A stretch of DNA of 64,000 nt from Lachnospiraceae bacterium AM48-27BH (GTDB lineage: Bacteria > Bacillota > Clostridia > Lachnospirales > Lachnospiraceae), in the NCBI GenBank assembly GCA_003478355.1, contig QUFC01000018.1, positions 3,130-67,129 of the forward strand. Direction: 5' to 3'. This document shows positions 1 to 64,000 of this stretch, piece by piece. A program made the position numbers and the translations under genes. The number at the start of each line of letters is the position of its first letter. Position 1 is the first letter of the stretch. The notes below the pieces were generated by a model. It searched no databases, was not told the origin of the DNA, and worked only from the letters and a program-made list of their open reading frames with translations.

Positions 1-20
1 TGAATTTTATTTAAAATACC

Positions 21-50
21 CCTGCGGACCGTTTTTCCATGATCCGCAGG
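21..50 (-). terminator. Probable terminator of the SulP gene
   Basis: An 8-bp perfect inverted repeat (CCTGCGGA at 21-28, TCCGCAGG at 43-50) lies about 27 bases past the stop of the minus-strand SulP gene. On the minus strand it is followed by a short T-containing stretch, so it fits an intrinsic terminator. The T-tract is weak. Confidence 0.5.
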
Positions 51-76
51 ACATTTTCTTAATCATATCTATTTTT

Positions 77-1729
77 CTACTCTTCCACTCCCGCAAGTTT
101 CTCCGCACGCTCTAACGCTGCACTGATATTCGGGCAGAAGTTTTCTTCGCCAGCCAGTTCTACGAATTTCGCTTTCTTCATCACCTTCATCGGCTGCTCA
201 TTGACATGGGAGAATACAACGGTCACGCCCTTGCTCTCACATGCTTTGGTTAAGTTTACCAGAGCGTTCATGGCAGTGCTGTCTAAAGCGTTGACTGCCC
301 TCATGCGGAGTACCAGGCATTTCGCAAAATCCTCAACGACGATGTGCTCAATAATATCTGCCGCACCGAAGAATAACGGGCCGGAAATCTCATATACCCG
401 GATCTCTTTTGGCAGTTTCCGCAGAGTCTCATCTACGGTCTCGCTGTCATCATCGGCATAAACCCAGCTTTCTGCCCTGGTTTCCTCACTCATTCTCTTG
501 ATGAATAAGAGACATGCCAAAACCATACCGATCTCGATGGCCACTACCAGATCAAAGATCACAGTCAGGGCAAATGTCACAACCAGCACCAGGATATCGC
601 TCTTTGGTGCGGTCTCTACCAGCTGCTTGAAGGTACGCCACTGGCACATATTATAAGCAACCACAAATAAGATCGCGGCAATGGTTGGCATCGGGATCAT
701 ACCTGCGTATGGCATCAGAACTACTAAAACGATCACCAGTGTAATGGAATGAACCATACCAGCCACCGGAGTACGTCCTCCGTTTTTGATGTTCGCTGCT
801 GTCCGGGCGATGGCTCCGGTTGCCGGAATTCCACCGAATAACGCGGACGTAATATTACCAGCGCCCTGTGCCACTAACTCCATATCGGAGCGGTGTTTTC
901 CATTGATCATGCCGTCTGCCACTACACAGGAGAGGAGGGACTCGATCGCCGCCAGCACTGCAATGGTAAATGCATTTGGCACTGCTGCCTTTACTGTCTC
1001 AAAGGTAACGGATGGAAGGTGGAAGGATGGAAGTGCATTGCTGATGGTGTACAGATTTCCAATGGTGGATACTTTTAATGGAAGGAACTGCACCATCAAT
1101 ATCCCTGCGATGACTGCGATCAGGGATCCCGGGATTTTCTTAAAGACCATCGGAGACACGATCAGAATTGCCAGACTGACAGCACCTACCAGCACTGCCG
1201 CCCAATTGATGGTTCCGACATTCTCCGCAAATGCAGCTAATTTCTCCATCGTCTCAATAGGGCGGACGCCCTCCGGATAAGTTACACCGAAGAAATCCTT
1301 TAACTGACCGATGACAATGGTCACTGCAATACCGGAGGTAAAACCTGTGGTGATCGTATAAGGAATGAACTTGATCAGGCTTCCAAAATGGAACACACCC
1401 ATAAGGATCAGGAACACACCTGCCAAAACAGTGGCGATCACCAGACCATCCATACCATCTCTTGCCACAATACCAGCCACGATGGTAGCAAATGCCGCCG
1501 TCGGACCGGCGATCTGTACGCTGCTTCCGCCCAGAGCGGAGATCACGAAGCCTGCCACAATGGCAGTGAAAATACCAGCCTCCGGACCGACTCCTGATGC
1601 TAAGGCCAGGGCGATGGACAGAGGAAGGGCGATAATGGCTACAATAATTCCCGCCGTGACATCCTTCACAAACTGGGAACGGTCATAGGTTTTTAACGCC
1701 GTGAATAACATTGGTTTTAAAGAACTCAT
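77..1729 (-). CDS. SulP family anion permease with STAS domain
   Basis: Inner-membrane anion transporter of 550 residues. The first ~420 residues are strongly hydrophobic and carry the SulP-type N-terminal block (ALPLSIALALASG, then AGIFTAIVAGFV); residues ~445-545 form a cytoplasmic STAS domain (IRVYEISGPLFFGAAD, then ALDSTAMNAL). Full length for the family. Members carry sulfate, bicarbonate or other anions, and the substrate cannot be told from sequence. The ATG is preceded by AAAGG at a usable distance. It is transcribed alone: a strong promoter at 1822-1850 lies between it and polC, and a hairpin follows the stop. No sulfate assimilation genes adjoin it, so bicarbonate or another anion is as plausible as sulfate. 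Confidence 0.9.
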   Translation of the reverse strand: MSSLKPMLFTALKTYDRSQFVKDVTAGIIVAIIALPLSIALALASGVGPEAGIFTAIVAGFVISALGGSSVQIAGPTAAFATIVAGIVARDGMDGLVIATVLAGVFLILMGVFHFGSLIKFIPYTITTGFTSGIAVTIVIGQLKDFFGVTYPEGVRPIETMEKLAAFAENVGTINWAAVLVGAVSLAILIVSPMVFKKIPGSLIAVIAGILMVQFLPLKVSTIGNLYTISNALPSFHLPSVTFETVKAAVPNAFTIAVLAAIESLLSCVVADGMINGKHRSDMELVAQGAGNITSALFGGIPATGAIARTAANIKNGGRTPVAGMVHSITLVIVLVVLMPYAGMIPMPTIAAILFVVAYNMCQWRTFKQLVETAPKSDILVLVVTFALTVIFDLVVAIEIGMVLACLLFIKRMSEETRAESWVYADDDSETVDETLRKLPKEIRVYEISGPLFFGAADIIEHIVVEDFAKCLVLRMRAVNALDSTAMNALVNLTKACESKGVTVVFSHVNEQPMKVMKKAKFVELAGEENFCPNISAALERAEKLAGVEE

Positions 1730-1821
1730 GATTTACCTTTGTTTCCTTTCTTGAATGCTGTAACGATCCAGACCTGCTGAAACATTACTTGATCTGCTGC
1801 TTTTTCAAACACACGGTTACG

Positions 1822-1850
1822 AGTATAGCACCCGAAAATCCATAAGTCAA
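1822..1850 (-). promoter_or_regulatory. Promoter for the SulP gene
   Basis: On the minus strand TTGACT (1845-1850) and TATACT (1822-1827) are separated by exactly 17 bases, a near-consensus sigma-A promoter about 95 bases upstream of the SulP start. It separates SulP from the polC operon. Confidence 0.75.
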
Positions 1851-1923
1851 AGGCTATATACCAGCAAACCCGCGAATTATGGAAAAAAATACAAAAATCA
1901 TAAATCCAACACCCAACATTATT

Positions 1924-4900
1924 TCACGCAAAATCAAACAGTGACAGCTGATTGGACTGTGGCAGATCCCCTAACAGCCCCAGATCTCCCATGAGATCAC
2001 AGATGGTCTTGCTGACCTTGGTACGGTTGCAGAAATCCTCTCTGGACAGGAAAACACCGTCCTTCACCGCATCCACAACACCCTCAGCCGCCTTATCACC
2101 CATGCCGTCAATACTGCTTAAGGATGGCATCAGCTTTCCGTCGATGATCTGAAAATCCTTCGCCTTTGCCTTGTAGATATCGATCGGGGTAAATGTAAAG
2201 CCTCTTGCATACATTTCCTGGACGATACGCATATCACGAAGAGTATCCTGCTCCTTCTTAGACAGGGTATCTGCCCGCTTCTTATAATCTGCCAGGAAAT
2301 ATTCCAGTTTATCCCGTCCCTGGCACATGATCTCATAGCTGAAGGCACTGGCACGGATACTAAAAAACGCCGCATAGTAAGCCAGCGGGTAAAATACCTT
2401 ACAGTAAGCAATACGCCATGCCATCATAACATACGCTGCTGCATGGGCCTTCGGGAACATGTATTTGATCTTCAGACAGGAATCGATATACCACTGTGGC
2501 ACATCGTGGGCCAGCATAGCCTCGATCCATTCCGGCTTTAAGCCCTTTCCTTTACGGACCGACTCCATGATGGTGAAAGAAAGTCCCTCTTCCATGCCTT
2601 TCTGGATCAGATAAACCATGATATCATCTCGACAGCAGATGGCCGTCTGAATGGTAGCCTGCCCGCTTAAGATCAGGTCTTTGGCATTGCCCAGCCATAC
2701 ATCCGTACCGTGGGCCAGTCCGGCGATACGCACCAGATCAGAAAAATACTTCGGCTTCGCGTCCAGAAGCATCTGCATCGCAAAATCCGTACCGAACTCC
2801 GGCACTCCAAGGGCACCCAGCGGACATCCACCGATATCATCCGGCGTGATGCCCAGTGCTTCTGTGCTCTGGAATAAGGACATGACCTCCTTACAATCCA
2901 GCGGAATATCCTTAACAGGGTCCAGCCCCGTCAAGTCCTGAAGCATACGGATCATGGTCGGATCATCGTGTCCCAGAATATCCAGCTTCAACAGGTTGTG
3001 GTCGATGGAATGGTAATCAAAATGGGTGGTGACCGTGGTAGTGGTCATATCGTTAGCAGGGCGCTGAACAGGCGTAAAAGAGTAGATCTCCTCTCCCACC
3101 GGCAGAACGACGATACCGCCCGGATGTTGTCCCGTGGTACGCCGCACGCCCACACAGCCCTGGACAATCCGGTTGATCTCACAGTTCCGTTTCCGGTCCC
3201 CGCGCTCTTCATAATAGTTTTTCACATAACCATAAGCTGTCTTATCTGCCAGCGTACCGATGGTTCCCGCCCGGAAGGTCTGTCCCTTTCCGAAAATAAC
3301 CTCCGTATAATCGTGGGCATGGCTCTGGTACTCACCAGAGAAGTTCAAGTCGATATCAGGCTCCTTATCTCCCTTAAATCCAAGGAACGTCTCAAATGGA
3401 ATGTCGTGTCCGTCCTTTTTCAGCATGGTCCCGCACACCGGGCATTCCTTATCCGGCATATCACATCCGGACATACCAGAGTATTTCTTTACCTCTTCCG
3501 AATCAAAATCGGAATAATGACATTTGGGGCAGTAATAATGAGGACTTAGCGGATTTACCTCCGTAATTCCCGACATAGTGGCTACCATGGACGAACCGAC
3601 AGAGCCTCGGGAACCAACCAGATATCCGTCCTCATTAGACTTCCACACAAGCTTCTGGGCGATGATGTACATCACGGCGAATCCATTGGAAATGATGGAG
3701 TTCAGCTCCCGCTCCAGACGCTCCACAACGATCTCCGGCAGATCTTCGCCATATAACTCATGTGCCCGGTTGTAACAGATATTTCTCAAGGTTTCATCTG
3801 AATTTTCAATGACCGGAGGACATTTATCCGGGCGCACCGGGGAGATCAGCTCGCACTGGTCGGCAATAAACCGGGTGTTGGTCACTACGACCTCCTGGGC
3901 CTTATCCGGACCCAGGTAAGCAAACTCCTCCAGCATTTCTTCTGTGGTTCTTAAATATAACGGCGCCTGCTCATCACAGTCCTTAAAGCCTTTGCCCGCC
4001 ATGATGATCCTGCGGTACACCTCGTCCTCCGGATCCAGGAAATGCACATCGCAGGTAGCGCAGACCGGTTTCTGGAACTGCTCTCCTAAACGGACGATCC
4101 GGCGGTTCAAATCCCGCAGATCTTCTTCATTCTGGACAGAGCTGTCCTCGTTCCGGATCATAAACGCGTTGTTGCCAATGGGCTGGATCTCCAGGTAATC
4201 ATAGAAATTCACAATTCTTCCAAGTTCTGAATCCGGTACGCCGCGTACCACCGCCTGAAACAGCTCTCCCGCCTCGCAGGCAGAGCCGATGATCAGGCCT
4301 TCCCGGTATTTGGCAAGGACGCTCTTAGGGATTCTCGGCACTCGGTGAAAATAATTGATATGAGCCCAGGAAACAAGACGGTACAGATTCACTCTTCCCA
4401 CATCATTTTTCGCCAAAATAATAATATGATAGGTCGGCAGCTTCTTGATGCCTTCCTCGTCCAGCTCACTTAATTTATTTAATTCGTCCAGTGTGGAAAT
4501 GTCCCGCTCTTTCAGCATTTTCAAAAATGCCACAAAGATCTCCGCGGTTGCTCCCGCATCATCCACCGCCCTGTGGTGATTCTCCAGGGACACATTCAGG
4601 GCCTTTGCCACGGTATCCAGCTTATAACGGTTCAGCTGCGGCAGTAAAATACGGGCCAGAGTTACCGTATCCAGCACCGTCGGATCAAAGGGCAGTCCCA
4701 GTTCTTCTGCATTGTGGGCGATAAAGCTTACATCAAAGGATGCGTTGTGGGCCACCAGGGCACAGCCTTCACAGAATTTCAGAAAATCCGGCAGGACCTT
4801 ATCAATCTTTGGAGCAGGAAGCACCATACTGTCGTTGATACTGGTCAGCTGCTCGATCCGGAACGGGATCGGAATATCCGGATTGACAAAGGTGCTGAAC

Positions 4901-6447
4901 TTGTCCGTGATCGTTCCATTTACCACCTTTACCGCACCGATCTCGATGATCCGATCGGAAAGAGGACTAAATCCGGTGGTCTCGATATCAAACACCACGT
5001 AAGGATCGTCAAAGCTCTGATTTCTGGAATTCTCCACCAGCTGCTTGGTATCATCTACCAGATAACCCTCCACGCCATAGATCACCTTGAACGGATCATT
5101 CTTGTCCAGGCTGTGGCTGGCCTCGGTAAATGCCTGGACACAGCCGTGATCCGTCACTGCCAGCGCCGGCATTCCCCATTTCTTGGCGCGTTTGATGATA
5201 TCCGCCACATTAGAAACACCATCCATATCGCTCATCTTCGTATGGCAGTGGAGCTCGATCCGCTTTACCAGGCTGTTATCATTGCGCTTGCCCGTAAAAT
5301 CCTCACATTTCTTGATGCCTACTACCGATCCGATGGTCAGCTCACCGTCAAACTTATCGATGGTGGTCATCCCCCGCAGTTTAATGAAGTTCTTCTTCAC
5401 TACTGCCTTGTTGATGTCCTCTAACATTTCCTCTCTGGCAAATAATTTCACCGTGATCGTATCGGTAAAGTCCGTCACATCGAAGATCACAATGGTTTTC
5501 CCGCTCTTTAACAAACGGCTGTCGGTGTTGATGATCTGACCACGGATAGTGACTTCCCCCATCTCTCCCGCAATGTCACGGATGCTGATAAACTCATCAT
5601 CAAAATCACGGCCATACAGCACATCCGGGTTGTCGCTTTTTTTCTGATAGCTGCCGCCGAATTTCCGGTCTCTGGAAAATGGCTTCTTCCACTCACCGCC
5701 TCCATTGGCGCCAGACGCCGCCGCTGCTCCGGCTCCTGCACCTCCTGATGCGGTCTTGACCGCTGGTGCTGCGTTCCCGCCATTTCCAGCCCCTGCAGTC
5801 CTGGCACTATGGGCCGTTTCTTCCTTCTTCACCGGCGCCGCTGCATCTGCACCGTCTCCCAGCTTATCTGCCAATGCCACCAGGCGGTCATTGATCTCCC
5901 GCTGGATCTGCGCTTCACGCTGCTGGCTTTCCTGATTTTCCTTCACCGGAATGTACTCGTAGATCACATCAACAGGAAGACCGCACCGTTCGTGGAATAC
6001 CTTCTCCAGTATCCGCTTTAGCTCTGAGGTTTTCTCCCGGAATACCGCATTGTCCTCCACGGTCATGCGAAGAATATTTTCCTGTGGGAAGGTACACTCT
6101 GCCCGCCGGAGTATATTGTATTCAATGATACTGTAATGCTTTAATTCCATAAGAAGACTGTCCTTATATACCCGAAACAGCTTCTGTGGAGTATACTGAC
6201 CGGACAGACGGTATTTCTCCACGATCTTAATGGTCAGTTTCTTTCCCGGAAATAACTGTTCCCGGATTCCTTTTTCCAGGTCATAGATATTTTTCTTATG
6301 GATCAGACGCTGACTTACGATATAAATACGAATAGAGCTTCTATCCCTGGTGGATGAGACACGCTCCACATCCACCAGCTTTAAAAGCTCCTCCATCTCT
6401 GTGGTCATATGTAAGTCAGGAAATACTTCCAAAAAACCTTTTGCCAT
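1924..6447 (-). CDS. polC: DNA polymerase III, PolC-type
   Basis: Replicative DNA polymerase of low-GC Gram-positives, 1507 residues, somewhat above the usual ~1440. Visible in order: N-terminal domains; a low-complexity Ala/Gly/Asn linker around 205-250; an OB fold (VTIRGQIINTDSRLLKSG); a PHP domain with HCHTKMSDMDG near residue 397; an inserted proofreading exonuclease (FDIETTG near 486, later HNASFDVSFI and HRAVDDAGA); a polymerase core with GSRGSVGSS, a four-Cys zinc site (CPKCH ... CPVCG) and the catalytic PDIDLNFSG near 1032. It is the last gene of the pyrH-to-polC operon, ~75 bases after ispG, the usual place in Lachnospiraceae-like genomes. The long Ala/Gly linker is the only unusual part and explains the extra length. 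Confidence 0.97.
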   Translation of the reverse strand: MAKGFLEVFPDLHMTTEMEELLKLVDVERVSSTRDRSSIRIYIVSQRLIHKKNIYDLEKGIREQLFPGKKLTIKIVEKYRLSGQYTPQKLFRVYKDSLLMELKHYSIIEYNILRRAECTFPQENILRMTVEDNAVFREKTSELKRILEKVFHERCGLPVDVIYEYIPVKENQESQQREAQIQREINDRLVALADKLGDGADAAAPVKKEETAHSARTAGAGNGGNAAPAVKTASGGAGAGAAAASGANGGGEWKKPFSRDRKFGGSYQKKSDNPDVLYGRDFDDEFISIRDIAGEMGEVTIRGQIINTDSRLLKSGKTIVIFDVTDFTDTITVKLFAREEMLEDINKAVVKKNFIKLRGMTTIDKFDGELTIGSVVGIKKCEDFTGKRNDNSLVKRIELHCHTKMSDMDGVSNVADIIKRAKKWGMPALAVTDHGCVQAFTEASHSLDKNDPFKVIYGVEGYLVDDTKQLVENSRNQSFDDPYVVFDIETTGFSPLSDRIIEIGAVKVVNGTITDKFSTFVNPDIPIPFRIEQLTSINDSMVLPAPKIDKVLPDFLKFCEGCALVAHNASFDVSFIAHNAEELGLPFDPTVLDTVTLARILLPQLNRYKLDTVAKALNVSLENHHRAVDDAGATAEIFVAFLKMLKERDISTLDELNKLSELDEEGIKKLPTYHIIILAKNDVGRVNLYRLVSWAHINYFHRVPRIPKSVLAKYREGLIIGSACEAGELFQAVVRGVPDSELGRIVNFYDYLEIQPIGNNAFMIRNEDSSVQNEEDLRDLNRRIVRLGEQFQKPVCATCDVHFLDPEDEVYRRIIMAGKGFKDCDEQAPLYLRTTEEMLEEFAYLGPDKAQEVVVTNTRFIADQCELISPVRPDKCPPVIENSDETLRNICYNRAHELYGEDLPEIVVERLERELNSIISNGFAVMYIIAQKLVWKSNEDGYLVGSRGSVGSSMVATMSGITEVNPLSPHYYCPKCHYSDFDSEEVKKYSGMSGCDMPDKECPVCGTMLKKDGHDIPFETFLGFKGDKEPDIDLNFSGEYQSHAHDYTEVIFGKGQTFRAGTIGTLADKTAYGYVKNYYEERGDRKRNCEINRIVQGCVGVRRTTGQHPGGIVVLPVGEEIYSFTPVQRPANDMTTTTVTTHFDYHSIDHNLLKLDILGHDDPTMIRMLQDLTGLDPVKDIPLDCKEVMSLFQSTEALGITPDDIGGCPLGALGVPEFGTDFAMQMLLDAKPKYFSDLVRIAGLAHGTDVWLGNAKDLILSGQATIQTAICCRDDIMVYLIQKGMEEGLSFTIMESVRKGKGLKPEWIEAMLAHDVPQWYIDSCLKIKYMFPKAHAAAYVMMAWRIAYCKVFYPLAYYAAFFSIRASAFSYEIMCQGRDKLEYFLADYKKRADTLSKKEQDTLRDMRIVQEMYARGFTFTPIDIYKAKAKDFQIIDGKLMPSLSSIDGMGDKAAEGVVDAVKDGVFLSREDFCNRTKVSKTICDLMGDLGLLGDLPQSNQLSLFDFA

Positions 6448-6521
6448 ACTCTCACCTTTACTGTATTGTAACGATTGTCCATTCCCCTTACACAGGGCTG
6501 TGCGGCAATCACATGGGACTC

Positions 6522-7598
6522 TTAAACTGTCTCGTTCTTCTCTTGATCCAGCTTGATGATCTCTTCTCTCAGGGCGCTTAACAACTCATTCTCCGGCACC
6601 TTCCGCAGCACTTCGCCGTGCTTGATCAAAAGTCCTTCACCGATTCCTCCAGCCACGCCAAGATCCGCTTCCCTTGCTTCGCCCGGGCCATTTACCACGC
6701 AGCCCATGACTGCCACCTTGATGTTCATATGGTCAAATTCTGTCACCATATTCTCCACCCGGTTTGCCAGACCGATCAGATCGATCTTCGTCCTGCCGCA
6801 GGTCGGACAGGAGACCACCTCGATCCCGCCTTTTCGCAGTCCCAGGGTTCTTAAGATCAGTTTTGCTGACTTGATCTCCTCGATCGGCGCTCCGGTCAGG
6901 GAAACACGAATGGTATCGCCAATGCCCTGGTTTAAGATAATGCCAAGGCCGATGGCAGATTTGATATTGCCGGAAGTCAGTGTTCCGGCTTCGGTAATCC
7001 CCACATGAAGAGGATAATTGGTCTGTTTCGTGATCAGCTCATGGGCTTTCACACACATTAACACGTCGGAAGACTTGATGCTGATGACCAGATTGTCATA
7101 ACCCATCTCCTCGATCATGTGCACCTTATCCAAAGCACTCTCCACGATACCTTCCGCAGTCACACCGCCGTATTTCTCGATCAGATGCTTCTCCAGAGAA
7201 CCACTGTTGACGCCCACACGGATCGGGATTCCGTATTCTTTTGCCTTATCCACCACCGCCTGGACCCGGTCTCTGGTTCCGATGTTTCCCGGATTGATCC
7301 GGATCTTATCGGCTCCATTTTCAATGGCTGCAATGGCAAGACGGTAGTCAAAATGAATATCCGCTACCAATGGAATGTGAATCTGCTTCTTGATCTGGCG
7401 GATAGCCTCTGCCGCTTCTTTGGTTGGCACTGCCACACGGATGATATCACACCCCGCCTGCTCCAGCTCCAGGATCTGTTTCACTGTTTCTTCTACATGT
7501 TCCGTCTTGGTGTTGCACATGGACTGGATCAGGATCGGATTGCCGCCGCCGATCACCCGGTCTCCAATGTGGATCACCTTTGTATCATTTCTGCTCAT
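6522..7598 (-). CDS. ispG: 4-hydroxy-3-methylbut-2-en-1-yl diphosphate synthase
   Basis: Iron-sulfur enzyme (GcpE) of the MEP isoprenoid pathway that reductively converts methylerythritol cyclodiphosphate to HMBPP. 358 residues, the short bacterial form. The N-terminal TIM-barrel part has GGGNPILIQSMCNTKT and ADIHFDYRLA; the 4Fe-4S ligands are in SCPTCGR (~264) and GCVVNGPGEA (~300). It lies 9 bases after rseP, and the operon also holds dxr, so two MEP steps plus the prenyl transferase uppS are co-expressed. An AAAGGAG sits slightly far (about 11 bases) from the ATG, but the MSRND start agrees with the family. Confidence 0.96.
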   Translation of the reverse strand: MSRNDTKVIHIGDRVIGGGNPILIQSMCNTKTEHVEETVKQILELEQAGCDIIRVAVPTKEAAEAIRQIKKQIHIPLVADIHFDYRLAIAAIENGADKIRINPGNIGTRDRVQAVVDKAKEYGIPIRVGVNSGSLEKHLIEKYGGVTAEGIVESALDKVHMIEEMGYDNLVISIKSSDVLMCVKAHELITKQTNYPLHVGITEAGTLTSGNIKSAIGLGIILNQGIGDTIRVSLTGAPIEEIKSAKLILRTLGLRKGGIEVVSCPTCGRTKIDLIGLANRVENMVTEFDHMNIKVAVMGCVVNGPGEAREADLGVAGGIGEGLLIKHGEVLRKVPENELLSALREEIIKLDQEKNETV

Positions 7599-7607
7599 AT
7601 GAATTTC

Positions 7608-8669
7608 TTACACTCCTTTAAACAAGATCGATATATCATTAAACAGCACTAACCCCATCAGAACCATCAGCGCCGCCATGCCTGCCATATGAACCATGCC
7701 TTCTTTTTCTTTATCGATCGGTCTGCCGCGAAGCACCTCCAGAATCAGAAATACCAGCCTTCCTCCGTCTAAAGCCGGAATCGGAAGAAGATTCATGACA
7801 CCCAGGTTCGCGCTTAAAAGCATACACAGATTCATCAATGTCAAAATCACAGCAGACAAGCCGTAAGGAATGGTCTCTTCCACCGTCTCATCGATCATAC
7901 TGACCATGCGGACCGGACCTGCCACATCATCTCTGCCAACCTGACCATGGATCATCATGCCAAGGCTCTTGATGGTAGTCTTCACACTGTAGACCATCTC
8001 ATAAATACCGTATTTTAAAGTCTCGCCGATCCCCTGGGCTTTCGTATAACGGCCGCTGACCACGATTCCCAGCATATATCTGCCATTTTCATCGGAATAC
8101 CTGGGCGTCAGCGTCACCGTATGCTTTTCCCAGGTAACACCGTCTGCCGCCAGACGTTTAAACTCCACATCCACCGGATCAGACGGATGCAGCATCATAT
8201 AGATGGTAATGTCACGATATACCACCACCGGCTCATGGTCCAGCTTCGTGATCACATCACCCGCCTGCATCCCCTGTTCTTCTGCGGAAAATCCCGGCTG
8301 GACATCTGTCAGAGTCGGGGAATCGAAACCAACCGCATGGACAATGATGATGCCAAGCACCATGGCCAGCAGGAAATTAAAGAGCGGTCCCGCAAATACC
8401 ACTGCAATTCTCGCCCACACGGACTTATTGTTAAATGCTTTCGGATCGGATTCATTTTCATCCTCCCCCAACATCATGCAGGAACCACCGAAGGGCAAAA
8501 GCTTCAATGAATATCTGGTCTCACCTTTTTCAAAACTCCATACTCTGGGCCCCATCCCTATGGAAAATTCGATCACACCGATGCCGCACTTCTTCGCCAC
8601 GATGAAATGACCGAACTCATGAATCAGTACAATCAGTCCAAACACCAGGACTGCCACAATGATACTCAT
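7608..8669 (-). CDS. rseP: Site-2 intramembrane metalloprotease RseP
   Basis: M50 zinc protease of the membrane that cuts anti-sigma factors or signal-peptide remnants inside the bilayer. 353 residues. The zinc motif HExxH is H17-E18-F-G-H21 in the first membrane helix; a PDZ domain follows at about 105-200 (GDVITKLDHEPV); the third metal-ligand motif is LLPIPALDGGRL near residue 290; a final membrane helix ends the protein. Family-typical length. It sits between dxr and ispG, the conserved order in clostridia, which suggests co-expression with envelope and isoprenoid genes rather than a dedicated stress operon. Confidence 0.95.
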   Translation of the reverse strand: MSIIVAVLVFGLIVLIHEFGHFIVAKKCGIGVIEFSIGMGPRVWSFEKGETRYSLKLLPFGGSCMMLGEDENESDPKAFNNKSVWARIAVVFAGPLFNFLLAMVLGIIIVHAVGFDSPTLTDVQPGFSAEEQGMQAGDVITKLDHEPVVVYRDITIYMMLHPSDPVDVEFKRLAADGVTWEKHTVTLTPRYSDENGRYMLGIVVSGRYTKAQGIGETLKYGIYEMVYSVKTTIKSLGMMIHGQVGRDDVAGPVRMVSMIDETVEETIPYGLSAVILTLMNLCMLLSANLGVMNLLPIPALDGGRLVFLILEVLRGRPIDKEKEGMVHMAGMAALMVLMGLVLFNDISILFKGV

Positions 8670-8686
8670 CTGTCTGCTTATTCCTC

Positions 8687-9820
8687 CTATCTCAACAACT
8701 CATCTACTTCTCTCTCGGTCTCCAAAATCTGTTCCACTGTCGGATCATCAATCACTTTATGATTCTCCATAGCTTTCTGGATCATATCCGTGATCTCCAG
8801 ATAGGAGATCTCACGATTTAAGAATTTGGCAACCGCATATTCATTGGCTGCATTAAATACCGTTGGAAGGGAACCGCCCCTTCTTCCCGCCTCATAAGCC
8901 AGCGCCAGTCCGTGAAAATTCTCCAGATCCGGCTTTTCAAAGGTGATCTGGCTTAATTTCCAGAAGTCCAGACGGTCTCCCGGCAGATACCGTCGCTCCG
9001 GATAATAGAGAGCATACTGGATCGGCAGGCGCATATCCGGTGTTCCGAGCTGGGCGATCACCGCACCGTCCTCATACTCGACCATGGAATGGATGATGCT
9101 CTGTGGCTGGACAACCACCTGCACCTGATCCATCTCTACATCAAACAGCCAGTGAGCCTCCATCACTTCCAATCCCTTGTTGACCATGGTGGAAGAATCG
9201 ATGGTGATCTTTCTTCCCATGGACCAGTTTGGATGTTTTAAGGCATCCTCTACCTGAACAGACGCCATCTGCTCTCTGGTATGGCCACGGAATGGGCCGC
9301 CAGAAGCGGTTAACAGGATCTTGTGGATCTTATTGCCATGTTCACCATTTAAACTCTGGAAAATGGCACTGTGCTCACTGTCCACCGGAAGGATCTTCAC
9401 ACCAAGCTTTTCTGCTAACGGCATGATGATATGTCCGGCAGTTACTAAAGTCTCTTTATTGGCTAAAGCAATATCTTTACCAGCCTCCATCGCTGCGATG
9501 GTCGGGCGGATACCGATCATGCCCACAACGGCAGTCACCACGATCTGGGCCTCTTTCTCTGTTGCTACTTCTAACAGACCGTTCATACCGGACACCACTT
9601 TTACCGGAAGGTCTGCCACTTTCGCCTTCAATTCCAGTGCCTTTTTCTCATCCCATACTGCTGCTATGGATGGATGAAACTCCCGGATCTGTTTTTCTAA
9701 CAGAGCGATATTACTTCCTGCAGCCATGGCTGTTACCTGGATATCGCCCTGGTTTCTCACTACATCTAAGGTCTGGGTACCGATGGAACCGGTAGAACCC
9801 AGAAGTGCGATCTTTTTCAT
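8687..9820 (-). CDS. dxr: 1-deoxy-D-xylulose 5-phosphate reductoisomerase
   Basis: Cytosolic NADPH enzyme that makes methylerythritol 4-phosphate, the committed MEP step. 377 residues, full length. NADPH-binding GSTGSIG is at residues 8-14; the metal/substrate region shows VDSEHSAIFQ and LTASGGPFRG; ANEYAVAKFL lies near the C-terminus as expected. AGGAG precedes the ATG at a normal distance. It follows cdsA by 24 bases and precedes rseP by 17, so it is inside the operon. Confidence 0.97.
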   Translation of the reverse strand: MKKIALLGSTGSIGTQTLDVVRNQGDIQVTAMAAGSNIALLEKQIREFHPSIAAVWDEKKALELKAKVADLPVKVVSGMNGLLEVATEKEAQIVVTAVVGMIGIRPTIAAMEAGKDIALANKETLVTAGHIIMPLAEKLGVKILPVDSEHSAIFQSLNGEHGNKIHKILLTASGGPFRGHTREQMASVQVEDALKHPNWSMGRKITIDSSTMVNKGLEVMEAHWLFDVEMDQVQVVVQPQSIIHSMVEYEDGAVIAQLGTPDMRLPIQYALYYPERRYLPGDRLDFWKLSQITFEKPDLENFHGLALAYEAGRRGGSLPTVFNAANEYAVAKFLNREISYLEITDMIQKAMENHKVIDDPTVEQILETEREVDELLR

Positions 9821-9844
9821 GATTTTCTCCTATATGCCAATGCA

Positions 9845-10645
9845 CTACCGTAAAAATAAAATAACAAAATAAATAGCCGGAGCCGTAAACATCATACTGT
9901 CAAACCGGTCCAGGATTCCTCCATGGCCCGGGATCAGGGTTCCGTAATCTTTTACCTGATGGTTTCTCTTGATGGCGGAGGCTGCCAGATCACCGATCTG
10001 GGAGATCACTGCAGCAATAGCGCAGGCTGCGCAGCAGGCAATCACCGGATTCCCCACTTCTTCCATATGAGTTCCAAATACGGCGCCGTAAAGGGCACCA
10101 AGAAGCGCCGCTCCAACCATGCCGCCGATCGCTCCCTCGATGGATTTTTTAGGACTTAAGACCGGGGCAAGCTTATGGCGTCCGAACAGCATGCCGGCGC
10201 AGTACGCACAGGTATCGCAGCCCCAGGAACTTAAAAATACCAGCCAGACCAGGTATACGCCGTCCGCCGCTCTCCGCACCAGAAACAGGTAAGAGAGCAT
10301 CACCGCCACATAAAAGACCCCGAAAAAGGTAATGGTGATCTCTTCGGTCTTGTATTTTGGAAAAGTAAACACGTAGATCGCCATCAGCACCATCACAAAA
10401 GCCGCTGCCATCAACATCATCAGGTCTTCCTTCTCAAACCACACAAATCCATAATAAAGAGCTGCCGCCAGATATCCCACTGCTGCTAACGGCGTCTTCT
10501 CCAGCTTCATGACCCGGTACAGTTCAAACATACCGATCAGGGATATGGCCGCCACTGCCGCAAATAATACTCCGCCGCCTGTGGTCACCAGAACCAGAGC
10601 CAGGATCACCAGAATGATCCCACTGACCAAACGTGTTGTAAACAT
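9845..10645 (-). CDS. cdsA: Phosphatidate cytidylyltransferase
   Basis: Integral membrane enzyme that makes CDP-diacylglycerol for phospholipid synthesis. 266 residues with about eight hydrophobic segments and the C-terminal CdsA signature (SAIKRNHQVKDYG, then IPGHGGILDRFDS) at roughly 215-248. AGGAGG precedes the ATG. It lies 11 bases after uppS, so lipid and undecaprenyl synthesis are coupled in this operon. Confidence 0.95.
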   Translation of the reverse strand: MFTTRLVSGIILVILALVLVTTGGGVLFAAVAAISLIGMFELYRVMKLEKTPLAAVGYLAAALYYGFVWFEKEDLMMLMAAAFVMVLMAIYVFTFPKYKTEEITITFFGVFYVAVMLSYLFLVRRAADGVYLVWLVFLSSWGCDTCAYCAGMLFGRHKLAPVLSPKKSIEGAIGGMVGAALLGALYGAVFGTHMEEVGNPVIACCAACAIAAVISQIGDLAASAIKRNHQVKDYGTLIPGHGGILDRFDSMMFTAPAIYFVILFLR

Positions 10646-10656
10646 CCCGACTCCTC

Positions 10657-11370
10657 CTATTTTCTGCCTCCGAAGCGTCTCTCTCTGCTATTATACGCCA
10701 CGATTGCTTTTTCTAATTCCTTCTGGTCAAAATCAGGCCACAGACAATCTGTCACATAAAACTCCGCATAGGCAAGCTGCCACAACAGGTAGTTTGACAG
10801 CCTTAATTCGCCGCTGGTGCGAATCATCAGATCCGGGTCCGGAATGCCTGCCGTATCCAGGTATCCGGCAAACAGGCTCTCATCAATGGATGCCACGTCC
10901 TTGTCATTTGCCCGGTAATCCTCTACCAGCTTTCTGGCTGCACGGACAATCTCATCCCTACCACCGTAATTGATAGCGATGACAAACGTCATGCCTGTGT
11001 TGTTCCTCGTTCCTTCTGTCAGGTTGTCGATTCCTTCTATGATATCCGGTGCGAACCGGTATTTGTCTCCGATCATCTTTACGCGGACGTTGTTCTCATT
11101 GGCGATCTTTAACAGACGCACCATATAGTAACGGAACAGCTTCATCAGCGCCCCGACCTCTTCCGCAGAACGTTTCCAGTTTTCTGTGGAAAACCCGTAA
11201 ACAGTAAAATAAGAAATACCCATATCAGCGGCTATGCGGACCATCTTCTCCAGGGTCTCACAGCCGGCTTTGTGTCCCATGGCTCTTGGAACTCCGTGTT
11301 TCTTCGCCCATCTGCCGTTTCCATCCAGGATCACAGCCACGTGCTTCGGTACCGTCATATTCTCCAGCAT
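10657..11370 (-). CDS. uppS: Undecaprenyl diphosphate synthase (cis-prenyltransferase)
   Basis: Makes the C55 lipid carrier used for peptidoglycan and other wall polymers. 237 residues, usual length. The N-terminal catalytic motif VILDGNGRWAKK (Asp ~17) and the C-terminal RTSGELRLSNYLLWQ are both present. GGAGGATAAGCAACT precedes the ATG. The gap to upstream frr is unusually long for this operon (~190 bases) and strongly structured; see the separate entry. Confidence 0.96.
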   Translation of the reverse strand: MLENMTVPKHVAVILDGNGRWAKKHGVPRAMGHKAGCETLEKMVRIAADMGISYFTVYGFSTENWKRSAEEVGALMKLFRYYMVRLLKIANENNVRVKMIGDKYRFAPDIIEGIDNLTEGTRNNTGMTFVIAINYGGRDEIVRAARKLVEDYRANDKDVASIDESLFAGYLDTAGIPDPDLMIRTSGELRLSNYLLWQLAYAEFYVTDCLWPDFDQKELEKAIVAYNSRERRFGGRK

Positions 11371-11454
11371 AGTTGCTTATCCTCCAAACCATTTCGCATT
11401 ACGATTCCCGTGTCTCGCAGTCCCTCACGGAATTTTCGTCCATAACACACATAA

Positions 11455-11560
11455 GGGGGCAGGTGATCGCCCGCCCCCATTGATACCGGGCAGATCCCAA
11501 GATCAAAATCTCCCTGCAGGCAGACCTGCACTGGACTTCTGACCTTTTGACCCTGGTATC
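11455..11560 (-). other. Structured frr-uppS intergenic region
   Basis: Directly after the frr stop there is a nested set of inverted repeats: GATACC (11482-11487) with GGTATC (11555-11560), GATCAAAA (11501-11508) with TTTTGACC (11545-11552), and an inner TGCAGG/CCTGCA hairpin (11515-11530). A second hairpin, GGGGGC with GCCCCC, lies at 11455-11478. The one mismatch in the middle helix becomes a G-U pair only in RNA made from the minus strand, the direction of the operon. No T-run follows, so it is not an evident terminator. It could be an RNA processing or regulatory element, or a dispersed repeat. Confidence 0.45.
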
Positions 11561-11561
11561 G

Positions 11562-12116
11562 TTAAACTGTCATAATCTCTTTTGTTTTCACTTCGACTGC
11601 CTTATCTACTTTCTCGATCATCTTGTCAGTCAGCTTCTGGATCTTCTCCTCTGCCAATTTCTGATCATCCTCAGAGATCTCGCCGCCTTTTTCCATCTTC
11701 TTGAAGGTATCGTTGGCATCACGGCGGATGTTACGGATCGCAACCTTCGCTCCCTCGCCTTTTTTCTTTACGTCTTTGGCAAGTTCTTTTCTGCGTTCCT
11801 CAGTCAGCTCTGGGAATATCAGGCGGATGCAAGTACCATCGTTGGTCGGGTTGATGCCCAGATCAGAGGTTAAGATCGCTTTCTCGATTGCTTTTAACAG
11901 GCTCTTCTCCCATGGCTGGATCACGATCATTCTTGCTTCCGGTACGGAAATGTTACCTACCTGCTGAAGCGGGGTCGGTGTTCCGTAATAATCTACTTTT
12001 AATTTGTCCAGTACGTGTGGATTAGCACGGCCGGCACGGATAGAACCGTACTCATTCTGTAATGCCTCCAGGGACTTGTTCATCTTGTCCTCATAAAAAC
12101 TTAATTTTTCCTGCAT
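11562..12116 (-). CDS. frr: Ribosome recycling factor
   Basis: Splits post-termination ribosomes together with EF-G. 184 residues, standard length, two-domain fold. Recognisable stretches are GSIRAGRANPHVLDKL and VDYYGTPTPLQQV, then a long charged helix (LTEERRKELAKDVKKKGE) and a C-terminal helical tail. AGGAGGAAGCT precedes the ATG. It starts 12 bases after pyrH, the universal pyrH-frr pairing. Confidence 0.97.
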   Translation of the reverse strand: MQEKLSFYEDKMNKSLEALQNEYGSIRAGRANPHVLDKLKVDYYGTPTPLQQVGNISVPEARMIVIQPWEKSLLKAIEKAILTSDLGINPTNDGTCIRLIFPELTEERRKELAKDVKKKGEGAKVAIRNIRRDANDTFKKMEKGGEISEDDQKLAEEKIQKLTDKMIEKVDKAVEVKTKEIMTV

Positions 12117-12128
12117 AGCTTCCTCCTG

Positions 12129-12829
12129 TTATACGGTCACGATGGTGCCGTTAATTTTACCCTGCATCGCGTTGGCAATGCTGTCTTTCTCATTCAGATC
12201 AAATACTGCCATCGGCATCTTATGTTCCATGCACATGATGGAGGCAGTCAGGTCAACGACAGCTAACTGCTTGTCGATCACCTCCTGGATACTGATGGTG
12301 TCGTAACGTTTTGCGTCCGGGTTCACCTTCGGATCGCTGTCATATACGCCGTCAATGGACTTGGCAAGAAGGATACAGTCAGCATCCATCTCTACGGCTC
12401 TTAAGGTGATTCCGGTATCGGTTGAGAAATATGGATGTCCGGTACCTCCTGCGAAGAACACTACCTTACCCTCTTTGAAATACTGATTGGCCAGGTCTTT
12501 GGAAAATAACCTGGTCATGGCACCTACAGCGAATGGGGTTAAGATCTCGGTCTGCATCCCTGCGTTGCGGAAGATCTCAGATACATAGATGCAGTTCATG
12601 ATGGTTGCCAGCATACCAATCTGGTCTGCCTTGGTGCGGTCGATGGCGTTGCTGGTACGTCCTCTCCAGAAATTACCTCCGCCAATGACAATGCCCACCT
12701 CTACGCCTGCGTCTACGGAAATTTTCACCTGACGTGCTACTTCTTTTACAGTATCTTCATCAAAACCGGTTTTTTCGGTCCTGCCAGGGCCTCACCGCTT
12801 AATTTTAATAATACGCGATTCCACTTCAT
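12129..12829 (-). CDS. pyrH: UMP kinase (apparent one-base frameshift)
   Basis: Phosphorylates UMP to UDP; essential in bacteria. The reading frame is broken. An N-terminal piece from the ATG at 12827-12829 (MKWNRVLLKLSGEALAG, with AAGGGAG just upstream) runs out of frame near 12780. From there the second frame continues without interruption from a GFDEDTVKEVARQ-type sequence into VGIVIGGGNFWRG and the C-terminus. Restoring one base in the short C-run around 12779-12781 rejoins a ~234-residue protein of normal length. Because the gene is essential and several other genes here show the same defect, a sequence error is the likeliest cause. First gene of the operon, with its own promoter at 12900-12927. 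Confidence 0.93.
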
Positions 12830-12899
12830 GACTATTCTCCCTTGGGTTCATTTGCAATGCAAAGTCCAGAGCTGATACGACCAGAACTTTGTCTATATC

Positions 12900-12927
12900 A
12901 GTATATCACATTTTCTATAGCTTGCAA
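12900..12927 (-). promoter_or_regulatory. Promoter for the pyrH-to-polC operon
   Basis: On the minus strand TTGCAA (12922-12927) and TATACT (12900-12905) are separated by 16 bases, about 70 bases upstream of the pyrH start. The leader between contains an imperfect hairpin with CAAAGT/ACTTTG ends. This shows that pyrH need not be read through from rpsB-tsf, which are not in the window. Confidence 0.7.
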
Positions 12928-13070
12928 AGTAAAAAAACTCTCCGTTTCCGTTATCCGAATCAGCAGCCTCGAGGTCATACACATGTAAACCTTAGATTTG
13001 TAAAGCGGACATTCGCAATCCACTTCGCTACTTGCTCATGAAAACTAGCGAAAATCTTGGTACCTACTAT

Positions 13071-14582
13071 TCACCGTTTACATTTCTTTCTCAAATACTT
13101 CCTGTTCTTTGTACTGCCAATCGGCTCGATATAATCATCAAGTTGCTTTAGTATTGCTTTGGTTCTTGTCTCCTTCAAATCAAGCAATTCACAAAATTCC
13201 TGCAAACTATACTCTTTGTCAAACTCCATAAAGGCAAGTATTTTATCATACTGTACCTGTGTTTTTTTCGTCACTTTTCTTTCGTCACTTTTTTTCGTCG
13301 CTTTTTTATCGTCGCTTTTTTTCGTCGCTTTTTTATCGCCGCTTTTTTTCTTAAATTCCAAGGTCAAGATGGTTCGATCTGGGTCAAACTTCTCTTCAAT
13401 AACTGGCTCAACCCATCCTTCATCTTCCCAGACATTAAAGATATTTGGCACACCGCTGCCTGCACGTTCACCAATATTAATCAGATTGAACATCTTCATC
13501 AAGGCTTTATTTCTAGGATCCGATTCGCCGCCTTTTCTCATTTGTTCTTTACCAGTACGAATGTATCCTGGATTTTCTAATATCAGCTTATCTGGTTCAT
13601 TCTTAATAACAACTCCACGAACACCATAATAATCTGTGTTGATCAGACAATTTGCCAATGCTTCTCTGAGCGCTTCGTGTACCGGAGTATCATCAATCCG
13701 ATCTCCACCACTGGTTTTAAATGGAACTTTTACGTCTTTTATGATTTTGTTGTAGACTCTAAAATAAAAATCACAAATGTTACCAGACCATTCTCCTGAA
13801 CTGGATTGCAGGCGATCCGTCCATCTTATTGTAGGGTCAAGCATTTCTCTGTAATCCAAAAAATATTCTGGAAAATGTCTCACAATGTTAAACTCATCTC
13901 CAAACATCAACATTCCTGCTGCCGTTGGGTGCAACTGCTTGTCCTCTCGCGATATCGCCGCAGCCCCAATACTACGTAAATATTCTGCATCATCCAATCT
14001 TTCAAATGGATGACCTGCTTTTAATGTTCTATGTCTGTTTCTATATCCCTGTATCGTTTCTGCATTTAGCTCTGTCAATTCCGCATCATCCAGAATTTCC
14101 ATATCCATAGTATTCTCTGTCTGATCACGTAGCATTGCCTTAACCTGCAGTCTTGTACATTTGTAATCACCTGCATTTGATCTACGGAAAGTCTGATTAA
14201 ACATATTATTATTGATGTATACTGGTTTCTCACTTCGTTTCGCCATAGGAACAGTAATAACAATAATAATATCTTCGCCTACATCATAAGTTTGTACATC
14301 AGATTCTGTAAGAAGATTTATATTCACCTTATTGCGATTATGCAGTAAATTCCACAGGTCATCCAAAAGTTTCTCTTTATCCTTGAGTTTTAATCCTGTT
14401 GTCCTCCAATGTTTATCATCCAATTCTTTCACTCCAAGAATGATAACGCCACCATAGGTATTAGCATATGCGGAATATGTCTCCCACATATCATTAGGGA
14501 GTCCACCATTTGCTCTCTTTACCTCACGTCTGTTATCTTCCTTGTATGAATCAAATTGTGATATGTCAAAAAAATTATCCAA
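13071..14582 (-). CDS. AlbA_2 / Schlafen-type ATP-binding protein
   Basis: 503 residues starting at a TTG (AGGTGAT seven bases upstream). The N-terminal ~130 residues form an AlbA_2 domain (EVKRANGGLPND, then AYANTYGGVIILGVKE). The middle matches the HATPase_c_4 domain (EALREALANCLINTDYYG, LINIGERAGSGVPNIF). After that comes a Lys-rich linker of three 9-residue repeats (KKSxDKKAT type, ~420-450) and a short C-terminal winged helix. Proteins of this family (often labelled divergent AAA_4 or RecG-like) bind nucleic acid or regulate transcription, and many sit in defence islands. It lies 95 bases after the DUF1998 helicase on the same strand with no evident terminator between, so it probably belongs to that operon. 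Visibly AT-rich, unlike pyrH next door. Confidence 0.85.
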   Translation of the reverse strand: MDNFFDISQFDSYKEDNRREVKRANGGLPNDMWETYSAYANTYGGVIILGVKELDDKHWRTTGLKLKDKEKLLDDLWNLLHNRNKVNINLLTESDVQTYDVGEDIIIVITVPMAKRSEKPVYINNNMFNQTFRRSNAGDYKCTRLQVKAMLRDQTENTMDMEILDDAELTELNAETIQGYRNRHRTLKAGHPFERLDDAEYLRSIGAAAISREDKQLHPTAAGMLMFGDEFNIVRHFPEYFLDYREMLDPTIRWTDRLQSSSGEWSGNICDFYFRVYNKIIKDVKVPFKTSGGDRIDDTPVHEALREALANCLINTDYYGVRGVVIKNEPDKLILENPGYIRTGKEQMRKGGESDPRNKALMKMFNLINIGERAGSGVPNIFNVWEDEGWVEPVIEEKFDPDRTILTLEFKKKSGDKKATKKSDDKKATKKSDERKVTKKTQVQYDKILAFMEFDKEYSLQEFCELLDLKETRTKAILKQLDDYIEPIGSTKNRKYLRKKCKR

Positions 14583-14677
14583 TATCTATCACCTCAATCT
14601 GGTCAATTTTTTTATTGTTACTCAAGTTTTTACTTCAATACGTTTCGGCCCAATACGAGCTGAAATACAACTACATA

Positions 14678-17600
14678 TCAAGGTCTAACACCCATTTGTC
14701 TCAATAGCCCTTCAATGAAATCACGAGCGTATTTACGTTTCAACTTGCTGTGATTTGCCTGATTGTAATAATTTCTAAGGCAGTTATAGCAAGAAGTATT
14801 TTCATCGCAACACTGTTGCGACACTTTAGTGTACGCTGCTCTCAGAGATATAATTACAGCATTCTTTTCAACTAATCTCTTAACATGACCCGCTCCTCCT
14901 GGAACATTGTCATAGATCAAAATATCATAGCTATGCAGCTCAAGATTCAGTTCAAGCACACCATCTATGTCATTTCTCTCAATCCCAAGTCCAATACTTA
15001 TTCCTTCAAGAAATGCATACATGAATGACAACGCAATCGCATAATCTTCCTTCGTAAAGGATCCTAACATAGGAATAGTAAATCGAGCTACATCTGTTTG
15101 GAATCTATGTCCAAGCTTAATTTGAGTAAGTTCTTCACAAGAGCAATCAAATTGCCTGTAATTCTTGTGTTTCTTTAATAATGTAGGTGTAATTACTTTT
15201 CCCTTTATTATGTCGCTATATCCACATACTGGACACATATTGAATGATGATTTATTCATGACAAGGAGCTCGTCATTGGTGCTTGTCTCAATGATAATAG
15301 CATTTGATAAAGAAACAACATTCTCATCCTTTATACCACCACCAAGATATGATACTTCACCAGCATATGATCTCTTTGGCTTCGCACGAGTACTTTCTTT
15401 CGTGATACCAGTTTTAAATCCGTTTACTGGTTCAATATAAAATTCTTGTACCACTGTACCAAGAGGTTCTCCACAATACTTGCACTCATTTCCCGTTCTT
15501 GTACTTACAGATACATTTATCTTCTTACAGTTAGGACAGGTGCAGAAATAATTTCGTGGATATTCTCCTGTTTTAGGTAAAGTTATATATTTAGAAGTAT
15601 ACTTCTTACCATCAACAATAATTTCCGAATCCGGTGCATATTCTGATATCGCTATTTTTAAATCGCGACTCAAATCATAACTATTATCCAGAATACCTTC
15701 TTTATATATTTGCAATTCAACAACATCAATCGGGAACCCATATTTAGGAATAACGCAGTATTTTGAAAGTGCGTCAATTACCTTTTCCTTATGCAGATTC
15801 TCAATTTGTCTCTGATAATAATCAGCTTCTTTATAGTTTTCTTCTGTTACAGCTTCCTTTTTCGCCTTCTCATACTCTTCTGCAATGGATTTAATTGTTG
15901 ATACAAAATGCTCCATCTTTTCATCATTGCCTTCGATTTCATCAAACCATTTAAAGTTGTGATAATCTCGATATACATCCCCAGGGAGTATTTTCTCGTT
16001 AATATAGATATTCAAATCACTCGGATGACTTGAAATATAGCATTTAAACTCCTCTAATGCATTTCCAAAGACTAATTCATCAATACTGCTGAAATAATCT
16101 GGGTGTAATCTAAAGAAGAATCCTAAGCATGTAGCCATCAAATGACGAACGATTATCTTATGATTTACTACATTAAAATATGGTGGCTTAATGACACCAG
16201 AAATCATTTTTTCTGGACTACAGAAATATGTATAATCATGAGATCCTGTCCCACAGTATGTCAGAATGTATGCTGCACTATCTTTTCTTCTTCCTGCACG
16301 TCCTGCACGCTGAACATAATTCGCAGGTGATGGTGGTACATTTCGCATAAATACTGTTTCAAGGTTACCAATATCAATACCCATCTCAAAAGTTGTTGAA
16401 CAACTTAAGATATTGATTTTTTTATTTTTAAAGTCTTGCTGATATTGCTTTGCCTTCTTTCGATCAAGCTGAGCAGTATGTTCCTTAACAACAATTCTTT
16501 CGATTTTCTTTGTTTTATATTGTCTTCTGTAATAATTCGTTGCAAGTGCCTCATCCGGATCTACTTCACTCAATGTGCCATCACATTTATCCTGAACACA
16601 CTTATTATGGACATTATATGGTGTCAAACGACCACACTTAGAGCAAATATAGTATTTTGAGGTCTTATAATTCTTAGCTACATACTTACTTGCTTCAATT
16701 TGATAGCATTCCTTAGTTTCATGCTTCTTAAACAATTCACCCGCAACGGCCAAGTTGTTAAAAACAACCTCCAATAATGATTTTGCTGATTCTTCGTCAC
16801 AGTCACAAACTTTCTGAACATAACGAACAACCATATTATCCTTTCCCTTTACAGGTAAGAAACTTCTAACACCATTTATTGTCTTAGGGCAATTAAACAT
16901 TACGTAGTTATCAAATCTCCTATATTCCAAAGCTTCCATCTTTTCATCTGGAGTTAAGGTTGATTTGATAGAATTTATAGCAGGTGCCACCTTAAACACT
17001 CCGAATACGACCTGCATAATTGTTTCCAGATCTTTCTTTGTAATATTATATTGTCCAAATTCAGCTTCTACGTCCTCTTCGTCAATCTGAGACATAATAT
17101 CACTTAGATCAACGTCAAAGAAATATAATCCTAAGCCTTCACTGTCATTCGAACCATCGACCTTTAACAAATCAACAAGTGTTGTAATCCAAGCATTTTT
17201 ATGAGCACTTAAATCATTTTGAAATAAGTTACCTTCTTTAATCATTCCTGAAAGTGTCGCAGTAAGCTGATCTACAGAGATATTTCTATATTGATTATCT
17301 TCTATTACCTTCCAGATCAGTCTTTTTTGTAGCATTCTAACTTGGTTAGAATCCAAGAAAGCTGCTGAAAAGCTAGCTTGTTGGCGGCTATCAGAAAATG
17401 CTAAAAATTGTTTGACATTTGATGTTTTTGCTTCTGATTCTGATTGAACAGTTTCTTTTTTCTTTAAGGAAAGTTTACCGATCTTCTTTTTGACTTCTGT
17501 TCCATCATCGATTGCTTCGTACAAGATCTGAGCAAGTAATGCGGTTCCTTCGTCTTTACCAACATTTAAGCTTTTAACGACACCAGCTCTTGATTTATGG

Positions 17601-19369
17601 CCACAGCAAGGACATTGATTAATATTATTGAACGCTGTTTCTTCTCCATCCTTCTTTGATTGAAGAACTTTATAAATAGAATGCTGAAAGTTATCTCCAC
17701 AATTACAGCTTCGTGCATTTAAATTTCTCGCAGCGTGAATCGCACCACACCTTGCGCAAACTTTATATTCTTCAAGTATATCGTGGTCAACTTCCTCATC
17801 ATTTAATTCATTGCTCATCAAGAAGTAATCAATGCTTACAAATTCGTTATTTCCATAGTTTTCGTAAATATCAACTTCCTTGTTCTGATAGAGATAGTCA
17901 AGCCCATCACCTTCATTACGCTGAATCTTTCCGATTATGTATAGTGAATTACAATATCTACAGTTTCCTGCTTCGAAAGCCTTTAAATCACCAAGCATAT
18001 TAGTTTTAATAAGGCTTAATTGTGGATTGTTTCCAAGAGTGATGTATGCACCAGCTAATGGGCGCACAAAAGAATGGTATTTCAGATCAAAAATACCTAT
18101 CCCGTCTTTTTCTGCCATATTGATGAGATCAATCAAATCTATCAACTGTTCAGACGTTATTTGATTATTGAAGCTAGCAAGTATACTTTTGAAACTCTTA
18201 CTACCATTTTTTAATACTTCATAAAGATGGAACACGTTTCTGTCTCCTACAAACAATTCATATAGGTACCTCTTCAAGTCCGTTGAATCTACGTTTTTGT
18301 ATCTATTTCCAATGGTTCTAACCGTCTGTATGTCAAGCTTCGCTTTCTTTATCTTGGAATAATCTTCTCCAGCAATTGTATAACTTAGATTCGAACTAGA
18401 AAGTACAATTCTTTTAGAAAAAATTATGTCTTGAATATCAAAACTTGCAGAAGTAAGGCTTCTAGCAAAATTTACTATTTCGCTTTCAGATTTGCCTTGT
18501 TCCCCCAGCGTAGCACTTGTTAGAATAAAGCGTGGTTTCTTCGGCGCTAACCCCGTTAATCTACGCATCAACAAAGATAATTCGATTCCCAATGAGCCAT
18601 AATACGAATGTGCCTCATCAAGAACAACAAACTTCCAGTTATTTAACCTCTCCGGAGCAAAAATCGAATAGTCATTTGGTCTGATCAGTAAGTATTCCAA
18701 CATAGAATAATTCGTGAACAATAAATGTGGTGGATTCTTTCTAATTTCTTCTCTCGAAACCAATTCATTCTCAGGAATAAATGTGTCGTTCTCTGCGCCA
18801 TATTTCTCACGATAGTTCTTTGGAACGCTTTCTTTCGTTTCCCCTGTGAAGAATCCATATGTAATTTCAGGACATTGTGTGAGTATTTTTCTTACACGAT
18901 CAATCTGATCGTTTACAAGAGCGTTCATTGGATATAAGAATACTGCCCTAACACCAACTTCCCTATTACCGTCTTCTACATCAGACATTAATTCATTTAA
19001 GATTGGATATAAAAAACTCTCTGTCTTTCCTGAACCAGTACCTGTTGTAATAATTGCGCTTCGGCCAGAGCAAATACGCCTAATACTCTCTTCCTGATGA
19101 GAATATAAAGGCCTCTCAAAATTCATATCTCCCAATCTACGAAATGATTTACATACTGCACCATCTGCAATCATTTCATCCAAGGACATTCCTCTTTTAA
19201 ATGGCAAATTCAAATCGACATAAGGTCCCTTAAATAAATCTTCAACTTCCAATTGTTGCTCAAACAATTTTTGTAACTTTAGAGTTTTAAATTCAAAAGA
19301 AGACCTAAGATATTCTTTATACTGACTTTTTATGTATTGAGATCGTTCAATAGGATTCCTCTTGCTCAC
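14678..19369 (-). CDS. Large DEAH-box helicase with DUF1998-type C-terminus
   Basis: 1563 residues. Lobe 1: Walker A TGTGSGKTESF (~110), DEAH in VVLDEAHSYYG (~249), LTSATLGE (~284). Lobe 2 starts near FLAFSDSRQQAS (~660), and its motif VI is QRAGRAGRR (~1023). Between and within the lobes are Cys clusters (CRYC ~473, CARCG and CNCG ~550, CPCCGHK ~585, CSKCG ~908), more at ~1280-1300 (CPNCK ... CKYCG), and a DUF1998/MrfA-like end (YDNVPGGAGH, then CYNCLRNYYNQ ~1520). Known relatives are DruE of Druantia and the DrmA+DrmB pair of DISARM; smaller MrfA does DNA repair. The start overlaps the stop of the upstream gene by four bases, so the two are translationally coupled. The best reading is a DNA-translocating defence helicase; its target is unknown. 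Confidence 0.88.
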   Translation of the reverse strand: MSKRNPIERSQYIKSQYKEYLRSSFEFKTLKLQKLFEQQLEVEDLFKGPYVDLNLPFKRGMSLDEMIADGAVCKSFRRLGDMNFERPLYSHQEESIRRICSGRSAIITTGTGSGKTESFLYPILNELMSDVEDGNREVGVRAVFLYPMNALVNDQIDRVRKILTQCPEITYGFFTGETKESVPKNYREKYGAENDTFIPENELVSREEIRKNPPHLLFTNYSMLEYLLIRPNDYSIFAPERLNNWKFVVLDEAHSYYGSLGIELSLLMRRLTGLAPKKPRFILTSATLGEQGKSESEIVNFARSLTSASFDIQDIIFSKRIVLSSSNLSYTIAGEDYSKIKKAKLDIQTVRTIGNRYKNVDSTDLKRYLYELFVGDRNVFHLYEVLKNGSKSFKSILASFNNQITSEQLIDLIDLINMAEKDGIGIFDLKYHSFVRPLAGAYITLGNNPQLSLIKTNMLGDLKAFEAGNCRYCNSLYIIGKIQRNEGDGLDYLYQNKEVDIYENYGNNEFVSIDYFLMSNELNDEEVDHDILEEYKVCARCGAIHAARNLNARSCNCGDNFQHSIYKVLQSKKDGEETAFNNINQCPCCGHKSRAGVVKSLNVGKDEGTALLAQILYEAIDDGTEVKKKIGKLSLKKKETVQSESEAKTSNVKQFLAFSDSRQQASFSAAFLDSNQVRMLQKRLIWKVIEDNQYRNISVDQLTATLSGMIKEGNLFQNDLSAHKNAWITTLVDLLKVDGSNDSEGLGLYFFDVDLSDIMSQIDEEDVEAEFGQYNITKKDLETIMQVVFGVFKVAPAINSIKSTLTPDEKMEALEYRRFDNYVMFNCPKTINGVRSFLPVKGKDNMVVRYVQKVCDCDEESAKSLLEVVFNNLAVAGELFKKHETKECYQIEASKYVAKNYKTSKYYICSKCGRLTPYNVHNKCVQDKCDGTLSEVDPDEALATNYYRRQYKTKKIERIVVKEHTAQLDRKKAKQYQQDFKNKKINILSCSTTFEMGIDIGNLETVFMRNVPPSPANYVQRAGRAGRRKDSAAYILTYCGTGSHDYTYFCSPEKMISGVIKPPYFNVVNHKIIVRHLMATCLGFFFRLHPDYFSSIDELVFGNALEEFKCYISSHPSDLNIYINEKILPGDVYRDYHNFKWFDEIEGNDEKMEHFVSTIKSIAEEYEKAKKEAVTEENYKEADYYQRQIENLHKEKVIDALSKYCVIPKYGFPIDVVELQIYKEGILDNSYDLSRDLKIAISEYAPDSEIIVDGKKYTSKYITLPKTGEYPRNYFCTCPNCKKINVSVSTRTGNECKYCGEPLGTVVQEFYIEPVNGFKTGITKESTRAKPKRSYAGEVSYLGGGIKDENVVSLSNAIIIETSTNDELLVMNKSSFNMCPVCGYSDIIKGKVITPTLLKKHKNYRQFDCSCEELTQIKLGHRFQTDVARFTIPMLGSFTKEDYAIALSFMYAFLEGISIGLGIERNDIDGVLELNLELHSYDILIYDNVPGGAGHVKRLVEKNAVIISLRAAYTKVSQQCCDENTSCYNCLRNYYNQANHSKLKRKYARDFIEGLLRQMGVRP

Positions 19370-22300
19370 ACTGATTCAACTCCCTTCATATCGATATTGT
19401 AAGAAAAGATATCAACAGCTTTGCCATCGTCCATCGAATTCATAATTCCATGATGATCGAAATCAAGCAGCAACCCATCTCCATCCTTAGTAATAGACAG
19501 TTCTATCATTCCATCTATAACATCACTGCAAATCTCAATATCAACGGGATTTATGTTATCCAACATAAACGCAGCATTGTATGTTCTTGCATATACTTCA
19601 CCTATATATTCATTTCCACTTATCATTTCTTTAAAATAAACATACGTTGTATTGAAGTAATGTTTTTTTCTTAGGAACTCTCCTCTGACAAATTGATCAA
19701 AGTAGACCTCCTTGATTTTGAAGGATTTTCCTACGAAATCTTCTCTCGCATAAAAGACGATTGGAAATTCCTTTAAAACACGTTCTTTTTTGAGTGATAG
19801 TCCTCTCTCTTTCTCAAAGAAAATCACTTTATAGTTTATAAAAGACGATAAGTCATATACATTCTCCTGAATTTCTTTTTCCAAAGCAGAACTTGTATAT
19901 ACGACATTATCCTCATCATCAATTATCTTAAACCTAATATTCCCTTGTCCGAAAAAGCACGGCGTAACAACAAGAGCTTTGTCTTCATGACTATAAATAA
20001 CCGTTGTTTTAGCTTCATCTAGAATACATTTGTTGTAACACCAGATTCCCTCATGAAGGTGTTCTTCTGCAACCAACACTATTCCCACGCAATCATAATT
20101 CGACTTATATGACAGTAAGAAGCCTGCAGAGAATCTGCTAAATACTCCTTCATTCTTAAGCCCAGGTGCGTCTTCAATAATTTGACCGGCACTGGTTAGT
20201 AAGCATATTTTGTCATATTTGCATCCATACAGATCAATTGAACTTTCCTGAGTAATATCACCGATCCAAATTTCTTGTGAAAATGGTCTCCAATCTCCAT
20301 TATCAATCCTGTATAACGGGAATTGGAATGGAACATAATAAATATATTCCTGATTATTCCAATTTAACTTAATCCAGTCTTCTCTAAAATCCTGAACACA
20401 TATCTCATCAAAAATTGGTTGTGACATCAAATCAGAATCCACAGAAACAATATATGAATTCTTGTTATTTTCAACCTGCTCAACATGAAGGTTTTTATCT
20501 ATAGCAAATTGAGTACGTAACACACTGATTCTTTTGCCAGAATGTAACGCATTCACTCTTAGCTGATAAATTCCTGAATCTAAACAATCAAGTTTTAGCG
20601 AATACTTATTGACCCCTTTTCTCTCAACTGTAGAATATTCAAAAGCATCCATTTTATATGAGCGCTGGTTAATTTGGATTTCAAAACTGCTGTCCGTAAA
20701 CTCACTTTCAAAAACAAGAAATACCTCATCTTTAAATACTTCAAACTTGCAATCAGCCTGCGCAACGAAATATCCATCATATTTTTCACCAAACACACCA
20801 GGACGGATCATCTCAGAAAAATTGAAAACTTTATCATCGACAAGAACAGCATCTCCCAAATGTGCATTATATGAAGATAGACAATATGACTCTCCCGAAA
20901 AATACAAATGTAGCTTATCAACCTTACTCTTCGTACAGAAAACAGTTGTTCCGGAATAGTCTTTATTATTTGCCTGTTCCTGCCCTCTCTCATCAAATAC
21001 TATGAAGTTACGATGCAATCTGGTTTTGCTCTCATAAATCACTTCATTTCCTGCTACCAACTGATAAACAATTCTTCCAAGTGGATTAGAAAGTTCAATT
21101 GCAGGATTCTTAATCTGATACCCACCAATGATTTCACGGATATCTTCTACATAATCATCATAAATGACCTTTTCCTTATTCTTAACAATGATTCTGATAT
21201 TTCGATAATCATATGTAGCTTTCACGCGATGAATCGGAGGAACTAAATAAATTGTGGTTCCATTCAAAACGAATTCCGGTTCCCAGCGCGATCTCAGATG
21301 GTCTGATTTAGTGCAATGACCATGCTCTTTCTCTCTATTTATTGTTGAGAGCCACTCTTCATATCCCCTTTTTAAATATGGATTATAAAGCGTACTGTCC
21401 TTGCCCCAAATATATTTGTCAATCAGTCTAACGACAATAATACTAAGTTTAATAACTGCATCGTTATATACAGGATTGGTAATTAACTGTTTTGTTGATT
21501 TAATCAACTTATATGTTTTCTTTGTTACATTTACTTGAAGTTCATCACTTTCAGAACGCATTACATTCTGCAAGCCGTCATAAACAAACTGAAACTCGTC
21601 ATATAGATTATCCGGTAAATCGCTATCAAAATTCAGCTTATATATGTCATAGATAAATTCAAAAAATGGCCCAAGATAATAGCTTGGTACAATAGAGCCC
21701 GCTAGTACCACATTGATAATACGAGTCTTTATTCCTGTTGACTCATCCTTTGTTCGGTAGTTATTTAATAATGTTCGAATAAGCCCTTCTACCTTTTGTT
21801 CCGAATAGTGCTGATACAAGCTCTTATAAGTTTTTCTAACTGATTCATAAAATGAACCATCATAATAAAGCATACCAATCAAAACAAGAGACACAAATAC
21901 AATTTCAGGATCATGCACATAAGTTCCAGAATATGAATTTAGAGTAATGCCTAATTCCCTCTCTGCACGACTGTGAATAATATTTATCGCATCAACATTA
22001 TCCAAAAGATCAATTAAATCAATTCCGAGATTTTTCCTTTCTTTGACGCAATTTCTCAAGTATTCTATTTTGGTTTCTACCTGAGTATCGTTTATTCTCT
22101 TTTTTAACATATCAAGAAGAGCCTCTTGCTCTTCTTTGGTCACGACACCATCTTCAAGTATCTGGTCGATTTTTTCACAAATAACTTTAGAAGGCTTATG
22201 ATCGCGAATAAATGATTCATTAGATATCATCCATTCCTGTAAGCGGTGCACTTCTTTTTTATTGATTTCATCATCACAAATAATACCTTCAATGATACCA

Positions 22301-22569
22301 TTAAGCTGATAAATCTTCGCAAAAGAATCATTTTCAAGAGCTATATATTGACTGCAATTATCTATAAGGATTTCTCGTTCTTCGTCTGTAATAATTCCAT
22401 CTTCAAGGACTTGTTCTACCAGAGAAATTAAGCGAGCTTGCTTAGGTTCGTAAGATAAGGTTCTATTCTTTTTTATCCATAAAGATAATCTTGCTATCTC
22501 TAGCGCATTGATAATACCGTCGTAACTAACGCCATTTATAATTCCTATTAACTCATTTATGTTACGCAT
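19366..22569 (-). CDS. TerB-like repeat protein, helicase partner (DruH-like candidate)
   Basis: 1067 residues, no recognised enzyme motif. Residues ~6-73 and ~87-154 are an internal duplication: each copy has L-x-GII-x-G, a W near the middle, KP/EPK, and ends in LEDG(I/V)(I/V)TxEE, as in TerB-like acidic helical domains. The middle is alpha-helical. From ~480 on it is rich in short beta strands and reads like several beta-sandwich modules, with no signal peptide or membrane segment. It ends inside the start of the DEAH helicase (4-base overlap). Size and order match the two-gene Druantia III layout (DruH then DruE), and the TerB part recalls SngA of Shango. Both comparisons rest on architecture only. 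The ATG lacks a strong ribosome site; a TAA lies in frame eight codons upstream. Confidence 0.72.
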   Translation of the reverse strand: MRNINELIGIINGVSYDGIINALEIARLSLWIKKNRTLSYEPKQARLISLVEQVLEDGIITDEEREILIDNCSQYIALENDSFAKIYQLNGIIEGIICDDEINKKEVHRLQEWMISNESFIRDHKPSKVICEKIDQILEDGVVTKEEQEALLDMLKKRINDTQVETKIEYLRNCVKERKNLGIDLIDLLDNVDAINIIHSRAERELGITLNSYSGTYVHDPEIVFVSLVLIGMLYYDGSFYESVRKTYKSLYQHYSEQKVEGLIRTLLNNYRTKDESTGIKTRIINVVLAGSIVPSYYLGPFFEFIYDIYKLNFDSDLPDNLYDEFQFVYDGLQNVMRSESDELQVNVTKKTYKLIKSTKQLITNPVYNDAVIKLSIIVVRLIDKYIWGKDSTLYNPYLKRGYEEWLSTINREKEHGHCTKSDHLRSRWEPEFVLNGTTIYLVPPIHRVKATYDYRNIRIIVKNKEKVIYDDYVEDIREIIGGYQIKNPAIELSNPLGRIVYQLVAGNEVIYESKTRLHRNFIVFDERGQEQANNKDYSGTTVFCTKSKVDKLHLYFSGESYCLSSYNAHLGDAVLVDDKVFNFSEMIRPGVFGEKYDGYFVAQADCKFEVFKDEVFLVFESEFTDSSFEIQINQRSYKMDAFEYSTVERKGVNKYSLKLDCLDSGIYQLRVNALHSGKRISVLRTQFAIDKNLHVEQVENNKNSYIVSVDSDLMSQPIFDEICVQDFREDWIKLNWNNQEYIYYVPFQFPLYRIDNGDWRPFSQEIWIGDITQESSIDLYGCKYDKICLLTSAGQIIEDAPGLKNEGVFSRFSAGFLLSYKSNYDCVGIVLVAEEHLHEGIWCYNKCILDEAKTTVIYSHEDKALVVTPCFFGQGNIRFKIIDDEDNVVYTSSALEKEIQENVYDLSSFINYKVIFFEKERGLSLKKERVLKEFPIVFYAREDFVGKSFKIKEVYFDQFVRGEFLRKKHYFNTTYVYFKEMISGNEYIGEVYARTYNAAFMLDNINPVDIEICSDVIDGMIELSITKDGDGLLLDFDHHGIMNSMDDGKAVDIFSYNIDMKGVESV

Positions 22570-22579
22570 CTTCTGCTTG

Positions 22580-22606
22580 TGTGGTATCTTTTTTTAAGCT
22601 ACCACA
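22580..22606 (-). promoter_or_regulatory. Hairpin in the leader of the TerB-repeat gene
   Basis: Seven-base inverted repeat TGTGGTA (22580-22586) / TACCACA (22600-22606) ends about ten bases before the TerB-repeat ATG. The only strong ribosome site here (AAAGGAGAG) lies upstream of the hairpin, four bases before a GTG that opens a three-codon frame (GTG GTA GCT TAA). This suggests control of translation, for example reinitiation, but could be chance. Confidence 0.35.
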
Positions 22607-22712
22607 TCTCTCCTTTCGTCTGGTGTAGGTAATTGTATGACATGAACATAGATAGTCTTCTGGACAGTCCTCTGCAAGCCATATCTATAATACAAAATAA
22701 GATGTCCTTTTA

Positions 22713-22940
22713 TCAGGACTCGTTTGTGATTGTTAGCTTTTCTCCATTTTCAAGAATATATGATTGTTCAAACACCACACCCAATACATCGGCAATTTGC
22801 ATAAGTTCTTCTGTACTCACTGTCTCTCGCTTTAATTTTTTGTTGAAATTCTGCGGTGTCTGACCTATTCTACGTGCTAACTCAGCAACGCTAATACCTT
22901 TTTCTTTACATAATTTTTTAATTAAATTTGATGTGTTCAT
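22713..22940 (-). CDS. XRE-family HTH regulator of the island
   Basis: Small Cro/C1-type DNA-binding protein, 75 residues from the ATG at 22938-22940. This start is preferred over one nine codons upstream because GAAGGTGAGAGT lies just before it. The helix-turn-helix is ISVAELARRIGQTPQNFNKKL, with a second helix pair after it (STEELMQIADVLGV). The tail VFEQSYILENGEKL is short and carries no sensor domain. It is first in line before the TerB-repeat and helicase genes (143-base gap). Its promoter contains a perfect palindrome between the -35 and -10, so autorepression, and repression of the downstream genes if they share the transcript, is likely. Confidence 0.88.
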   Translation of the reverse strand: MNTSNLIKKLCKEKGISVAELARRIGQTPQNFNKKLKRETVSTEELMQIADVLGVVFEQSYILENGEKLTITNES

Positions 22941-22994
22941 ACTCTCACCTTCTATTTTGAAACTCATACATTGAGAAGATATTAATCAAAATAT

Positions 22995-23023
22995 ATTATA
23001 AACCATATGGTTGATATTTTCAA
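22995..23023 (-). promoter_or_regulatory. Island promoter with palindromic operator
   Basis: On the minus strand TTGAAA (23018-23023) and TATAAT (22995-23000) are 17 bases apart. The spacer holds the perfect 12-base palindrome AACCATATGGTT at 23001-23012, touching the -10 box. A regulator bound there would block polymerase. The adjacent XRE gene is the obvious candidate. Confidence 0.75.
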
Positions 23024-23060
23024 CATGCATCTTTTTGAATTTGCATATTACATAAGCAAA

Positions 23061-23086
23061 ACAGCAGAGCGATAAAAAACTGCTGT
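23061..23086 (-). terminator. Possible terminator upstream of the island promoter
   Basis: ACAGCAG (23061-23067) and CTGCTGT (23080-23086) form a 7-bp stem. On the minus strand it is followed by TTTTGCTT. It would stop transcription from upstream before the XRE promoter. The T-run is weak. Confidence 0.4.
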
Positions 23087-23249
23087 AAAATTCTACTTAT
23101 TAGCTTGAAGTTTCTATACTAATTTATTATCAAAACACACCTAGATTATATAAATGCATAAATGGGTTCTCTTTTCAACTTATCTACCCATATTCTTATC
23201 CTCTCTTCCTCTCTCCTTCTGACTTTCCGCATAAATCCTATCATTCTCG

Positions 23250-23490
23250 TCATACAGTTTCAAATTCCTTCTGAATCCCCATGTCTTCAAGTACCTTGCG
23301 ATATATGGTCATCCCCACACTATAATCAACCTCTTCAAAGTTGAATACCCTTGCAAAGCATCTCCGGTGCACTGCTTAGGATTTACTTCTTTGTCATTTC
23401 TAAAAGTCGGAACAGGTTCAGTTGCATTTTAACTTCCTTGTCTATAAACAACTGCTTCTCATAAGTTACCTGCGTATAATGGAAAATGAT
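23250..23490 (-). pseudogene. Gene remnants at the island edge
   Basis: Two short minus-strand stretches look like decayed coding sequence. The first has no start and ends at 23383, with readable text TYEKQLFIDKEVKMQLNLF before its stop. The second (23250-23372) reads FNFEEVDYSVGMTIYRKVL and ends MGIQKEFETV. The 5' part is cut off exactly at the cysK terminator. The family is not recognised. The rest of the interval 22941-23554 holds only the promoter and terminators listed here and AT-rich sequence. It looks like a scar from an insertion or deletion beside the island. Confidence 0.35.
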
Positions 23491-23493
23491 GCT

Positions 23494-23534
23494 AAAAAAA
23501 GCTACCCACCCCTTTTACCCGGCGAATAGCTTTT
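23494..23534 (-). terminator. cysK terminator
   Basis: AAGCTA (23499-23504 on plus) and TAGCTT (23527-23532) form the stem, with a 7-base T-run on the minus strand directly after it, about 20 bases past the cysK stop. Confidence 0.7.
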
Positions 23535-23554
23535 CTGATGATTTTTATCGTGTA

Positions 23555-24495
23555 TTATGCCTCACTGTTAAATAATGGAGTTGACAAATAGCGGTCTCCA
23601 GAATCTGGAAGCAGCACTACAATCACTTTTCCTTTATTTTCTGGTCTCTTCGCCAGAATGGAGGCTGCTTTTAAGGCTGCGCCGGAGGAAATTCCTACTA
23701 AGATTCCCTCGGATGCTGCAAAAGCGCGTCCTTCTGTGAAGGCATCCTCGTTCTCGATGGCAATGACCTCATCGTAAACTCTGGTATTTAAAACCTCCGG
23801 TACGAAACCGGCTCCGATCCCCTGGATCTTGTGCGGGCCTGCGGTTCCCTTGGATAAAACCGGACTGGAAACTGGCTCTACGGCTACGACTTTGATATCC
23901 GGATTCTTGGATTTTAAATATTCGCCAACGCCTGTGATGGTTCCGCCTGTGCCGACGCCTGCAACAAAGATGTCTACTTTTCCATCGGTCTGATCCAGAT
24001 CTCCGGACCTGTGGTGCTGCGGTGGGCAGCCGGGTTGGCTGGGTTGATGAACTGGCCTAATACGACAGCGCCTGGAATCTCATTTTTCAGCTCTTCTGCT
24101 TTGGCGATGGCGCCCTTCATGCCTTTGGCTCCCTCAGTCAGAACCAGCTCTGCGCCGTATGCTTTTAGCAGGTTTCTGCGCTCCACACTCATGGTATCCG
24201 GCAGTGTAAAGATCGCACGGTATCCCTTGGCTGCAGCTACGGCTGCAAGTCCGATTCCGGTATTTCCGCTGGTTGGCTCGATGATCGTAGCTCCTGGTTT
24301 TAAGATGCCTTTTTCTTCTGCATCCTCGATCATGGATAATGCAACACGATCCTTCACAGAACCGGCCGGATTCAGATATTCCAGCTTTGCTAAAATCACG
24401 GCGTCCGTGACTCCGGCTTTCTTTGCATATCCATTCAGTTTCATGACCGGAGTTCCTCCGATCAGCTCCAGTGCGCTCTCTTTGATCTTACTCAT
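23555..24495 (-). CDS. cysK: Cysteine synthase (O-acetylserine sulfhydrylase), apparent frameshift
   Basis: PLP enzyme joining O-acetylserine and sulfide to make cysteine. The N-terminal frame has the PLP lysine in [10 protein letters not shown] and the phosphate loop [10 protein letters not shown]. It runs to GPEIW near 23995 and then leaves frame. The other frame continues at once ([17 protein letters not shown], then [11 protein letters not shown], then [15 protein letters not shown]) to the stop at 23555-23557. One missing base in a G-run of the coding strand explains it and restores a ~312-residue full-length enzyme. GGAGGG precedes the ATG. It lies 60 bases after the malY gene and probably shares its transcript, forming a cysteine/methionine interconversion cluster. 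Likely a sequencing or assembly error rather than a real pseudogene. Confidence 0.92.
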
Positions 24496-24557
24496 AGCGA
24501 TGCCCTCCTTTTATTTCCGGCGTTAAAGCCTGTGTGCTGTTTTGATATTTTTATACT

Positions 24558-25744
24558 CTATGCCCTCTCTTCCAGCGCCTTGCGTATCCGCTCAAGCGCT
24601 TCGGTCAATGTCGCTCTCGGGCAGGCTACATTGATCCGCTGGAAGCCTTTGCCTTTCTCTCCGAAGATCTTGCCACTGTCTAACCATAGCTTTGCTTTAT
24701 GGATGATCAGATCCTCCAGCTCTTCGACACCAAGCCCGGTTCCACGGAAATCCAGCCACACCAGATAGGTTCCCTCATGCTCAGTCATGGAAACACCAGA
24801 AAGATACTGCTCCACATACTCTTTTGTATATTCAATATTGGCAGCCACATAAGCTTCATGGCTTCATACCACTCTTCTCCGTCAGAATATGCTGCCTCAC
24901 AGCCAACCAGACCTGCCACATTCAACTGACTGTATCCGGCCCGGTTGATCTCCTGTCTGAAGGTCTCGCGGATCTGTGGATTGGAAATGAAGATGTTGGA
25001 GATCTGAAGTCCCGCCAGGTTAAAGGTCTTACTTGGGGAGGTGCAGGTGATGGTAAAATCCGCAAATTCTTTGGAAATCGCCGCAAACACCTGATGTTTT
25101 CCTTTAAATACGAAATCCGCATGGATCTCATCGCTGACAACTTTCACCTGATATTTCTGGCAGATCTCACCCATTCTGGTCAGTTCTTCCCTGGTCCATA
25201 CTCTGGCTACCGGATTGTGAGGATTACACAGGAAGAATAATTTCACCCGCTCATCCCGGATCTTCTGCTCAAAATCCTCGAAATCAATGTGGTAGCGGTT
25301 GTCCTCTCCTGCGTACAGATCGCTGCTGACGATCTTTCTGCCATTGTCTGAGATCACCTCAGAGAATGGATAATACACCGGCTGCTGAATCAGCACCGCA
25401 TCGCCCGGTTCTGTAAATGCACGCACTGCCATGGCAAGGGCAAATACGATACCAGGCGTCTTCACCAGCCAGTCCTCTTCCACGTCCCAGTCATGGTGAC
25501 GTTTCATCCAGCTTCTGACGATCTCAAAATAAGGAGTCAGCGTGTCGCTGTAACCAAAAATGCCATGTTCTACCTGTTTTGCCAAAGCATCCTGGACGTA
25601 ACTGGAGGTCTTAAAGTCCATGTCTGCCACCCACAGAGGAAGCAGGTCTTTCGGCATTCCCCGTTTCTCAGCAAAATCATATTTTAAAGATTTGGTATTT
25701 CTTCTGTCTACGATCCGGTCAAAATCAAGATTTCTTTCCGCCAT
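24558..25744 (-). CDS. MalY/PatB-type cystathionine beta-lyase, apparent frameshift
   Basis: PLP class I/II aminotransferase-fold lyase that cleaves cystathionine (and often cysteine) to homocysteine or sulfide plus pyruvate. The N-terminal part shows LPLWVADMDFKTSSYV, NPHNPVARVW and the PLP-lysine motif TSPSKTFNLAGLQ. It ends EEWYEAMK near 24854, where the frame is lost. The remaining ~95 residues (AANIEYTKEYV to ALEERA) follow in another frame. Restoring one base (GG in the coding strand) gives a ~395-residue protein of normal length. It overlaps the end of the MetB/MetC-like gene by 20 bases, so the two are an operon. A role in methionine synthesis is inferred from the neighbours. Confidence 0.87.
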
Positions 25745-26903
25745 ACAATTCTTGCTCCGTTTCTCTGAATACTTTTTCTAACTCATCGATCAGGTCTTTT
25801 GCATCCTCGATGCCCACAGACATTCTCAAGGTTGCCTCAGTGATGCCATTTTTCTCCCGGATCTCCTTCGGAACATCTGCGTGGGTCTGGGTCGTCGGAT
25901 AAGTGACCAGGGTCTCTACACCGCCAAGGCTCTCAGCGAATTTGATCATCCGTACTTTTTCCAGAATGGAAAGGGCAAATTCCTTACTCTCCAGCTGGAA
26001 GGTCAACATCGCACCGAAGCCTCTGGCCTGTTTTTTCATGATCTCATGACCCGGATGCTCTTCCAGTCCCGGATAGATCACTTTGGTCACGGCCTTCTGC
26101 TGTTTTAACCAACCGGCAATCTGTTTTGCATTTTCCTGGGAACGCTCCATACGGATGCCCAGGGTCTTGATGCCGCGCAAGATCAGCCAGCTGTCAAACG
26201 GAGCCAGTCCGGAACCAACGGTCTTAATTAAGAAACGGAACTTCTCGCTGATGTCCTCCCGGTTGGTCACCAGAAAACCAGCCAGCGTATCGTTATGACC
26301 GCCTAAATATTTCGTACCGCTGTGAACCACGATATCCGCGCCAAGATCCAGAGGATTCTGGAAATATGGGGATAAGAAGGTGTTATCCACGATCAGCAGC
26401 AGGTCATGGCGTCTGGCGATTTCTGCCATAGCCGCGATATCGGTGACATTCATCATCGGGTTGGTCGGTGTCTCTATGTAAATAGCCTTGGTATTTTCCT
26501 TCACGAAGCTTTCCACATCTTCTTTATAGCAGTCCACACTGGAAAATTCAATGCCATTTTTGGCGGAAACATTGTGAAAGAGACGGATACTCCCGCCATA
26601 CAGATCAGAATCCACAATCAGGTGATCGCCGGGCTTGAAGAGCTCCATCATCATGGTGATCGCTGCCATACCGGTAGAAAATGCGATGGCATCGATGCCA
26701 TTCTCCAAAGAAGCGACCACCTTTTCTAACTGCTCTCTGGTCGGGTTCTGAAGTCTGCTGTAGTCAAATCCAGTGCTTCTGCCGACACCCATATGTGCAT
26801 ACGTCGCAGTCTGATAGATCGGGTAACTGATCGCGCCGTAGTTTTTTACACTCTGCTCATCCTCTTCCAGATTGGTGCACTTCGTATTGATTCCTCTTGC
26901 CAT
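25725..26903 (-). CDS. Cys/Met metabolism PLP enzyme (cystathionine gamma-synthase or gamma-lyase type)
   Basis: 392 residues, full-length trans-sulfuration family. Visible: ATYAHMGVGRSTGFDYSR, YGGSIRLFHNV, VDNTFLSPYFQNPLDLGAD, the PLP-lysine motif HSGTKYLGGHNDT and SLGGVETLVTYP near the end. Sequence alone does not separate MetB (synthase), MetC or methionine gamma-lyase. Next to cysK and a MalY-type beta-lyase, a MetB/MccB-like role in moving sulfur between cysteine and homocysteine is most likely. GGAGGAAG precedes the ATG. Its promoter at 26940-26968 overlaps the 3' end of the upstream AlbA_2 gene and contains an inverted repeat. Confidence 0.88.
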   Translation of the reverse strand: MARGINTKCTNLEEDEQSVKNYGAISYPIYQTATYAHMGVGRSTGFDYSRLQNPTREQLEKVVASLENGIDAIAFSTGMAAITMMMELFKPGDHLIVDSDLYGGSIRLFHNVSAKNGIEFSSVDCYKEDVESFVKENTKAIYIETPTNPMMNVTDIAAMAEIARRHDLLLIVDNTFLSPYFQNPLDLGADIVVHSGTKYLGGHNDTLAGFLVTNREDISEKFRFLIKTVGSGLAPFDSWLILRGIKTLGIRMERSQENAKQIAGWLKQQKAVTKVIYPGLEEHPGHEIMKKQARGFGAMLTFQLESKEFALSILEKVRMIKFAESLGGVETLVTYPTTQTHADVPKEIREKNGITEATLRMSVGIEDAKDLIDELEKVFRETEQELYGGKKS

Positions 26904-26939
26904 GATTCTTCCTCCATTGGTGCCTTGTGAATTTAATTC

Positions 26940-26968
26940 ATACTAACACCATAGGAATAGTATGTCAA
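26940..26968 (-). promoter_or_regulatory. Promoter of the sulfur amino acid operon, with inverted repeat
   Basis: On the minus strand TTGACA (26963-26968) and TAGTAT (26940-26945) are 17 bases apart. Between them lies an inverted repeat, CATACTA (26939-26945) with TAGTATG (26958-26964), enclosing ATTCCTAT. A cysteine-responsive repressor of the Rrf2/CymR kind would fit the context; that is inference. Confidence 0.7.
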
Positions 26969-28401
26969 GAGATCAATATCCATTTTCCTTTACGTTTAGA
27001 GCCTTCACGAATAACTTTGCCTTCCATTTGCATTTTTGACAAGGTACGTTTAATCGTTATTATAGAAACGTTAAGTGCCTCTTTCATTTCCCTTTGGGGC
27101 ATCTCTGGATTTTTACGAATTAATTCAGCCAATCGAATTTCAAGATCAGTTTTGGTATCATTCGTATCATTTTTAGGCTTATTAGTATCATTATTTGGCT
27201 CATTAGTATCGTTTAATGATATTTTAGTATCACGATACAAATTAATTCTAAAAGCCACTTCCATATCAATAAATTCTGGTTCCCGCAGCCCATACTCCTT
27301 CATTGCCTGCATCAGTTTTGGGATACCACTGCCCCAGGCTTCTACAAGGTTCATATACGCAAATGCATTAGCAAGAGAACGATTACGAATTTTTGAAAAT
27401 CCTTCTTTCATCAGATCAATCGTGACCCCTGGAAGCAGTCCACCAGGAGATGTAATCTCCAAGCGATCATCATAAATCGCCACTTGGATATTAGATGTCT
27501 GAATGTAACTGCAATTCATAACTGCATTGACGATCAACTCACGGATACTATCCGGAGGAAGCTCATAAATATCCTGGCGATACACGCCTTCCAGACGGCA
27601 TCCCATCCGGATATTTCTAAGGATAAACCGTACTGCTTCATCTACCTGTTCCCATAGCGGTCCTTCGTAATTGCGTCGATCAAGGAATACAGAACGAGTC
27701 GTTCCCTTAAACACAGCACACTGTATCATAGAACGCAGTCCACCCTGTCCGGTTAAATACACATACGCATTTGTTGGATAGATTTTTTCATTTTCATCTT
27801 TTTTCAAAATTCCCCAACTGAGCAGAACATTCTTCGTTACATCTTTTACTGCTGACCGCTGAAGATTTGACTTACTGTTGGCAATAGCAACTTCTTTCAT
27901 TTGCTCACAAAGCTTCTTAATATCTTCATCAGTCACTTTAATATCTCTGCGAATTATCGAATCAAAAGAGCGAGCATCACATTCATAATATAGTTCTCTT
28001 GACATATCACGGTCTGCAGGGCGTGTTGTTCCAGAAACCCGAATATATACCCCATTTTCCAGACCATCTGCTTTAATATAATATGGTTTCTGACGTCCAG
28101 CTCTGATTTCTGCAACAATTACCGGCTTATCATTTATATTTTGCAAGTAAACATCTGGAATAATCGTTGGTTCACAGCTGTCAGAAATAGCATTGGTAAT
28201 CGCATCGATTTCCTGAAAAACTTTATCTTCTGGTATTCCAATCACTTCTCTGGTTTTGTCATCAATACCGAATACAATCTGCCCACCCCTACCATTTGCA
28301 AAGGCAACGACTGTTTTCATATATTTGATACTCTTGTCCGGGCGTTGTACCTTAAACTCTACATTCTTAGATTCCCCGGCAAGAATTTCTTCTATTGTCA
28401 T
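26965..28401 (-). CDS. Second AlbA_2-type ATP-binding protein
   Basis: 478 residues from the ATG at 28399-28401, chosen because GGAGGTGG lies directly upstream; a longer frame to 28443 lacks a ribosome site. N-terminal AlbA_2 domain (NVEFKVQRPDKSIKYMK, then AFANGRGGQIVFGIDDKT), central ATPase-like region (IRELIVNAVMNCSY, ITSPGGLLPG, EAWGSGIPKLMQAM), an Asn/Asp/Thr-rich linker made of 7-residue repeats (NDTNxPx), then a winged helix (PQREMKEALNVSIITIKRTL). Same architecture as the island protein at 13071 but not a close copy, with a different linker repeat. It has its own promoter (28491-28519). It may be a transcription regulator or a solitary defence gene; nothing in its neighbours decides. 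Confidence 0.85.
   Translation of the reverse strand: MTIEEILAGESKNVEFKVQRPDKSIKYMKTVVAFANGRGGQIVFGIDDKTREVIGIPEDKVFQEIDAITNAISDSCEPTIIPDVYLQNINDKPVIVAEIRAGRQKPYYIKADGLENGVYIRVSGTTRPADRDMSRELYYECDARSFDSIIRRDIKVTDEDIKKLCEQMKEVAIANSKSNLQRSAVKDVTKNVLLSWGILKKDENEKIYPTNAYVYLTGQGGLRSMIQCAVFKGTTRSVFLDRRNYEGPLWEQVDEAVRFILRNIRMGCRLEGVYRQDIYELPPDSIRELIVNAVMNCSYIQTSNIQVAIYDDRLEITSPGGLLPGVTIDLMKEGFSKIRNRSLANAFAYMNLVEAWGSGIPKLMQAMKEYGLREPEFIDMEVAFRINLYRDTKISLNDTNEPNNDTNKPKNDTNDTKTDLEIRLAELIRKNPEMPQREMKEALNVSIITIKRTLSKMQMEGKVIREGSKRKGKWILIS
27164..27226 (-). repeat. 21-bp tandem repeat inside the AlbA_2 gene
   Basis: Three diverged 21-base units starting at 27164, 27185 and 27206, each opening GTATC on the plus strand. 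They encode the 7-residue NDTNxPx linker before the winged helix. A whole number of codons per unit means copy-number change keeps the frame. Confidence 0.75.
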
Positions 28402-28490
28402 GTGACCACCTCCATGATTAAGTTTTGCCAACAATAAGAACATTATCTCTTATTGTTTACCACGAGAAAAGAAAACATCTTTATCATTTT

Positions 28491-28519
28491 ATCATAGCAA
28501 AAGGCACTCAAACACGCAA
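28491..28519 (-). promoter_or_regulatory. Promoter of the second AlbA_2 gene
   Basis: On the minus strand TTGCGT (28514-28519) and TATGAT (28491-28496) are 17 bases apart, placed immediately after the T-run of the dnaJ terminator and ~90 bases before the AlbA_2 start. Confidence 0.55.
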
Positions 28520-28556
28520 CAAAAAAGGAGACAAACCGCACCTGGTCAGTCTCCTT
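28517..28556 (-). terminator. Terminator of the dnaJ-like gene
   Basis: AAGGAGAC (28525-28532) and GTCTCCTT (28549-28556) form an 8-bp stem, followed on the minus strand by a 6-base T-run. About 25 bases after the dnaJ-like stop. Confidence 0.85.
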
Positions 28557-28579
28557 CTTTCATTCTATATCAAATTCTC

Positions 28580-29629
28580 TTAGCTCGCCAATTTCTCATA
28601 TTCCCGCAGCTTCTGTTTCGCCTCTGGCCTTAACCTCTTTGGGACCTGAATCTGGATGACCACGTACTCGTCACCATGGACAGACGGCTGTTTCACGGAC
28701 GGTACGCCTTTGCCTTTCAGACGGATCTTACTGCCGGACTGGGTTCCTTCTGGGATCTTGCAGACGACACTGCCGTATAAGGTATCCACCTTGGCTTCAC
28801 CGCCAAATACCGCTGTGGTATATGGAATGGATACAGTTGTATACAAATCCATGCCTTTTCTCTCATACTGACGATCCGGGTCAATGGTAACTTTCAGAAG
28901 GATATCGCCCGGCTCTCCGCCGCCGGTTCCCGGCATACCTTTGCCCTTTAAGCGGATGGTCTTGCCGTCCTCAATTCCTGCTGGTATATGCACTTTCAGG
29001 GACTGGGTGGTTCCATCTGCCGGGTTCTTGATCTGAAATACCTGATCACAGCCAAGGACAGAATCTCGCAGACCGATGTTGACCTGGCAGTTTAAGTCCT
29101 CGCCGCGGCTCTGGTAAAAATCATAGTGACCATAATGGCTGCCGCCCTGGCTTCTGCTGCTTCTGCCGCCCCGGCTGCCATGGAACAGATCGTCAAAAAT
29201 ATCTTCAAAACCACTGCCATCGCCCTGTTCAAAATGGAAACTGCCGCCGTTGCCGCCAAAACCACTGCCGTGGAAGGAGCCGTGGAAACCTCCGTTTCCG
29301 CCAAAGCCACTACCAAATCCTTCAAATGGATTGCCGCCGCTATACGTGCCTCCACCATATGCGCCACCGGCATTCTGCCAGCCGCCTCCGGCGCCCGCGG
29401 TCTCGTCAAAGGCCGCAAAGCCGAACTGATCGTACTGTTTTCTCTTCTCCTGGTCACTTAAAACACTGTAAGCTTCGGAAGCCTCTTTGAATTTATTTTC
29501 TGCATCTTGATTACCCTGGTTAGAATCCGGGTGATATTTCTTCGCCAATTTCCGGTAGGCGCTTTTGATCTCTTTTTCGCTGGCATTCCGGCTGACACCT
29601 AACACTTCATAATAATCTCTCTTATCCAT
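28580..29629 (-). CDS. DnaJ-type co-chaperone without zinc finger (CbpA-like)
   Basis: 349 residues. J domain at 1-70 with HPD at 33-35 (KKYHPDSN), which stimulates DnaK ATPase. Then a long Gly/Phe/Ser-rich region (~80-180) and two C-terminal beta substrate-binding domains ([34 protein letters not shown]). The CxxCxGxG zinc motifs of class I DnaJ are absent, so it is a class II (CbpA/DjlA-neighbour) J protein rather than the main DnaJ. No dnaK or grpE is nearby. GGAGGTGG precedes the ATG. It is transcribed alone from 29802-29830 with a ~170-base leader carrying a dispersed inverted repeat; no CIRCE operator is seen. Confidence 0.92.
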
Positions 29630-29649
29630 ACTGCCACCTCCATGTATCT

Positions 29650-29694
29650 ATGACTGTTCGTAACTATTCAGTTTCTTCATAGTTATGACTGTTC
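29650..29694 (-). repeat. Inverted-repeat element in the dnaJ leader
   Basis: CGTAACTATTCAGT followed by CTTCATAGTTATGA forms an imperfect stem in the 5' leader, next to GACTGTTCACCG. Nearly the same sequence occurs at 56561-56589 in the leader of the TAXI gene, also on the minus strand shortly before the start. Confidence 0.6.
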
Positions 29695-29801
29695 ACCGAT
29701 TTTGCAAGTATCGGATTGCGCCCGCAACTTCGGTAAAACGGTTACAACAAATGCCACGGTGGAATCCGCGGCACTTGCTCTAGTCTATTTGTTCTATTTG
29801 T

Positions 29802-29830
29802 AATATAACACATGGTTTTCTTGTTGTCAA
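29802..29830 (-). promoter_or_regulatory. Promoter of the dnaJ-like gene
   Basis: On the minus strand TTGACA (29825-29830) and TATATT (29802-29807) are 17 bases apart, ~170 bases before the dnaJ-like start. Confidence 0.7.
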
Positions 29831-29900
29831 CAGCAGGATGTGAAAGTTCTGTGAAATCAACCGGCAAACTATGAATGCGCATGGCTATGGCAGTATGCAT

Positions 29901-31883
29901 TTAGATCATCCCGTCCTTCACCACGCCATGCTCCCGCAGCAGCTTTCCAACCTCTGTCCGGTCCACTTTTTTCACCAGCTTCCATTTCAGGTTCTCCAGT
30001 GGTCCTGGCAGATGCATTTCCAGTGGGGATCTTCCGTCCATCAGCTTCACCGTACTGTCTAACAGCTCACGGATATCATAAACACTGCCCCACACCTCCG
30101 GCACGCCGCGATCCACGCCGCACAGACCGTACACAGCTTCCATCGCAGTACGGACAGAATACTCCGTCGTGAAAATGGTATCTCTTGGAGTTTCTGCAAA
30201 CTGTCCCAGGAATGCAGCGTTGACAGAGCCATCCGGAATCACATCCGGGCGGTCACCAGCGCTTCTAGGCATAAAGAAAGCAGTGATATATGGCATCATG
30301 GTTGGCGTACAATTCGTATGATTTTCTGCCAGATCGTCGATCTCTTCCACCGGAACACCCAGATGATACAGCCACTCAGCAGTGATTTCCTTACCGGTAC
30401 ATTCCTTCATCGGCTTTTTGATATAATCTCCCGGAACATCGGTAAATAAACTGTACACCCAGACGCAGACCTCATCCTTCTTCTGTGCCTTAAACTGCCC
30501 CTGTCGGTTGATGGTCCAGCTTAACAGCCAGGAGGAATCCTTACAGCTTACGATTCCACCGGTCACGACCCGTCCGCTTAACGGATCACGTTTGCATATC
30601 TTCTTTATATAAGAAATGATCCGTTCATCGGAAGTGGTCACAGTTGCAGATTCCCAGTTGGTCTTCTGAGTATCGGAGCAGAATTTCTCCGGATGTCCGA
30701 AGGACGGGTCCTGGGCAGCGATCCGCTTCCACAGCCCCCAGCAGCCGCTGGTGCGGGTCTCTGCATTGCCCATAGGCGCATGGTTCTGGTCCCCGTAAAT
30801 GGTTCCCTCGGTGCAGCTTCCGTTGGTGATAAACACCAGATCTTTTTCCGTCAATGGAATCTCCGTCTTCTCCCCGTGAACCAGGCACTCGATGGCACGG
30901 GCAGTTTTTTTCTCACCATTGATCTCAAAGCGGACATTGGTCACCTCAGTACCAAACTGGATCTCCACGCCCGCCTGTTCCAGATACTTCTGCATCGGCA
31001 GGATCAGGGACTCATACTGGTTGTAGCGGGTAAATTTTAAAGCAGAGAAATCCGGCAGCCCGCCGATGTGGTGGATAAAACGCTGGAAATACCGTTTCAT
31101 CTCCAGGGCACTGTGCCAGTTTTCAAAAGCAAACATGGTTCTCCAGTACAGCCAGAAATCTGACTGGAACACCTCATCGTCAAAAAATTCCTCAATGGTT
31201 TTGTCATACAGATCCTCGTCCCTGGTAAAGAACAGCTTCATGATCTCCATGCTGCCCTTCTGGCTAAGCCGGAATTTCCCGTCCGTATGGGCGTCCTCGC
31301 CCCGCTTTTCTGTGGCACGACACAGGGAATAGTTGGGGTCACGCTTATTTAACCAATAATATTCATCCAGCACAGACGCCCCTTCCAGCTCCAATGACGG
31401 GATGCTGCGGAACAGATCCCACAGACATTCGAAATGGTCTTCCATCTCCCTTCCGCCTCTCATCACATAACCGCGGGTCGGGTCATTGATACCGTCACAG
31501 GCACCTCCGGCAATGTCCATCGCCTCTAAAATATGGATATTTTTGCCGGGCATCTGAGCATCACGGACCAAAAAGCAGGCTGCCGCCAGGGATGCCAGAC
31601 CGCTTCCCACCAGGTAAGCGGATTTCTCCTCAATGCCTTCCGGCTTTAACGGACGGGCAAACGCCTCATAATTACCTTTGGAATAATAAATGCCTTTGCT
31701 GTTCTTTTTCTGCTTGTCCCGTTCGGTATTGCGGTAATCCGAATAATCCGTCTGTTTTTTCTCTTTCGGTGCGGTGCATTTCTTCGCACAGCCCTTTTCT
31801 TTCTTTCCTGCCATAAACACGGCAGCGCCTGCTCCCAGCGCCGCTAAAGAAAACAAACCTGCCTTCGCCATCTTTTTACCCAT
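29901..31883 (-). CDS. ohyA: Oleate hydratase (MCRA family) with N-terminal membrane-like segment
   Basis: FAD-dependent fatty acid hydratase that adds water to the cis-9 double bond of oleate, giving 10-hydroxystearate; thought to detoxify unsaturated host fatty acids. 660 residues against ~590 usual. FAD motif GSGLASLAAA is at 93-102, followed by HILEAMDIAGGACDG and the family hallmark GGREMEDHFECLWDL with the likely catalytic Glu. The extra ~75 N-terminal residues hold a hydrophobic run at 8-25 (GLFSLAALGAGAAVFMAG), then CAKKC and a Lys-rich stretch, so it may be membrane-anchored. AAAGGAGCAGTAT precedes the ATG. Monocistronic, with a strong promoter at 31994-32022. Confidence 0.93.
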   Translation of the reverse strand: MGKKMAKAGLFSLAALGAGAAVFMAGKKEKGCAKKCTAPKEKKQTDYSDYRNTERDKQKKNSKGIYYSKGNYEAFARPLKPEGIEEKSAYLVGSGLASLAAACFLVRDAQMPGKNIHILEAMDIAGGACDGINDPTRGYVMRGGREMEDHFECLWDLFRSIPSLELEGASVLDEYYWLNKRDPNYSLCRATEKRGEDAHTDGKFRLSQKGSMEIMKLFFTRDEDLYDKTIEEFFDDEVFQSDFWLYWRTMFAFENWHSALEMKRYFQRFIHHIGGLPDFSALKFTRYNQYESLILPMQKYLEQAGVEIQFGTEVTNVRFEINGEKKTARAIECLVHGEKTEIPLTEKDLVFITNGSCTEGTIYGDQNHAPMGNAETRTSGCWGLWKRIAAQDPSFGHPEKFCSDTQKTNWESATVTTSDERIISYIKKICKRDPLSGRVVTGGIVSCKDSSWLLSWTINRQGQFKAQKKDEVCVWVYSLFTDVPGDYIKKPMKECTGKEITAEWLYHLGVPVEEIDDLAENHTNCTPTMMPYITAFFMPRSAGDRPDVIPDGSVNAAFLGQFAETPRDTIFTTEYSVRTAMEAVYGLCGVDRGVPEVWGSVYDIRELLDSTVKLMDGRSPLEMHLPGPLENLKWKLVKKVDRTEVGKLLREHGVVKDGMI

Positions 31884-31993
31884 ATACTGCTCCTTTCCAT
31901 CCCCAGGTCATCCGGGTGATCTGTTTCTGCTTGAATTGTGTGTATTTTTATTACTTTGTTATGTGGTTTTCAAAACTATATAACATTGTTTTT

Positions 31994-32022
31994 AGAATAA
32001 TATCTTTTGTAAAGAATGTCAA
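31994..32022 (-). promoter_or_regulatory. Promoter of the oleate hydratase gene
   Basis: On the minus strand TTGACA (32017-32022) and TATTCT (31994-31999) are 17 bases apart. The interval 31884-32239 between the divergent genes holds this and the plus-strand promoter at 32125; nothing else is evident in it. Confidence 0.65.
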
Positions 32023-32124
32023 GACAAAACTGGACTTTACGTTTATTTTGTCCTGTGCATCTGCTTCTTATGCAGATTCCTTTTTTCTCTCTTTTCTCTT
32101 CTTATACAGATTTCTTATTTTCCC

Positions 32125-32153
32125 TTGCATTTTGGACAGATTTCGTCTATAAT
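32125..32153 (+). promoter_or_regulatory. Promoter of nhaC-MBL operon
   Basis: TTGCAT (32125-32130) and TATAAT (32148-32153) are 17 bases apart, ~85 bases before the nhaC start. Confidence 0.7.
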
Positions 32154-32239
32154 AGGCATTGGCTTTTCTGCGTCAAAGCGTTGAATTGTAAAACAATCCA
32201 GCAATGACGTTAAAAATTATGTATTGGGAGAATTTGAGT

Positions 32240-33619
32240 ATGAACGAAGAGAAAAAATTAAACCTGCCTCAGTCCCTGATCCTGCTTCTGCTGATCATCA
32301 TTTCCGTTGCGGTCTGCATTCGTTTAAAGACCGGCGGCCCCATGATCGGCTTGTTTGCAAGCTGGATCTTTATTTACCTGTTCTGCAAAGCAGTCCGTAT
32401 TCCTTATGACCATGTAGTTTCCGGTGCCTATGAGTCCATCCGCATGGTAGTGCCTACCTTGTGCCTGTTGATGGCCATCGGCGTTATGATCGGTACCTGG
32501 CTGCAGAGCGGTACCATCGCCACCATCATCGTGTGGGGTCTTCAGATGATCAACCCGGCATGGCTTCTGCCGCTGACTCTGATCTTCTGTTCCGTATTAA
32601 GCCTGGTGACCGGAACCTCTTACGGTTCTGTCGGCAGCGCCGGCGTTGCCATGATGGCCATCGGTAATGCCATGGGGATCAATCCCGGTATGGTAGCAGG
32701 CGCCGTGATCTGTGGTGCGATGTTCGGTGACAAATTAAGCCCCTTATCTGATACCACCAATTTAGCTCCAGCCGTTGCCGGAGCTAAATTAGGAGACCAT
32801 GTCCGTTCCATGTTATGGACTACTCTCCCTACCTATGTGATCACTTTAGTATTATTCACGATCCTGGGTATCCAGCAGACCAGCGGCAGCTATACCGAAG
32901 CCAATATGTCTGCCTACATCGGTGCTTTAAACAGGGAGTTCCAGTTAGGTCTAGTCACTATGATCCCGGCAGTTTTAATCATTATCCTGTTATTATGCAA
33001 GGTAAATGCCATCTCTGCCTTAGGCTTATCCAGCTTTGCTGCAGGCGCCATTTCTTTCTTTGTACAGCATGATTCTTTACAGAGCATCATCCGCACCGCT
33101 TATAACGGCTACTCCACGGAGATTGAGGAGGCCATCTTAAAGACCATCTTAAACCGCGGCGGCATGGGAAGCATGCTCCAGTATGTAGCGATCATTACAT
33201 TTGCTGTTGGTATGGGCGGCATGTTAGAGAAATTAGGCGTTCTGGACCACATTTTAAATGCGATCTTAAAGCTGGTAAAGAACGATGGAACCATGATCTT
33301 AGCTACCCTGATCACCGGATATGTGACCAGCCTGATCAGCTGTTCCCAGCCCATGGCACATGTGCTGACCGGTCGGTTAATGGCTCCGGTATTTAAAAAA
33401 CGTCATGTAGCTCCTGAGATCCTCTCCCGGTGTCTGGAGGACTCCGGCACACTGGCAGGTCCAATGATCCCATGGCATGGCTACTGTGTCTACATGTCCG
33501 GAACCCTGGGCGTGGCATGGGGCGCATTTTTCCCATTCCTGTTCTTATTATATTTAACTCCTGTGTTCAGCCTGATTTATGGCTTTACGGGAATCTCTAT
33601 CAAACATACAGAAGGCTAG
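32240..33619 (+). CDS. NhaC-type Na+/H+ antiporter
   Basis: Membrane antiporter of 459 residues with about 11-12 hydrophobic segments. The start at the ATG 32240-32242 is chosen because GGGAGAA lies just before it; the frame is open upstream to 32204 without a ribosome site. Family marks: TGTSYGSVGSAGVAMMAIG and GDKLSPLSDTTNLAPAVAGA, the conserved charged loop of NhaC. The usual role is sodium or lactate/malate-linked proton exchange at alkaline pH; the substrate is not readable here. It is followed after 70 bases by an MBL-fold hydrolase, probably co-transcribed. Confidence 0.9.
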   Translation: MNEEKKLNLPQSLILLLLIIISVAVCIRLKTGGPMIGLFASWIFIYLFCKAVRIPYDHVVSGAYESIRMVVPTLCLLMAIGVMIGTWLQSGTIATIIVWGLQMINPAWLLPLTLIFCSVLSLVTGTSYGSVGSAGVAMMAIGNAMGINPGMVAGAVICGAMFGDKLSPLSDTTNLAPAVAGAKLGDHVRSMLWTTLPTYVITLVLFTILGIQQTSGSYTEANMSAYIGALNREFQLGLVTMIPAVLIIILLLCKVNAISALGLSSFAAGAISFFVQHDSLQSIIRTAYNGYSTEIEEAILKTILNRGGMGSMLQYVAIITFAVGMGGMLEKLGVLDHILNAILKLVKNDGTMILATLITGYVTSLISCSQPMAHVLTGRLMAPVFKKRHVAPEILSRCLEDSGTLAGPMIPWHGYCVYMSGTLGVAWGAFFPFLFLLYLTPVFSLIYGFTGISIKHTEG

Positions 33620-33689
33620 TGCAGCTGCAGCTTTCAGTAACTGAGAACAGTTACAGACTAAGAATTTTACGGAAGGAACTTTCAATATT

Positions 33690-34568
33690 ATGAATACCAG
33701 ATTAGTGTTACTTGGCACTGGCACCCCCAATGCCTGTCCTGACGCCAACGGCCCATCCTCTGCGGTGGTCGTTGGCGACCGTGCTTATTTAGTAGACTTT
33801 GGACCTGGTGTGGTACGCCAGGCTTCCAAAGCCTATTTTCGTGGGATCGACGCTCTGCGGCCGGATCTTCTGACCACTGCGTTCTGTACCCACTTACACA
33901 CTGACCACACCGCCGGATACCCGGATCTGATCTTCACCCCATGGGTGCTGGAGCGTCCGGTTCCATTAAAGGTATTTGGCCCGAAGGGGCTGAATCACAT
34001 GACCAGCCATATCTTGCAGGCTTATGAGACCGATATCGATTTTCGGATCCACGGCTTTGAGAAGGCCAATGAATCCGGCTACAAAGTTGATGTGACAGAA
34101 ATTGAAAAACCCGGTATCATCTACGAGGACGACCGGGTAAGTGTCGAAGCATTTCCGGTCAGCCATGGAACGCTGACCTGCTACGGTTATAAATTTGTCA
34201 CCGACGACCGGACCATCGTGATCACCGGTGATACTGCCCCACTGGATCTGGTGGCTGAAAAAGCCACTGGCTGCGATATTCTTCTCCATGAAGTGGAATA
34301 CGCTGCCGGAATCGCCTGCCGGGAACCAAAATGGCAGAAATACCACCAGGAAGTGCATACCTTAAGCACTGATCTGGCCTGGGTAGCAAAAAAAGCACAG
34401 CCAAAGCTGTTAGTCACCTACCATCGGATCTACCACATGAACATCCAGGACAACCGCATCAATCTTCCTGCGGAAATGGCAAAAAGAGACGAGGCCATCC
34501 TGGACGAGATCCGCGCCGCCGGATACGACGGCTGGGTGGTCAATGGACAGGATCTGGATGTGTTTTAA
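33690..34568 (+). CDS. MBL-fold metal-dependent hydrolase (RNase Z-like)
   Basis: 292 residues. The zinc motif HLHTDHTAGYPDL (~68-80) is a classic HxHxDH, with later ligands in SHGTLTCYGYKF, GDTAPLDL and TYHRIYHM. The start GTGTPNACPDANGPSSAVVV is like ribonuclease Z and arylsulfatase-type members. The extra exosite arm of true tRNA RNase Z is not seen, so the substrate is open. GGAAGGAAC precedes the ATG at a slightly long distance. It runs with nhaC, and its stop overlaps the end of the convergent CobW gene by four bases. Confidence 0.85.
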   Translation: MNTRLVLLGTGTPNACPDANGPSSAVVVGDRAYLVDFGPGVVRQASKAYFRGIDALRPDLLTTAFCTHLHTDHTAGYPDLIFTPWVLERPVPLKVFGPKGLNHMTSHILQAYETDIDFRIHGFEKANESGYKVDVTEIEKPGIIYEDDRVSVEAFPVSHGTLTCYGYKFVTDDRTIVITGDTAPLDLVAEKATGCDILLHEVEYAAGIACREPKWQKYHQEVHTLSTDLAWVAKKAQPKLLVTYHRIYHMNIQDNRINLPAEMAKRDEAILDEIRAAGYDGWVVNGQDLDVF

Positions 34569-35497
34569 AGAAACATCCGTTCAATCTTTTCTTTCAAAAG
34601 CCCCTCACCGATCACGATCAGCACCGACTGCCCACATGGGATCGGGCTGACCGTGAAGCTGCGGTGGGTGGCATTTAGTTCAATCCAGGAACCATCTTCC
34701 TCTAAGAATCCCTTGATCCGGAAAATATGACCATAAGAATCATCGGCTAACAGTTCTTTTGCCGCAGCCTCTAATTTCTCCCTTGTGATCGGAAGTTCCA
34801 GGAAATATAAGGACTGGAACACATCCTTTTCTTCAAAATTCATCTTCTCATAGCTTTCTGTCCGATAGCCACAGGAAGCGATCTTCTGAAAGTCTTCTTC
34901 TGTCAGATCATCCCAGCTCTTACAGATCACATCACCCTCTCCCAGTCTTCTGGCGCAGTGAGCGGCCTCTAACGCCCGGTTTACATGTTCTATGGCAGCT
35001 TTTGCAGTCTCTTCTGACACTTCCTGCGTGTGGCTTAAAAGGACACATCCAGCCTCTGCCACCTCGGAAGCCAGCAGAAATTCCGCTTCCTTTGATAACT
35101 GCTCTTCCAGTCCGGCATCCACGATGGCGATCACATTGCCCGCCTCGTACCACTGATCCAGCGGTTCATCATATAAAGTATCAAAAAATTCATCCACATC
35201 ATAGATGCCGGACGGCTCGATCAGCACCCGCTTATAGCCCTGCATGGACAGGGAGATCAGTTTCGTGCGGAAACGGCGCTGATGGCAGTCCTTATCACAG
35301 CCACCGGCGATCATTTCTACCCCGCAGTAATCTCCCTCTAAGTCCTGCAGTAACATCCGGTCTACATTGACCGCGCCAAAATCATTTTCCAATATGGCGA
35401 TCTTTACGCCCTGGTTAATCCAGTAACGGGCGTATTTTCTTAAAAATGTGGTCTTACCGGAACCTAAAAATCCAGTGATCAGATCTACCTGTATCAT
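34565..35497 (-). CDS. CobW/G3E-family GTP-binding metallochaperone
   Basis: 310 residues. Walker A GFLGSGKTT is at 9-17, with GTPase elements ENDFGAVNVD and LIEPSGIYDVDE, and a C-terminal CobW_C domain (IFRIKGFLEEDGSW). G3E GTPases deliver metals (Zn, Co, Ni) to partner proteins. The usual metal motif CxCC is changed to GGCDKDC (~67-73), so metal choice may differ. GTPase motif IV (SKTD type) is replaced by LLSHTQEV, which may alter nucleotide specificity. It precedes the C69 dipeptidase by 12 bases on the same strand, downstream of it in the transcript. The target protein is unknown. Confidence 0.87.
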   Translation of the reverse strand: MIQVDLITGFLGSGKTTFLRKYARYWINQGVKIAILENDFGAVNVDRMLLQDLEGDYCGVEMIAGGCDKDCHQRRFRTKLISLSMQGYKRVLIEPSGIYDVDEFFDTLYDEPLDQWYEAGNVIAIVDAGLEEQLSKEAEFLLASEVAEAGCVLLSHTQEVSEETAKAAIEHVNRALEAAHCARRLGEGDVICKSWDDLTEEDFQKIASCGYRTESYEKMNFEEKDVFQSLYFLELPITREKLEAAAKELLADDSYGHIFRIKGFLEEDGSWIELNATHRSFTVSPIPCGQSVLIVIGEGLLKEKIERMFL

Positions 35498-35509
35498 ATA
35501 CTCCCTTCC

Positions 35510-36993
35510 TTACGCATCTGATCTGGAAAATGCGTTCTTCATCTGACAGCTCAGTTCAAACAGCACCTTATCCATAACAGAGGCAGTCTCTTCTTTTACC
35601 ATATCTGCCACTGCCTGATTGGCTTTTTCCCGGATCTTCTGGCGTTCTGCCTGATCTGTAATATCCTTTAATGCCTTGTCATACTGATGGATCAGGGCAT
35701 GGCTCTTGGATGCCACGGCAAGCTGGTAGCGCTCGATATGGAACAGGGACTTGCTGTAAGAAGCGTCTGCCATGGCTGCCACCAGACGGCTGGACCAGTA
35801 GAAATTGTCGGTGGAAACGTCTTTTCCCGTGTTGGATAAATACTCCGGTATGGTGGAAACTCCAGGATAGAACGGAACCATCACATTAAAGGCATTGGAT
35901 GCAAATGCAATCCACTGGATCACGGATACGTCCTCCGGCTGATCCGGACGCATCTGGATCAGGGACAGGAAATCATTGCGGTTGATGCCGATAGAACGGT
36001 AACGGCCTCTCTGTAACCCATCACCGCTGCCACCATAAGGATCGTAAATGGTTCCCTGATAGTGAGAAGACAGGACATATTTGACATCTTCCACAGTTAT
36101 CTTTTTCTCCGGCTCCATACACCATGGGATATCATCAGATTCTGGCGTATAGTCGGCATCCGGACCGTCCCATTTCTTTGTATTCGGATTTAAGTAACGT
36201 TCCATGAACCAGGCTCTTGGAGTATTGTAGACATGATCAGAGTCATCATGGCTTCCGAAAGCTTCTCTTGGGTTCAGTTCTCCGTTTAAGGAAAGGTCCA
36301 GGTGGTTATCCCGGATAAATTCGCCCATGTCAGCGGAACACATATGATTCTTCTGTGCGCCCAGTGCGTCATCCAGATCAAAATGGTCAATTCCCAGCTG
36401 GTTCGGCATCACCACATACACATCATCCGGAACACGTTTTGCGATCCAGTGATGACCGCCGATGGTCTCCAGCCACCAGATCTCATCACGGTCCTGAAAA
36501 GCAATTCCGTTCATCTCATAAGTTCCGTAAGTCTCTAACAGGCTTCCCAGACGTTTCACGCCCTCTCTGGCACTGGTAATGTATGGAAGCACAATGTATA
36601 CAATATCCTCTTCACCGATACCGCCCGCCTTTTCCGCTTTTCCGTCCTTCGCCGGTTCATAAACCACCAGGGATCTGCTCCCAGGACACGGGGATTGGAG
36701 GTGATCGTCTCCGTCGCTGTCATGCCTACATTCTTCTCATTGACACCACTGGCTGCCCAGATGCCTTCTCCGTCTAATGCATTCGGCACTGCAGTGATCT
36801 TCTGCGGATGCTCCGGCAGAGGAATCTCCACATGGGAGATCACAGACCGGTATACCTTCGGCTGCTCCTCCGGATGAACCACGACGTATTTCTTCGCTGT
36901 GAAATGTCCCGAACCAGAATCGTCGTTGCGGGCGATCATGGTTGAGCCGTCATAAGATGCGTTTTTTCCTACTAAAATGGTCGTACAAGCCAT
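35510..36993 (-). CDS. Family C69 dipeptidase, apparent frameshift
   Basis: N-terminal-nucleophile dipeptidase (PepD type) that splits a broad range of dipeptides. Start at the ATG 36991-36993 (GGAGGATGTATGGT upstream), giving [18 protein letters not shown]. Cys3 is the expected catalytic nucleophile, with ARNDD following. The frame breaks near 36670 after NPRVLGADP, in a C-run of the coding strand. The other frame continues directly with [16 protein letters not shown] and runs to the C-terminus ([12 protein letters not shown]). One added base restores a ~494-residue full-length enzyme, so sequence error is likely. A CobW GTPase follows in the same direction. Confidence 0.88.
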
Positions 36994-37144
36994 ACCATAC
37001 ATCCTCCTGTGTTGATCTAATGTACTCCCGGAATCTTTCTTCGCCTGATTTTGCGAGAAGATTTTGGGGTCGTTGAGCCCAAATAGCTCTATGGGTATTA
37101 TCCGACTTTTTGGATGGATTTGCAACCATTACTGTACACGGGTA

Positions 37145-37260
37145 GGCATTTTCTGAACTGAAAATGCCGTATGATACAGTGGTGGTAGCAGATTTTGCCG
37201 ATTTAGAATGCGAAGCATCGGCAAAATCCGTTGCTGTTTGCGCAACGCGTGAACAGTAAC
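37145..37260. repeat. Long copy of a dispersed hairpin repeat
   Basis: Consecutive hairpins: GGCATTTT/AAAATGCC (37145-37168), GATTTTGCCGA/TCGGCAAAATC (37191-37201 and 37218-37228) and GTTGC/GCAAC (37230-37248), ending GTGAACAGTAAC. Positions 37171-37235 match the reverse complement of 56773-56837 with one difference, and the last 15 bases match after a 10-base indel. The 574-base gap 36994-37567 holds this element, the MATE promoter and two further hairpins. Confidence 0.8.
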
Positions 37261-37299
37261 TTGCAACCGATTTTAATGCCATATGGATTTTTCATCCTA

Positions 37300-37329
37300 T
37301 TGACATTCTCGATAAGATGATGCTATACT
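37300..37329 (+). promoter_or_regulatory. Promoter of the MATE gene
   Basis: TTGACA (37300-37305) and TATACT (37324-37329) with an 18-base spacer, giving a leader of about 230 bases before the MATE start. Confidence 0.7.
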
Positions 37330-37346
37330 GATGTTCTAAAACTGAT

Positions 37347-37448
37347 ATGTGGATTTTTCGAGATTTCTGTCTACTTTTCGCCACATGACCTTTTTGGAGG
37401 TCATGTGGCTTTTTGTGTCATAGGAAACTTCGTCCTATGACACAAAAA
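37347..37448 (+). promoter_or_regulatory. Leader with terminator hairpins, possible attenuator of MATE
   Basis: A 12-bp stem (37380-37391 with 37398-37409) followed by five Ts is a full intrinsic terminator inside the leader. Next comes a perfect 16-bp stem (37410-37425 with 37433-37448). Upstream ATGTGG (37347-37352) can pair with CCACAT (37381-37386), the 5' arm of the terminator, which would form an antiterminator. The same ATG opens a 13-codon frame (MWIFRDFCLLFAT) whose stop lies in the terminator stem, but no good ribosome site precedes it. Confidence 0.55.
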
Positions 37449-37567
37449 CGCTCCGCGGGATGCGCACTCGCGCAAAAAAGAAACATGCATATTTTCAAAT
37501 GAACTGGAATTTTGATCAATCTAAGGAACAGTTTGAGATCAATTTAATTTTCAGAAAGGACTTTTTA

Positions 37568-38897
37568 ATGGATCAGACTTATATGAAAAAACAACCAGTC
37601 CTCGGACTGGTTGTGAAAATGTCACTTCCCATGGTGATTTCCATGTTGGTGAACTCTCTTTATAACATTGTAGACAGCTTATTTGTGGCGAAGATCAGTG
37701 AGAATGCCATGACGGCCCTTTCCCTGGTCTTTCCTCTCCAGAACCTGATCGGTGCGATCATGATCGGTTTTGGAGTCGGGATCAATGCCGTGATCTCCTT
37801 CTATCTTGGGGCACAGGATCACAAAATGGCTGATCGCTCCGCCAGCCAGGGACTGCTGCTGGCAACACTGCACGGAATCCTTCTTTCCATTGTATGCATT
37901 GCCATCATGCCTTCATTCCTTCAAAAATTTACCAATGATCCGGATATTATTTCCATCGGTATCCGTTACTCCGGCATTGCATTCTGTTTTGCCGTCATGC
38001 AGGCATGGGGTCTGGTATTTGAAAAGGTATACCAGGCGATTGGCCGCATGACCCTGACCATGGCCTGTCTTTTAAGCGGCTGTGTCCTAAATATCATCCT
38101 GGACCCGGTACTGATCTTCGGCATCGGACCATTTCCGGCTATGGGGATCGCAGGCGCTGCGATCGCAACCGGCCTGGGGCAGACCTTAAGTACAGTTATG
38201 TATCTGACCGTCTACCTGACGCAGCCATCTTCGATCCGATTTTCCTTAAAGGATATGAAACCTGACAGCTTTTTGATCAAAAACTATATTCCATCGGTAT
38301 TCCGGCCAGCTTAAACATGGCTCTGCCGTCCATGCTGATCTCCGTGTTAAATATCCTGCTGTCTGCGTATTCACAGACCTATGTTTTTGTTCTTGGGGTT
38401 TACTACAAGCTGCAGACCTTCCTGTATCTGCCGGCGAATGGTATCATTCAGGGAATGCGTCCTCTGATCGGTTACAACTATGGCGCCGGAGAACACAAAC
38501 GTGTCCTGAATATCTACACACTGGGCTTATGCTGGTCGCTGCCATCATGGCTTTCGGCACCGCGCTTTGCTGGACCATTCCTGGTACTCTTATGGGACTG
38601 TTCACGGTTCAGGACTCCACCATTCGTACCGGAATCCAGGCTTTGCATATCATCAGCATTGGATACCTGCTGTCCACCATTTCCGTTATTACCTGCGGAA
38701 CCCTGGAAGCACTGGGCAAAGGACTTCCTTCCCTGATCGTTTCTTTATGCCGCTATGTGATCCTGATCCTGCCTCTTGCTTTCCTGCTCAGCCATTTACT
38801 CGGCGCAGCCGGTGTGTGGCACGCATTCTGGCTGACAGAGACCATCACAGCAATCATTTCACTCTTTCTTTACCAAAACGGCATCAAAAAAGCTTAA
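37568..38897 (+). CDS. MATE family efflux transporter, two apparent frameshifts
   Basis: Cation-driven multidrug exporter with two MatE halves, ~443 residues when repaired. Start at ATG 37568 (AAAGGACTTTTTA upstream). Frame 1 covers MKKQPVLGLVVKMSLPMVIS to DSFLIKK; frame 2 continues IPASLNMALPSMLISVLN to RVLNIYTLGL; frame 3 continues LVAAIMAFGTALCWTIPG to QNGIKKA. The breaks are near 38279-38283 (an A-run) and 38524-38527, each one base short. All parts align in family order with nothing missing, so error is more likely than decay. Transcribed alone, behind a leader with a terminator (37380-37414), so induction by a drug or metabolite through attenuation is possible. Confidence 0.88.
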
Positions 38898-38977
38898 CAG
38901 AAGCTCTACGCCCACGGATCTGCCGCTGCAGGAATCCGGATCCCGGCGAGAAGCTGCTGCTCTGCATATGGATCCTG

Positions 38978-39811
38978 TCAGAATTTTCCACCGCCACCAC
39001 CATGGGTCGTTCCGGAAGAAGAGGTATGCGTTGAGCTTCCACCGCCACTGCTACTGCTGCTCTTTGTTTCTCGTTTTACCCGGTCGACATGGCTGTATAG
39101 GAAAAGATCCTGTTTCCCGGTCAGATTCATGCTGCCAGGCCGTACATAATTGGCTGCTGATCCCGCTTTGTGAACACTCTTTAGCTGTGCCTTCATGCCC
39201 TGGACAGTTGCAAATCCAAGAGCTACACCGATTGCAATACAGATAAGCGGAACTGTCGCAGACATCGGTTTTCTCGGAACATCGTCCTTGTCAAATGGAT
39301 GGCCTGCCCTCGCCTGATCGATCAGATCATCACAGCACGCTGCGTAGATCCGGAATGCCTGTGCATAATCGCCATCTGCAAGAGAATCCAGCATCTGGCC
39401 TCCCACATACTGGATACCGGCATCTGTAAATGCAGTAATTCCGTAGCCGCAAGTCGAGATATGCCATTCCCGCTCCTCCATACTGACTACAAACATCAGA
39501 CCGTCCCGGTCTGTGCCGTAACCGAAATTACAATAATCGTAGAGGTCATCCGCACAGGCCTCAATGCTGTTATAGTTATCGAGATTCTCTACCGTTGCGA
39601 TCGTCACATCCATCTTCTGGCGTTCACTGAGTTCATCCAGAAGTTCGGTGATCTCATCTTGTTCTTCATCAGAAAGAATAGATGCCGTATCTAAAAGCCG
39701 TTCATATTCACTGGAAAAGCCATCTGCCGCATAAACAGCCATACTGAAAGCGGAAGCTGCGAGAAGCCAGGCTGCTGCCATTCCGATCAGTTTCCTTCCT
39801 GCTCTTTTCAT
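38978..39811 (-). CDS. TPM-domain membrane protein
   Basis: 277 residues from the ATG at 39809-39811 (GGGGGAGTGGAGAAG upstream); the frame extends further but without support. Signal peptide or anchor (residues ~5-28, MAAAWLLAASAFSMAVYAA), an extracytoplasmic TPM domain (LDTASILSDEEQDEITELL, then GYGTDRDGLMFVVSMEER), a membrane helix near 190-210, and a Ser/Gly-rich tail ending GGGGGKF. TPM domains of this type (YgcG/Psb32-like) are often found beside SPFH and zinc-ribbon proteins, as here, and are linked to membrane protein quality control. Last gene of the four-gene cluster, 17 bases after the zinc-ribbon gene. It converges on MATE. Confidence 0.88.
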   Translation of the reverse strand: MKRAGRKLIGMAAAWLLAASAFSMAVYAADGFSSEYERLLDTASILSDEEQDEITELLDELSERQKMDVTIATVENLDNYNSIEACADDLYDYCNFGYGTDRDGLMFVVSMEEREWHISTCGYGITAFTDAGIQYVGGQMLDSLADGDYAQAFRIYAACCDDLIDQARAGHPFDKDDVPRKPMSATVPLICIAIGVALGFATVQGMKAQLKSVHKAGSAANYVRPGSMNLTGKQDLFLYSHVDRVKRETKSSSSSGGGSSTHTSSSGTTHGGGGGKF

Positions 39812-39828
39812 CTTCTCCACTCCCCCTT

Positions 39829-40923
39829 CTATATAATCCGCGCCAGCCATAGAAGCCAGCTGATACCGTAAGCTGCTGCGGCAAATGCTGCGGAAAGCCC
39901 TATCATCCAGGTTTTTGCAGCATCGTTATCCACTGGCAGATCGCCTACGAATTTCCCGTTCTGTCCATTCATGGCAAAGCGGTACTGTTTTCCATTCCAG
40001 GTTGTATTTAAGATCCAGACCGGGTAAAGCGCATATTTCGCACTTCCGTCATGAAGTCTCACACTGCTCTGTTCTGTTGTCACCGATGTATAGCCGCTTA
40101 CTGTTGATTTGAAATTATCCTCTGTTGATCGTTTTACACGCTCATTCGCACGTGCGATACTCTCTTCTGCGCTGACATCATATTTATCTGCCATATAGCC
40201 TGCAAGATATGCTGTCTGAAAGGGAACTGCATCCTTAAAATCGAAAGGTTCAATGGATTCCATCAGATCGTCCTCCATCTTCGTCGATCCGTCCACCGGA
40301 ACCCGTGTAAAACCGATGCTTCCGCTGCGTCCCACCATGAAAAAACTTGTTTCCGTATAATTATAGTTTTTATCACTCCAGCTTCTGACCTTTGTCGCGC
40401 GATAGCGGATATCCGCATCTGCCTCCGTATCAAACAGCCAGAATGGAACGTAAACACCCTTAACCTCATCAATATGGTTCTGATCCTTAAAAACCTTCGG
40501 AAGAAGCCTTTTCCCTTCCAGATGACGCATCAGGCCGTCCTTTGCCGCCTTTTTGTCAAGCTTGAACGGAATCACATAATCCGGCTTCAATGCTCCCGAA
40601 ACCTGTCCGGTCACAACGATCGGATTTCCGCAATACGGACACGCAGATGCTGCCATATTCTCATCTGCGACGATCTCTCCGCCACAGGACTGGCACTGGT
40701 AGGTACGAAGGCCATCGGTCTCACCTTCCCCCCATTCTTCTCCTGCACTCGTGTCCCATACCATTTCGTCCGACTGCTCCTGGTTCAGCGCCTCATCATA
40801 TCCCCGAAGCGCCTCCATCTCAAATTCTGTATCACAGTACGGACATTTCATCTTCTGGATTGTGCTGTCAAAGTGGATCGCACCACCACAGCACGGACAC
40901 TTATATTCCTGTATATTTCCCAT
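39829..40923 (-). CDS. Double zinc-ribbon membrane protein
   Basis: 364 residues. Two zinc ribbons at the N-terminus: CPCCG ... CPYCD (~9-30) and CQSCGG ... CPYCG (~76-100). A conserved soluble domain follows (DYVIPFKLDKKAAKDGLMRH, VYVPFWLFDTEADADIRYRA, YPVWILNTTWNGKQYRFAMN), and one or two C-terminal membrane segments (WMIGLSAAFAAAAYGISWLL). Related proteins are annotated as TFIIB-type zinc-ribbon proteins of unknown function and regularly neighbour TPM and SPFH proteins. The arrangement suggests a membrane-attached complex. AGGGAGG precedes the ATG at some distance. Confidence 0.82.
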   Translation of the reverse strand: MGNIQEYKCPCCGGAIHFDSTIQKMKCPYCDTEFEMEALRGYDEALNQEQSDEMVWDTSAGEEWGEGETDGLRTYQCQSCGGEIVADENMAASACPYCGNPIVVTGQVSGALKPDYVIPFKLDKKAAKDGLMRHLEGKRLLPKVFKDQNHIDEVKGVYVPFWLFDTEADADIRYRATKVRSWSDKNYNYTETSFFMVGRSGSIGFTRVPVDGSTKMEDDLMESIEPFDFKDAVPFQTAYLAGYMADKYDVSAEESIARANERVKRSTEDNFKSTVSGYTSVTTEQSSVRLHDGSAKYALYPVWILNTTWNGKQYRFAMNGQNGKFVGDLPVDNDAAKTWMIGLSAAFAAAAYGISWLLWLARII

Positions 40924-40965
40924 ACCGCTGTTCTGCCTCCCTTTCTTTTCTCTGACCCTTTAAAG

Positions 40966-40996
40966 GGAAGCGCTGCCTTTCTACGGCAGCACTTCC
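40966..40996 (-). terminator. Hairpin between the small ORF and the zinc-ribbon gene
   Basis: 12-bp stem (40966-40977 with 40985-40996, one G-U pair in the minus-strand RNA) whose loop contains the stop of the 52-residue ORF. Followed by CTTTAAAGGG rather than a T-run, so it may be a partial terminator or a processing site. Confidence 0.4.
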
Positions 40997-41139
40997 TCCA
41001 GGTCAATGGTGAGAACCCCCTTTTTTCCTAATAATTGTGAAAACTCCGCTTCCTTCTTCTCACAGGCTTCAAGTCCGAGGGACACCACTCCGGCCAGAAT
41101 CAGGATCAGCCCCAGCCAGCGGAGCTGTTTTTGCTTCAT
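40981..41139 (-). CDS. Small membrane or lipoprotein-like ORF
   Basis: 52 residues, MKQKQLRWLGLILILAGVVS at the start, then LGLEACEKKEAEF. A basic N-terminus, a hydrophobic run and LEAC suggest a signal anchor or a weak lipobox, with an acidic/basic short tail. AAAGGGGCGATTGGAAT precedes the ATG at a good distance. It lies between the SPFH and zinc-ribbon genes on the same strand. Not recognised as a known family. The good ribosome site and its place in the cluster are the main support. Confidence 0.6.
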   Translation of the reverse strand: MKQKQLRWLGLILILAGVVSLGLEACEKKEAEFSQLLGKKGVLTIDLEEVLP

Positions 41140-41243
41140 ATTCCAATCGCCCCTTTACCGCCTGTGTTTATTGAAACCATGCTTCATCCGTTTCTCCTTT
41201 TCTCCAGATCACGCTCACATAGATTATTCCGGGAAATCAATAT

Positions 41244-42695
41244 TTAATTGGTTCTGTCTGCATCATCAAAAGGATCTCCACACTCCGGGCAGAATTTCGG
41301 TGGATGTGCCGGATCCTCCGGTTCCCAGCCACACTTATCACAACGGTACAACAATGCTCCCTGCGGTTTCTTTGCTCCGCAGTTCTGGCAGAACTTTCCT
41401 TTGTTTACGGTTCCACAGGAGCAGATCCAGCCTTCGCTGTCTGCCGGCTTCGGAGATCCGCATTCCGAACAGAATTTTCCGGTTGCTGTTGCGCCGCATT
41501 TACACTTCCAGCTTCCTGCAGGCTCCATCTTCGGCTCCGGCTTCTTTGATCCGCATTCCGGGCAGAATTTTCCATTCACTGTTGTTCCGCAGGAACAGAT
41601 CCAGGTATCTCCCTGTGGCTGCTCCGGTGCTGTCTGCTGTGGTGCCGCCTGTGGCTGTGGCGCTGCCTGTGGCTGCTGCTGTCCCATGGCAAACAGGTTC
41701 TGGGCATTCATGCCGCCCATACCGCCGGCATTCATTGCCATTCCCATTCCCATGAATCCGGTCATTGCGCCGGCATTGTTTCCTGCCGCCGCCTTCATAG
41801 CGTCGATCTGTCCTCCAACAAGGCGGGCAGCCGCTGTTGTCGGGTTGGTGGTCATTGCATTTTCTTCCCACTCATTGATCTTCTTACGCTGATCCTCCGG
41901 AATACTTAAGGAATTGATATTAAAGGAGAATACCTCAATGCCTCGTTTTTCCTTCCATGTCTTTGAGAGGACTTCATTTAACGCATCGGACAGATCCTGC
42001 GTATGTGCCGGAATCTCATAATACTGGACTTTCTTTGCAGACAGCGTGGAAAGTGCCGGCTGTAATGCTGTCATCAGCTCGCCTTTTAAACGACCTGAGA
42101 TCTCTGAGCTTTCATAATCCTGCTCCACGTTTCCACATACGTTTGTATAGAAAAGCAGTGGATCACAGATCCGGTATGTAAAGTTTCCGTTACAACGGAT
42201 ATCTACAGAAAGCTTATAGCCCAGCTCCTCATTCACGATCACGCGGAACGGAACCGGTGTTGCTGTACCGTAAAGGATCTCTCCCATCTCTTTTGTATTG
42301 ATATAGTAGACTCTCTGATCCTTCGCTGTATCACCGCCGTAGGTAAAACGTTTTCCGATTACCTGGAACGTCTGCTTAATGCTGTCGCCCAGATGACCAC
42401 TGAAGATACTCGGCTCTGTCGAATTATCGTAAGTAAATTCTCCTGGCTCTGCACAAACCTCAACGACCTTTCCCTGCTCCACGATCAACATACACTGTCC
42501 GTCCGCAACAGCAATTCCGCTGCCGTTGGAAATAATGTTGTCGTTTCCTTTTGTGTTAGTGGAACGGCCGGTGATGCGCTTCTGTCCCTTTGTAACCAGT
42601 ACATCTTTCCCCATGGAGTCGCAGTAGAAAAATTCTTTCCATTGATCTGACAATGTTCCGCCTAATGCTCCCCTTCCTGCTCTAATAAGTCCCAT
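41244..42695 (-). CDS. SPFH-domain protein with C-terminal zinc ribbons (YdjI-like)
   Basis: 483 residues starting at the second of two close ATGs (42693-42695), which has the better spacing to AAAGGAG. Starts MGLIRAGRGALGGTLSDQWK, typical of the group also labelled virion-core-like. SPFH region ~60-290 (VVEVCAEPGEFTYD, TKEMGEILYGTATPVPFRVI, EIPAHTQDLSDALNEVL). A Met/Gly/Gln-rich stretch follows (~300-350). Then come four short CxC/CxxC ribbons (WICSCGTTVNGKFCPECGS and similar). Known relatives gather at membranes and are tied to envelope stress in Bacillus. First gene of the cluster, downstream of the orphan palindrome at 42781. Confidence 0.87.
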   Translation of the reverse strand: MGLIRAGRGALGGTLSDQWKEFFYCDSMGKDVLVTKGQKRITGRSTNTKGNDNIISNGSGIAVADGQCMLIVEQGKVVEVCAEPGEFTYDNSTEPSIFSGHLGDSIKQTFQVIGKRFTYGGDTAKDQRVYYINTKEMGEILYGTATPVPFRVIVNEELGYKLSVDIRCNGNFTYRICDPLLFYTNVCGNVEQDYESSEISGRLKGELMTALQPALSTLSAKKVQYYEIPAHTQDLSDALNEVLSKTWKEKRGIEVFSFNINSLSIPEDQRKKINEWEENAMTTNPTTAAARLVGGQIDAMKAAAGNNAGAMTGFMGMGMAMNAGGMGGMNAQNLFAMGQQQPQAAPQPQAAPQQTAPEQPQGDTWICSCGTTVNGKFCPECGSKKPEPKMEPAGSWKCKCGATATGKFCSECGSPKPADSEGWICSCGTVNKGKFCQNCGAKKPQGALLYRCDKCGWEPEDPAHPPKFCPECGDPFDDADRTN

Positions 42696-42780
42696 ACTCA
42701 TTTCTCCTTTCCATATCGTCAGATTTTTATGATCTAAGTCCTTGATCTGCTTTTAATATATCAGATTTTTCATAAAAAAT

Positions 42781-42801
42781 ATATACTCACGGTGAGTATA
42801 T
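42781..42801. promoter_or_regulatory. Perfect 21-base palindrome upstream of the SPFH cluster
   Basis: ATATACTCAC-g-GTGAGTATAT, ten-base arms around one central base. It overlaps the expected -35 area of a weak minus-strand promoter (TATATT at 42755-42760). It looks like the binding site of a dimeric repressor (TetR, GntR or similar). No regulator gene is adjacent. The remaining gap 42702-42955 shows nothing else. Confidence 0.6.
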
Positions 42802-42955
42802 TGGATATTTTAACCAACACGCGCACCGGGAGTATACAAGATATAGTTCGCTCTTTACCTGAATCATCTGTATGTAGTTTTTGTTTGTGTTGCCTGTTTT
42901 GTACTGTCTGCCTGACCGCAGGCCGCCAACACCGTCCTTACTTTTCTGATTACGG

Positions 42956-44287
42956 TCAGTTGCCTTTTCTCAATAATAAGCAGACATTTTCTGTATGTCC
43001 GGTATGTGGGAAAAGGTCAAATGGCCAGTCTTCTTTCGCCACATATCCCTTCGTCTTAAACATCTTCAGATCCCGCGCCAGAGTTTCCGGATTACAGGAC
43101 ACATAAACCACCTTCTCTGGCTTCATGATTGCTACAGCCTTGATAAACTCTTCAGTGCTGCCGCTTCTCGGCGGATCCATGAGCACTACATCTACGTGTT
43201 CGCCATTAGCTGCCATGTTGACCATAAAACACCCGGCATCGTTGTTATAGAACTGAATATTTTTCACCTGGTTGGTTTTGGCGTTTTCCACGGCATCACG
43301 GACAGCATCCTGGTTTAATTCCACGCCAATAACCGTTTTGGCTTTGGCGCTTGCCACCATTCCGATGGTTCCGATGCCGCAGTAAGCATCGATCACCGTC
43401 TCTTTCCCTGTAAGCCCAGCCAGCTCCATGGCTTTCGCGTAGAGTTTCTCGGTCTGGACCGGATTGATCTGGTAGAAGGACTTACTGGAAATGCGGAAGG
43501 TATAGCCACAGAGGACATCCTCAATGTATCCTTTACCAAATAATACCTTCTCCCGGTCGCCCAGGACCATGCTAGTGCCGCGGTCATTGATGTTCTGGAT
43601 GATCGTGGTGATCTCCGGATGTTTTTCCCGCAGAGCTTTGACAAAATTGTTGCGGGATGGAAATACCGGGGAAGCCGTGACTAAGACTACCATCACCTGA
43701 TTGGTAGCAAAGCCTCGTTTTACCAGGACATGGCGCAAAAGGCCATAGCCAGTATCCTCATCGTAAGTTTTGATCTTGAAGGATTTTAACATACCGCGGA
43801 TAGTTCCGATGATCTCGTCGGCTTTTTTGTCCTCGATCATACACTGCTCAACCGGGACGATCTCGTGAGTCCCTTCTTCATAAACGCCGGAAATCGCTTT
43901 CCCCTTCTGATATCCAAATACAGCGTGAACCTTATTACGGTAGTAAAATGGATTTTCCATACCTGTGATCTTTTTCACCGGACAGATGCCCTTGAGCAGG
44001 TCTTCTACCTGCTTCTGCTTGTGCTGCAGCTGTTTCTCATATGGGATGTCCAGGAACTGACAGCCACCACAACGTCTGGACACCGGGCACATACTGTTCG
44101 TATTTCTTGATTTTCCCGGCTTCTGTGCATTTTTCACTTTGTGAGCGTCCTGTGCGCTTTTCACTTTGCAAGCGTCCTGTGCGCTTTTCACTTTGTAAGT
44201 GTCCTGTCCAGCATTCTTGACCGGCTTTCTTTCTGTACGAAAGCTTCTCTTATTCTCATTTCTTCTATATTCATTCTTTTGCATCAT
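42956..44287 (-). CDS. 23S rRNA (uracil-5-)-methyltransferase RlmD-type
   Basis: SAM-dependent m5U methyltransferase, TrmA/RumA class. 443 residues from the ATG at 44285-44287 (GAGGG upstream). The first ~85 residues are an unusual Lys-rich extension with three 9-residue repeats (VKSAQDAxK). Next come the iron-sulfur cysteines (CPVSRRCGGCQFLDIP), the SAM motif VIDAYCGIGTIGM, MDPPRSGS and the catalytic Cys in YVSCNPETLARDL. No TRAM domain is evident at the N-terminus. Which uridine it modifies (rRNA 1939, 747 or tRNA 54) is not readable. Divergent from proX with interleaved promoters. Confidence 0.9.
   Translation of the reverse strand: MMQKNEYRRNENKRSFRTERKPVKNAGQDTYKVKSAQDACKVKSAQDAHKVKNAQKPGKSRNTNSMCPVSRRCGGCQFLDIPYEKQLQHKQKQVEDLLKGICPVKKITGMENPFYYRNKVHAVFGYQKGKAISGVYEEGTHEIVPVEQCMIEDKKADEIIGTIRGMLKSFKIKTYDEDTGYGLLRHVLVKRGFATNQVMVVLVTASPVFPSRNNFVKALREKHPEITTIIQNINDRGTSMVLGDREKVLFGKGYIEDVLCGYTFRISSKSFYQINPVQTEKLYAKAMELAGLTGKETVIDAYCGIGTIGMVASAKAKTVIGVELNQDAVRDAVENAKTNQVKNIQFYNNDAGCFMVNMAANGEHVDVVLMDPPRSGSTEEFIKAVAIMKPEKVVYVSCNPETLARDLKMFKTKGYVAKEDWPFDLFPHTGHTENVCLLLRKGN
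44131..44211 (-). repeat. 27-bp tandem repeat in the methyltransferase N-terminus
   Basis: Three 27-base units (44131-44157, 44158-44184, 44185-44211), each opening TTTTCACTTTG on the plus strand, encoding a Lys-rich 9-residue repeat. In-frame, so copy number can vary without loss of the enzyme. Confidence 0.8.
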
Positions 44288-44329
44288 TCTGACCCTCAAA
44301 TTGTTGTTTTTCTATTACCACTTATTCTC

Positions 44330-44358
44330 ATTATAGAGGATATTTCTTGCTTTTTCCA
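44330..44358 (-). promoter_or_regulatory. Promoter of the RlmD-type gene
   Basis: On the minus strand TGGAAA (44353-44358) and TATAAT (44330-44335) are 17 bases apart. It overlaps the divergent proX promoter. Confidence 0.55.
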
Positions 44359-44374
44359 CTGATTTTTGTATAAT
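44347..44374 (+). promoter_or_regulatory. Promoter of proX
   Basis: TTGCTT (44347-44352) and TATAAT (44369-44374) are 16 bases apart, ~37 bases before the proX start. Confidence 0.6.
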
Positions 44375-44410
44375 AAATTCCATATACGACCTTACAAGGA
44401 GAACATAACT

Positions 44411-44968
44411 ATGAATGAATTCTATATAGATCCAGTCCTTTATACCGGAAGACCTGCGGACTGCACGGACCGCCTTGCCAAAGAAGTCCGTACCTATGAC
44501 CTTTTGGATAAGCTGGCAATTCCATACTCCCGAATGGATCATACAGCTACTGCAACCATGGAGGATTGTCATGACATCGACACCCGGCTGGATATTGCAA
44601 TCTGTAAAAATCTGTTTCTCTGCAACGCACAGAAAACCGATTTCTACCTTCTAATGATGCCCGGAGAGAAAAAATTCAAAACCGCAGTTCTGTCCAAACA
44701 GATCGGGAGCGCCCGCCTGTCCTTTGCCGGTCCTGAGTTTATGGAGGAATTCTTAGACATTACTCCTGGCTCTGTCAGCGTTCTGGGACTGATGAATGAT
44801 AAGAACCACCGAGTACGGCTTCTCATTGATGCTGATGTGATCGACCATCACGAGTACATTGGCTGCCATCCATGTATCAATACTTCCAGTCTGCGCATCC
44901 GCACCACAGACCTGCTGGAAAAATTTCTTCCATATGTGGAGCACCCATATACGGTAGTGTATTTATGA
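44411..44968 (+). CDS. Prolyl-tRNA editing protein ProX (YbaK-like)
   Basis: 185 residues from the ATG at 44411 (AAGGAGAACATAACT upstream). Free-standing deacylase of the INS/YbaK superfamily that removes alanine or other wrong amino acids from tRNA-Pro. Family text: YDLLDKLAIPYSRMDHTAT, CKNLFLCNAQKTDFYLLMMP, GSARLSFAGPEFMEEFL, ITPGSVSVLGLMND, GCHPCINTSSLRI. Full length. Such proteins serve genomes whose prolyl-tRNA synthetase lacks the editing domain. Transcribed alone and followed by a strong bidirectional hairpin. Confidence 0.92.
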   Translation: MNEFYIDPVLYTGRPADCTDRLAKEVRTYDLLDKLAIPYSRMDHTATATMEDCHDIDTRLDIAICKNLFLCNAQKTDFYLLMMPGEKKFKTAVLSKQIGSARLSFAGPEFMEEFLDITPGSVSVLGLMNDKNHRVRLLIDADVIDHHEYIGCHPCINTSSLRIRTTDLLEKFLPYVEHPYTVVYL

Positions 44969-44975
44969 AAAAAGA

Positions 44976-45011
44976 GCGTGTGAAAAAATGATTTCTCATT
45001 TTTTCACACGC
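44976..45011. terminator. Bidirectional terminator between proX and pepP
   Basis: Perfect 16-bp stem (44976-44991 with 44996-45011) and a 4-base loop. T-rich sequence follows on the minus strand (TCTTTTTTC) and the stem itself ends in Ts for the plus direction, so it can serve both convergent genes. Confidence 0.85.
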
Positions 45012-45065
45012 CCCAACCTCTTTATATGTATCAATAATTGTCAATTTCAGACACTTTTCCCATCC

Positions 45066-46849
45066 TTAGACTTCTCTTGTCGCCTCTTTCAACCATGCAG
45101 CCTCTTCTTCTGTCAGATACGGAGAAATCTTCTCATAAACTGCTTTATGGTACTCATTCAGATACTGGATATCCTTCTTCTCCATCAGGCTCACATCCAG
45201 CGCATCCAGATCGATCGGCACATACGTCAGATACTCGAACTCCATAAACTGACCATACTGATTCTTCTCCGCGTTTTTGCAAACGATCATATTTTCTGTA
45301 CGGATTCCATGGCTTCCTTCAATATAAATACCAGGCTCATCGGAACAGATCATACCGGCTTCCAGAACCGCATTATCCATCCGCTCCGGAACCATCTTGA
45401 AACGGATTCCATTTGGACGCTCATGGACATTCAGCAGATATCCCACACCATGTCCGGTTCCGTGATCATAATTTAATCCACGGCTCCAGAGTGGCTCACG
45501 AGCCACATAATCAAGGCTCAGGCCACGACAGCCATATAAGAATTTCACATGACCCAGACGCAGCATGCTCATGGCTACCAGGGTGAAATGTTCCCGTTCC
45601 TCGTCTGTGATCGGTCCCAGGGCAACAGTTCTGGTGATATCGGTAGTACCTTCATAATACTGACCACCGGAATCCACCAGATATAGCCTTCTGGCTTTAA
45701 CTGGGTATCACTTTCCGGAGTTGCGGAGTAATGGCACATAGCTGCATTAGCCTGGTAAGCGGAAATCGTATCGAAGCTTAATCCTAAGTTGCCCTCCTGC
45801 TCCCGGCGCAGCTGTTCTAAATAGTCAGATACGCTGATCTCCGTCATCGGGATCTTGCCGATGTTCTTCTTTAACCAGTAGATAAACTTGGTCATGGCAA
45901 CACCGTCTTTGATATGGGCCTTTTTCTCATTTTCAATCTCTACCGGATTTTTGATGGATTTGGCAAGAGCGGTCGGATTCATCTTATCCACGATCTTGCA
46001 GGTAGAATCCAGGTTGTTCACAATGGCATAGTTGGTTTTGCCGGTTTCCAGAAGTACTTTGACATTTTTCAGAGTTTTTATCATCTCATAAATGTCATTG
46101 TACGGTTTCAAAGTCACACCAAGTCCTGTCAGATATGCCTTTACTTCCTCATCCAGTGTCTTTTCATTGATAAATAAATAGAACTGGTCCATCGTCACAA
46201 CCGCATAGGACAGCACGATCGGATTACACGGCACATCATTTCCACGGATATTTAACAGCCACACAATATCATCCACCGTTGTCAGCACATGAACATCTGC
46301 ATGCAGCTTCTTCATCTCTCCACGAAGGTCTTCGATCTTCTGGGCTGCAGACTTTCCTGCATATTTTTCTTCCAGAACCCAGACTGGCTCTGCAGAAAGA
46401 GCAGGACGATTCTCCCAGATCTCGCCGACCAGATCTTCCTCATAGGAAATCGTTACGTGTTTATCCTCCAGAGCTTCCTGTAAACCTTCGCCCATCTGAT
46501 TGTTGATCACCCGGCCATCAAAACCAAGCTTTCCACCTTCCGGCATAACCTTCTGAAGATATTCATTAATAGAAGGAACTCCTTCCTGGCCCATCTTCTG
46601 AAGGGTAAATCCACTGTCCTTCAACTGCTTTGCCGCCTGGACAAAATATCTTCCGTCCGTCCACATTCCAGCGTCATCCGCGGTGACAACCGCAGTTCCC
46701 GCAGACCCGGTAAATCCTGTTAAAAATTTTCTGCATTTAAAATACTCTCCCACATACTCTGACTCATGAAAATCAGAGGTAGGTACCAGATAAGCGTCTA
46801 AATGACGTTCTTTCATCAGCTTACGAAGCTTTTCCAGTCTCTCGTTCAT
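45066..46849 (-). CDS. Xaa-Pro aminopeptidase (aminopeptidase P), apparent frameshift
   Basis: M24 metallopeptidase of the long three-domain type, removing an N-terminal residue before proline. The N-terminal frame begins MNERLEKLRKLMKERHLDAY and includes two creatinase-type domains (TDGRYFVQAAKQL, VWLLNIRGNDVPCNPI) up to LKPEG near 45686. The frame then shifts, and the catalytic part continues: DSGGQYYEGTTDITRTV (two Asp metal ligands), YDHGTGHGVGY (His), ICSDEPGIY (Glu) and NMIVC. One missing base restores ~594 residues, the normal size. AAAGGAGAGCAGAAAACC precedes the ATG. Follows the HAD gene by 31 bases, so probably co-transcribed. Confidence 0.91.
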
Positions 46850-46880
46850 GGTTTTCTGCTCTCCTTTATGCTATCTATAT

Positions 46881-47663
46881 CTATATCAGCCTGAAATGCT
46901 TACAGGCATTGTAGATTCCATTTTCATCGATCCGGTCAGTCACATAATCTGCAACCTCTTTTAACTTCGGAACGGCATTCCCCATAGCGATTCCAGTTCC
47001 TGCCTCCTGTAAGATCTCCAGATCATTCATACTATCGCCGAATGCATACGTCTCACTCACTGGAATGTGAAAATATTCACATAGAATCTTCAGTCCATTC
47101 GCCTTGGAACTTTCCTTTGCGATCACATCCGCCCCTTCCAGCCCCGCAAACAGAGGACATTTTAACTCTGGAAATTCCTGTTCCAGTAATTTTGCTCCTT
47201 CCGGAACCCCAATATAGGCAAGTGTCCGCACTTTCATATCCAGAAGCTTCCATGGATCTTTGTACTGACGTCCACTTTCTCCCCAGCGCCTGATATCATG
47301 CTCTGTCACATGTTCTGGATGAATGTAATAATCATCATCCCCACTAGTCATGCCAATCGCCAGATCATGTTCATCTGCAAAATGGAGCACCCGTTCCAGA
47401 AGTTCCCGTGGAAGAACGGATTCGTAAAGCACCTGGTCTCCTACCGTAATCTTGGTTCCATTGCTGTGGATGATGGCATCCGCCTGAATCTGATCCCGGT
47501 ACTGCCGGCTGTAATAAGTATCCATATCTCTTCCGGTAGCAAGAACAATAAAATGATTTTTCCGTAATGCTTCGATCGCTTCCATGGCACTGTCCGGAAT
47601 TTTATAAGTAGCATGATCCAACAAAGTCATATCTACATCAAAACTGATCAGTGTTTTCATCAT
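46881..47663 (-). CDS. Cof-type HAD hydrolase
   Basis: 260 residues. HAD motif I FDVDMTLLD (Asp9 nucleophile, Asp11), motif II VLATGRDMDTYYSRQ, motif III Lys in AKESSKANGLKIL, motif IV YAFGDSMNDLEILQEAG. The type IIB cap marks the Cof/YidA group, sugar-phosphate or cofactor phosphatases with loose specificity. It heads a short operon with aminopeptidase P and has its own promoter at 47726-47754; the leader includes a dispersed repeat copy. Confidence 0.9.
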   Translation of the reverse strand: MMKTLISFDVDMTLLDHATYKIPDSAMEAIEALRKNHFIVLATGRDMDTYYSRQYRDQIQADAIIHSNGTKITVGDQVLYESVLPRELLERVLHFADEHDLAIGMTSGDDDYYIHPEHVTEHDIRRWGESGRQYKDPWKLLDMKVRTLAYIGVPEGAKLLEQEFPELKCPLFAGLEGADVIAKESSKANGLKILCEYFHIPVSETYAFGDSMNDLEILQEAGTGIAMGNAVPKLKEVADYVTDRIDENGIYNACKHFRLI

Positions 47664-47676
47664 CTGTCTCCTTTAT

Positions 47677-47706
47677 ATTACTGTTCACGCCTGCCCAAAC
47701 AGCAGC
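47677..47706. repeat. Diverged copy of the GTTACTGTTCACGCG element
   Basis: ATTACTGTTCACGC, then CAAACAGCAGC, matches the ~31-base element at 63713-63743 with several changes. It lies in the leader of the HAD gene, 14 bases before the ATG. Confidence 0.5.
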
Positions 47707-47725
47707 TTCCCGTCCCATCTCTATC

Positions 47726-47754
47726 ATCATATCGCATCCGGCGTTTTTTGTAAA
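47726..47754 (-). promoter_or_regulatory. Promoter of the HAD-pepP operon
   Basis: On the minus strand TTTACA (47749-47754) and TATGAT (47726-47731) are 17 bases apart. Confidence 0.6.
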
Positions 47755-47859
47755 TGCAGTATTTTCCGCCGCCCATACAAAATAGAAGATCCGCTTCTTG
47801 CATCCAGGATAAAAATCTGCTACCATCAATATGCTATAAATGAAGAGGAGGCTTATCCT

Positions 47860-49008
47860 ATGAAACAGATCCGCCCAGACTATTACGACCACTTTTCCTG
47901 CACTGCAGACCAGTGTCCCATCACCTGCTGCCAGGAATGGAAGATTTCGGTTGATGACCATACCAATAATTGTTGGAAGAAGCTGGCTCCTCCAACCGAT
48001 ACGATCCCAGCAAAAACACGTTTAAGCGCTTACACCACCTTCAAAGACGGGACCCGCGTGATCGCCCTGGACCAGAACCACCGTTGTCCATTTCTCTCAG
48101 AAAATAAATTATGCAAGCTGGTTCTGGAACACGGAGACCAGGTTCTTTCGGAAACCTGTCAGGTATTTCCGCGGGAAACCCACACCTTTGATACCCATGA
48201 AGAACAATCACTGATGCCCTGTTGTCCGGCGGTAATCGATCTGTGGAGGAACTGCGAAACCTTACATTTTCCAAAAGTTTCTGACCTGTGCTCCCCGGCT
48301 GCCTCTGATGCGCTTCTCTTTTCGCTTCGCTCCAGACTGATCGCCCTGATCCAGCGCCCCGACCGCACACCAAGCCAGGCACTGATGGAATGTTTTTACA
48401 TCTTACGGGAATTATACCATCAAGATAACTGGGACACCGGGACATTGGAAGATTATTTTTCTGAACAGACTTTATCAGAGCTTCATGAAGCCGTGCTCTC
48501 CGCTGCTCCTGCATTGGAAGACACCATCATCGAGGACAATGAAATTCTCCAGGACCTGGCTGTTAATTACCAGAAAGAAGGACTCTACCAGTCTTACCTA
48601 ACCCCGGTCCTCGCCCAGGCTGAAAGACTGGCAGACGCATATGGAACAGCGGCTTTATCCGATCAATGGAAAAATTTCAATCATGTATGGGAAGAATTTC
48701 ATCCACTTCTGAAAAATGTCCTGGCTAATGAATTGTTCTCTGATCTTTTGATCCCTGGTGGAAACTTAGAAAGTATGATCATCCAGATGCAGTGGCTGGC
48801 CCTGGAATACGCTGCAGTGCGGCAGAGCTTGTTTTTAACCTGGCTGGAACATGGTAATGAAAAGCTGCCTTATGAAAATGTCCGCGATTACCTGGTGATC
48901 ATCATGCGTATGACCGGATATGACGAAGACGATATCTATGAGTATCTGGAAAATAGTTTTGAAGAACTGGTTTGGGAATGGGGATATTTTGCGCTGGTTG
49001 TCTGTTGA
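47860..49008 (+). CDS. FliB-like flagellin lysine-N-methylase family protein
   Basis: 382 residues. The Cys-rich N-terminal signature of the family is clear: DHFSCTADQCPITCCQEW, RCPFLSENKLCKLV, LSETCQVFPRETHTF and PCCPAVIDLW. These cysteines probably bind an iron-sulfur cluster. FliB methylates flagellin lysines in Salmonella, but many Lachnospiraceae carry relatives away from flagellar genes, and no motility gene is in this window. The substrate here is therefore unknown. GAGGAGGCTTATCCT precedes the ATG. Monocistronic; a weak hairpin (TGATCC/GGATCA, 49006-49020) starts at the stop codon. Confidence 0.82.
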   Translation: MKQIRPDYYDHFSCTADQCPITCCQEWKISVDDHTNNCWKKLAPPTDTIPAKTRLSAYTTFKDGTRVIALDQNHRCPFLSENKLCKLVLEHGDQVLSETCQVFPRETHTFDTHEEQSLMPCCPAVIDLWRNCETLHFPKVSDLCSPAASDALLFSLRSRLIALIQRPDRTPSQALMECFYILRELYHQDNWDTGTLEDYFSEQTLSELHEAVLSAAPALEDTIIEDNEILQDLAVNYQKEGLYQSYLTPVLAQAERLADAYGTAALSDQWKNFNHVWEEFHPLLKNVLANELFSDLLIPGGNLESMIIQMQWLALEYAAVRQSLFLTWLEHGNEKLPYENVRDYLVIIMRMTGYDEDDIYEYLENSFEELVWEWGYFALVVC

Positions 49009-49059
49009 TCCTGTGGATCATCGAATAAAAAAACTCTTTTCAAACCTCTATTTTTCTGA

Positions 49060-49065
49060 TATAAT
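49060..49065 (+). promoter_or_regulatory. -10 box of the tRNA-Pro gene
   Basis: A perfect TATAAT nine bases before the tRNA. The matching -35 area (around 49037-49042, TTTTCA) is poor. Confidence 0.5.
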
Positions 49066-49074
49066 AGAAAGGTA

Positions 49075-49148
49075 CGGAGTATGGCGTAGCTTGGTAGCGC
49101 GCTCGGCTGGGGGCCGAGAGGTCGCAGGTTCAAATCCTGTTACTCCGA
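49075..49148 (+). tRNA. tRNA-Pro (anticodon GGG)
   Basis: 74 bases folding into a full cloverleaf. The acceptor stem is CGGAGTA with TACTCCG plus discriminator A. The anticodon stem is CTCGG/CCGAG around loop CTGGGGG, anticodon GGG. The T stem is GCAGG/CCTGT with loop TTCAAAT. The D arm contains AGCTTGGTAGCGC. CCA is not encoded. The sequence context is a lone tRNA gene between the FliB-like gene and the toxin-like locus. The position is a common integration target, and an inverted repeat lies directly after it. Confidence 0.96.
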
Positions 49149-49160
49149 TTTCATGGCGTG

Positions 49161-49205
49161 ACATGCTCCCCCACTTCAAGTGTTAGCTAAGTGGTGGGAG
49201 CATGT
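49161..49205. repeat. Long inverted repeat directly after tRNA-Pro
   Basis: ACATGCTCCC-C-CACTT (49161-49176) pairs with AAGTG-G-t-GGGAGCATGT (49189-49205), a 16-bp stem with one bulge and a 12-base loop. It could terminate the tRNA transcript, though only a thin T-run follows. It also resembles the subterminal hairpins of IS200/IS605-family elements, so it may be a relic or minimal element. No transposase gene is present. Confidence 0.6.
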
Positions 49206-49239
49206 TACTTGCTTTATTGGGAAAGTCTTCCAGAATTGG

Positions 49240-49268
49240 TTGAACTGATGTTCGTTTTATGATAAGAT
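49240..49268 (+). promoter_or_regulatory. Promoter of the small toxin-like gene
   Basis: TTGAAC (49240-49245) and TAAGAT (49263-49268) are 17 bases apart, ~75 bases before the toxin-like ATG. The leader includes a hairpin (CGGAAC/GTTCCG, 49286-49306), and CCCTC (49318-49322) able to pair with GAGGG of the ribosome site (49335-49339). Confidence 0.6.
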
Positions 49269-49348
49269 ATTCTCGTAGAATCATACGGAACGGATGCGAT
49301 GTTCCGATTATCTGATGCCCTCTAGTCTACAAAGGAGGGTGATGCCCT

Positions 49349-49435
49349 ATGAACACAATGGAAGTTCTTACTTTGTTGTTGGTAGTTTTTGCGGCGCTGT
49401 CTTACATAGACAATCATTTAGATAAAAGAAAATAA
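49349..49435 (+). CDS. Holin-like type I toxin candidate
   Basis: 28 residues: MNTMEVLTLLLVVFA, then ALSYIDNHLDKRK. One membrane helix followed by a short charged tail is the form of small holin-like/TxpA-type toxins that depolarise the membrane. AAAGGAGGGTGATGCCCT gives a very strong ribosome site, which can be masked by an upstream CCCTC, a usual trait of type I toxin mRNAs. A convergent minus-strand promoter downstream (49534-49562) would make an RNA overlapping the 3' end. The gene is too short for routine ORF calling. Identity rests on size, helix and antisense arrangement, not on a database match. Confidence 0.7.
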   Translation: MNTMEVLTLLLVVFAALSYIDNHLDKRK

Positions 49436-49470
49436 GCATCCCCTACCGTCCAAAGTTTAGGATGCTTATT
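49431..49470. terminator. Bidirectional terminator shared by toxin and antisense RNA
   Basis: AATAAGCATCC (49431-49441) and GGATGCTTATT (49460-49470), an 11-bp stem overlapping the last toxin codons. T-rich sequence follows in both directions (TTTCTTT on plus, TTTTCTTTT on minus). Confidence 0.75.
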
Positions 49471-49527
49471 TCTTTAATAATCGTTTTTTACTGAGGGCAA
49501 ATCGGACTTCGTATCCGATTTACTTCT
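49436..49527 (-). ncRNA. Putative antisense antitoxin RNA
   Basis: Predicted from the promoter at 49534-49562 to the shared terminator. It would be ~90-100 bases long, contain an 8-bp hairpin (AAATCGGA/TCCGATTT, 49499-49521), and be complementary to the 3' end of the toxin mRNA, as in TxpA/RatA pairs. Ends are inferred. Confidence 0.5.
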
Positions 49528-49533
49528 GTATTG

Positions 49534-49562
49534 ATTATACAACAGGGCGTTTGAGAAATCAA
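49534..49562 (-). promoter_or_regulatory. Promoter of the antisense RNA
   Basis: On the minus strand TTGATT (49557-49562) and TATAAT (49534-49539) are 17 bases apart, pointing towards the toxin gene. No protein-coding frame follows it in that direction. Confidence 0.7.
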
Positions 49563-49661
49563 GCGTCCTTTTTTGCACGGCAGAGGTATGGCGTTTCACC
49601 GTAGCCCAGATGTAATTGTAAATCTGAGCGTTTAAAACCCATCAGATAACTTTCCTTCCTG

Positions 49662-50022
49662 TCACGCAAAATCAAATAATCTATCAAAGCTAATCTTGAA
49701 GTTAGGGAACATCACAAGTCCCAGTTCATCCTTATTCTTTTCCGTCACAACTTTGAACAGATATGAGTATGGCGTTCCGTCTGCCTTATAGTCAAACATA
49801 TAGATTTCCACAGACTTCTTGCGCCAGTCCACGATCCAATACTCGGATACACCGACTTTACAATAGGTTTCCATCTTCCCGCCATTGATACTGTACTCCA
49901 TCGCCAAAAACACGGCACAGACTGTCTTTGATCTGACTTCCAATCTCAACTACAAAGTTATTTATCACCATGGAATGCTCTATATAGGCATTGCTCATAT
50001 CTTCTATTGGGAATGCGCTCAT
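49662..50022 (-). pseudogene. Decayed Uma2-family nuclease-like gene
   Basis: Uma2 (DUF820) proteins of the PD-(D/E)XK fold are ~190 residues. Here a start at 50020-50022 (AAAGGAAGGTGAAGAGA upstream) reads SNAYIEHSMVINNFVVEIG to VQYQWREDGN and stops. The C-terminal half resumes in another frame as KMETYCKVGVSEYWIVDW to DRLFDFA. The middle part with the catalytic Asp/Glu region is missing, so more than one base is gone. It appears to be a real pseudogene. It lies between the toxin-like locus and glcT. Confidence 0.75.
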
Positions 50023-50041
50023 TCTCTTCACCTTCCTTTTC

Positions 50042-50860
50042 CTATATTCCCATCACCCGCCGGATATGGATTGCTAAAAATCCCGTTTCTTCCTGGGGAA
50101 AATGCAGTTTCATCTCCTGCTCTAAGATCTGACAGACTTTCGCTGCAGCCTCATATTCTTTCGGAAATGAATGACGGGCGTAGTCTTCGAGATCCAGATT
50201 GGCGCTCTCACCTTTGCGGACTCTTGCCAGCATATAGCGGATATGGCTGACCAACCGGTTATAGCCGAGGGAATCCGCGGTCAGCTTCTTATTCATATAC
50301 TCTTCGATCAGCCCCAGGCAGCGATTGACCAGACGGGCAGTTTCTAACGACTGGGCCACATTTTCTTTTGCCAGACCGGCATGAAGATGGAGGGTAATAT
50401 AGCCGATCTCATCTTCTGAGAATTCAAGGTCAGTCAGACTTTTCAAGATTTCAACACCGTTCTTCGCCGCAGTGTACTCCTCCTCAAAAAGAGTCCGGAT
50501 ATCCTGTAAAAATGGATTCGGGATCTCCATATGTTCACGAATCCTGGATGCCGCCATAGCGATATGGTCTGCCATAGGAATCAGGATATCATGCTGAAGA
50601 TTCCCCAGTACCTTTTCTGCCTCTTCTATGATACGTCCAGCCGCCTCAATATAGACCGGTTCAATCTCATTCACTCTGGTAAGCGCAGACTCCTTCTGTT
50701 TCACCAGTTCATAACGCTTTCCCTCCGGTAATCTGGTCATCCGTTCCCCGATCCTGTGGCCAAACCCCACTCCATTTCCAAGCAGGATCTGTTCCTGCCC
50801 AGACTGATCATCCAGAACCAGAATTCCGTTGTTATTCAAGACCTTCATGATTCTGTACAT
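50042..50860 (-). CDS. BglG/LicT-family transcription antiterminator (GlcT-like)
   Basis: 272 residues. N-terminal CAT RNA-binding domain (MYRIMKVLNNNGILVLDDQ, GNGVGFGHRIGE), then two PRD domains with phosphorylatable His (YITLHLHAGL in PRD1, FLAIHIRRV at the end of PRD2). It binds a RAT hairpin and prevents termination when unphosphorylated. The target is evident: the leader of ptsG directly upstream (53286-53362) contains a RAT overlapping a terminator. The gene follows ptsG by 138 bases and has its own promoter (50924-50952), so the regulator is made even when ptsG is off. Confidence 0.93.
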   Translation of the reverse strand: MYRIMKVLNNNGILVLDDQSGQEQILLGNGVGFGHRIGERMTRLPEGKRYELVKQKESALTRVNEIEPVYIEAAGRIIEEAEKVLGNLQHDILIPMADHIAMAASRIREHMEIPNPFLQDIRTLFEEEYTAAKNGVEILKSLTDLEFSEDEIGYITLHLHAGLAKENVAQSLETARLVNRCLGLIEEYMNKKLTADSLGYNRLVSHIRYMLARVRKGESANLDLEDYARHSFPKEYEAAAKVCQILEQEMKLHFPQEETGFLAIHIRRVMGI

Positions 50861-50923
50861 AAAATACCTCCCGCACCTGCATTTTCCGTTCCGTCATGTA
50901 TACGAACAGACACTTCTATTCTG

Positions 50924-50952
50924 ATTATACATGAAAACTGGAAATTCGCCAA
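50924..50952 (-). promoter_or_regulatory. Promoter of the antiterminator gene
   Basis: On the minus strand TTGGCG (50947-50952) and TATAAT (50924-50929) are 17 bases apart. A short GGAGG/CCTCC hairpin lies just upstream. Confidence 0.6.
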
Positions 50953-50998
50953 GTGCAGGAGGTATTTCCTCCACAAAAATCACATCATAAACAGGAAC

Positions 50999-53230
50999 TT
51001 ATTTATGGATCTCTCCGATTGCGTCCAGCCGGTTCACCATGCCCTCTTTTGTTAAATTCAGGCTATCCGCACTGGTCAGACCGGTAAAGATCACCATGCA
51101 AGCTTCGCTGGCTGCGTGTTCACGGATAAATGAAAGGTCAAATTCCATCAATTTATCACCCTGGTGAACCTGCTGGCCATCTGTAACAAATACCTCAAAT
51201 CCTTTTCCGTCTAATTTTACTGTATCCACACCAATATGAAGCAGATATTCCGTTCCATCTGCCGCTTTCATGCCGATCGCATGCTTACTTGGAAACACAA
51301 ATAATACAGTGCCATCCTCTGGAGCTACCACTGTTCCATCCTCTGGCATCACCATATAACCGTCACCCATGGCCTTGCTGGCAAATGCCTCGTCCGGGGA
51401 CTCGCTGATCGGGGCTACTTTTCCTTTTAACGGAGAGTAAAGAATGTGAGAGGATGTCTGTAGCTGGACACTCTCAGCTGGCACCTGCTCAGACACGCCT
51501 GCCTCTGGCTGAGAATCCGTCACTGGCTGAGAATCTGTCACTGACTGCTCAGATTTCTGAGCCGCCTCCGGTCTATCCACTTCATCCTCATCCCCGCTCT
51601 GTGCCAGATATGCTTCCAGATTGGATTTGATCACCGTTACCTGTGGTCCGTAGATCACCTGGATTCCCTGTCCTCTTTTCACTACACCAACCGCTCCGGT
51701 TGCCTTTAACAGCTTCTCGTCTACCAGTTCCGGATTCTCGATGGAACAACGAAGCCTGGTTGCACAGCAATCCACAGAAGTGATATTTTTCTTTCCACCA
51801 AGACCTCTTGCAATCGCCGCACTCTTCTCATCGTCAGTGCCGCCCTGTTTTCCATCGGTCTCTGACTGCCGGCTATTCGCCGTGTTTCTGGCATTGACAT
51901 CGGCTTTTGTGTATAATTTCGTCTCCTCATCATCGTCCTCCCGTCCAGGAGTCTTGAAATCATACTTTTTGATCAGAAAACTGAAAATAAAGTAATATAA
52001 TAGGAAGTAAATGATTCCCACCGGAATGATCCGCATCCAGCTTGTCTTTGCATTTCCCTGCAAAATACCGAAAATAAACAGATCCAGGATACCGCCGGAG
52101 AAAGTCAGGCCAACAGCGATATTTAACACATGGGCAATCATGTAGGCACTTCCTGCCAGGATTACCTGCACTGCAAATAATGCCGGTGCTACAAATAAAA
52201 AGGAAAACTCCAGTGGCTCTGTAATTCCTGTAAACATACAAGCCAATGCTGCACTTAACAACAGACCGCCAGCCGCTTTTTTCTTCTCCGGCTTTGCACA
52301 ACGGTACATGGCCAATGCCGCGCCAGGAAGTCCAAAGATCATGAAAATAAACTCACCGGAGAAATATCTGGTGGCATCTGCGCTGAAATGCGTCACATCC
52401 GGGCTTGCAAGCTGAGCGAAGAAGATATTCTGTCCGCCCTGGATCAGATTGCCATCTACCATCATGGTCCCGCCAACTGCAGTCTGCCAGAATGGCATAT
52501 AAAATACATGATGAAGGCCAAATGGAATCAGCGCCCGTTTGATGATACCAAAGACCAGGGTTCCAAAATATCCGGTTCCGGTCACCAGTCCGCCCAGGGC
52601 AAAGATGCCGTTCTGAACAGCAGGCCAGATAAAGTACATAAGGATTCCTACGCCCACGTAAACTACCGTAGAAATGATCGGTACAAACCGGGAACCGCCG
52701 AAGAATGATAAGGCACTCGGCAGGACGATCTTGTGATAACGATTATGCAGGGCCGCTACCCCAAGTCCTACAATTATACCGCCAAATACGCCCATCTGCA
52801 AAGACTGAATGCCACAGACACTGGCGATGGTCCCATCTAAGACATTGTCTGCAATGCTTCCATCTGCCAGAATTTTCCCGGATACCACCAATACTGCATT
52901 GATGGATGCGTGCATAACGAAAAATGATATCATAGCAGACAATGCTGCGACTTCCTTCTCTGCTTTTGCCATACCGATGGCAACACCCACAGCGAAAATA
53001 ATCGGAAGATTGTCAAAAATCACATTTCCTGCTTTACTGATGATCACCAGCAAGGCATGAAGCATGGTTCCATTGCCCAAAATGGACTGTAATCCATAGG
53101 TTGCGATCGTTGTTTCATTGGTAAAGGAACTGCCGATTCCTAAAAGCAGTCCCGCAACAGGAAGCACTGCGATCGGAAGCATAAAGCTGCGTCCCACCCT
53201 CTGAAGCACACCAAAAATCTTGTCTTTCAT
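50999..53230 (-). CDS. ptsG: Glucose-type PTS permease EIICBA
   Basis: 743 residues combining three PTS domains. EIIC (1-~410) is the membrane part (VGRSFMLPIAVLPVAGLLLG, FGLHHVFYMPFWQT, FTGITEPLEFSFLFVAPALF). EIIB (~470-550) has the phosphocysteine motif DCCATRLRCS. EIIA (~590-743) has the His motif LLHIGVDTVKLDG. Glu/Ser/Gln-rich linkers join them. The sugar is glucose or N-acetylglucosamine by family; the GlcT-type regulator next door favours glucose. Control by antitermination is visible in the leader. Full length, with AAGGAGAAGGAAT before the ATG. Confidence 0.94.
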   Translation of the reverse strand: MKDKIFGVLQRVGRSFMLPIAVLPVAGLLLGIGSSFTNETTIATYGLQSILGNGTMLHALLVIISKAGNVIFDNLPIIFAVGVAIGMAKAEKEVAALSAMISFFVMHASINAVLVVSGKILADGSIADNVLDGTIASVCGIQSLQMGVFGGIIVGLGVAALHNRYHKIVLPSALSFFGGSRFVPIISTVVYVGVGILMYFIWPAVQNGIFALGGLVTGTGYFGTLVFGIIKRALIPFGLHHVFYMPFWQTAVGGTMMVDGNLIQGGQNIFFAQLASPDVTHFSADATRYFSGEFIFMIFGLPGAALAMYRCAKPEKKKAAGGLLLSAALACMFTGITEPLEFSFLFVAPALFAVQVILAGSAYMIAHVLNIAVGLTFSGGILDLFIFGILQGNAKTSWMRIIPVGIIYFLLYYFIFSFLIKKYDFKTPGREDDDEETKLYTKADVNARNTANSRQSETDGKQGGTDDEKSAAIARGLGGKKNITSVDCCATRLRCSIENPELVDEKLLKATGAVGVVKRGQGIQVIYGPQVTVIKSNLEAYLAQSGDEDEVDRPEAAQKSEQSVTDSQPVTDSQPEAGVSEQVPAESVQLQTSSHILYSPLKGKVAPISESPDEAFASKAMGDGYMVMPEDGTVVAPEDGTVLFVFPSKHAIGMKAADGTEYLLHIGVDTVKLDGKGFEVFVTDGQQVHQGDKLMEFDLSFIREHAASEACMVIFTGLTSADSLNLTKEGMVNRLDAIGEIHK

Positions 53231-53285
53231 ATTCCTTCTCCTTCTTTTTCAGAGTATGCCCCACCTCTTTTGATTTCATTCCATT

Positions 53286-53362
53286 GAAAAAGGCACTAAC
53301 CCTAAAGGACACCCTTTCCAAGATGTCTTTTAAAGTTAATGCCTGCTTTACCAGTAACACAC
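53286..53362 (-). promoter_or_regulatory. RAT antiterminator and overlapping terminator in the ptsG leader
   Basis: The minus strand reads GTGTTACTGGTAAAGCAGGC (about 53342-53361), matching the RAT consensus of the BglG/GlcT family (GTTACTGx...GCAGGC). Its 3' part is also the start of a ~20-bp terminator stem (53324-53343 with 53292-53311) followed by a T-run. The two folds exclude each other, so the GlcT-like protein decides readthrough. Confidence 0.88.
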
Positions 53363-53383
53363 TCTGTATGATTTTATGAGACC

Positions 53384-53412
53384 AGTATAACTTCAAACCA
53401 CCCTCATGTCAA
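53384..53412 (-). promoter_or_regulatory. Promoter of ptsG
   Basis: On the minus strand TTGACA (53407-53412) and TATACT (53384-53389) are 17 bases apart, ~150 bases before the ptsG start. Confidence 0.8.
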
Positions 53413-53454
53413 CTGATTTTCTTTATTTCTTATGTGTTTTTCCATGTACTCCCT

Positions 53455-55425
53455 TTATGCTGCCAATGCGTTTTTTTCCTTCTTCACGGACTGATAACCA
53501 ACTGCACACACTAAGCCAACCAGGACAAATCCAATGATATCTGTCAGTGTTCCAGGAATGAGCAGAGTCAATCCACCAACTACGCACAGGATTCTCTCCC
53601 ACCACTTCATCTGGTGGAATACGAAACCGCTTAGACCCGCTGCCACACCAAAGATTCCGATCAGGCTGGTAATGGTGATCATCACAACCTCTGGAATGGT
53701 GGTATTGATAAATAACATCGCCGGATTCATAGCAATGATATAAGGCACGATGAATGCCGCAATAGCAAGCCGGCTGGCGTTGATCGCCGTTTTCATCGGC
53801 GGTGCCTTGGCGATGGCAGCGCCTGCGTAGGCAGCCAGGGCAACTGGCGGTGTAATATCTGCTACGATACCAAAGTAAAATACAAAGAAATGAGCTGCTA
53901 ACATCTCCACTCCGATTTCCTTGCTCATGAGGATCGGTGCACAGGTGGCTGCCATGATACAGTAAGTTGCTGTTGTTGGAACACCCATACCAAGAACGAT
54001 ACAGCACAACATGGTCAGTAACAGGGCAATGATCATGACGCCTCCGGATGCGGAAACGATCGTTCTTAATAATTTTGAAGCCAGACCGGTGGAGGTAATA
54101 CATCCTGCCACAATTCCTGCCATGCTGCAGGCAGAAGCTACCGTGATGGTTCCTTTGCCGCCTGCTTCTAATGCGTCAATGATCTTAGAAATGCTGATCC
54201 GGTTATCCGAATTAAATAAGCCAACTATAATGGTCACCAGAATCGCAATCGCTGCAGAGCTCTGCATGGTTCTGGTTCCATTGGATACCAGGATCACCAG
54301 TACAACCAGTGGAGTTAACAGATACAGTTTACGGACTAAATAATTAAATTTAGGAAGCGTGTCTTTATCTAAACCCTTTAATCCTAATTTTTTCGCTTCC
54401 AGATGAACTGCAATATAAATACCAACAAAATATAACACTGCAGGAAGAATCGCCAGCACTGCAATTCTTGAATATGGAACACCGGTATACTCTGCCATCA
54501 GGAAGGCTGCTGCACCCATGATCGGCGGCATGATCTGTCCACCGGTGGATGCTGCTGCTTCAACAGCGCCTGCAAAATCTGGTTTATATCCGGTCTTGAC
54601 CATCATCGGGATGGTAACGGAACCTGTCGTTACCGTATTACCAACAGAAGAACCGGAAACCATACCACAAAGAGCAGAAGAAATAACAGCTACCTTTGCC
54701 GGACCACCTACCGAAGAACCTGCCACACAGTTTGCCAGATCAATAAAAAACGCGGAAATGCTGGTTCTCTCCAGGAATGCCCCGAAAATGATAAATACCA
54801 CAATATATTTCTGACATACGTTGATCGGAGTATTCATCACACCGTTGGTGGTGTAAAACAGATCGTAAATAACTTTACCAAAGCGGACATTGGCAAAGGT
54901 ATAGATCAGAAGCGCGCCTACGACAAAAAGGATCGGAAGTCCCACGCATCGTCTGCAAAGCTCGATCAACACCAGGATCGCTATGATAGCGATAGCCAGC
55001 ATAAATGGATCCTTCGAAATGACACTGTAGCTGGTCAGCAAAATCTTCTGGGCATTGTGTCCAAAATAGAGAAATGGGACTGCTCCTGCAATCATCAGCA
55101 CAACGTCATACCATGGGATGTAATTCACCCGCACATGGCCTTTTTTCACCGGATAGTTCAAAAATCCGATCAAAATGATCATAGCCAAAAAACGGGTCAG
55201 ACGAACCTCTGGAAGTCCTCTGTCAAACAGTGTCAGATAGATGCAGTATAAAGAAAATGCTGCCATCAGGAAACGGATCACTTGCTTTGGTGTTCCCTCC
55301 CATACCCGGACATTCGATTCCCTGTCGTATTTTTTCATCACTGCATCTACAGCTTCTGCTGCATGATCCGATGAATGATTGGTAAGATCTGCTGCATCCG
55401 CAGCATGTTTTTTCAGAAAACTCAT
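53455..55425 (-). CDS. TRAP transporter fused permease (4TM/12TM)
   Basis: 656 residues, very hydrophobic, the fused DctQ-M-like permease that pairs with TAXI binding proteins. Marks: GSSVGNTVTTGSVTIPMMVKTGY, SAALCGMVSG, ASTGGQIMPPIMGAAAFLMAEY, VGVPTTATYC-like MGVPTTATYCIMAATCAPIL and DITPPVALAAYAGAAIA. Drives uptake of small organic acids with a sodium or proton gradient. It follows the TAXI protein gene by 55 bases on the same strand, completing a two-gene system. The substrate is not readable; relatives carry glutamate, oxoglutarate and others. Confidence 0.93.
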   Translation of the reverse strand: MSFLKKHAADAADLTNHSSDHAAEAVDAVMKKYDRESNVRVWEGTPKQVIRFLMAAFSLYCIYLTLFDRGLPEVRLTRFLAMIILIGFLNYPVKKGHVRVNYIPWYDVVLMIAGAVPFLYFGHNAQKILLTSYSVISKDPFMLAIAIIAILVLIELCRRCVGLPILFVVGALLIYTFANVRFGKVIYDLFYTTNGVMNTPINVCQKYIVVFIIFGAFLERTSISAFFIDLANCVAGSSVGGPAKVAVISSALCGMVSGSSVGNTVTTGSVTIPMMVKTGYKPDFAGAVEAAASTGGQIMPPIMGAAAFLMAEYTGVPYSRIAVLAILPAVLYFVGIYIAVHLEAKKLGLKGLDKDTLPKFNYLVRKLYLLTPLVVLVILVSNGTRTMQSSAAIAILVTIIVGLFNSDNRISISKIIDALEAGGKGTITVASACSMAGIVAGCITSTGLASKLLRTIVSASGGVMIIALLLTMLCCIVLGMGVPTTATYCIMAATCAPILMSKEIGVEMLAAHFFVFYFGIVADITPPVALAAYAGAAIAKAPPMKTAINASRLAIAAFIVPYIIAMNPAMLFINTTIPEVVMITITSLIGIFGVAAGLSGFVFHQMKWWERILCVVGGLTLLIPGTLTDIIGFVLVGLVCAVGYQSVKKEKNALAA

Positions 55426-55480
55426 TGCAAATGATCCCCTTCCTTTGAAAATCTGTGATTCCGTTCGCTGCTTTCTATTC

Positions 55481-56527
55481 CTATTTTGTTGGAACAGTCA
55501 GACCTTTTTCTGCAAAATATTTTGCTGCACCCTTGTGATATGGAACTGCAGTTACAGAAGCTGCAAAGTCAAGATCCAGTTCATTTTTCTTATCATGTCC
55601 CAGGGTGTCGATGCTATCGTAGATACCTGCTACTACGTTGTAAATATCATTCTCATCCACATCGTCTCTTGCTACTACTACTGCGCCTACTGCTACGGTT
55701 GTTGCATCAGCATCCAGTCCATAAGCATCTTTGGCGATGGTGTATTTGCTGTAATATGGAGAAGCTTCGATCAGTTTGTCGATGTGCTCATCATCTAACT
55801 CTACCAGATATACCTTTCTGGTTGCTGCTAAAGAAGTGACTGCTGTAGTCGGTGCGCCTGCTACGATAAATGCTGCATCGATCTTGCCGTCCTGCATCGC
55901 CTCAACACTGTCACCGAAAGACTGGTAGGTTGGAGTAATATCATCAATGGTCAGTCCATAAGCACCCAGGCAATCCAATGCATTAAAGTAAACACCGGAA
56001 CCAGAATCACCAACCGATACGGTCTTGCCTTTCAGATCTGCTACCGTCTTGATATCCGGATTTAACGTAACGATCTGAACCTGCTCCATATAAAGAGCCG
56101 CTACAGTAGAAAAACCGTCTACCTTTGCGCCATCAAATAAGTTGGTTCCATTATAAGCATAAGCCATAACGTCAGACTGTACAAAACCAAGCTGTGCATC
56201 GCCTGCATCCATGGCCTCGATGTTGCCCTTGGAGCCCTTGCCTACGATGGCGGTTACAGTAGTATCTGTCATATCACTGATCTGTCCTGCCAGCACACTT
56301 CCAAATCCGTAGTAAGTACCCTGGTCACCACCAGTCGTGAAGATCAGTTCCTTTCCGCTGCCAGCTAAGCCAATCTTATCAGCAGGTGCTGCTGCCGTTG
56401 TCCCCTCTGCCTTCGTGTCTGCTGCGGAGGTGTCTGCTGCTGTTGTCGCAGAAGAACCATTTCCTCCACATGCTGTCAGAGACAGTGCCATCATGGATGC
56501 CATAACTAATGCGAAACCTTTTTTCAT
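55481..56527 (-). CDS. TAXI-family TRAP transporter substrate-binding lipoprotein
   Basis: 348 residues. Signal peptide with lipobox LTAC (Cys20), a Thr/Ala/Asp-rich spacer to ~50, then the TAXI fold (LIFTTGGDQGTYYGFGSVLA, GSKGNIEAMDAGDAQLGFVQ, VSVGDSGSGVYFNALDCL, DAAFIVAGAPTTAV). Anchored outside the membrane, it delivers the solute to the fused permease downstream. It has a strong promoter (56611-56639) and a ~75-base leader holding an inverted repeat shared with the dnaJ leader. GAGGAGGAAGA precedes the ATG. Confidence 0.94.
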   Translation of the reverse strand: MKKGFALVMASMMALSLTACGGNGSSATTAADTSAADTKAEGTTAAAPADKIGLAGSGKELIFTTGGDQGTYYGFGSVLAGQISDMTDTTVTAIVGKGSKGNIEAMDAGDAQLGFVQSDVMAYAYNGTNLFDGAKVDGFSTVAALYMEQVQIVTLNPDIKTVADLKGKTVSVGDSGSGVYFNALDCLGAYGLTIDDITPTYQSFGDSVEAMQDGKIDAAFIVAGAPTTAVTSLAATRKVYLVELDDEHIDKLIEASPYYSKYTIAKDAYGLDADATTVAVGAVVVARDDVDENDIYNVVAGIYDSIDTLGHDKKNELDLDFAASVTAVPYHKGAAKYFAEKGLTVPTK

Positions 56528-56560
56528 AATCTTCTTCCTCCTCGTTTTCGAACGATTTTT

Positions 56561-56589
56561 CGTAACTATTCAGTACCTTCATAGTTACG
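56561..56589 (-). repeat. Inverted repeat in the TAXI leader
   Basis: CGTAACTAT (56561-56569) and ATAGTTACG (56581-56589), a 9-bp stem. Nearly identical to the element at 29650-29694 in the dnaJ-like leader and in the same orientation relative to the gene. Confidence 0.65.
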
Positions 56590-56610
56590 ATTTTTCTTAA
56601 CTTGTTGCCC

Positions 56611-56639
56611 ATTATAGCACAACACTTTTTCAATATCAA
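56611..56639 (-). promoter_or_regulatory. Promoter of the TAXI-TRAP operon
   Basis: On the minus strand TTGATA (56634-56639) and TATAAT (56611-56616) are 17 bases apart. Confidence 0.75.
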
Positions 56640-56708
56640 GTAAAAGATTGTGAATGTTACAACTTTTTAGTTGTGGAAAAATTGAAAACACCTTATCTGT
56701 AGACAGAA

Positions 56709-56753
56709 AATCCGGAAGGATTCCCCCAAAAGCTGAAGGATTCCTTCCGGATT
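56709..56753 (-). terminator. Terminator of the surface-protein gene
   Basis: Perfect 12-bp stem AATCCGGAAGGA (56709-56720) with TCCTTCCGGATT (56742-56753), followed on the minus strand by TTTTCTG. The 342-base gap 56528-56869 holds this, the TAXI promoter, its leader repeat and the repeat at 56758; nothing else is evident. Confidence 0.7.
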
Positions 56754-56757
56754 ATTC

Positions 56758-56837
56758 GTTACTGTTCACGCGAGCAACGGATTTTGCCGATGCTTCGCAT
56801 TCTAAATCGGCAAAATCTGTTACCACCACTGTATCAT
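56758..56837. repeat. Second long copy of the dispersed hairpin repeat
   Basis: Starts GTTACTGTTCACGCG and includes GATTTTGCCGA ... TCGGCAAAATC (11-bp stem). It matches the reverse complement of 37171-37260 except for one base change and a 10-base indel. Located just after the surface-protein stop. Confidence 0.8.
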
Positions 56838-56869
56838 CTGTCAGGCTCACTTTATATTGTGAACCCGTT

Positions 56870-59800
56870 TTACTGCTTGTTTCTTCCATCCCAGATACCG
56901 TTTTTATCTACATAGTATCCGTCTGGTGTTCTTTGTCCGGCATACATCATGCCTCTCTTTCCATCGGAAACCGGATTAAAATAGTACCATGCTCCATTGA
57001 GAAGCACCCAGCCTGTGTGCATGCCGTGTTCCGGATCTATATAGAACCAGCCGCCGTAATCCTTCTCTCTTAACCAGCCTGTCTTAGCATAACCCGTTTC
57101 ATCAAAGGCCCACCATGTTCCGTTGATCTGCTCCCAGCAATGCGAAATACCACCGGATTCACGCACGCTTCCCTTCGGATAGGTATTATCTGCAAAGCGT
57201 AACCACCAGCCATGCTCATCCAGCATCCAATGGCTCTTTCCGTCATTGGCAAAGCTGTTTGTTTCTCCTGTGATAATTCCTGCCGCACTGTCGATCGTTC
57301 CTTTGACCGAATCCTGTCTGATTACACCGTTTTCGGAGGTTTTATTCTGTCTGGGAGACTGGTTTTGGCGGCTCGGTCTTTCCGGCTCATCCGAATCATC
57401 TGAATCATCCGTTCTGTTCGATTCATTCGGTTTGCCTGATCCTTCCGGCTTGCCTGTTTCGCCCGGCTTTTCCGTTTCGCCCGGCTTTTCCGTTTCACCC
57501 GGCTTTTCCGTTTCGCCCGGTTTGCCTGTTTCGTCCGGCTTTTCTTCCGTTGCTGTCACTTCTGCCGTACCGGTCATTACTGCGATCTCATAACGAGCGG
57601 AGGCCCATTCATTCGGTGTAAATACCACCTCGTAGCTATGGGTGCCTGCCTGTGCCATCCGCGCCGGCTCCTTCCAGGCAAAGTTTCCGTATTCGGTGCT
57701 TCCTCCTGATAAGACAGAGTCACTCAGAGGACTTCCCGCCTTCACAGACGCTGCCGTCGGCCAGGTGATCTGCGGTGCAGCCACCTTTCCGATTGCGAAT
57801 GTAAATGCAGCCGGAGCAGGCGTGTTGTATTTGTCCGCCCACTCATGAGAAGTGTCAAAATCGAACTCGGCTGTCATCCGGTGCGTTCCTACGGATGCGA
57901 CTCCAGGCTTTGTCAGGTTGAAAACCGCAGTTCCAGTTTCCCCCACAGGGATCGTATCCGGAGCCTGAATTCCATTATCATAGAAGCGGATCATACCCTG
58001 CGGCTTGTCACCATACGCTCCCTGAATACCTGCAATGATATCAAAATCATCCTCGTAGGTTCCGAGAATTCCTTCCGGCTGCTGCGCTCCGGTGCTCCGG
58101 TTTACAGCGATTAAGGTAAGGATGAGTGTTCCTTTTTCAATGGTGATCGTTCTCTTTGCCGGTGTGCTTGTGCCAAGGTAATTCGTTCCGGCTGCCATGG
58201 TGATGCTTACATCGGCGGAACCGACACCTTTGATGGTCACCTGACCCTGTGCATCCACGGTGAGAACATTTTCATTGGAGCTTTCATACTTCAGAGCTCC
58301 ATCTCCCACTACATTCACACCCGTCAAGGAAAAGCTGTCGTCTCCATAGGTTTTTTCTCCGGTCCATGCTTGCGAATCGATTGAAACCGAACCCTGTATC
58401 GGATGGATGGTTCCGGTCGTCTGAGTCGGATATACCACACGGTAATTCTGCAGATTCACCGTGCCCGTGCTGCCATCTGCCTCAATTACTGCATTTGAAG
58501 AATCAATGGTTATCGTCTTACCGGTTCCGGCATTAGCATCTTCAAAGATTCCTTTCAGTCCGCGGATGGTATAGCTCTGACCCGAAGTTCCTATCTCTAC
58601 CGTCGCCTCTAATGCGATATCGGTATTTCCATTATAGGGCTTTTCAATGAGTGTCGTAAGAACTGCATGCAACTCTTTCGGAGATATCTCCGGAGTCACA
58701 CTTTGGGTCAAAGTTTCTCCATACTGCCCTTCTGATGTTTCAGTCGGTATAAATTCTACCTGATATGCAGTGGTTCCCTTTACCTCCGGATATATGGATG
58801 ATGCAAGCCTTCCTTTCTGATCCTTACTGAAGCTCCATGTTCCAGAAACCGGTGATCTACTATAATTAACAACCTGAAATCCCGCTGCCAGTTGTACCGA
58901 AATCTGATCAAGTGTCTGTCCATAGGTTCCCGTCGTTTCAAAGGATACTTTACCGGCGGGACCGTCGATCAGTAATGCATCCGGTGTTGTCACCGACAAG
59001 CGTTCAGCCGGCTTCGATGCAAAACTGCTGTCTGTTGCTTTCACACGAAGGGTTATGTAATACGTGTGAGCCGGCTTCGGCGATGTAAACGTCCTCATCG
59101 ACTGCCACTGAAGCCCACCATCAGCAGATTCGGCAATTCCGTACTCGTAACTGGAATCGAGCTGTCCATTTACCTTGATAGAGTAGCTGCCTTTCGTTAC
59201 ATCTGTTATCGGAGCCGGTTTTGCCGGTCTTGCCGGAAGCTTTATCTCGGCTGCTTCGCCTGCTGCTGCGGAACCTGCGGCCGCCTTTCGCACATACAGA
59301 GTAATCTCGGTCGCACTCTCCGGCTGTTTATCCAGAATTTCTGTCAGAGAAACCTCGCCGCCTGCCGGGATCTTTGTCCAATCTATAACCCTCATGGATC
59401 TCGCATATTCGAGATCATACAGAGCCATATTTTTCAGGACTTCCCTTTGATAATCAATGGAGGTCTGTTCACGCTCCAATACATTCTCATCCTTACCTGC
59501 CTCAACCTTTCCGGTAAATTCCACACCGCCAAAGGTGGCTTTCACTGCCTCCGATGCCGGAAGGTACATATAGAGCTTTCCGCTGGCATCTGTCCGGACA
59601 TCCTGAAAGCCGTAGGAGCTTCCTTCAATACCTGCTTTTTCAACCAGTGTATTATTCTCATAGATACCGGTCAGATCCGCTGTGGTGTAATAAACCGGGT
59701 TACCTTTCCCATCTTTCGGTTTATTCTGCTGCCACTTTTCGCCTGCCTCCTCCCAGCCATAAATGATCGGTCGCGGTATATATCCATCCGCCCCTATCAA

Positions 59801-62800
59801 ACAGATCGTTCCACCCGTAATCGTCACATCGGTTGGTGCCAGTGTAGACTCATACCCCTTTCCAATATGAGCAGCATTCCTACCGCTTTCATTATTTTTC
59901 TTCACTAAGCATATGGTGCCGCCGTCAATCAGTACACTCGATGAACTGTTTCTACCGCTTCCAATGCAGGCACCATCATAAGAATAGGCTGTAATCATTC
60001 CACCATGAATCTCAATCTTTGCAATTATCGCTGAGCTTCCAGGGACATATCCAAAACCGCTTCCAATTCCGGCACCACTCCACGAGCTTGCATTCACCGT
60101 TCCGCCTTCTATCACGATTTTACCGGTTCTTTCCTCCTTATTAAAAGCACCTCCTGTTCCGATTCCGGCACCATCACTACTTTTTGCAGTTACATTTCCT
60201 CCGCTAATCCGTATTTCTTCTACACTTTTTCCTACCGAAGCACCGATAGCCGCTCCTTTAGAAGCGGAAGTTGCACTTACAGTTCCCCCCTTGATGTGAA
60301 TGATTCCTGCATCCTGCTCTCCATTTCCTCCAATTGCTGCACCACTCCTGCTTACATTTGTATTATTGAACACCTCTATGGAGCCCTGCTGTCCCGGTTC
60401 ATTGTCAATCGTAAGCTTTGCACCTTTCGCCACACTGATGCCGGCAGGTGAAACAGGTAACCTTGATGAAGATTTCTCTGATTTATTAATCGAAATCTTG
60501 TTTTCCCCTTCCAGATAGGTGATCACCTGGGACTCTCCGTTTATCTGAATCGGTGCGATAGCCTTTTCCGGTGTAATCGTAAGATTCTTTAATACGAGCT
60601 TTAGTTCCCTGGAAGCTGGGATATCCACAGAGAGATGATACTTCTCTACCTTATTCCCAGATGAAGTGATACGATAGCATTTATCATAGGACTGGTCTAT
60701 TAACGTTGTTGTAACCACTTGGCCGGAACCATCTGTTTTGGAATATAAAATGGTCAGCTTACCATTTTCCTCGGAAAAAGATATATTTCCAAGGGAAAGA
60801 TCCAGCTCTCCCGCCAGTGCCTCTGCATCATTTAACACGATGATATCCGTTCCTGCAGCCTCTGCCTTTACCGTTTCGTTGTCCAGAGTAAAGCTTCCAC
60901 CGGAGCTTCCTAATTCTGTGATGCCTGTATTTATCACAAACCGGTAATTTCCGGCCGGAAGATATGCCAGAGCATATGCATGATTGCCTGCTGCTGCATC
61001 GATTGTCAGCTTCCCGTCAAAGGCAAACTGGCCTTTGTCCTGCTTTAATTCCACCGAAGCTTCTAAGGCTCCAGCCAGCCGTCCGGCTGTCAGGGATACA
61101 TTCTCTTCCTCCTGCACATTTGATGAATAGAAGTGGAACCGGACAGGATACAGGGGTTCTCCGATGGTAAGGGAAAGATTCTTTTCCTCCTTTGACTCCA
61201 TCGAGAGGGATCCTGTTACTGTAAAGCTATTCGTATTTTCTCCTTCTTCCTGTACCTGAACCGATACCGGAACCACTCCGGACAGAGGCGTATACCAGCT
61301 GACTTTATCGGTCTTTATCTGATAACCGGAAGCTTTTTTAGATGAATAGGTTACTACATCCGGTGCAGTGCCGCCTTCGCTTGCTTCTTCCCCCAGTTGA
61401 ACCGTCAGTGTATAATTCTTATCATTCTTCAAACGGCCATCATGAATGGTCAGATCCATCGTCTTCTGGTAAGCTGTTTCTCCAAGCGTGACGGAGATGG
61501 TTTCATCCTTTCCTTTGTTTAGAACAACCCTTCCCTCCATCGTCTTACCTTCCCCGCCACCGGAAGGCTTCAGTTCTACAACCATCTGCATATTTCCAGA
61601 ATGGCCTATCCACTGGGTTATATCCGGTATCGTTCCCCTGAATCCGGAGACGGTCATCTGAGTGCTTGTTTCATAAACCGGAGTTGCTTTTTCTGTATCA
61701 TTTTCCCGATACAGTGATATGTCCGCCGTATAGGTTCCTTCTGGCAGCTGGTTATCATAAGCGGCGATCCGGAATGTTTTCTTCCCGTAGGCACATTCTC
61801 CCCGGGCTCAATTTTGCTTTCAAGCGGCAGTTCTAACTGCACCTCCTCGAAAATAGTGACACTGCCGCCTTTCATGCTATTTCCATTAAGAGGCCTTAAC
61901 ACTCCATAACCAATATTTCCGCCCTTCACCTTCACAGATCCACTTAATATCTGGATCTCACCACAGGATAATTGTAAACCACTCACTCCATTCCATCCGC
62001 TGCCGATGGCAGCTCCCATGTATCCCTTTGTACTATGCTTATAAGAAGATACGGTTATATCAGGAGCTTCGCCTTTCGTCCCGCCGATCACGATCGTGTC
62101 TACCCTTCCACTCATTCCGCCTCCGATTCCGGCTCCTGTCTGCTTTCCTCCTTCTGCGGTTATCGTTCCACCCAGTATTTTAATGGTTCCGCCGATTCCA
62201 TAGCGACCGGTTCCGATTCCGGCTCCTCCATAATAATCCATCGATTGGGAAATCCTATAAGCTCCACCTTCAGCTTCGATAGTTCCGCCCTTGATTATAA
62301 TCGTTCCTGTCCTACAGTTATTATCTGCACCTTCGTCACTTGCTGTTCCTTTTCCTCCGATACCGGCGGCCCCATAGGCACCTCCCACTGCCTTCAGGCT
62401 TCCGGTACTATTCTCCGTAATAACCAGTGTTGCTCCTTTTCCCACCTCAATTCCGGCTCCCTCATCCAGTCCCACAAGTGTATTGGTTCCTTCTAAGGTC
62501 AGATTCAGCTGGGCATTGCCTTTCAGGTAAATACCGGCCAGATTCCAACCTCTGGCTCCATCAGATTGGATCGTTACATTTTTAATCGTCAGATCGACCG
62601 TAACATTATCAATTATGATGCCGCCCTTGATGTCTGTATGAGTGAACTCCGGTCGATTGGTAGGGCAATATCTGCCGGTTATAGTTTTTCCATTCAACTC
62701 ATTTTGGTTAGTGCTATTAATGAGCAGCGGCTGATTATTCAGGTTATGCTCCTCGCCTGCCAGAGCCATCAGCTGCATCTCTCCTACGAGAACGCAGATT

Positions 62801-63681
62801 TCCGGAAGCTCTGCCTCCTCTCCCAGTGAATATTCCTCCGGCAGAACCGGTGTGTAGACATAGGCACTGCCGTTGTAGTCCTGGTTTGCCTCATGATAGC
62901 CTGCCCAGGTCTTATAGGAGGTTTCAATGGGTTCTCCATCCTCGTCAAATTCTTCAAAATAATCCTGCGGGGAGATCCCGCCGTGAAATTCCGGATAGTC
63001 GCTCTCACCAATATCCAGCTTCCAGATCACGCCGGAGATCCTTCTGATATCCTCTTCTGCATCCGTCTCCGAGCTTTCTTTTTCGGTGTCAGTTTCCGCA
63101 TCTATCTGCAGTTCGCCTTCTGCTTTTGGAGCATCCTCTAAAGTTTCCTGCTTCATCCGAACCTCCAGAGTATCCGGAAGGATGATATCACTTTCTTTGG
63201 CACCCAGAGAGAGCTTCTGCACCGCAATAGCCTCATCCAGCCCCAAGAACGCTTCTATCTCTGCTTTTATCTCTGCTCCTGTTGTTGTGCCGTTTGGTGC
63301 TCCGGTTATTCCGGCCTCGGTTCCTGTTATTGCTCCGTTTGCCCCTGCCTCTGCACCTGTCTCATCTTCATTTGCTTCCGGCGGCATCGTTGTCCCACTG
63401 CCGGGTAAAACGCCAGTATCAGACTCGTCGCTGTCATTTTTTACTTCTGCATTCGATGGAGAAGCATTCGACGGAGAAGCTTTTAATACAGATTTTTTTA
63501 ATAACGTTTCTTTTGATGACGTTTCTTTTTCTGCTGTTTCCGCAGTATCATCTGCTCCCGTTTCATCCTCGATCCGCTGCTGCGAACCGGCCGCCAATGC
63601 CTGTGGCTGCCATCCGCATGTATTCCATATTAATATAGCTGCCAATGCGGCTGCTAAAATTTTTTTCGATTTCTTTCTCAT
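56870..63681 (-). CDS. Giant secreted cell-surface protein, apparent frameshift
   Basis: About 2270 residues if the break near 61785 (one base missing in a GGG run of the coding strand) is repaired; ESKIEPGENVPTG is followed in the other frame by FRIAAYDNQLPEGTYTADIS. Signal peptide at the N-terminus (ILAAALAAILIWNTCGW). It continues with Glu/Thr-rich low complexity, then two blocks of beta-helix-like repeats of the form GAGIGxG...IKGGTV (~390-620 and ~1050-1250). Ig-like and MBG/YDG-type modules follow (PYNGNTDIALEATVEIG, GEKTYGDDSFSLTGV), then a KPGETE repeat linker. The C-terminal choline/cell-wall-binding repeats (GGWFYIDPEHGMHTGWVLLN, GAWYYFNPVSDG) anchor it to the wall. Likely an adhesin or polymer-binding protein; the ligand is unknown. 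Monocistronic. Confidence 0.82.
57455..57546 (-). repeat. 18-bp tandem repeat coding the KPGETE linker
   Basis: About five 18-base units (plus-strand core GTTTCGCCCGGCTTTTCC) encode KPGETE/KPGETG repeats before the wall-binding domain. A stalk-like spacer prone to copy-number change. Confidence 0.85.
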
Positions 63682-63712
63682 ACCTTTCTCCTCCCCTTTT
63701 ACCCGGATTCAG

Positions 63713-63743
63713 GTTACTGTTCACGCGTTGCGCAAACAGTAAC
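63713..63743. repeat. Short copy of the dispersed repeat (palindromic end)
   Basis: GTTACTGTT (63713-63721) and AACAGTAAC (63735-63743) form a 9-bp inverted repeat around CACGCGTTGCGCA. It matches the reverse complement of the end of the 37145-37260 copy with one change. It sits in the leader of the surface-protein gene, ~30 bases before the ATG. Confidence 0.75.
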
Positions 63744-63836
63744 AGATCCAGTACAAACATCAGGTTTCCTCAATATTTACATTTTTCACATAATATTCTA
63801 TACTATAAATGAGCAAATTTGAAAAATTGCACAAAA

Positions 63837-64000
63837 CTACACTGCGAATTTCATAAATGAATCAAAATCATTGCTTTCCTTTGCGCATTGAAAAAGATAA
63901 CGATACTTTTCCAGCTGAATGGTATCACAGATTTCGTGATATCCAGTTTCAAACGAACAGAACCTACCAGTACCCACTGCACACATGAAATGTGCCAGTG
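63837..64000 (-). CDS. C-terminal end of an unidentified protein (partial)
   Basis: A minus-strand frame open from the window edge to a stop at 63837-63839 gives 54 residues, including GRFCSFETGYHEICDTIQLE and ending ESNDFDSFMKFAV. Plausible amino acid use, but no family is recognised. The stretch 63744-63836 between it and the surface protein has only AT-rich sequence with a weak promoter-like TATTAT. A competing plus-strand frame from 63857 stops after 43 codons. Confidence 0.4.
   Translation of the reverse strand, partial: LAHFMCAVGTGRFCSFETGYHEICDTIQLEKYRYLFQCAKESNDFDSFMKFAV

Follow-up and report, generated by a model that had tools for sequence, protein, structure and literature searches.

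Within a block of four minus-strand genes, Lachnospiraceae bacterium AM48-27BH probably holds a two-gene anti-phage module that resembles Druantia III and was acquired by horizontal transfer. The module would have its own promoter and an XRE regulator, and a 1067-residue protein, P3, is its putative sensor. Compared across relatives, the conserved unit is the pair of P3 and a DruE-family helicase, encoded in overlapping frames, and this pair resembles a little-described version of Druantia. Because the PADLOC 2.0.0 models detect the helicase and not its partner, such loci are probably under-called.

Locus organization and genomic setting

The block lies within a 64,000-nucleotide stretch of contig QUFC01000018.1, referred to here as the window. 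The preliminary description of this DNA had proposed four minus-strand genes with gaps of 143, −4 and 95 bases between successive frames, and ORF calls agree. Pfam confirms HTH_26, SLFN_AlbA_2, DEAD, Helicase_C and the MZB/DUF1998-type zinc domain within the following genes:

22713..22967, minus strand: XRE-type regulator, 84 residues as called (Pfam HTH_26, 53 bits)
19366..22569, minus strand: P3, 1067-residue partner in the DruH position, putative infection sensor, core component 1
14678..19369, minus strand: DruE-family YprA-type DEAH helicase, 1563 residues, core component 2 (PADLOC, Pfam)
13071..14582, minus strand: SLFN_AlbA_2 and HATPase_c_4 protein, 503 residues, a neighbour and not a conserved component (Pfam)

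The AT-richness of the block against GC-richer flanks and its placement between housekeeping genes and cysK, both remarked on earlier, also stand. GC content is 0.33-0.39 over 13-23 kb; values of 0.47-0.53 prevail in the 12 kb preceding the block and in the 3 kb that follow 24 kb. The flanking genes are pyrH and frr on one side and cysK and a PatB-type lyase gene on the other. DNA upstream of pyrH is different in 5/5 nearest relatives. A search for an empty insertion site found none, and cysK-like DNA is absent from the 10-12 kb around pyrH in these five relatives. The AT-rich composition, the variable DNA upstream of pyrH and a phage-borne copy (see below) give the P3-helicase block the appearance of horizontal acquisition.

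P3 and the helicase form the conserved unit

P3 has at least 398 relatives at E ≤ 0.001. In all six relatives whose loci were fetched, P3 is followed by a DruE-like helicase, and the 4-base overlap of the two frames seen in the window recurs in five of them. The Druantia III-like arrangement anticipated in the preliminary description, a DruE-family helicase with a large upstream partner, is thus kept in 6/6. Homology between the window and its close relative L001 starts near the promoter, takes in XRE, P3 and the helicase, and ends at the helicase stop codon; homology to L044 likewise ends at this codon, before AlbA_2. The L044 copy (genome G187) has an in-frame TAG within P3, indicating that the module is not always maintained. 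Defence genes adjoin some related loci: GmrSD and WYL beside L045; WYL, SIR2-STALD and TIR genes beside L048; and ThsB_TIR beside L055. Two further loci, L056 and L057, have no upstream partner gene.

One of the six relatives (L018) resides in Ruminococcus phage NatCom_28274 (PV036439), between endolysin and DNA-replication genes. This copy would suit a phage-lifestyle or mobile-element competition cassette, acting in superinfection exclusion instead of host defence. We regard such a role as improbable, since the five other relatives are on bacterial genome contigs, the window copy sits beside housekeeping genes, and pattern-limited scans of viral_contigs with P3, the P3 alignment and the helicase returned no relatives. 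A likewise pattern-limited scan with AlbA_2 and a plasmid search with P3 found nothing.

The preliminary description had joined all four genes into one system, and a survey of gene order in other genomes speaks against this: neither AlbA_2 nor XRE is conserved with the pair. AlbA_2 relatives occur in 0/6 P3-helicase loci and 0/14 further DruE-like helicase loci within the stretches examined. At E ≤ 1e-40 there is none in ten genomes searched, including the five cellular genomes with P3, and at E ≤ 1e-80 one is found in 14/120 genomes of one family. A genuine four-gene system, with AlbA_2 as an added effector or regulator, would account for the position of this gene on the same strand, 95 bases past the helicase and without an intervening terminator-like site among those listed, and for its location inside the AT-rich block. 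It is nevertheless very improbable and was rejected, given this non-conservation, the end of L001 and L044 homology before AlbA_2, and the abundance of the AlbA_2 family (at least 4239 members at E ≤ 0.001, against at least 398 for P3), which supplies a second SLFN_AlbA_2 and HATPase_c_4 gene in the window at 26965-28443. The earlier label "AlbA_2 ATPase" is borne out by Pfam for AlbA_2; the second domain is HATPase_c_4, which makes the protein a putative ATPase. The two-gene module is the preferred reading.

The helicase belongs to the DruE family

The DUF1998 helicase had been described as related to DruE, and the profile matches bear this out. Of 42 PADLOC families matched, the best are DruE1 (593 bits, E 3.9e-178) and DruE3 (542 bits, E 9.2e-163); PADLOC here denotes version 2.0.0 of 2023, run on the four genes of the block. 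Judged by these matches and by its intact SF2 motifs, the protein is a DruE-family helicase. Its landmarks are:

19022..19042, minus strand: Walker A, GTGSGKT, residues 110-116
18608..18628, minus strand: DEAH box, VVLDEAH, residues 248-254
16289..16312, minus strand: motif VI, QRAGRAGR, residues 1020-1027
14777..15022, minus strand: MZB (MrfA Zn-binding, DUF1998-type), residues 1450-1531 (Pfam 43.9 bits, cut-off 24.2)

The helicase contains eight CxxC motifs, the last of which, in MZB, starts 37 residues before the C-terminus. A C-terminal PLD nuclease was ruled out by this short tail and by the absence of a Pfam PLD match, and no nuclease domain was recognised in either member of the P3-helicase pair.

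Among solved structures, the helicase matches 9tu7 with 273 bits and YprA (6znp) with 68 bits. Entry 9tu7 was deposited as 'DEAD/DEAH box helicase'; we take it for DruE on account of the near-by entry 9tud, which bears the name DruH. The SF2 core and MZB/DUF1998 domain shared with MrfA (the 6znp match) raise the alternative of a DNA-repair helicase operon of MrfAB/YprA type instead of a defence locus. The far stronger matches to DruE models and to 9tu7 leave this only a very slim chance, as do the different families of the adjacent genes, the patchy distribution (full-length P3 in 3/397 genomes of one family) and the phage-borne copy.

P3 combines a conserved helical domain with a predicted, partly divergent beta array

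P3 can be divided into the following parts:

22360..22560, minus strand: N-terminal repeat 1, residues 4-70 (self-alignment with repeat 2)
22111..22314, minus strand: N-terminal repeat 2, residues 86-153 (self-alignment with repeat 1)
21280..22074, minus strand: helical domain, residues 166-430, candidate helicase-contact domain
19369..21279, minus strand: mainly-beta Ig/FN3-like array, residues 431-1067, candidate ligand-recognition region (DSSP of the model)

A "TerB repeat" had been proposed for the N-terminus. The tandem repeat is genuine (residues 4-70 against 86-153, 40% identity, hhalign E 6.7e-21). For the TerB label, P3 shows no Pfam match at E ≤ 0.1, and a weak structural model of the repeat gave no structural match. 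The only NCBIfam hit on P3 is YmfL over residues 40-89, at 22.6 bits, below the cut-off of 90, and phrog_3989 matches residues 3-161 (E 1.5e-34). The repeat is absent from the phage copy L018, whose alignment starts at profile position 158.

Alignment A1 joined the query to 42 of 120 listed relatives, and alignment A2 combined 23 of 120 with two controls. Residues 166-430 are the best-conserved part of P3, with a mean pairwise identity of 60% (43 sequences), and residues 591-845, within the beta array, are the most divergent (37-40% mean identity). Profile matches show the helical domain to be largely common to other clostridial DruE partners, with a weak match to the DruH N-terminus, and over its last ~800 residues P3 is homologous to the proteins that partner other DruE-like helicases of clostridia. 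The AlphaFold2 model (pLDDT 83.2, pTM 0.51) shows a helical part at the N-terminus and an Ig/FN3-like array of beta strands; Ig/FN3 matches are common and unspecific. P3 diverges more than its helicase in 6/6 relatives, and DruH is likewise reported to be less conserved than DruE and to have Ig-like domains and a C-terminal helical region (PMC13192584). This divergence, greatest in part of the beta array, speaks for P3 as the putative sensor.

Whether P3 is itself a DruH was approached through models, profiles and structures. It matches no PADLOC family at all, DruH included, at E ≤ 0.01, whereas two DruH controls each matched 11 DruH3 models; a canonical DruH identity was rejected on this basis. 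DruH is not among the best 50 Foldseek rows for P3, from a database copy that may lack 9tud. Canonical Druantia type III, with a DruH diverged beyond the models, would explain the partner-then-DruE order, the similar sizes, the helical and Ig-like parts, and a weak collinear N-terminal alignment of P3-related partners with DruH (probability 7.9%, E 0.0043). The P3 N-terminal domain alone gives a similarly weak alignment (probability 4.9%, E 0.0081), with a score of 24.6 where the highest of 21 controls is 20.9. This N-terminal signal alone would link the clostridial partner family to DruH, and weakly. At full length, the profiles of P3 and DruH fail to match (probability 0.2%), the P3 model has no C-terminal helical region, and the helicase has no PLD nuclease tail. 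The helicase tree also places the DruE3 control beside a Bacteroidota sequence and outside the clostridial set, on long branches that carry a tool warning; this tree excludes L051, L055, L056, L057, L058 and L059, in which the helicase is broken, split or cut, and retains L053, cut by a contig end. We consider canonical type III unlikely.

Regulatory sequences upstream of P3

Upstream of P3 lie three sequence features:

22995..23023, minus strand: promoter-like TTGAAA-17-TATAAT, 11/12 consensus matches
23001..23012, no strand: 12-bp palindrome AACCATATGGTT in the promoter spacer
22581..22605, minus strand: short hairpin GTGGTA...TACCAC just upstream of P3

The promoter noted earlier ranks first among the 50 promoter-like matches in 12600-24000, a total near the chance expectation of 44.4. 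Its −35, start of spacer and −10 are conserved in L001, and clear upstream homology starts at about this point. It would drive XRE and probably the whole module. The palindrome is a candidate operator for the XRE protein; its half-sites AACC/GGTT are conserved in L001, and its middle differs. XRE translation probably starts at 22940, after the ribosome-binding-like AAGGTGAG, giving a predicted product of 75 residues. A copy 92% identical is present in L001 only (1/6 P3 relatives) and in 0/14 further DruE-like helicase loci, so XRE looks like a local regulator. The leader with the hairpin is alignable in L001 and L044.

Proposed mechanism

We propose that P3 senses infection, its Ig/FN3-like arm binding a phage-encoded ligand, probably a structural or tail protein, by analogy with DruH, which is reported to recognise such a product. 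The conserved helical part would then contact or license the helicase. DruE is reported to prefer 3'-tailed DNA (PMC13192584), and the helicase may load on phage DNA with 3' single strands, as formed during replication or recombination, and translocate. With no nuclease recognised in the pair, the killing step is an inference: the helicase would stop the phage from replicating by unwinding its DNA or occupying it, and by laying it open to nucleases of the host or the neighbourhood. XRE would repress the promoter until infection, and AlbA_2 would be an adjacent, independent gene.

A wider reading, offered tentatively and as a single joint proposal that we hold to be possible rather than probable, is that the clostridial partners of DruE belong to a single, unnamed family that is not DruH and that defines a separate DruE class with a sensor-motor core and exchangeable ends. 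The partner would swap N-terminal modules, with the tandem repeat present or absent. The helicase might carry a C-terminal tail, and a NERD-nuclease/SF1-helicase gene would then often come next and provide cleavage in trans. Loci such as the one in the window have neither the tail nor the NERD gene, and there the core would work with no nuclease of its own. The mechanism of Druantia III is just beginning to be understood; the mechanistic studies consulted rest on an E. coli and a mycobacterial system, both with DruH. If the proposal is true, a clostridial class in which DruE is a bare helicase with another partner would test the essentials, namely the receptor arm, the 3'-loading helicase and the need for a nuclease.

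Comparison with known systems

Shango contains a TerB protein, and the P3 repeat had been called TerB-like. The resemblance to Shango (SngA-SngC) extends to the helicase core; SngC matches core stretches only (107 bits), the DruE3 control does likewise (93 bits), and none of the remaining three genes has a match among the Sng models. ARMADA/DISARM (DrmA-DrmB) shares a YprA-type helicase core with DUF1998, but the DrmA match (58 bits) covers the core only, and no PglX-like methyltransferase and no BrxHII-like or second helicase was recognised among the four genes. The earlier links to Shango and DISARM thus gain little from these core-only matches, on which membership of either system was ruled out.

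Druantia type IV (DruE-DruF-DruL, PMC8565338) likewise pairs DruE with a hypothetical protein. However, the helicase is the only protein of the block to match any Druantia model; the other three genes gave no PADLOC match to DruA-D, DruM/F/G or DruF/L. The 'Druantia Type III-like' YprA branch of the Bell et al. 2025 preprint (PMC12458937) is also most frequently without a nuclease domain, but DruH and Schlafen are absent from its main text and the partner is not described in the parts consulted. Beyond the cited papers, open-access PubMed Central yielded no description of a P3-type partner or of an AlbA_2- or NERD-Druantia link.

The closest counterpart is Druantia type III. P3 differs from DruH in matching no DruH model and in combining an N-terminal tandem repeat with a mainly-beta C-terminus, where the DruH C-terminal region is helical, and the helicase, at 1563 residues against 2115 in the L062 control, has no recognised PLD nuclease. 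In common with type III, the locus has two genes, similar in size to their counterparts, in which a large partner precedes a YprA helicase of the DruE family; the partner is built of helical and Ig-like parts and is more divergent than its helicase, and the settings include defence islands and mobile elements.

Anatomy of the block

The block consists of four minus-strand genes separated by gaps of 143, −4 and 95 bases, the arrangement given in the preliminary description. By Pfam, the first gene is HTH_26, the helicase carries DEAD, Helicase_C and MZB domains, and the last gene SLFN_AlbA_2 and HATPase_c_4; the second, P3, has no Pfam match at E ≤ 0.1. The AT-richness described earlier is borne out (GC 0.33–0.39 inside the block against mostly 0.47–0.53 in the flanks), as are the neighbours, frr-pyrH on one side and cysK with a PatB-type lyase on the other. 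The promoter proposed there is the best individual match; promoter-like matches as a whole occur at chance frequency (50 observed, 44.4 expected).

Features of the block
23023–22995, minus strand: promoter-like site TTGAAA-17-TATAAT, best promoter match
23012–23001: perfect 12-bp palindrome in the promoter spacer
22713–22967, minus strand: XRE regulator
19366–22569, minus strand: P3, 1067-aa partner protein
14678–19369, minus strand: DruE-family helicase, 1563 aa
13071–14582, minus strand: AlbA_2 protein

The P3 leader (22581–22640), which contains a hairpin, can be aligned among the window and the related loci L001 and L044; in both of these loci a GTG start lies 3′ of an AAGGAG-like site, and in L044 this GTG is in frame with P3. 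Three housekeeping-type genes nearby appear frame-broken by eye (pyrH, ~12129–12829; cysK, 23556–24495; the PatB-type lyase, 24558–25744), unlike the block's four genes, whose reading frames are open. Assembly indels probably account for these breaks, given the usual essentiality of pyrH. Elsewhere, 56870–63681 holds two overlapping minus-strand genes unrelated to the block, encoding a 1595-aa protein with beta-helix repeats and a YDG domain and a 675-aa protein without a Pfam match at E ≤ 1e-5.

Conservation and extent of the module

Relatives of P3 number at least 398 at E ≤ 0.001 among 7995 candidates scored. Full-length P3 is rare in species-level genomes, occurring in 3 of 397 in one family (any match, 7) and in 1 of 391 in the class (any match, 10), the latter genome being one that the family set also includes; across the order to which a second genome belongs, P3 was found in 2 of 295 at E ≤ 1e-30. 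Its surroundings were examined in six relatives: L001, L044, L002, L045, L066 and the phage record L018 (PV036439). A helicase 63–95% identical to that of the window directly follows the P3 homologue in all six, and the 4-base overlap between the two genes recurs in five, L002 being uncertain owing to an uncertain start codon.

The outer genes do not share this conservation. AlbA_2 is absent from all six relatives within 3.6–6 kb downstream, XRE is found in L001 only (92% identical), and neither occurs in another 14 loci that were retrieved for their DruE-like helicases; the four-gene defence system put forward in the preliminary description is thus not upheld. Clear alignment between the window and L001 starts at about the promoter and continues through XRE and P3, while L044 becomes alignable roughly 60–65 bases before P3. 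At the other end, near-identity of all three lasts to the stop codon of the helicase, with divergence beyond it. By these limits the transferred unit is promoter-XRE-P3-helicase or P3-helicase, and the end of homology at the helicase stop places AlbA_2 outside it. The P3 copy of L044 (10707–13943, genome G187) shares 91% identity with the window's and looks broken: an in-frame TAG interrupts it near residue 112.

AlbA_2 relatives are abundant (at least 4239 at E ≤ 0.001). Of 120 family genomes, 14 carry one at E ≤ 1e-80; this search served as positive control for another in which none of 10 genomes, the five P3-bearing ones among them, had a relative at E ≤ 1e-40. A second SLFN_AlbA_2 and HATPase_c_4 gene lies at 26965–28443 of the window, in another AT-rich dip (GC 0.39 at 27–28 kb).

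In the five nearest relatives by pyrH-frr DNA (77–79%), homology to the window stops at the pyrH start, and the genes further upstream, as read from ORFs, differ in each. A clean empty insertion site was not found among these five; the sequence comparison marks the stretch upstream of pyrH as a variable spot.

The helicase

Against PADLOC models the helicase scores 593 bits with DruE1, 542 with DruE3 and 391 with DruE2, and it matches the solved helicase 9tu7 at 273 bits; 9tud, an entry with a nearby code, bears the name DruH. It has the Walker A, DEAH and motif VI sequences and eight CxxC motifs. The last MZB CxxC starts 37 residues before the C-terminus, so the two PLD domains of Druantia III DruE, described in PMC13192584 and PMC12458937, are missing here. 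A tree of 19 sequences unites the window and the six relatives with full support. The DruE3 control groups with a sequence from Chryseobacterium, apart from the clostridial sequences, but these rows are long-branched and drew a warning from the tree tool.

The helicases of L045, L066, L046, L050, L051 and L054 share a homologous C-terminal tail of ~100–140 residues. Five of the 20 fetched loci, but not the window, have a gene for an SF1 helicase akin to NERD-domain proteins directly after the DruE-like gene. Among loci with an intact helicase C-terminus, this gene is present after 4 of 6 helicases with the tail and after 0 of 9 without it, these rows being non-independent.

SF1/NERD-type genes after DruE-like helicases
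L045, 15380–17233: Pfam NERD
L066, 3045–4775: Pfam NERD
L046, 8739–10508: Pfam NERD
L051, 4156–5880: without Pfam NERD at E ≤ 0.001
L058, 4906–6516: shortened frame, without Pfam NERD

The partner protein

P3 has no PADLOC match, whereas two DruH controls match 11 models each, which rules out its identification as DruH by model; nine proteins paired with other clostridial DruE-like helicases likewise lack a PADLOC match. A profile of six such partners aligns with P3 over 791 columns, starting at residue 208 and running almost to the P3 C-terminus (profile–profile probability 99.7%, E 2.9e-27). In a set of 15 sequences, the P3 profile recovers, at E ≤ 0.0022, 8 of the 12 upstream proteins that fall outside its own subfamily, four of them below 20 bits, and misses the partners of L052, L054, L058 and L059. 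The six-partner profile, in a set of 14, picks up at E ≤ 7e-5 a cyanobacterial plasmid protein as well as L050, L066, L049, L052, L058 and L054, and misses both DruH controls. These matches point to a single partner family accompanying most clostridial DruE-like helicases examined.

Full-length P3 fails against DruH in profile comparison (probability 0.2%). With the six-partner profile, a stretch near the N-terminus reaches 7.9% (E 0.0043), and the N-terminal domains alone reach 4.9% (E 0.0081), with 115 collinear columns and a score of 24.6 against at most 20.9 for 21 reversed or block-shuffled controls. This is suggestive, not proof, of remote homology between the partner's N-terminal domain and DruH.

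The AlphaFold2 model of P3 (43 sequences; mean pLDDT 83.2, pTM 0.51) is mostly helical to about residue 414 and mostly strands beyond, the strand part matching many Ig/FN3 arrays, which are very common. A tandem repeat occupies the first 160 residues and is shared (residues 3–161) with phrog_3989 and Vibrio phage proteins such as K139 orf2, some annotated BRCT; the phage-borne P3 is without it. This tandem helical repeat also starts other, shorter Clostridia proteins (L014, L019–L024). Mean pairwise identity is 60% over residues 166–430, 37–40% over 591–845 and 54% over 942–1067. In all six relatives, P3 is less identical to the window's copy than the helicase is (for example, 45 vs 68% and 36 vs 65%).

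Defence context and comparison with Druantia III

Some related loci adjoin defence-type genes: L045 has a GmrSD restriction gene and a WYL regulator, L048 has SIR2-STALD and TIR genes along with a WYL regulator, and L055 has a ThsB_TIR gene. The SIR2-TIR genes of the latter two are Thoeris-type, and the SIR2-like fragment of L055 is 48% identical to that of L048 over 122 aa.

Genes downstream of DruE-like helicases
L048, 264–2492: SIR2-STALD and TIR genes
L055, 11809–12986: SIR2-like fragment and ThsB_TIR gene

In the Ruminococcus phage L018 (PV036439.1, 13730–21153), the P3-helicase pair lies between endolysin and DNA-replication genes; the annotation of both its genes is just hypothetical protein.

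For Druantia III, PMC13192584 proposes that DruH, which has Ig-like domains and shows positive selection, senses phage structural proteins and that DruE is a 3′-tail-loading helicase; in mycobacterial Druantia III, PMC13316683 reports that both proteins are required and that a minor tail protein is the activator. By analogy, P3 may be the infection sensor, and the DruE-type helicase would act on replication intermediates. Since a recognised nuclease is missing, any cleavage would have another source or be carried out by P3 itself, an activity that PMC13192584 reports for dimers of DruH.

The block is a predicted Druantia III-like two-gene module, in which the partner belongs to a distinct family and the helicase is nuclease-less. 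The window and all six P3 relatives hold the Druantia III order of partner followed by DruE-type helicase; the window's helicase differs in being without the two PLD domains described for Druantia III DruE. Because Druantia III-like helicases without nucleases are already mentioned in the Bell et al. preprint (PMC12458937), the novelty of the helicase is lowered and that of the partner is not.
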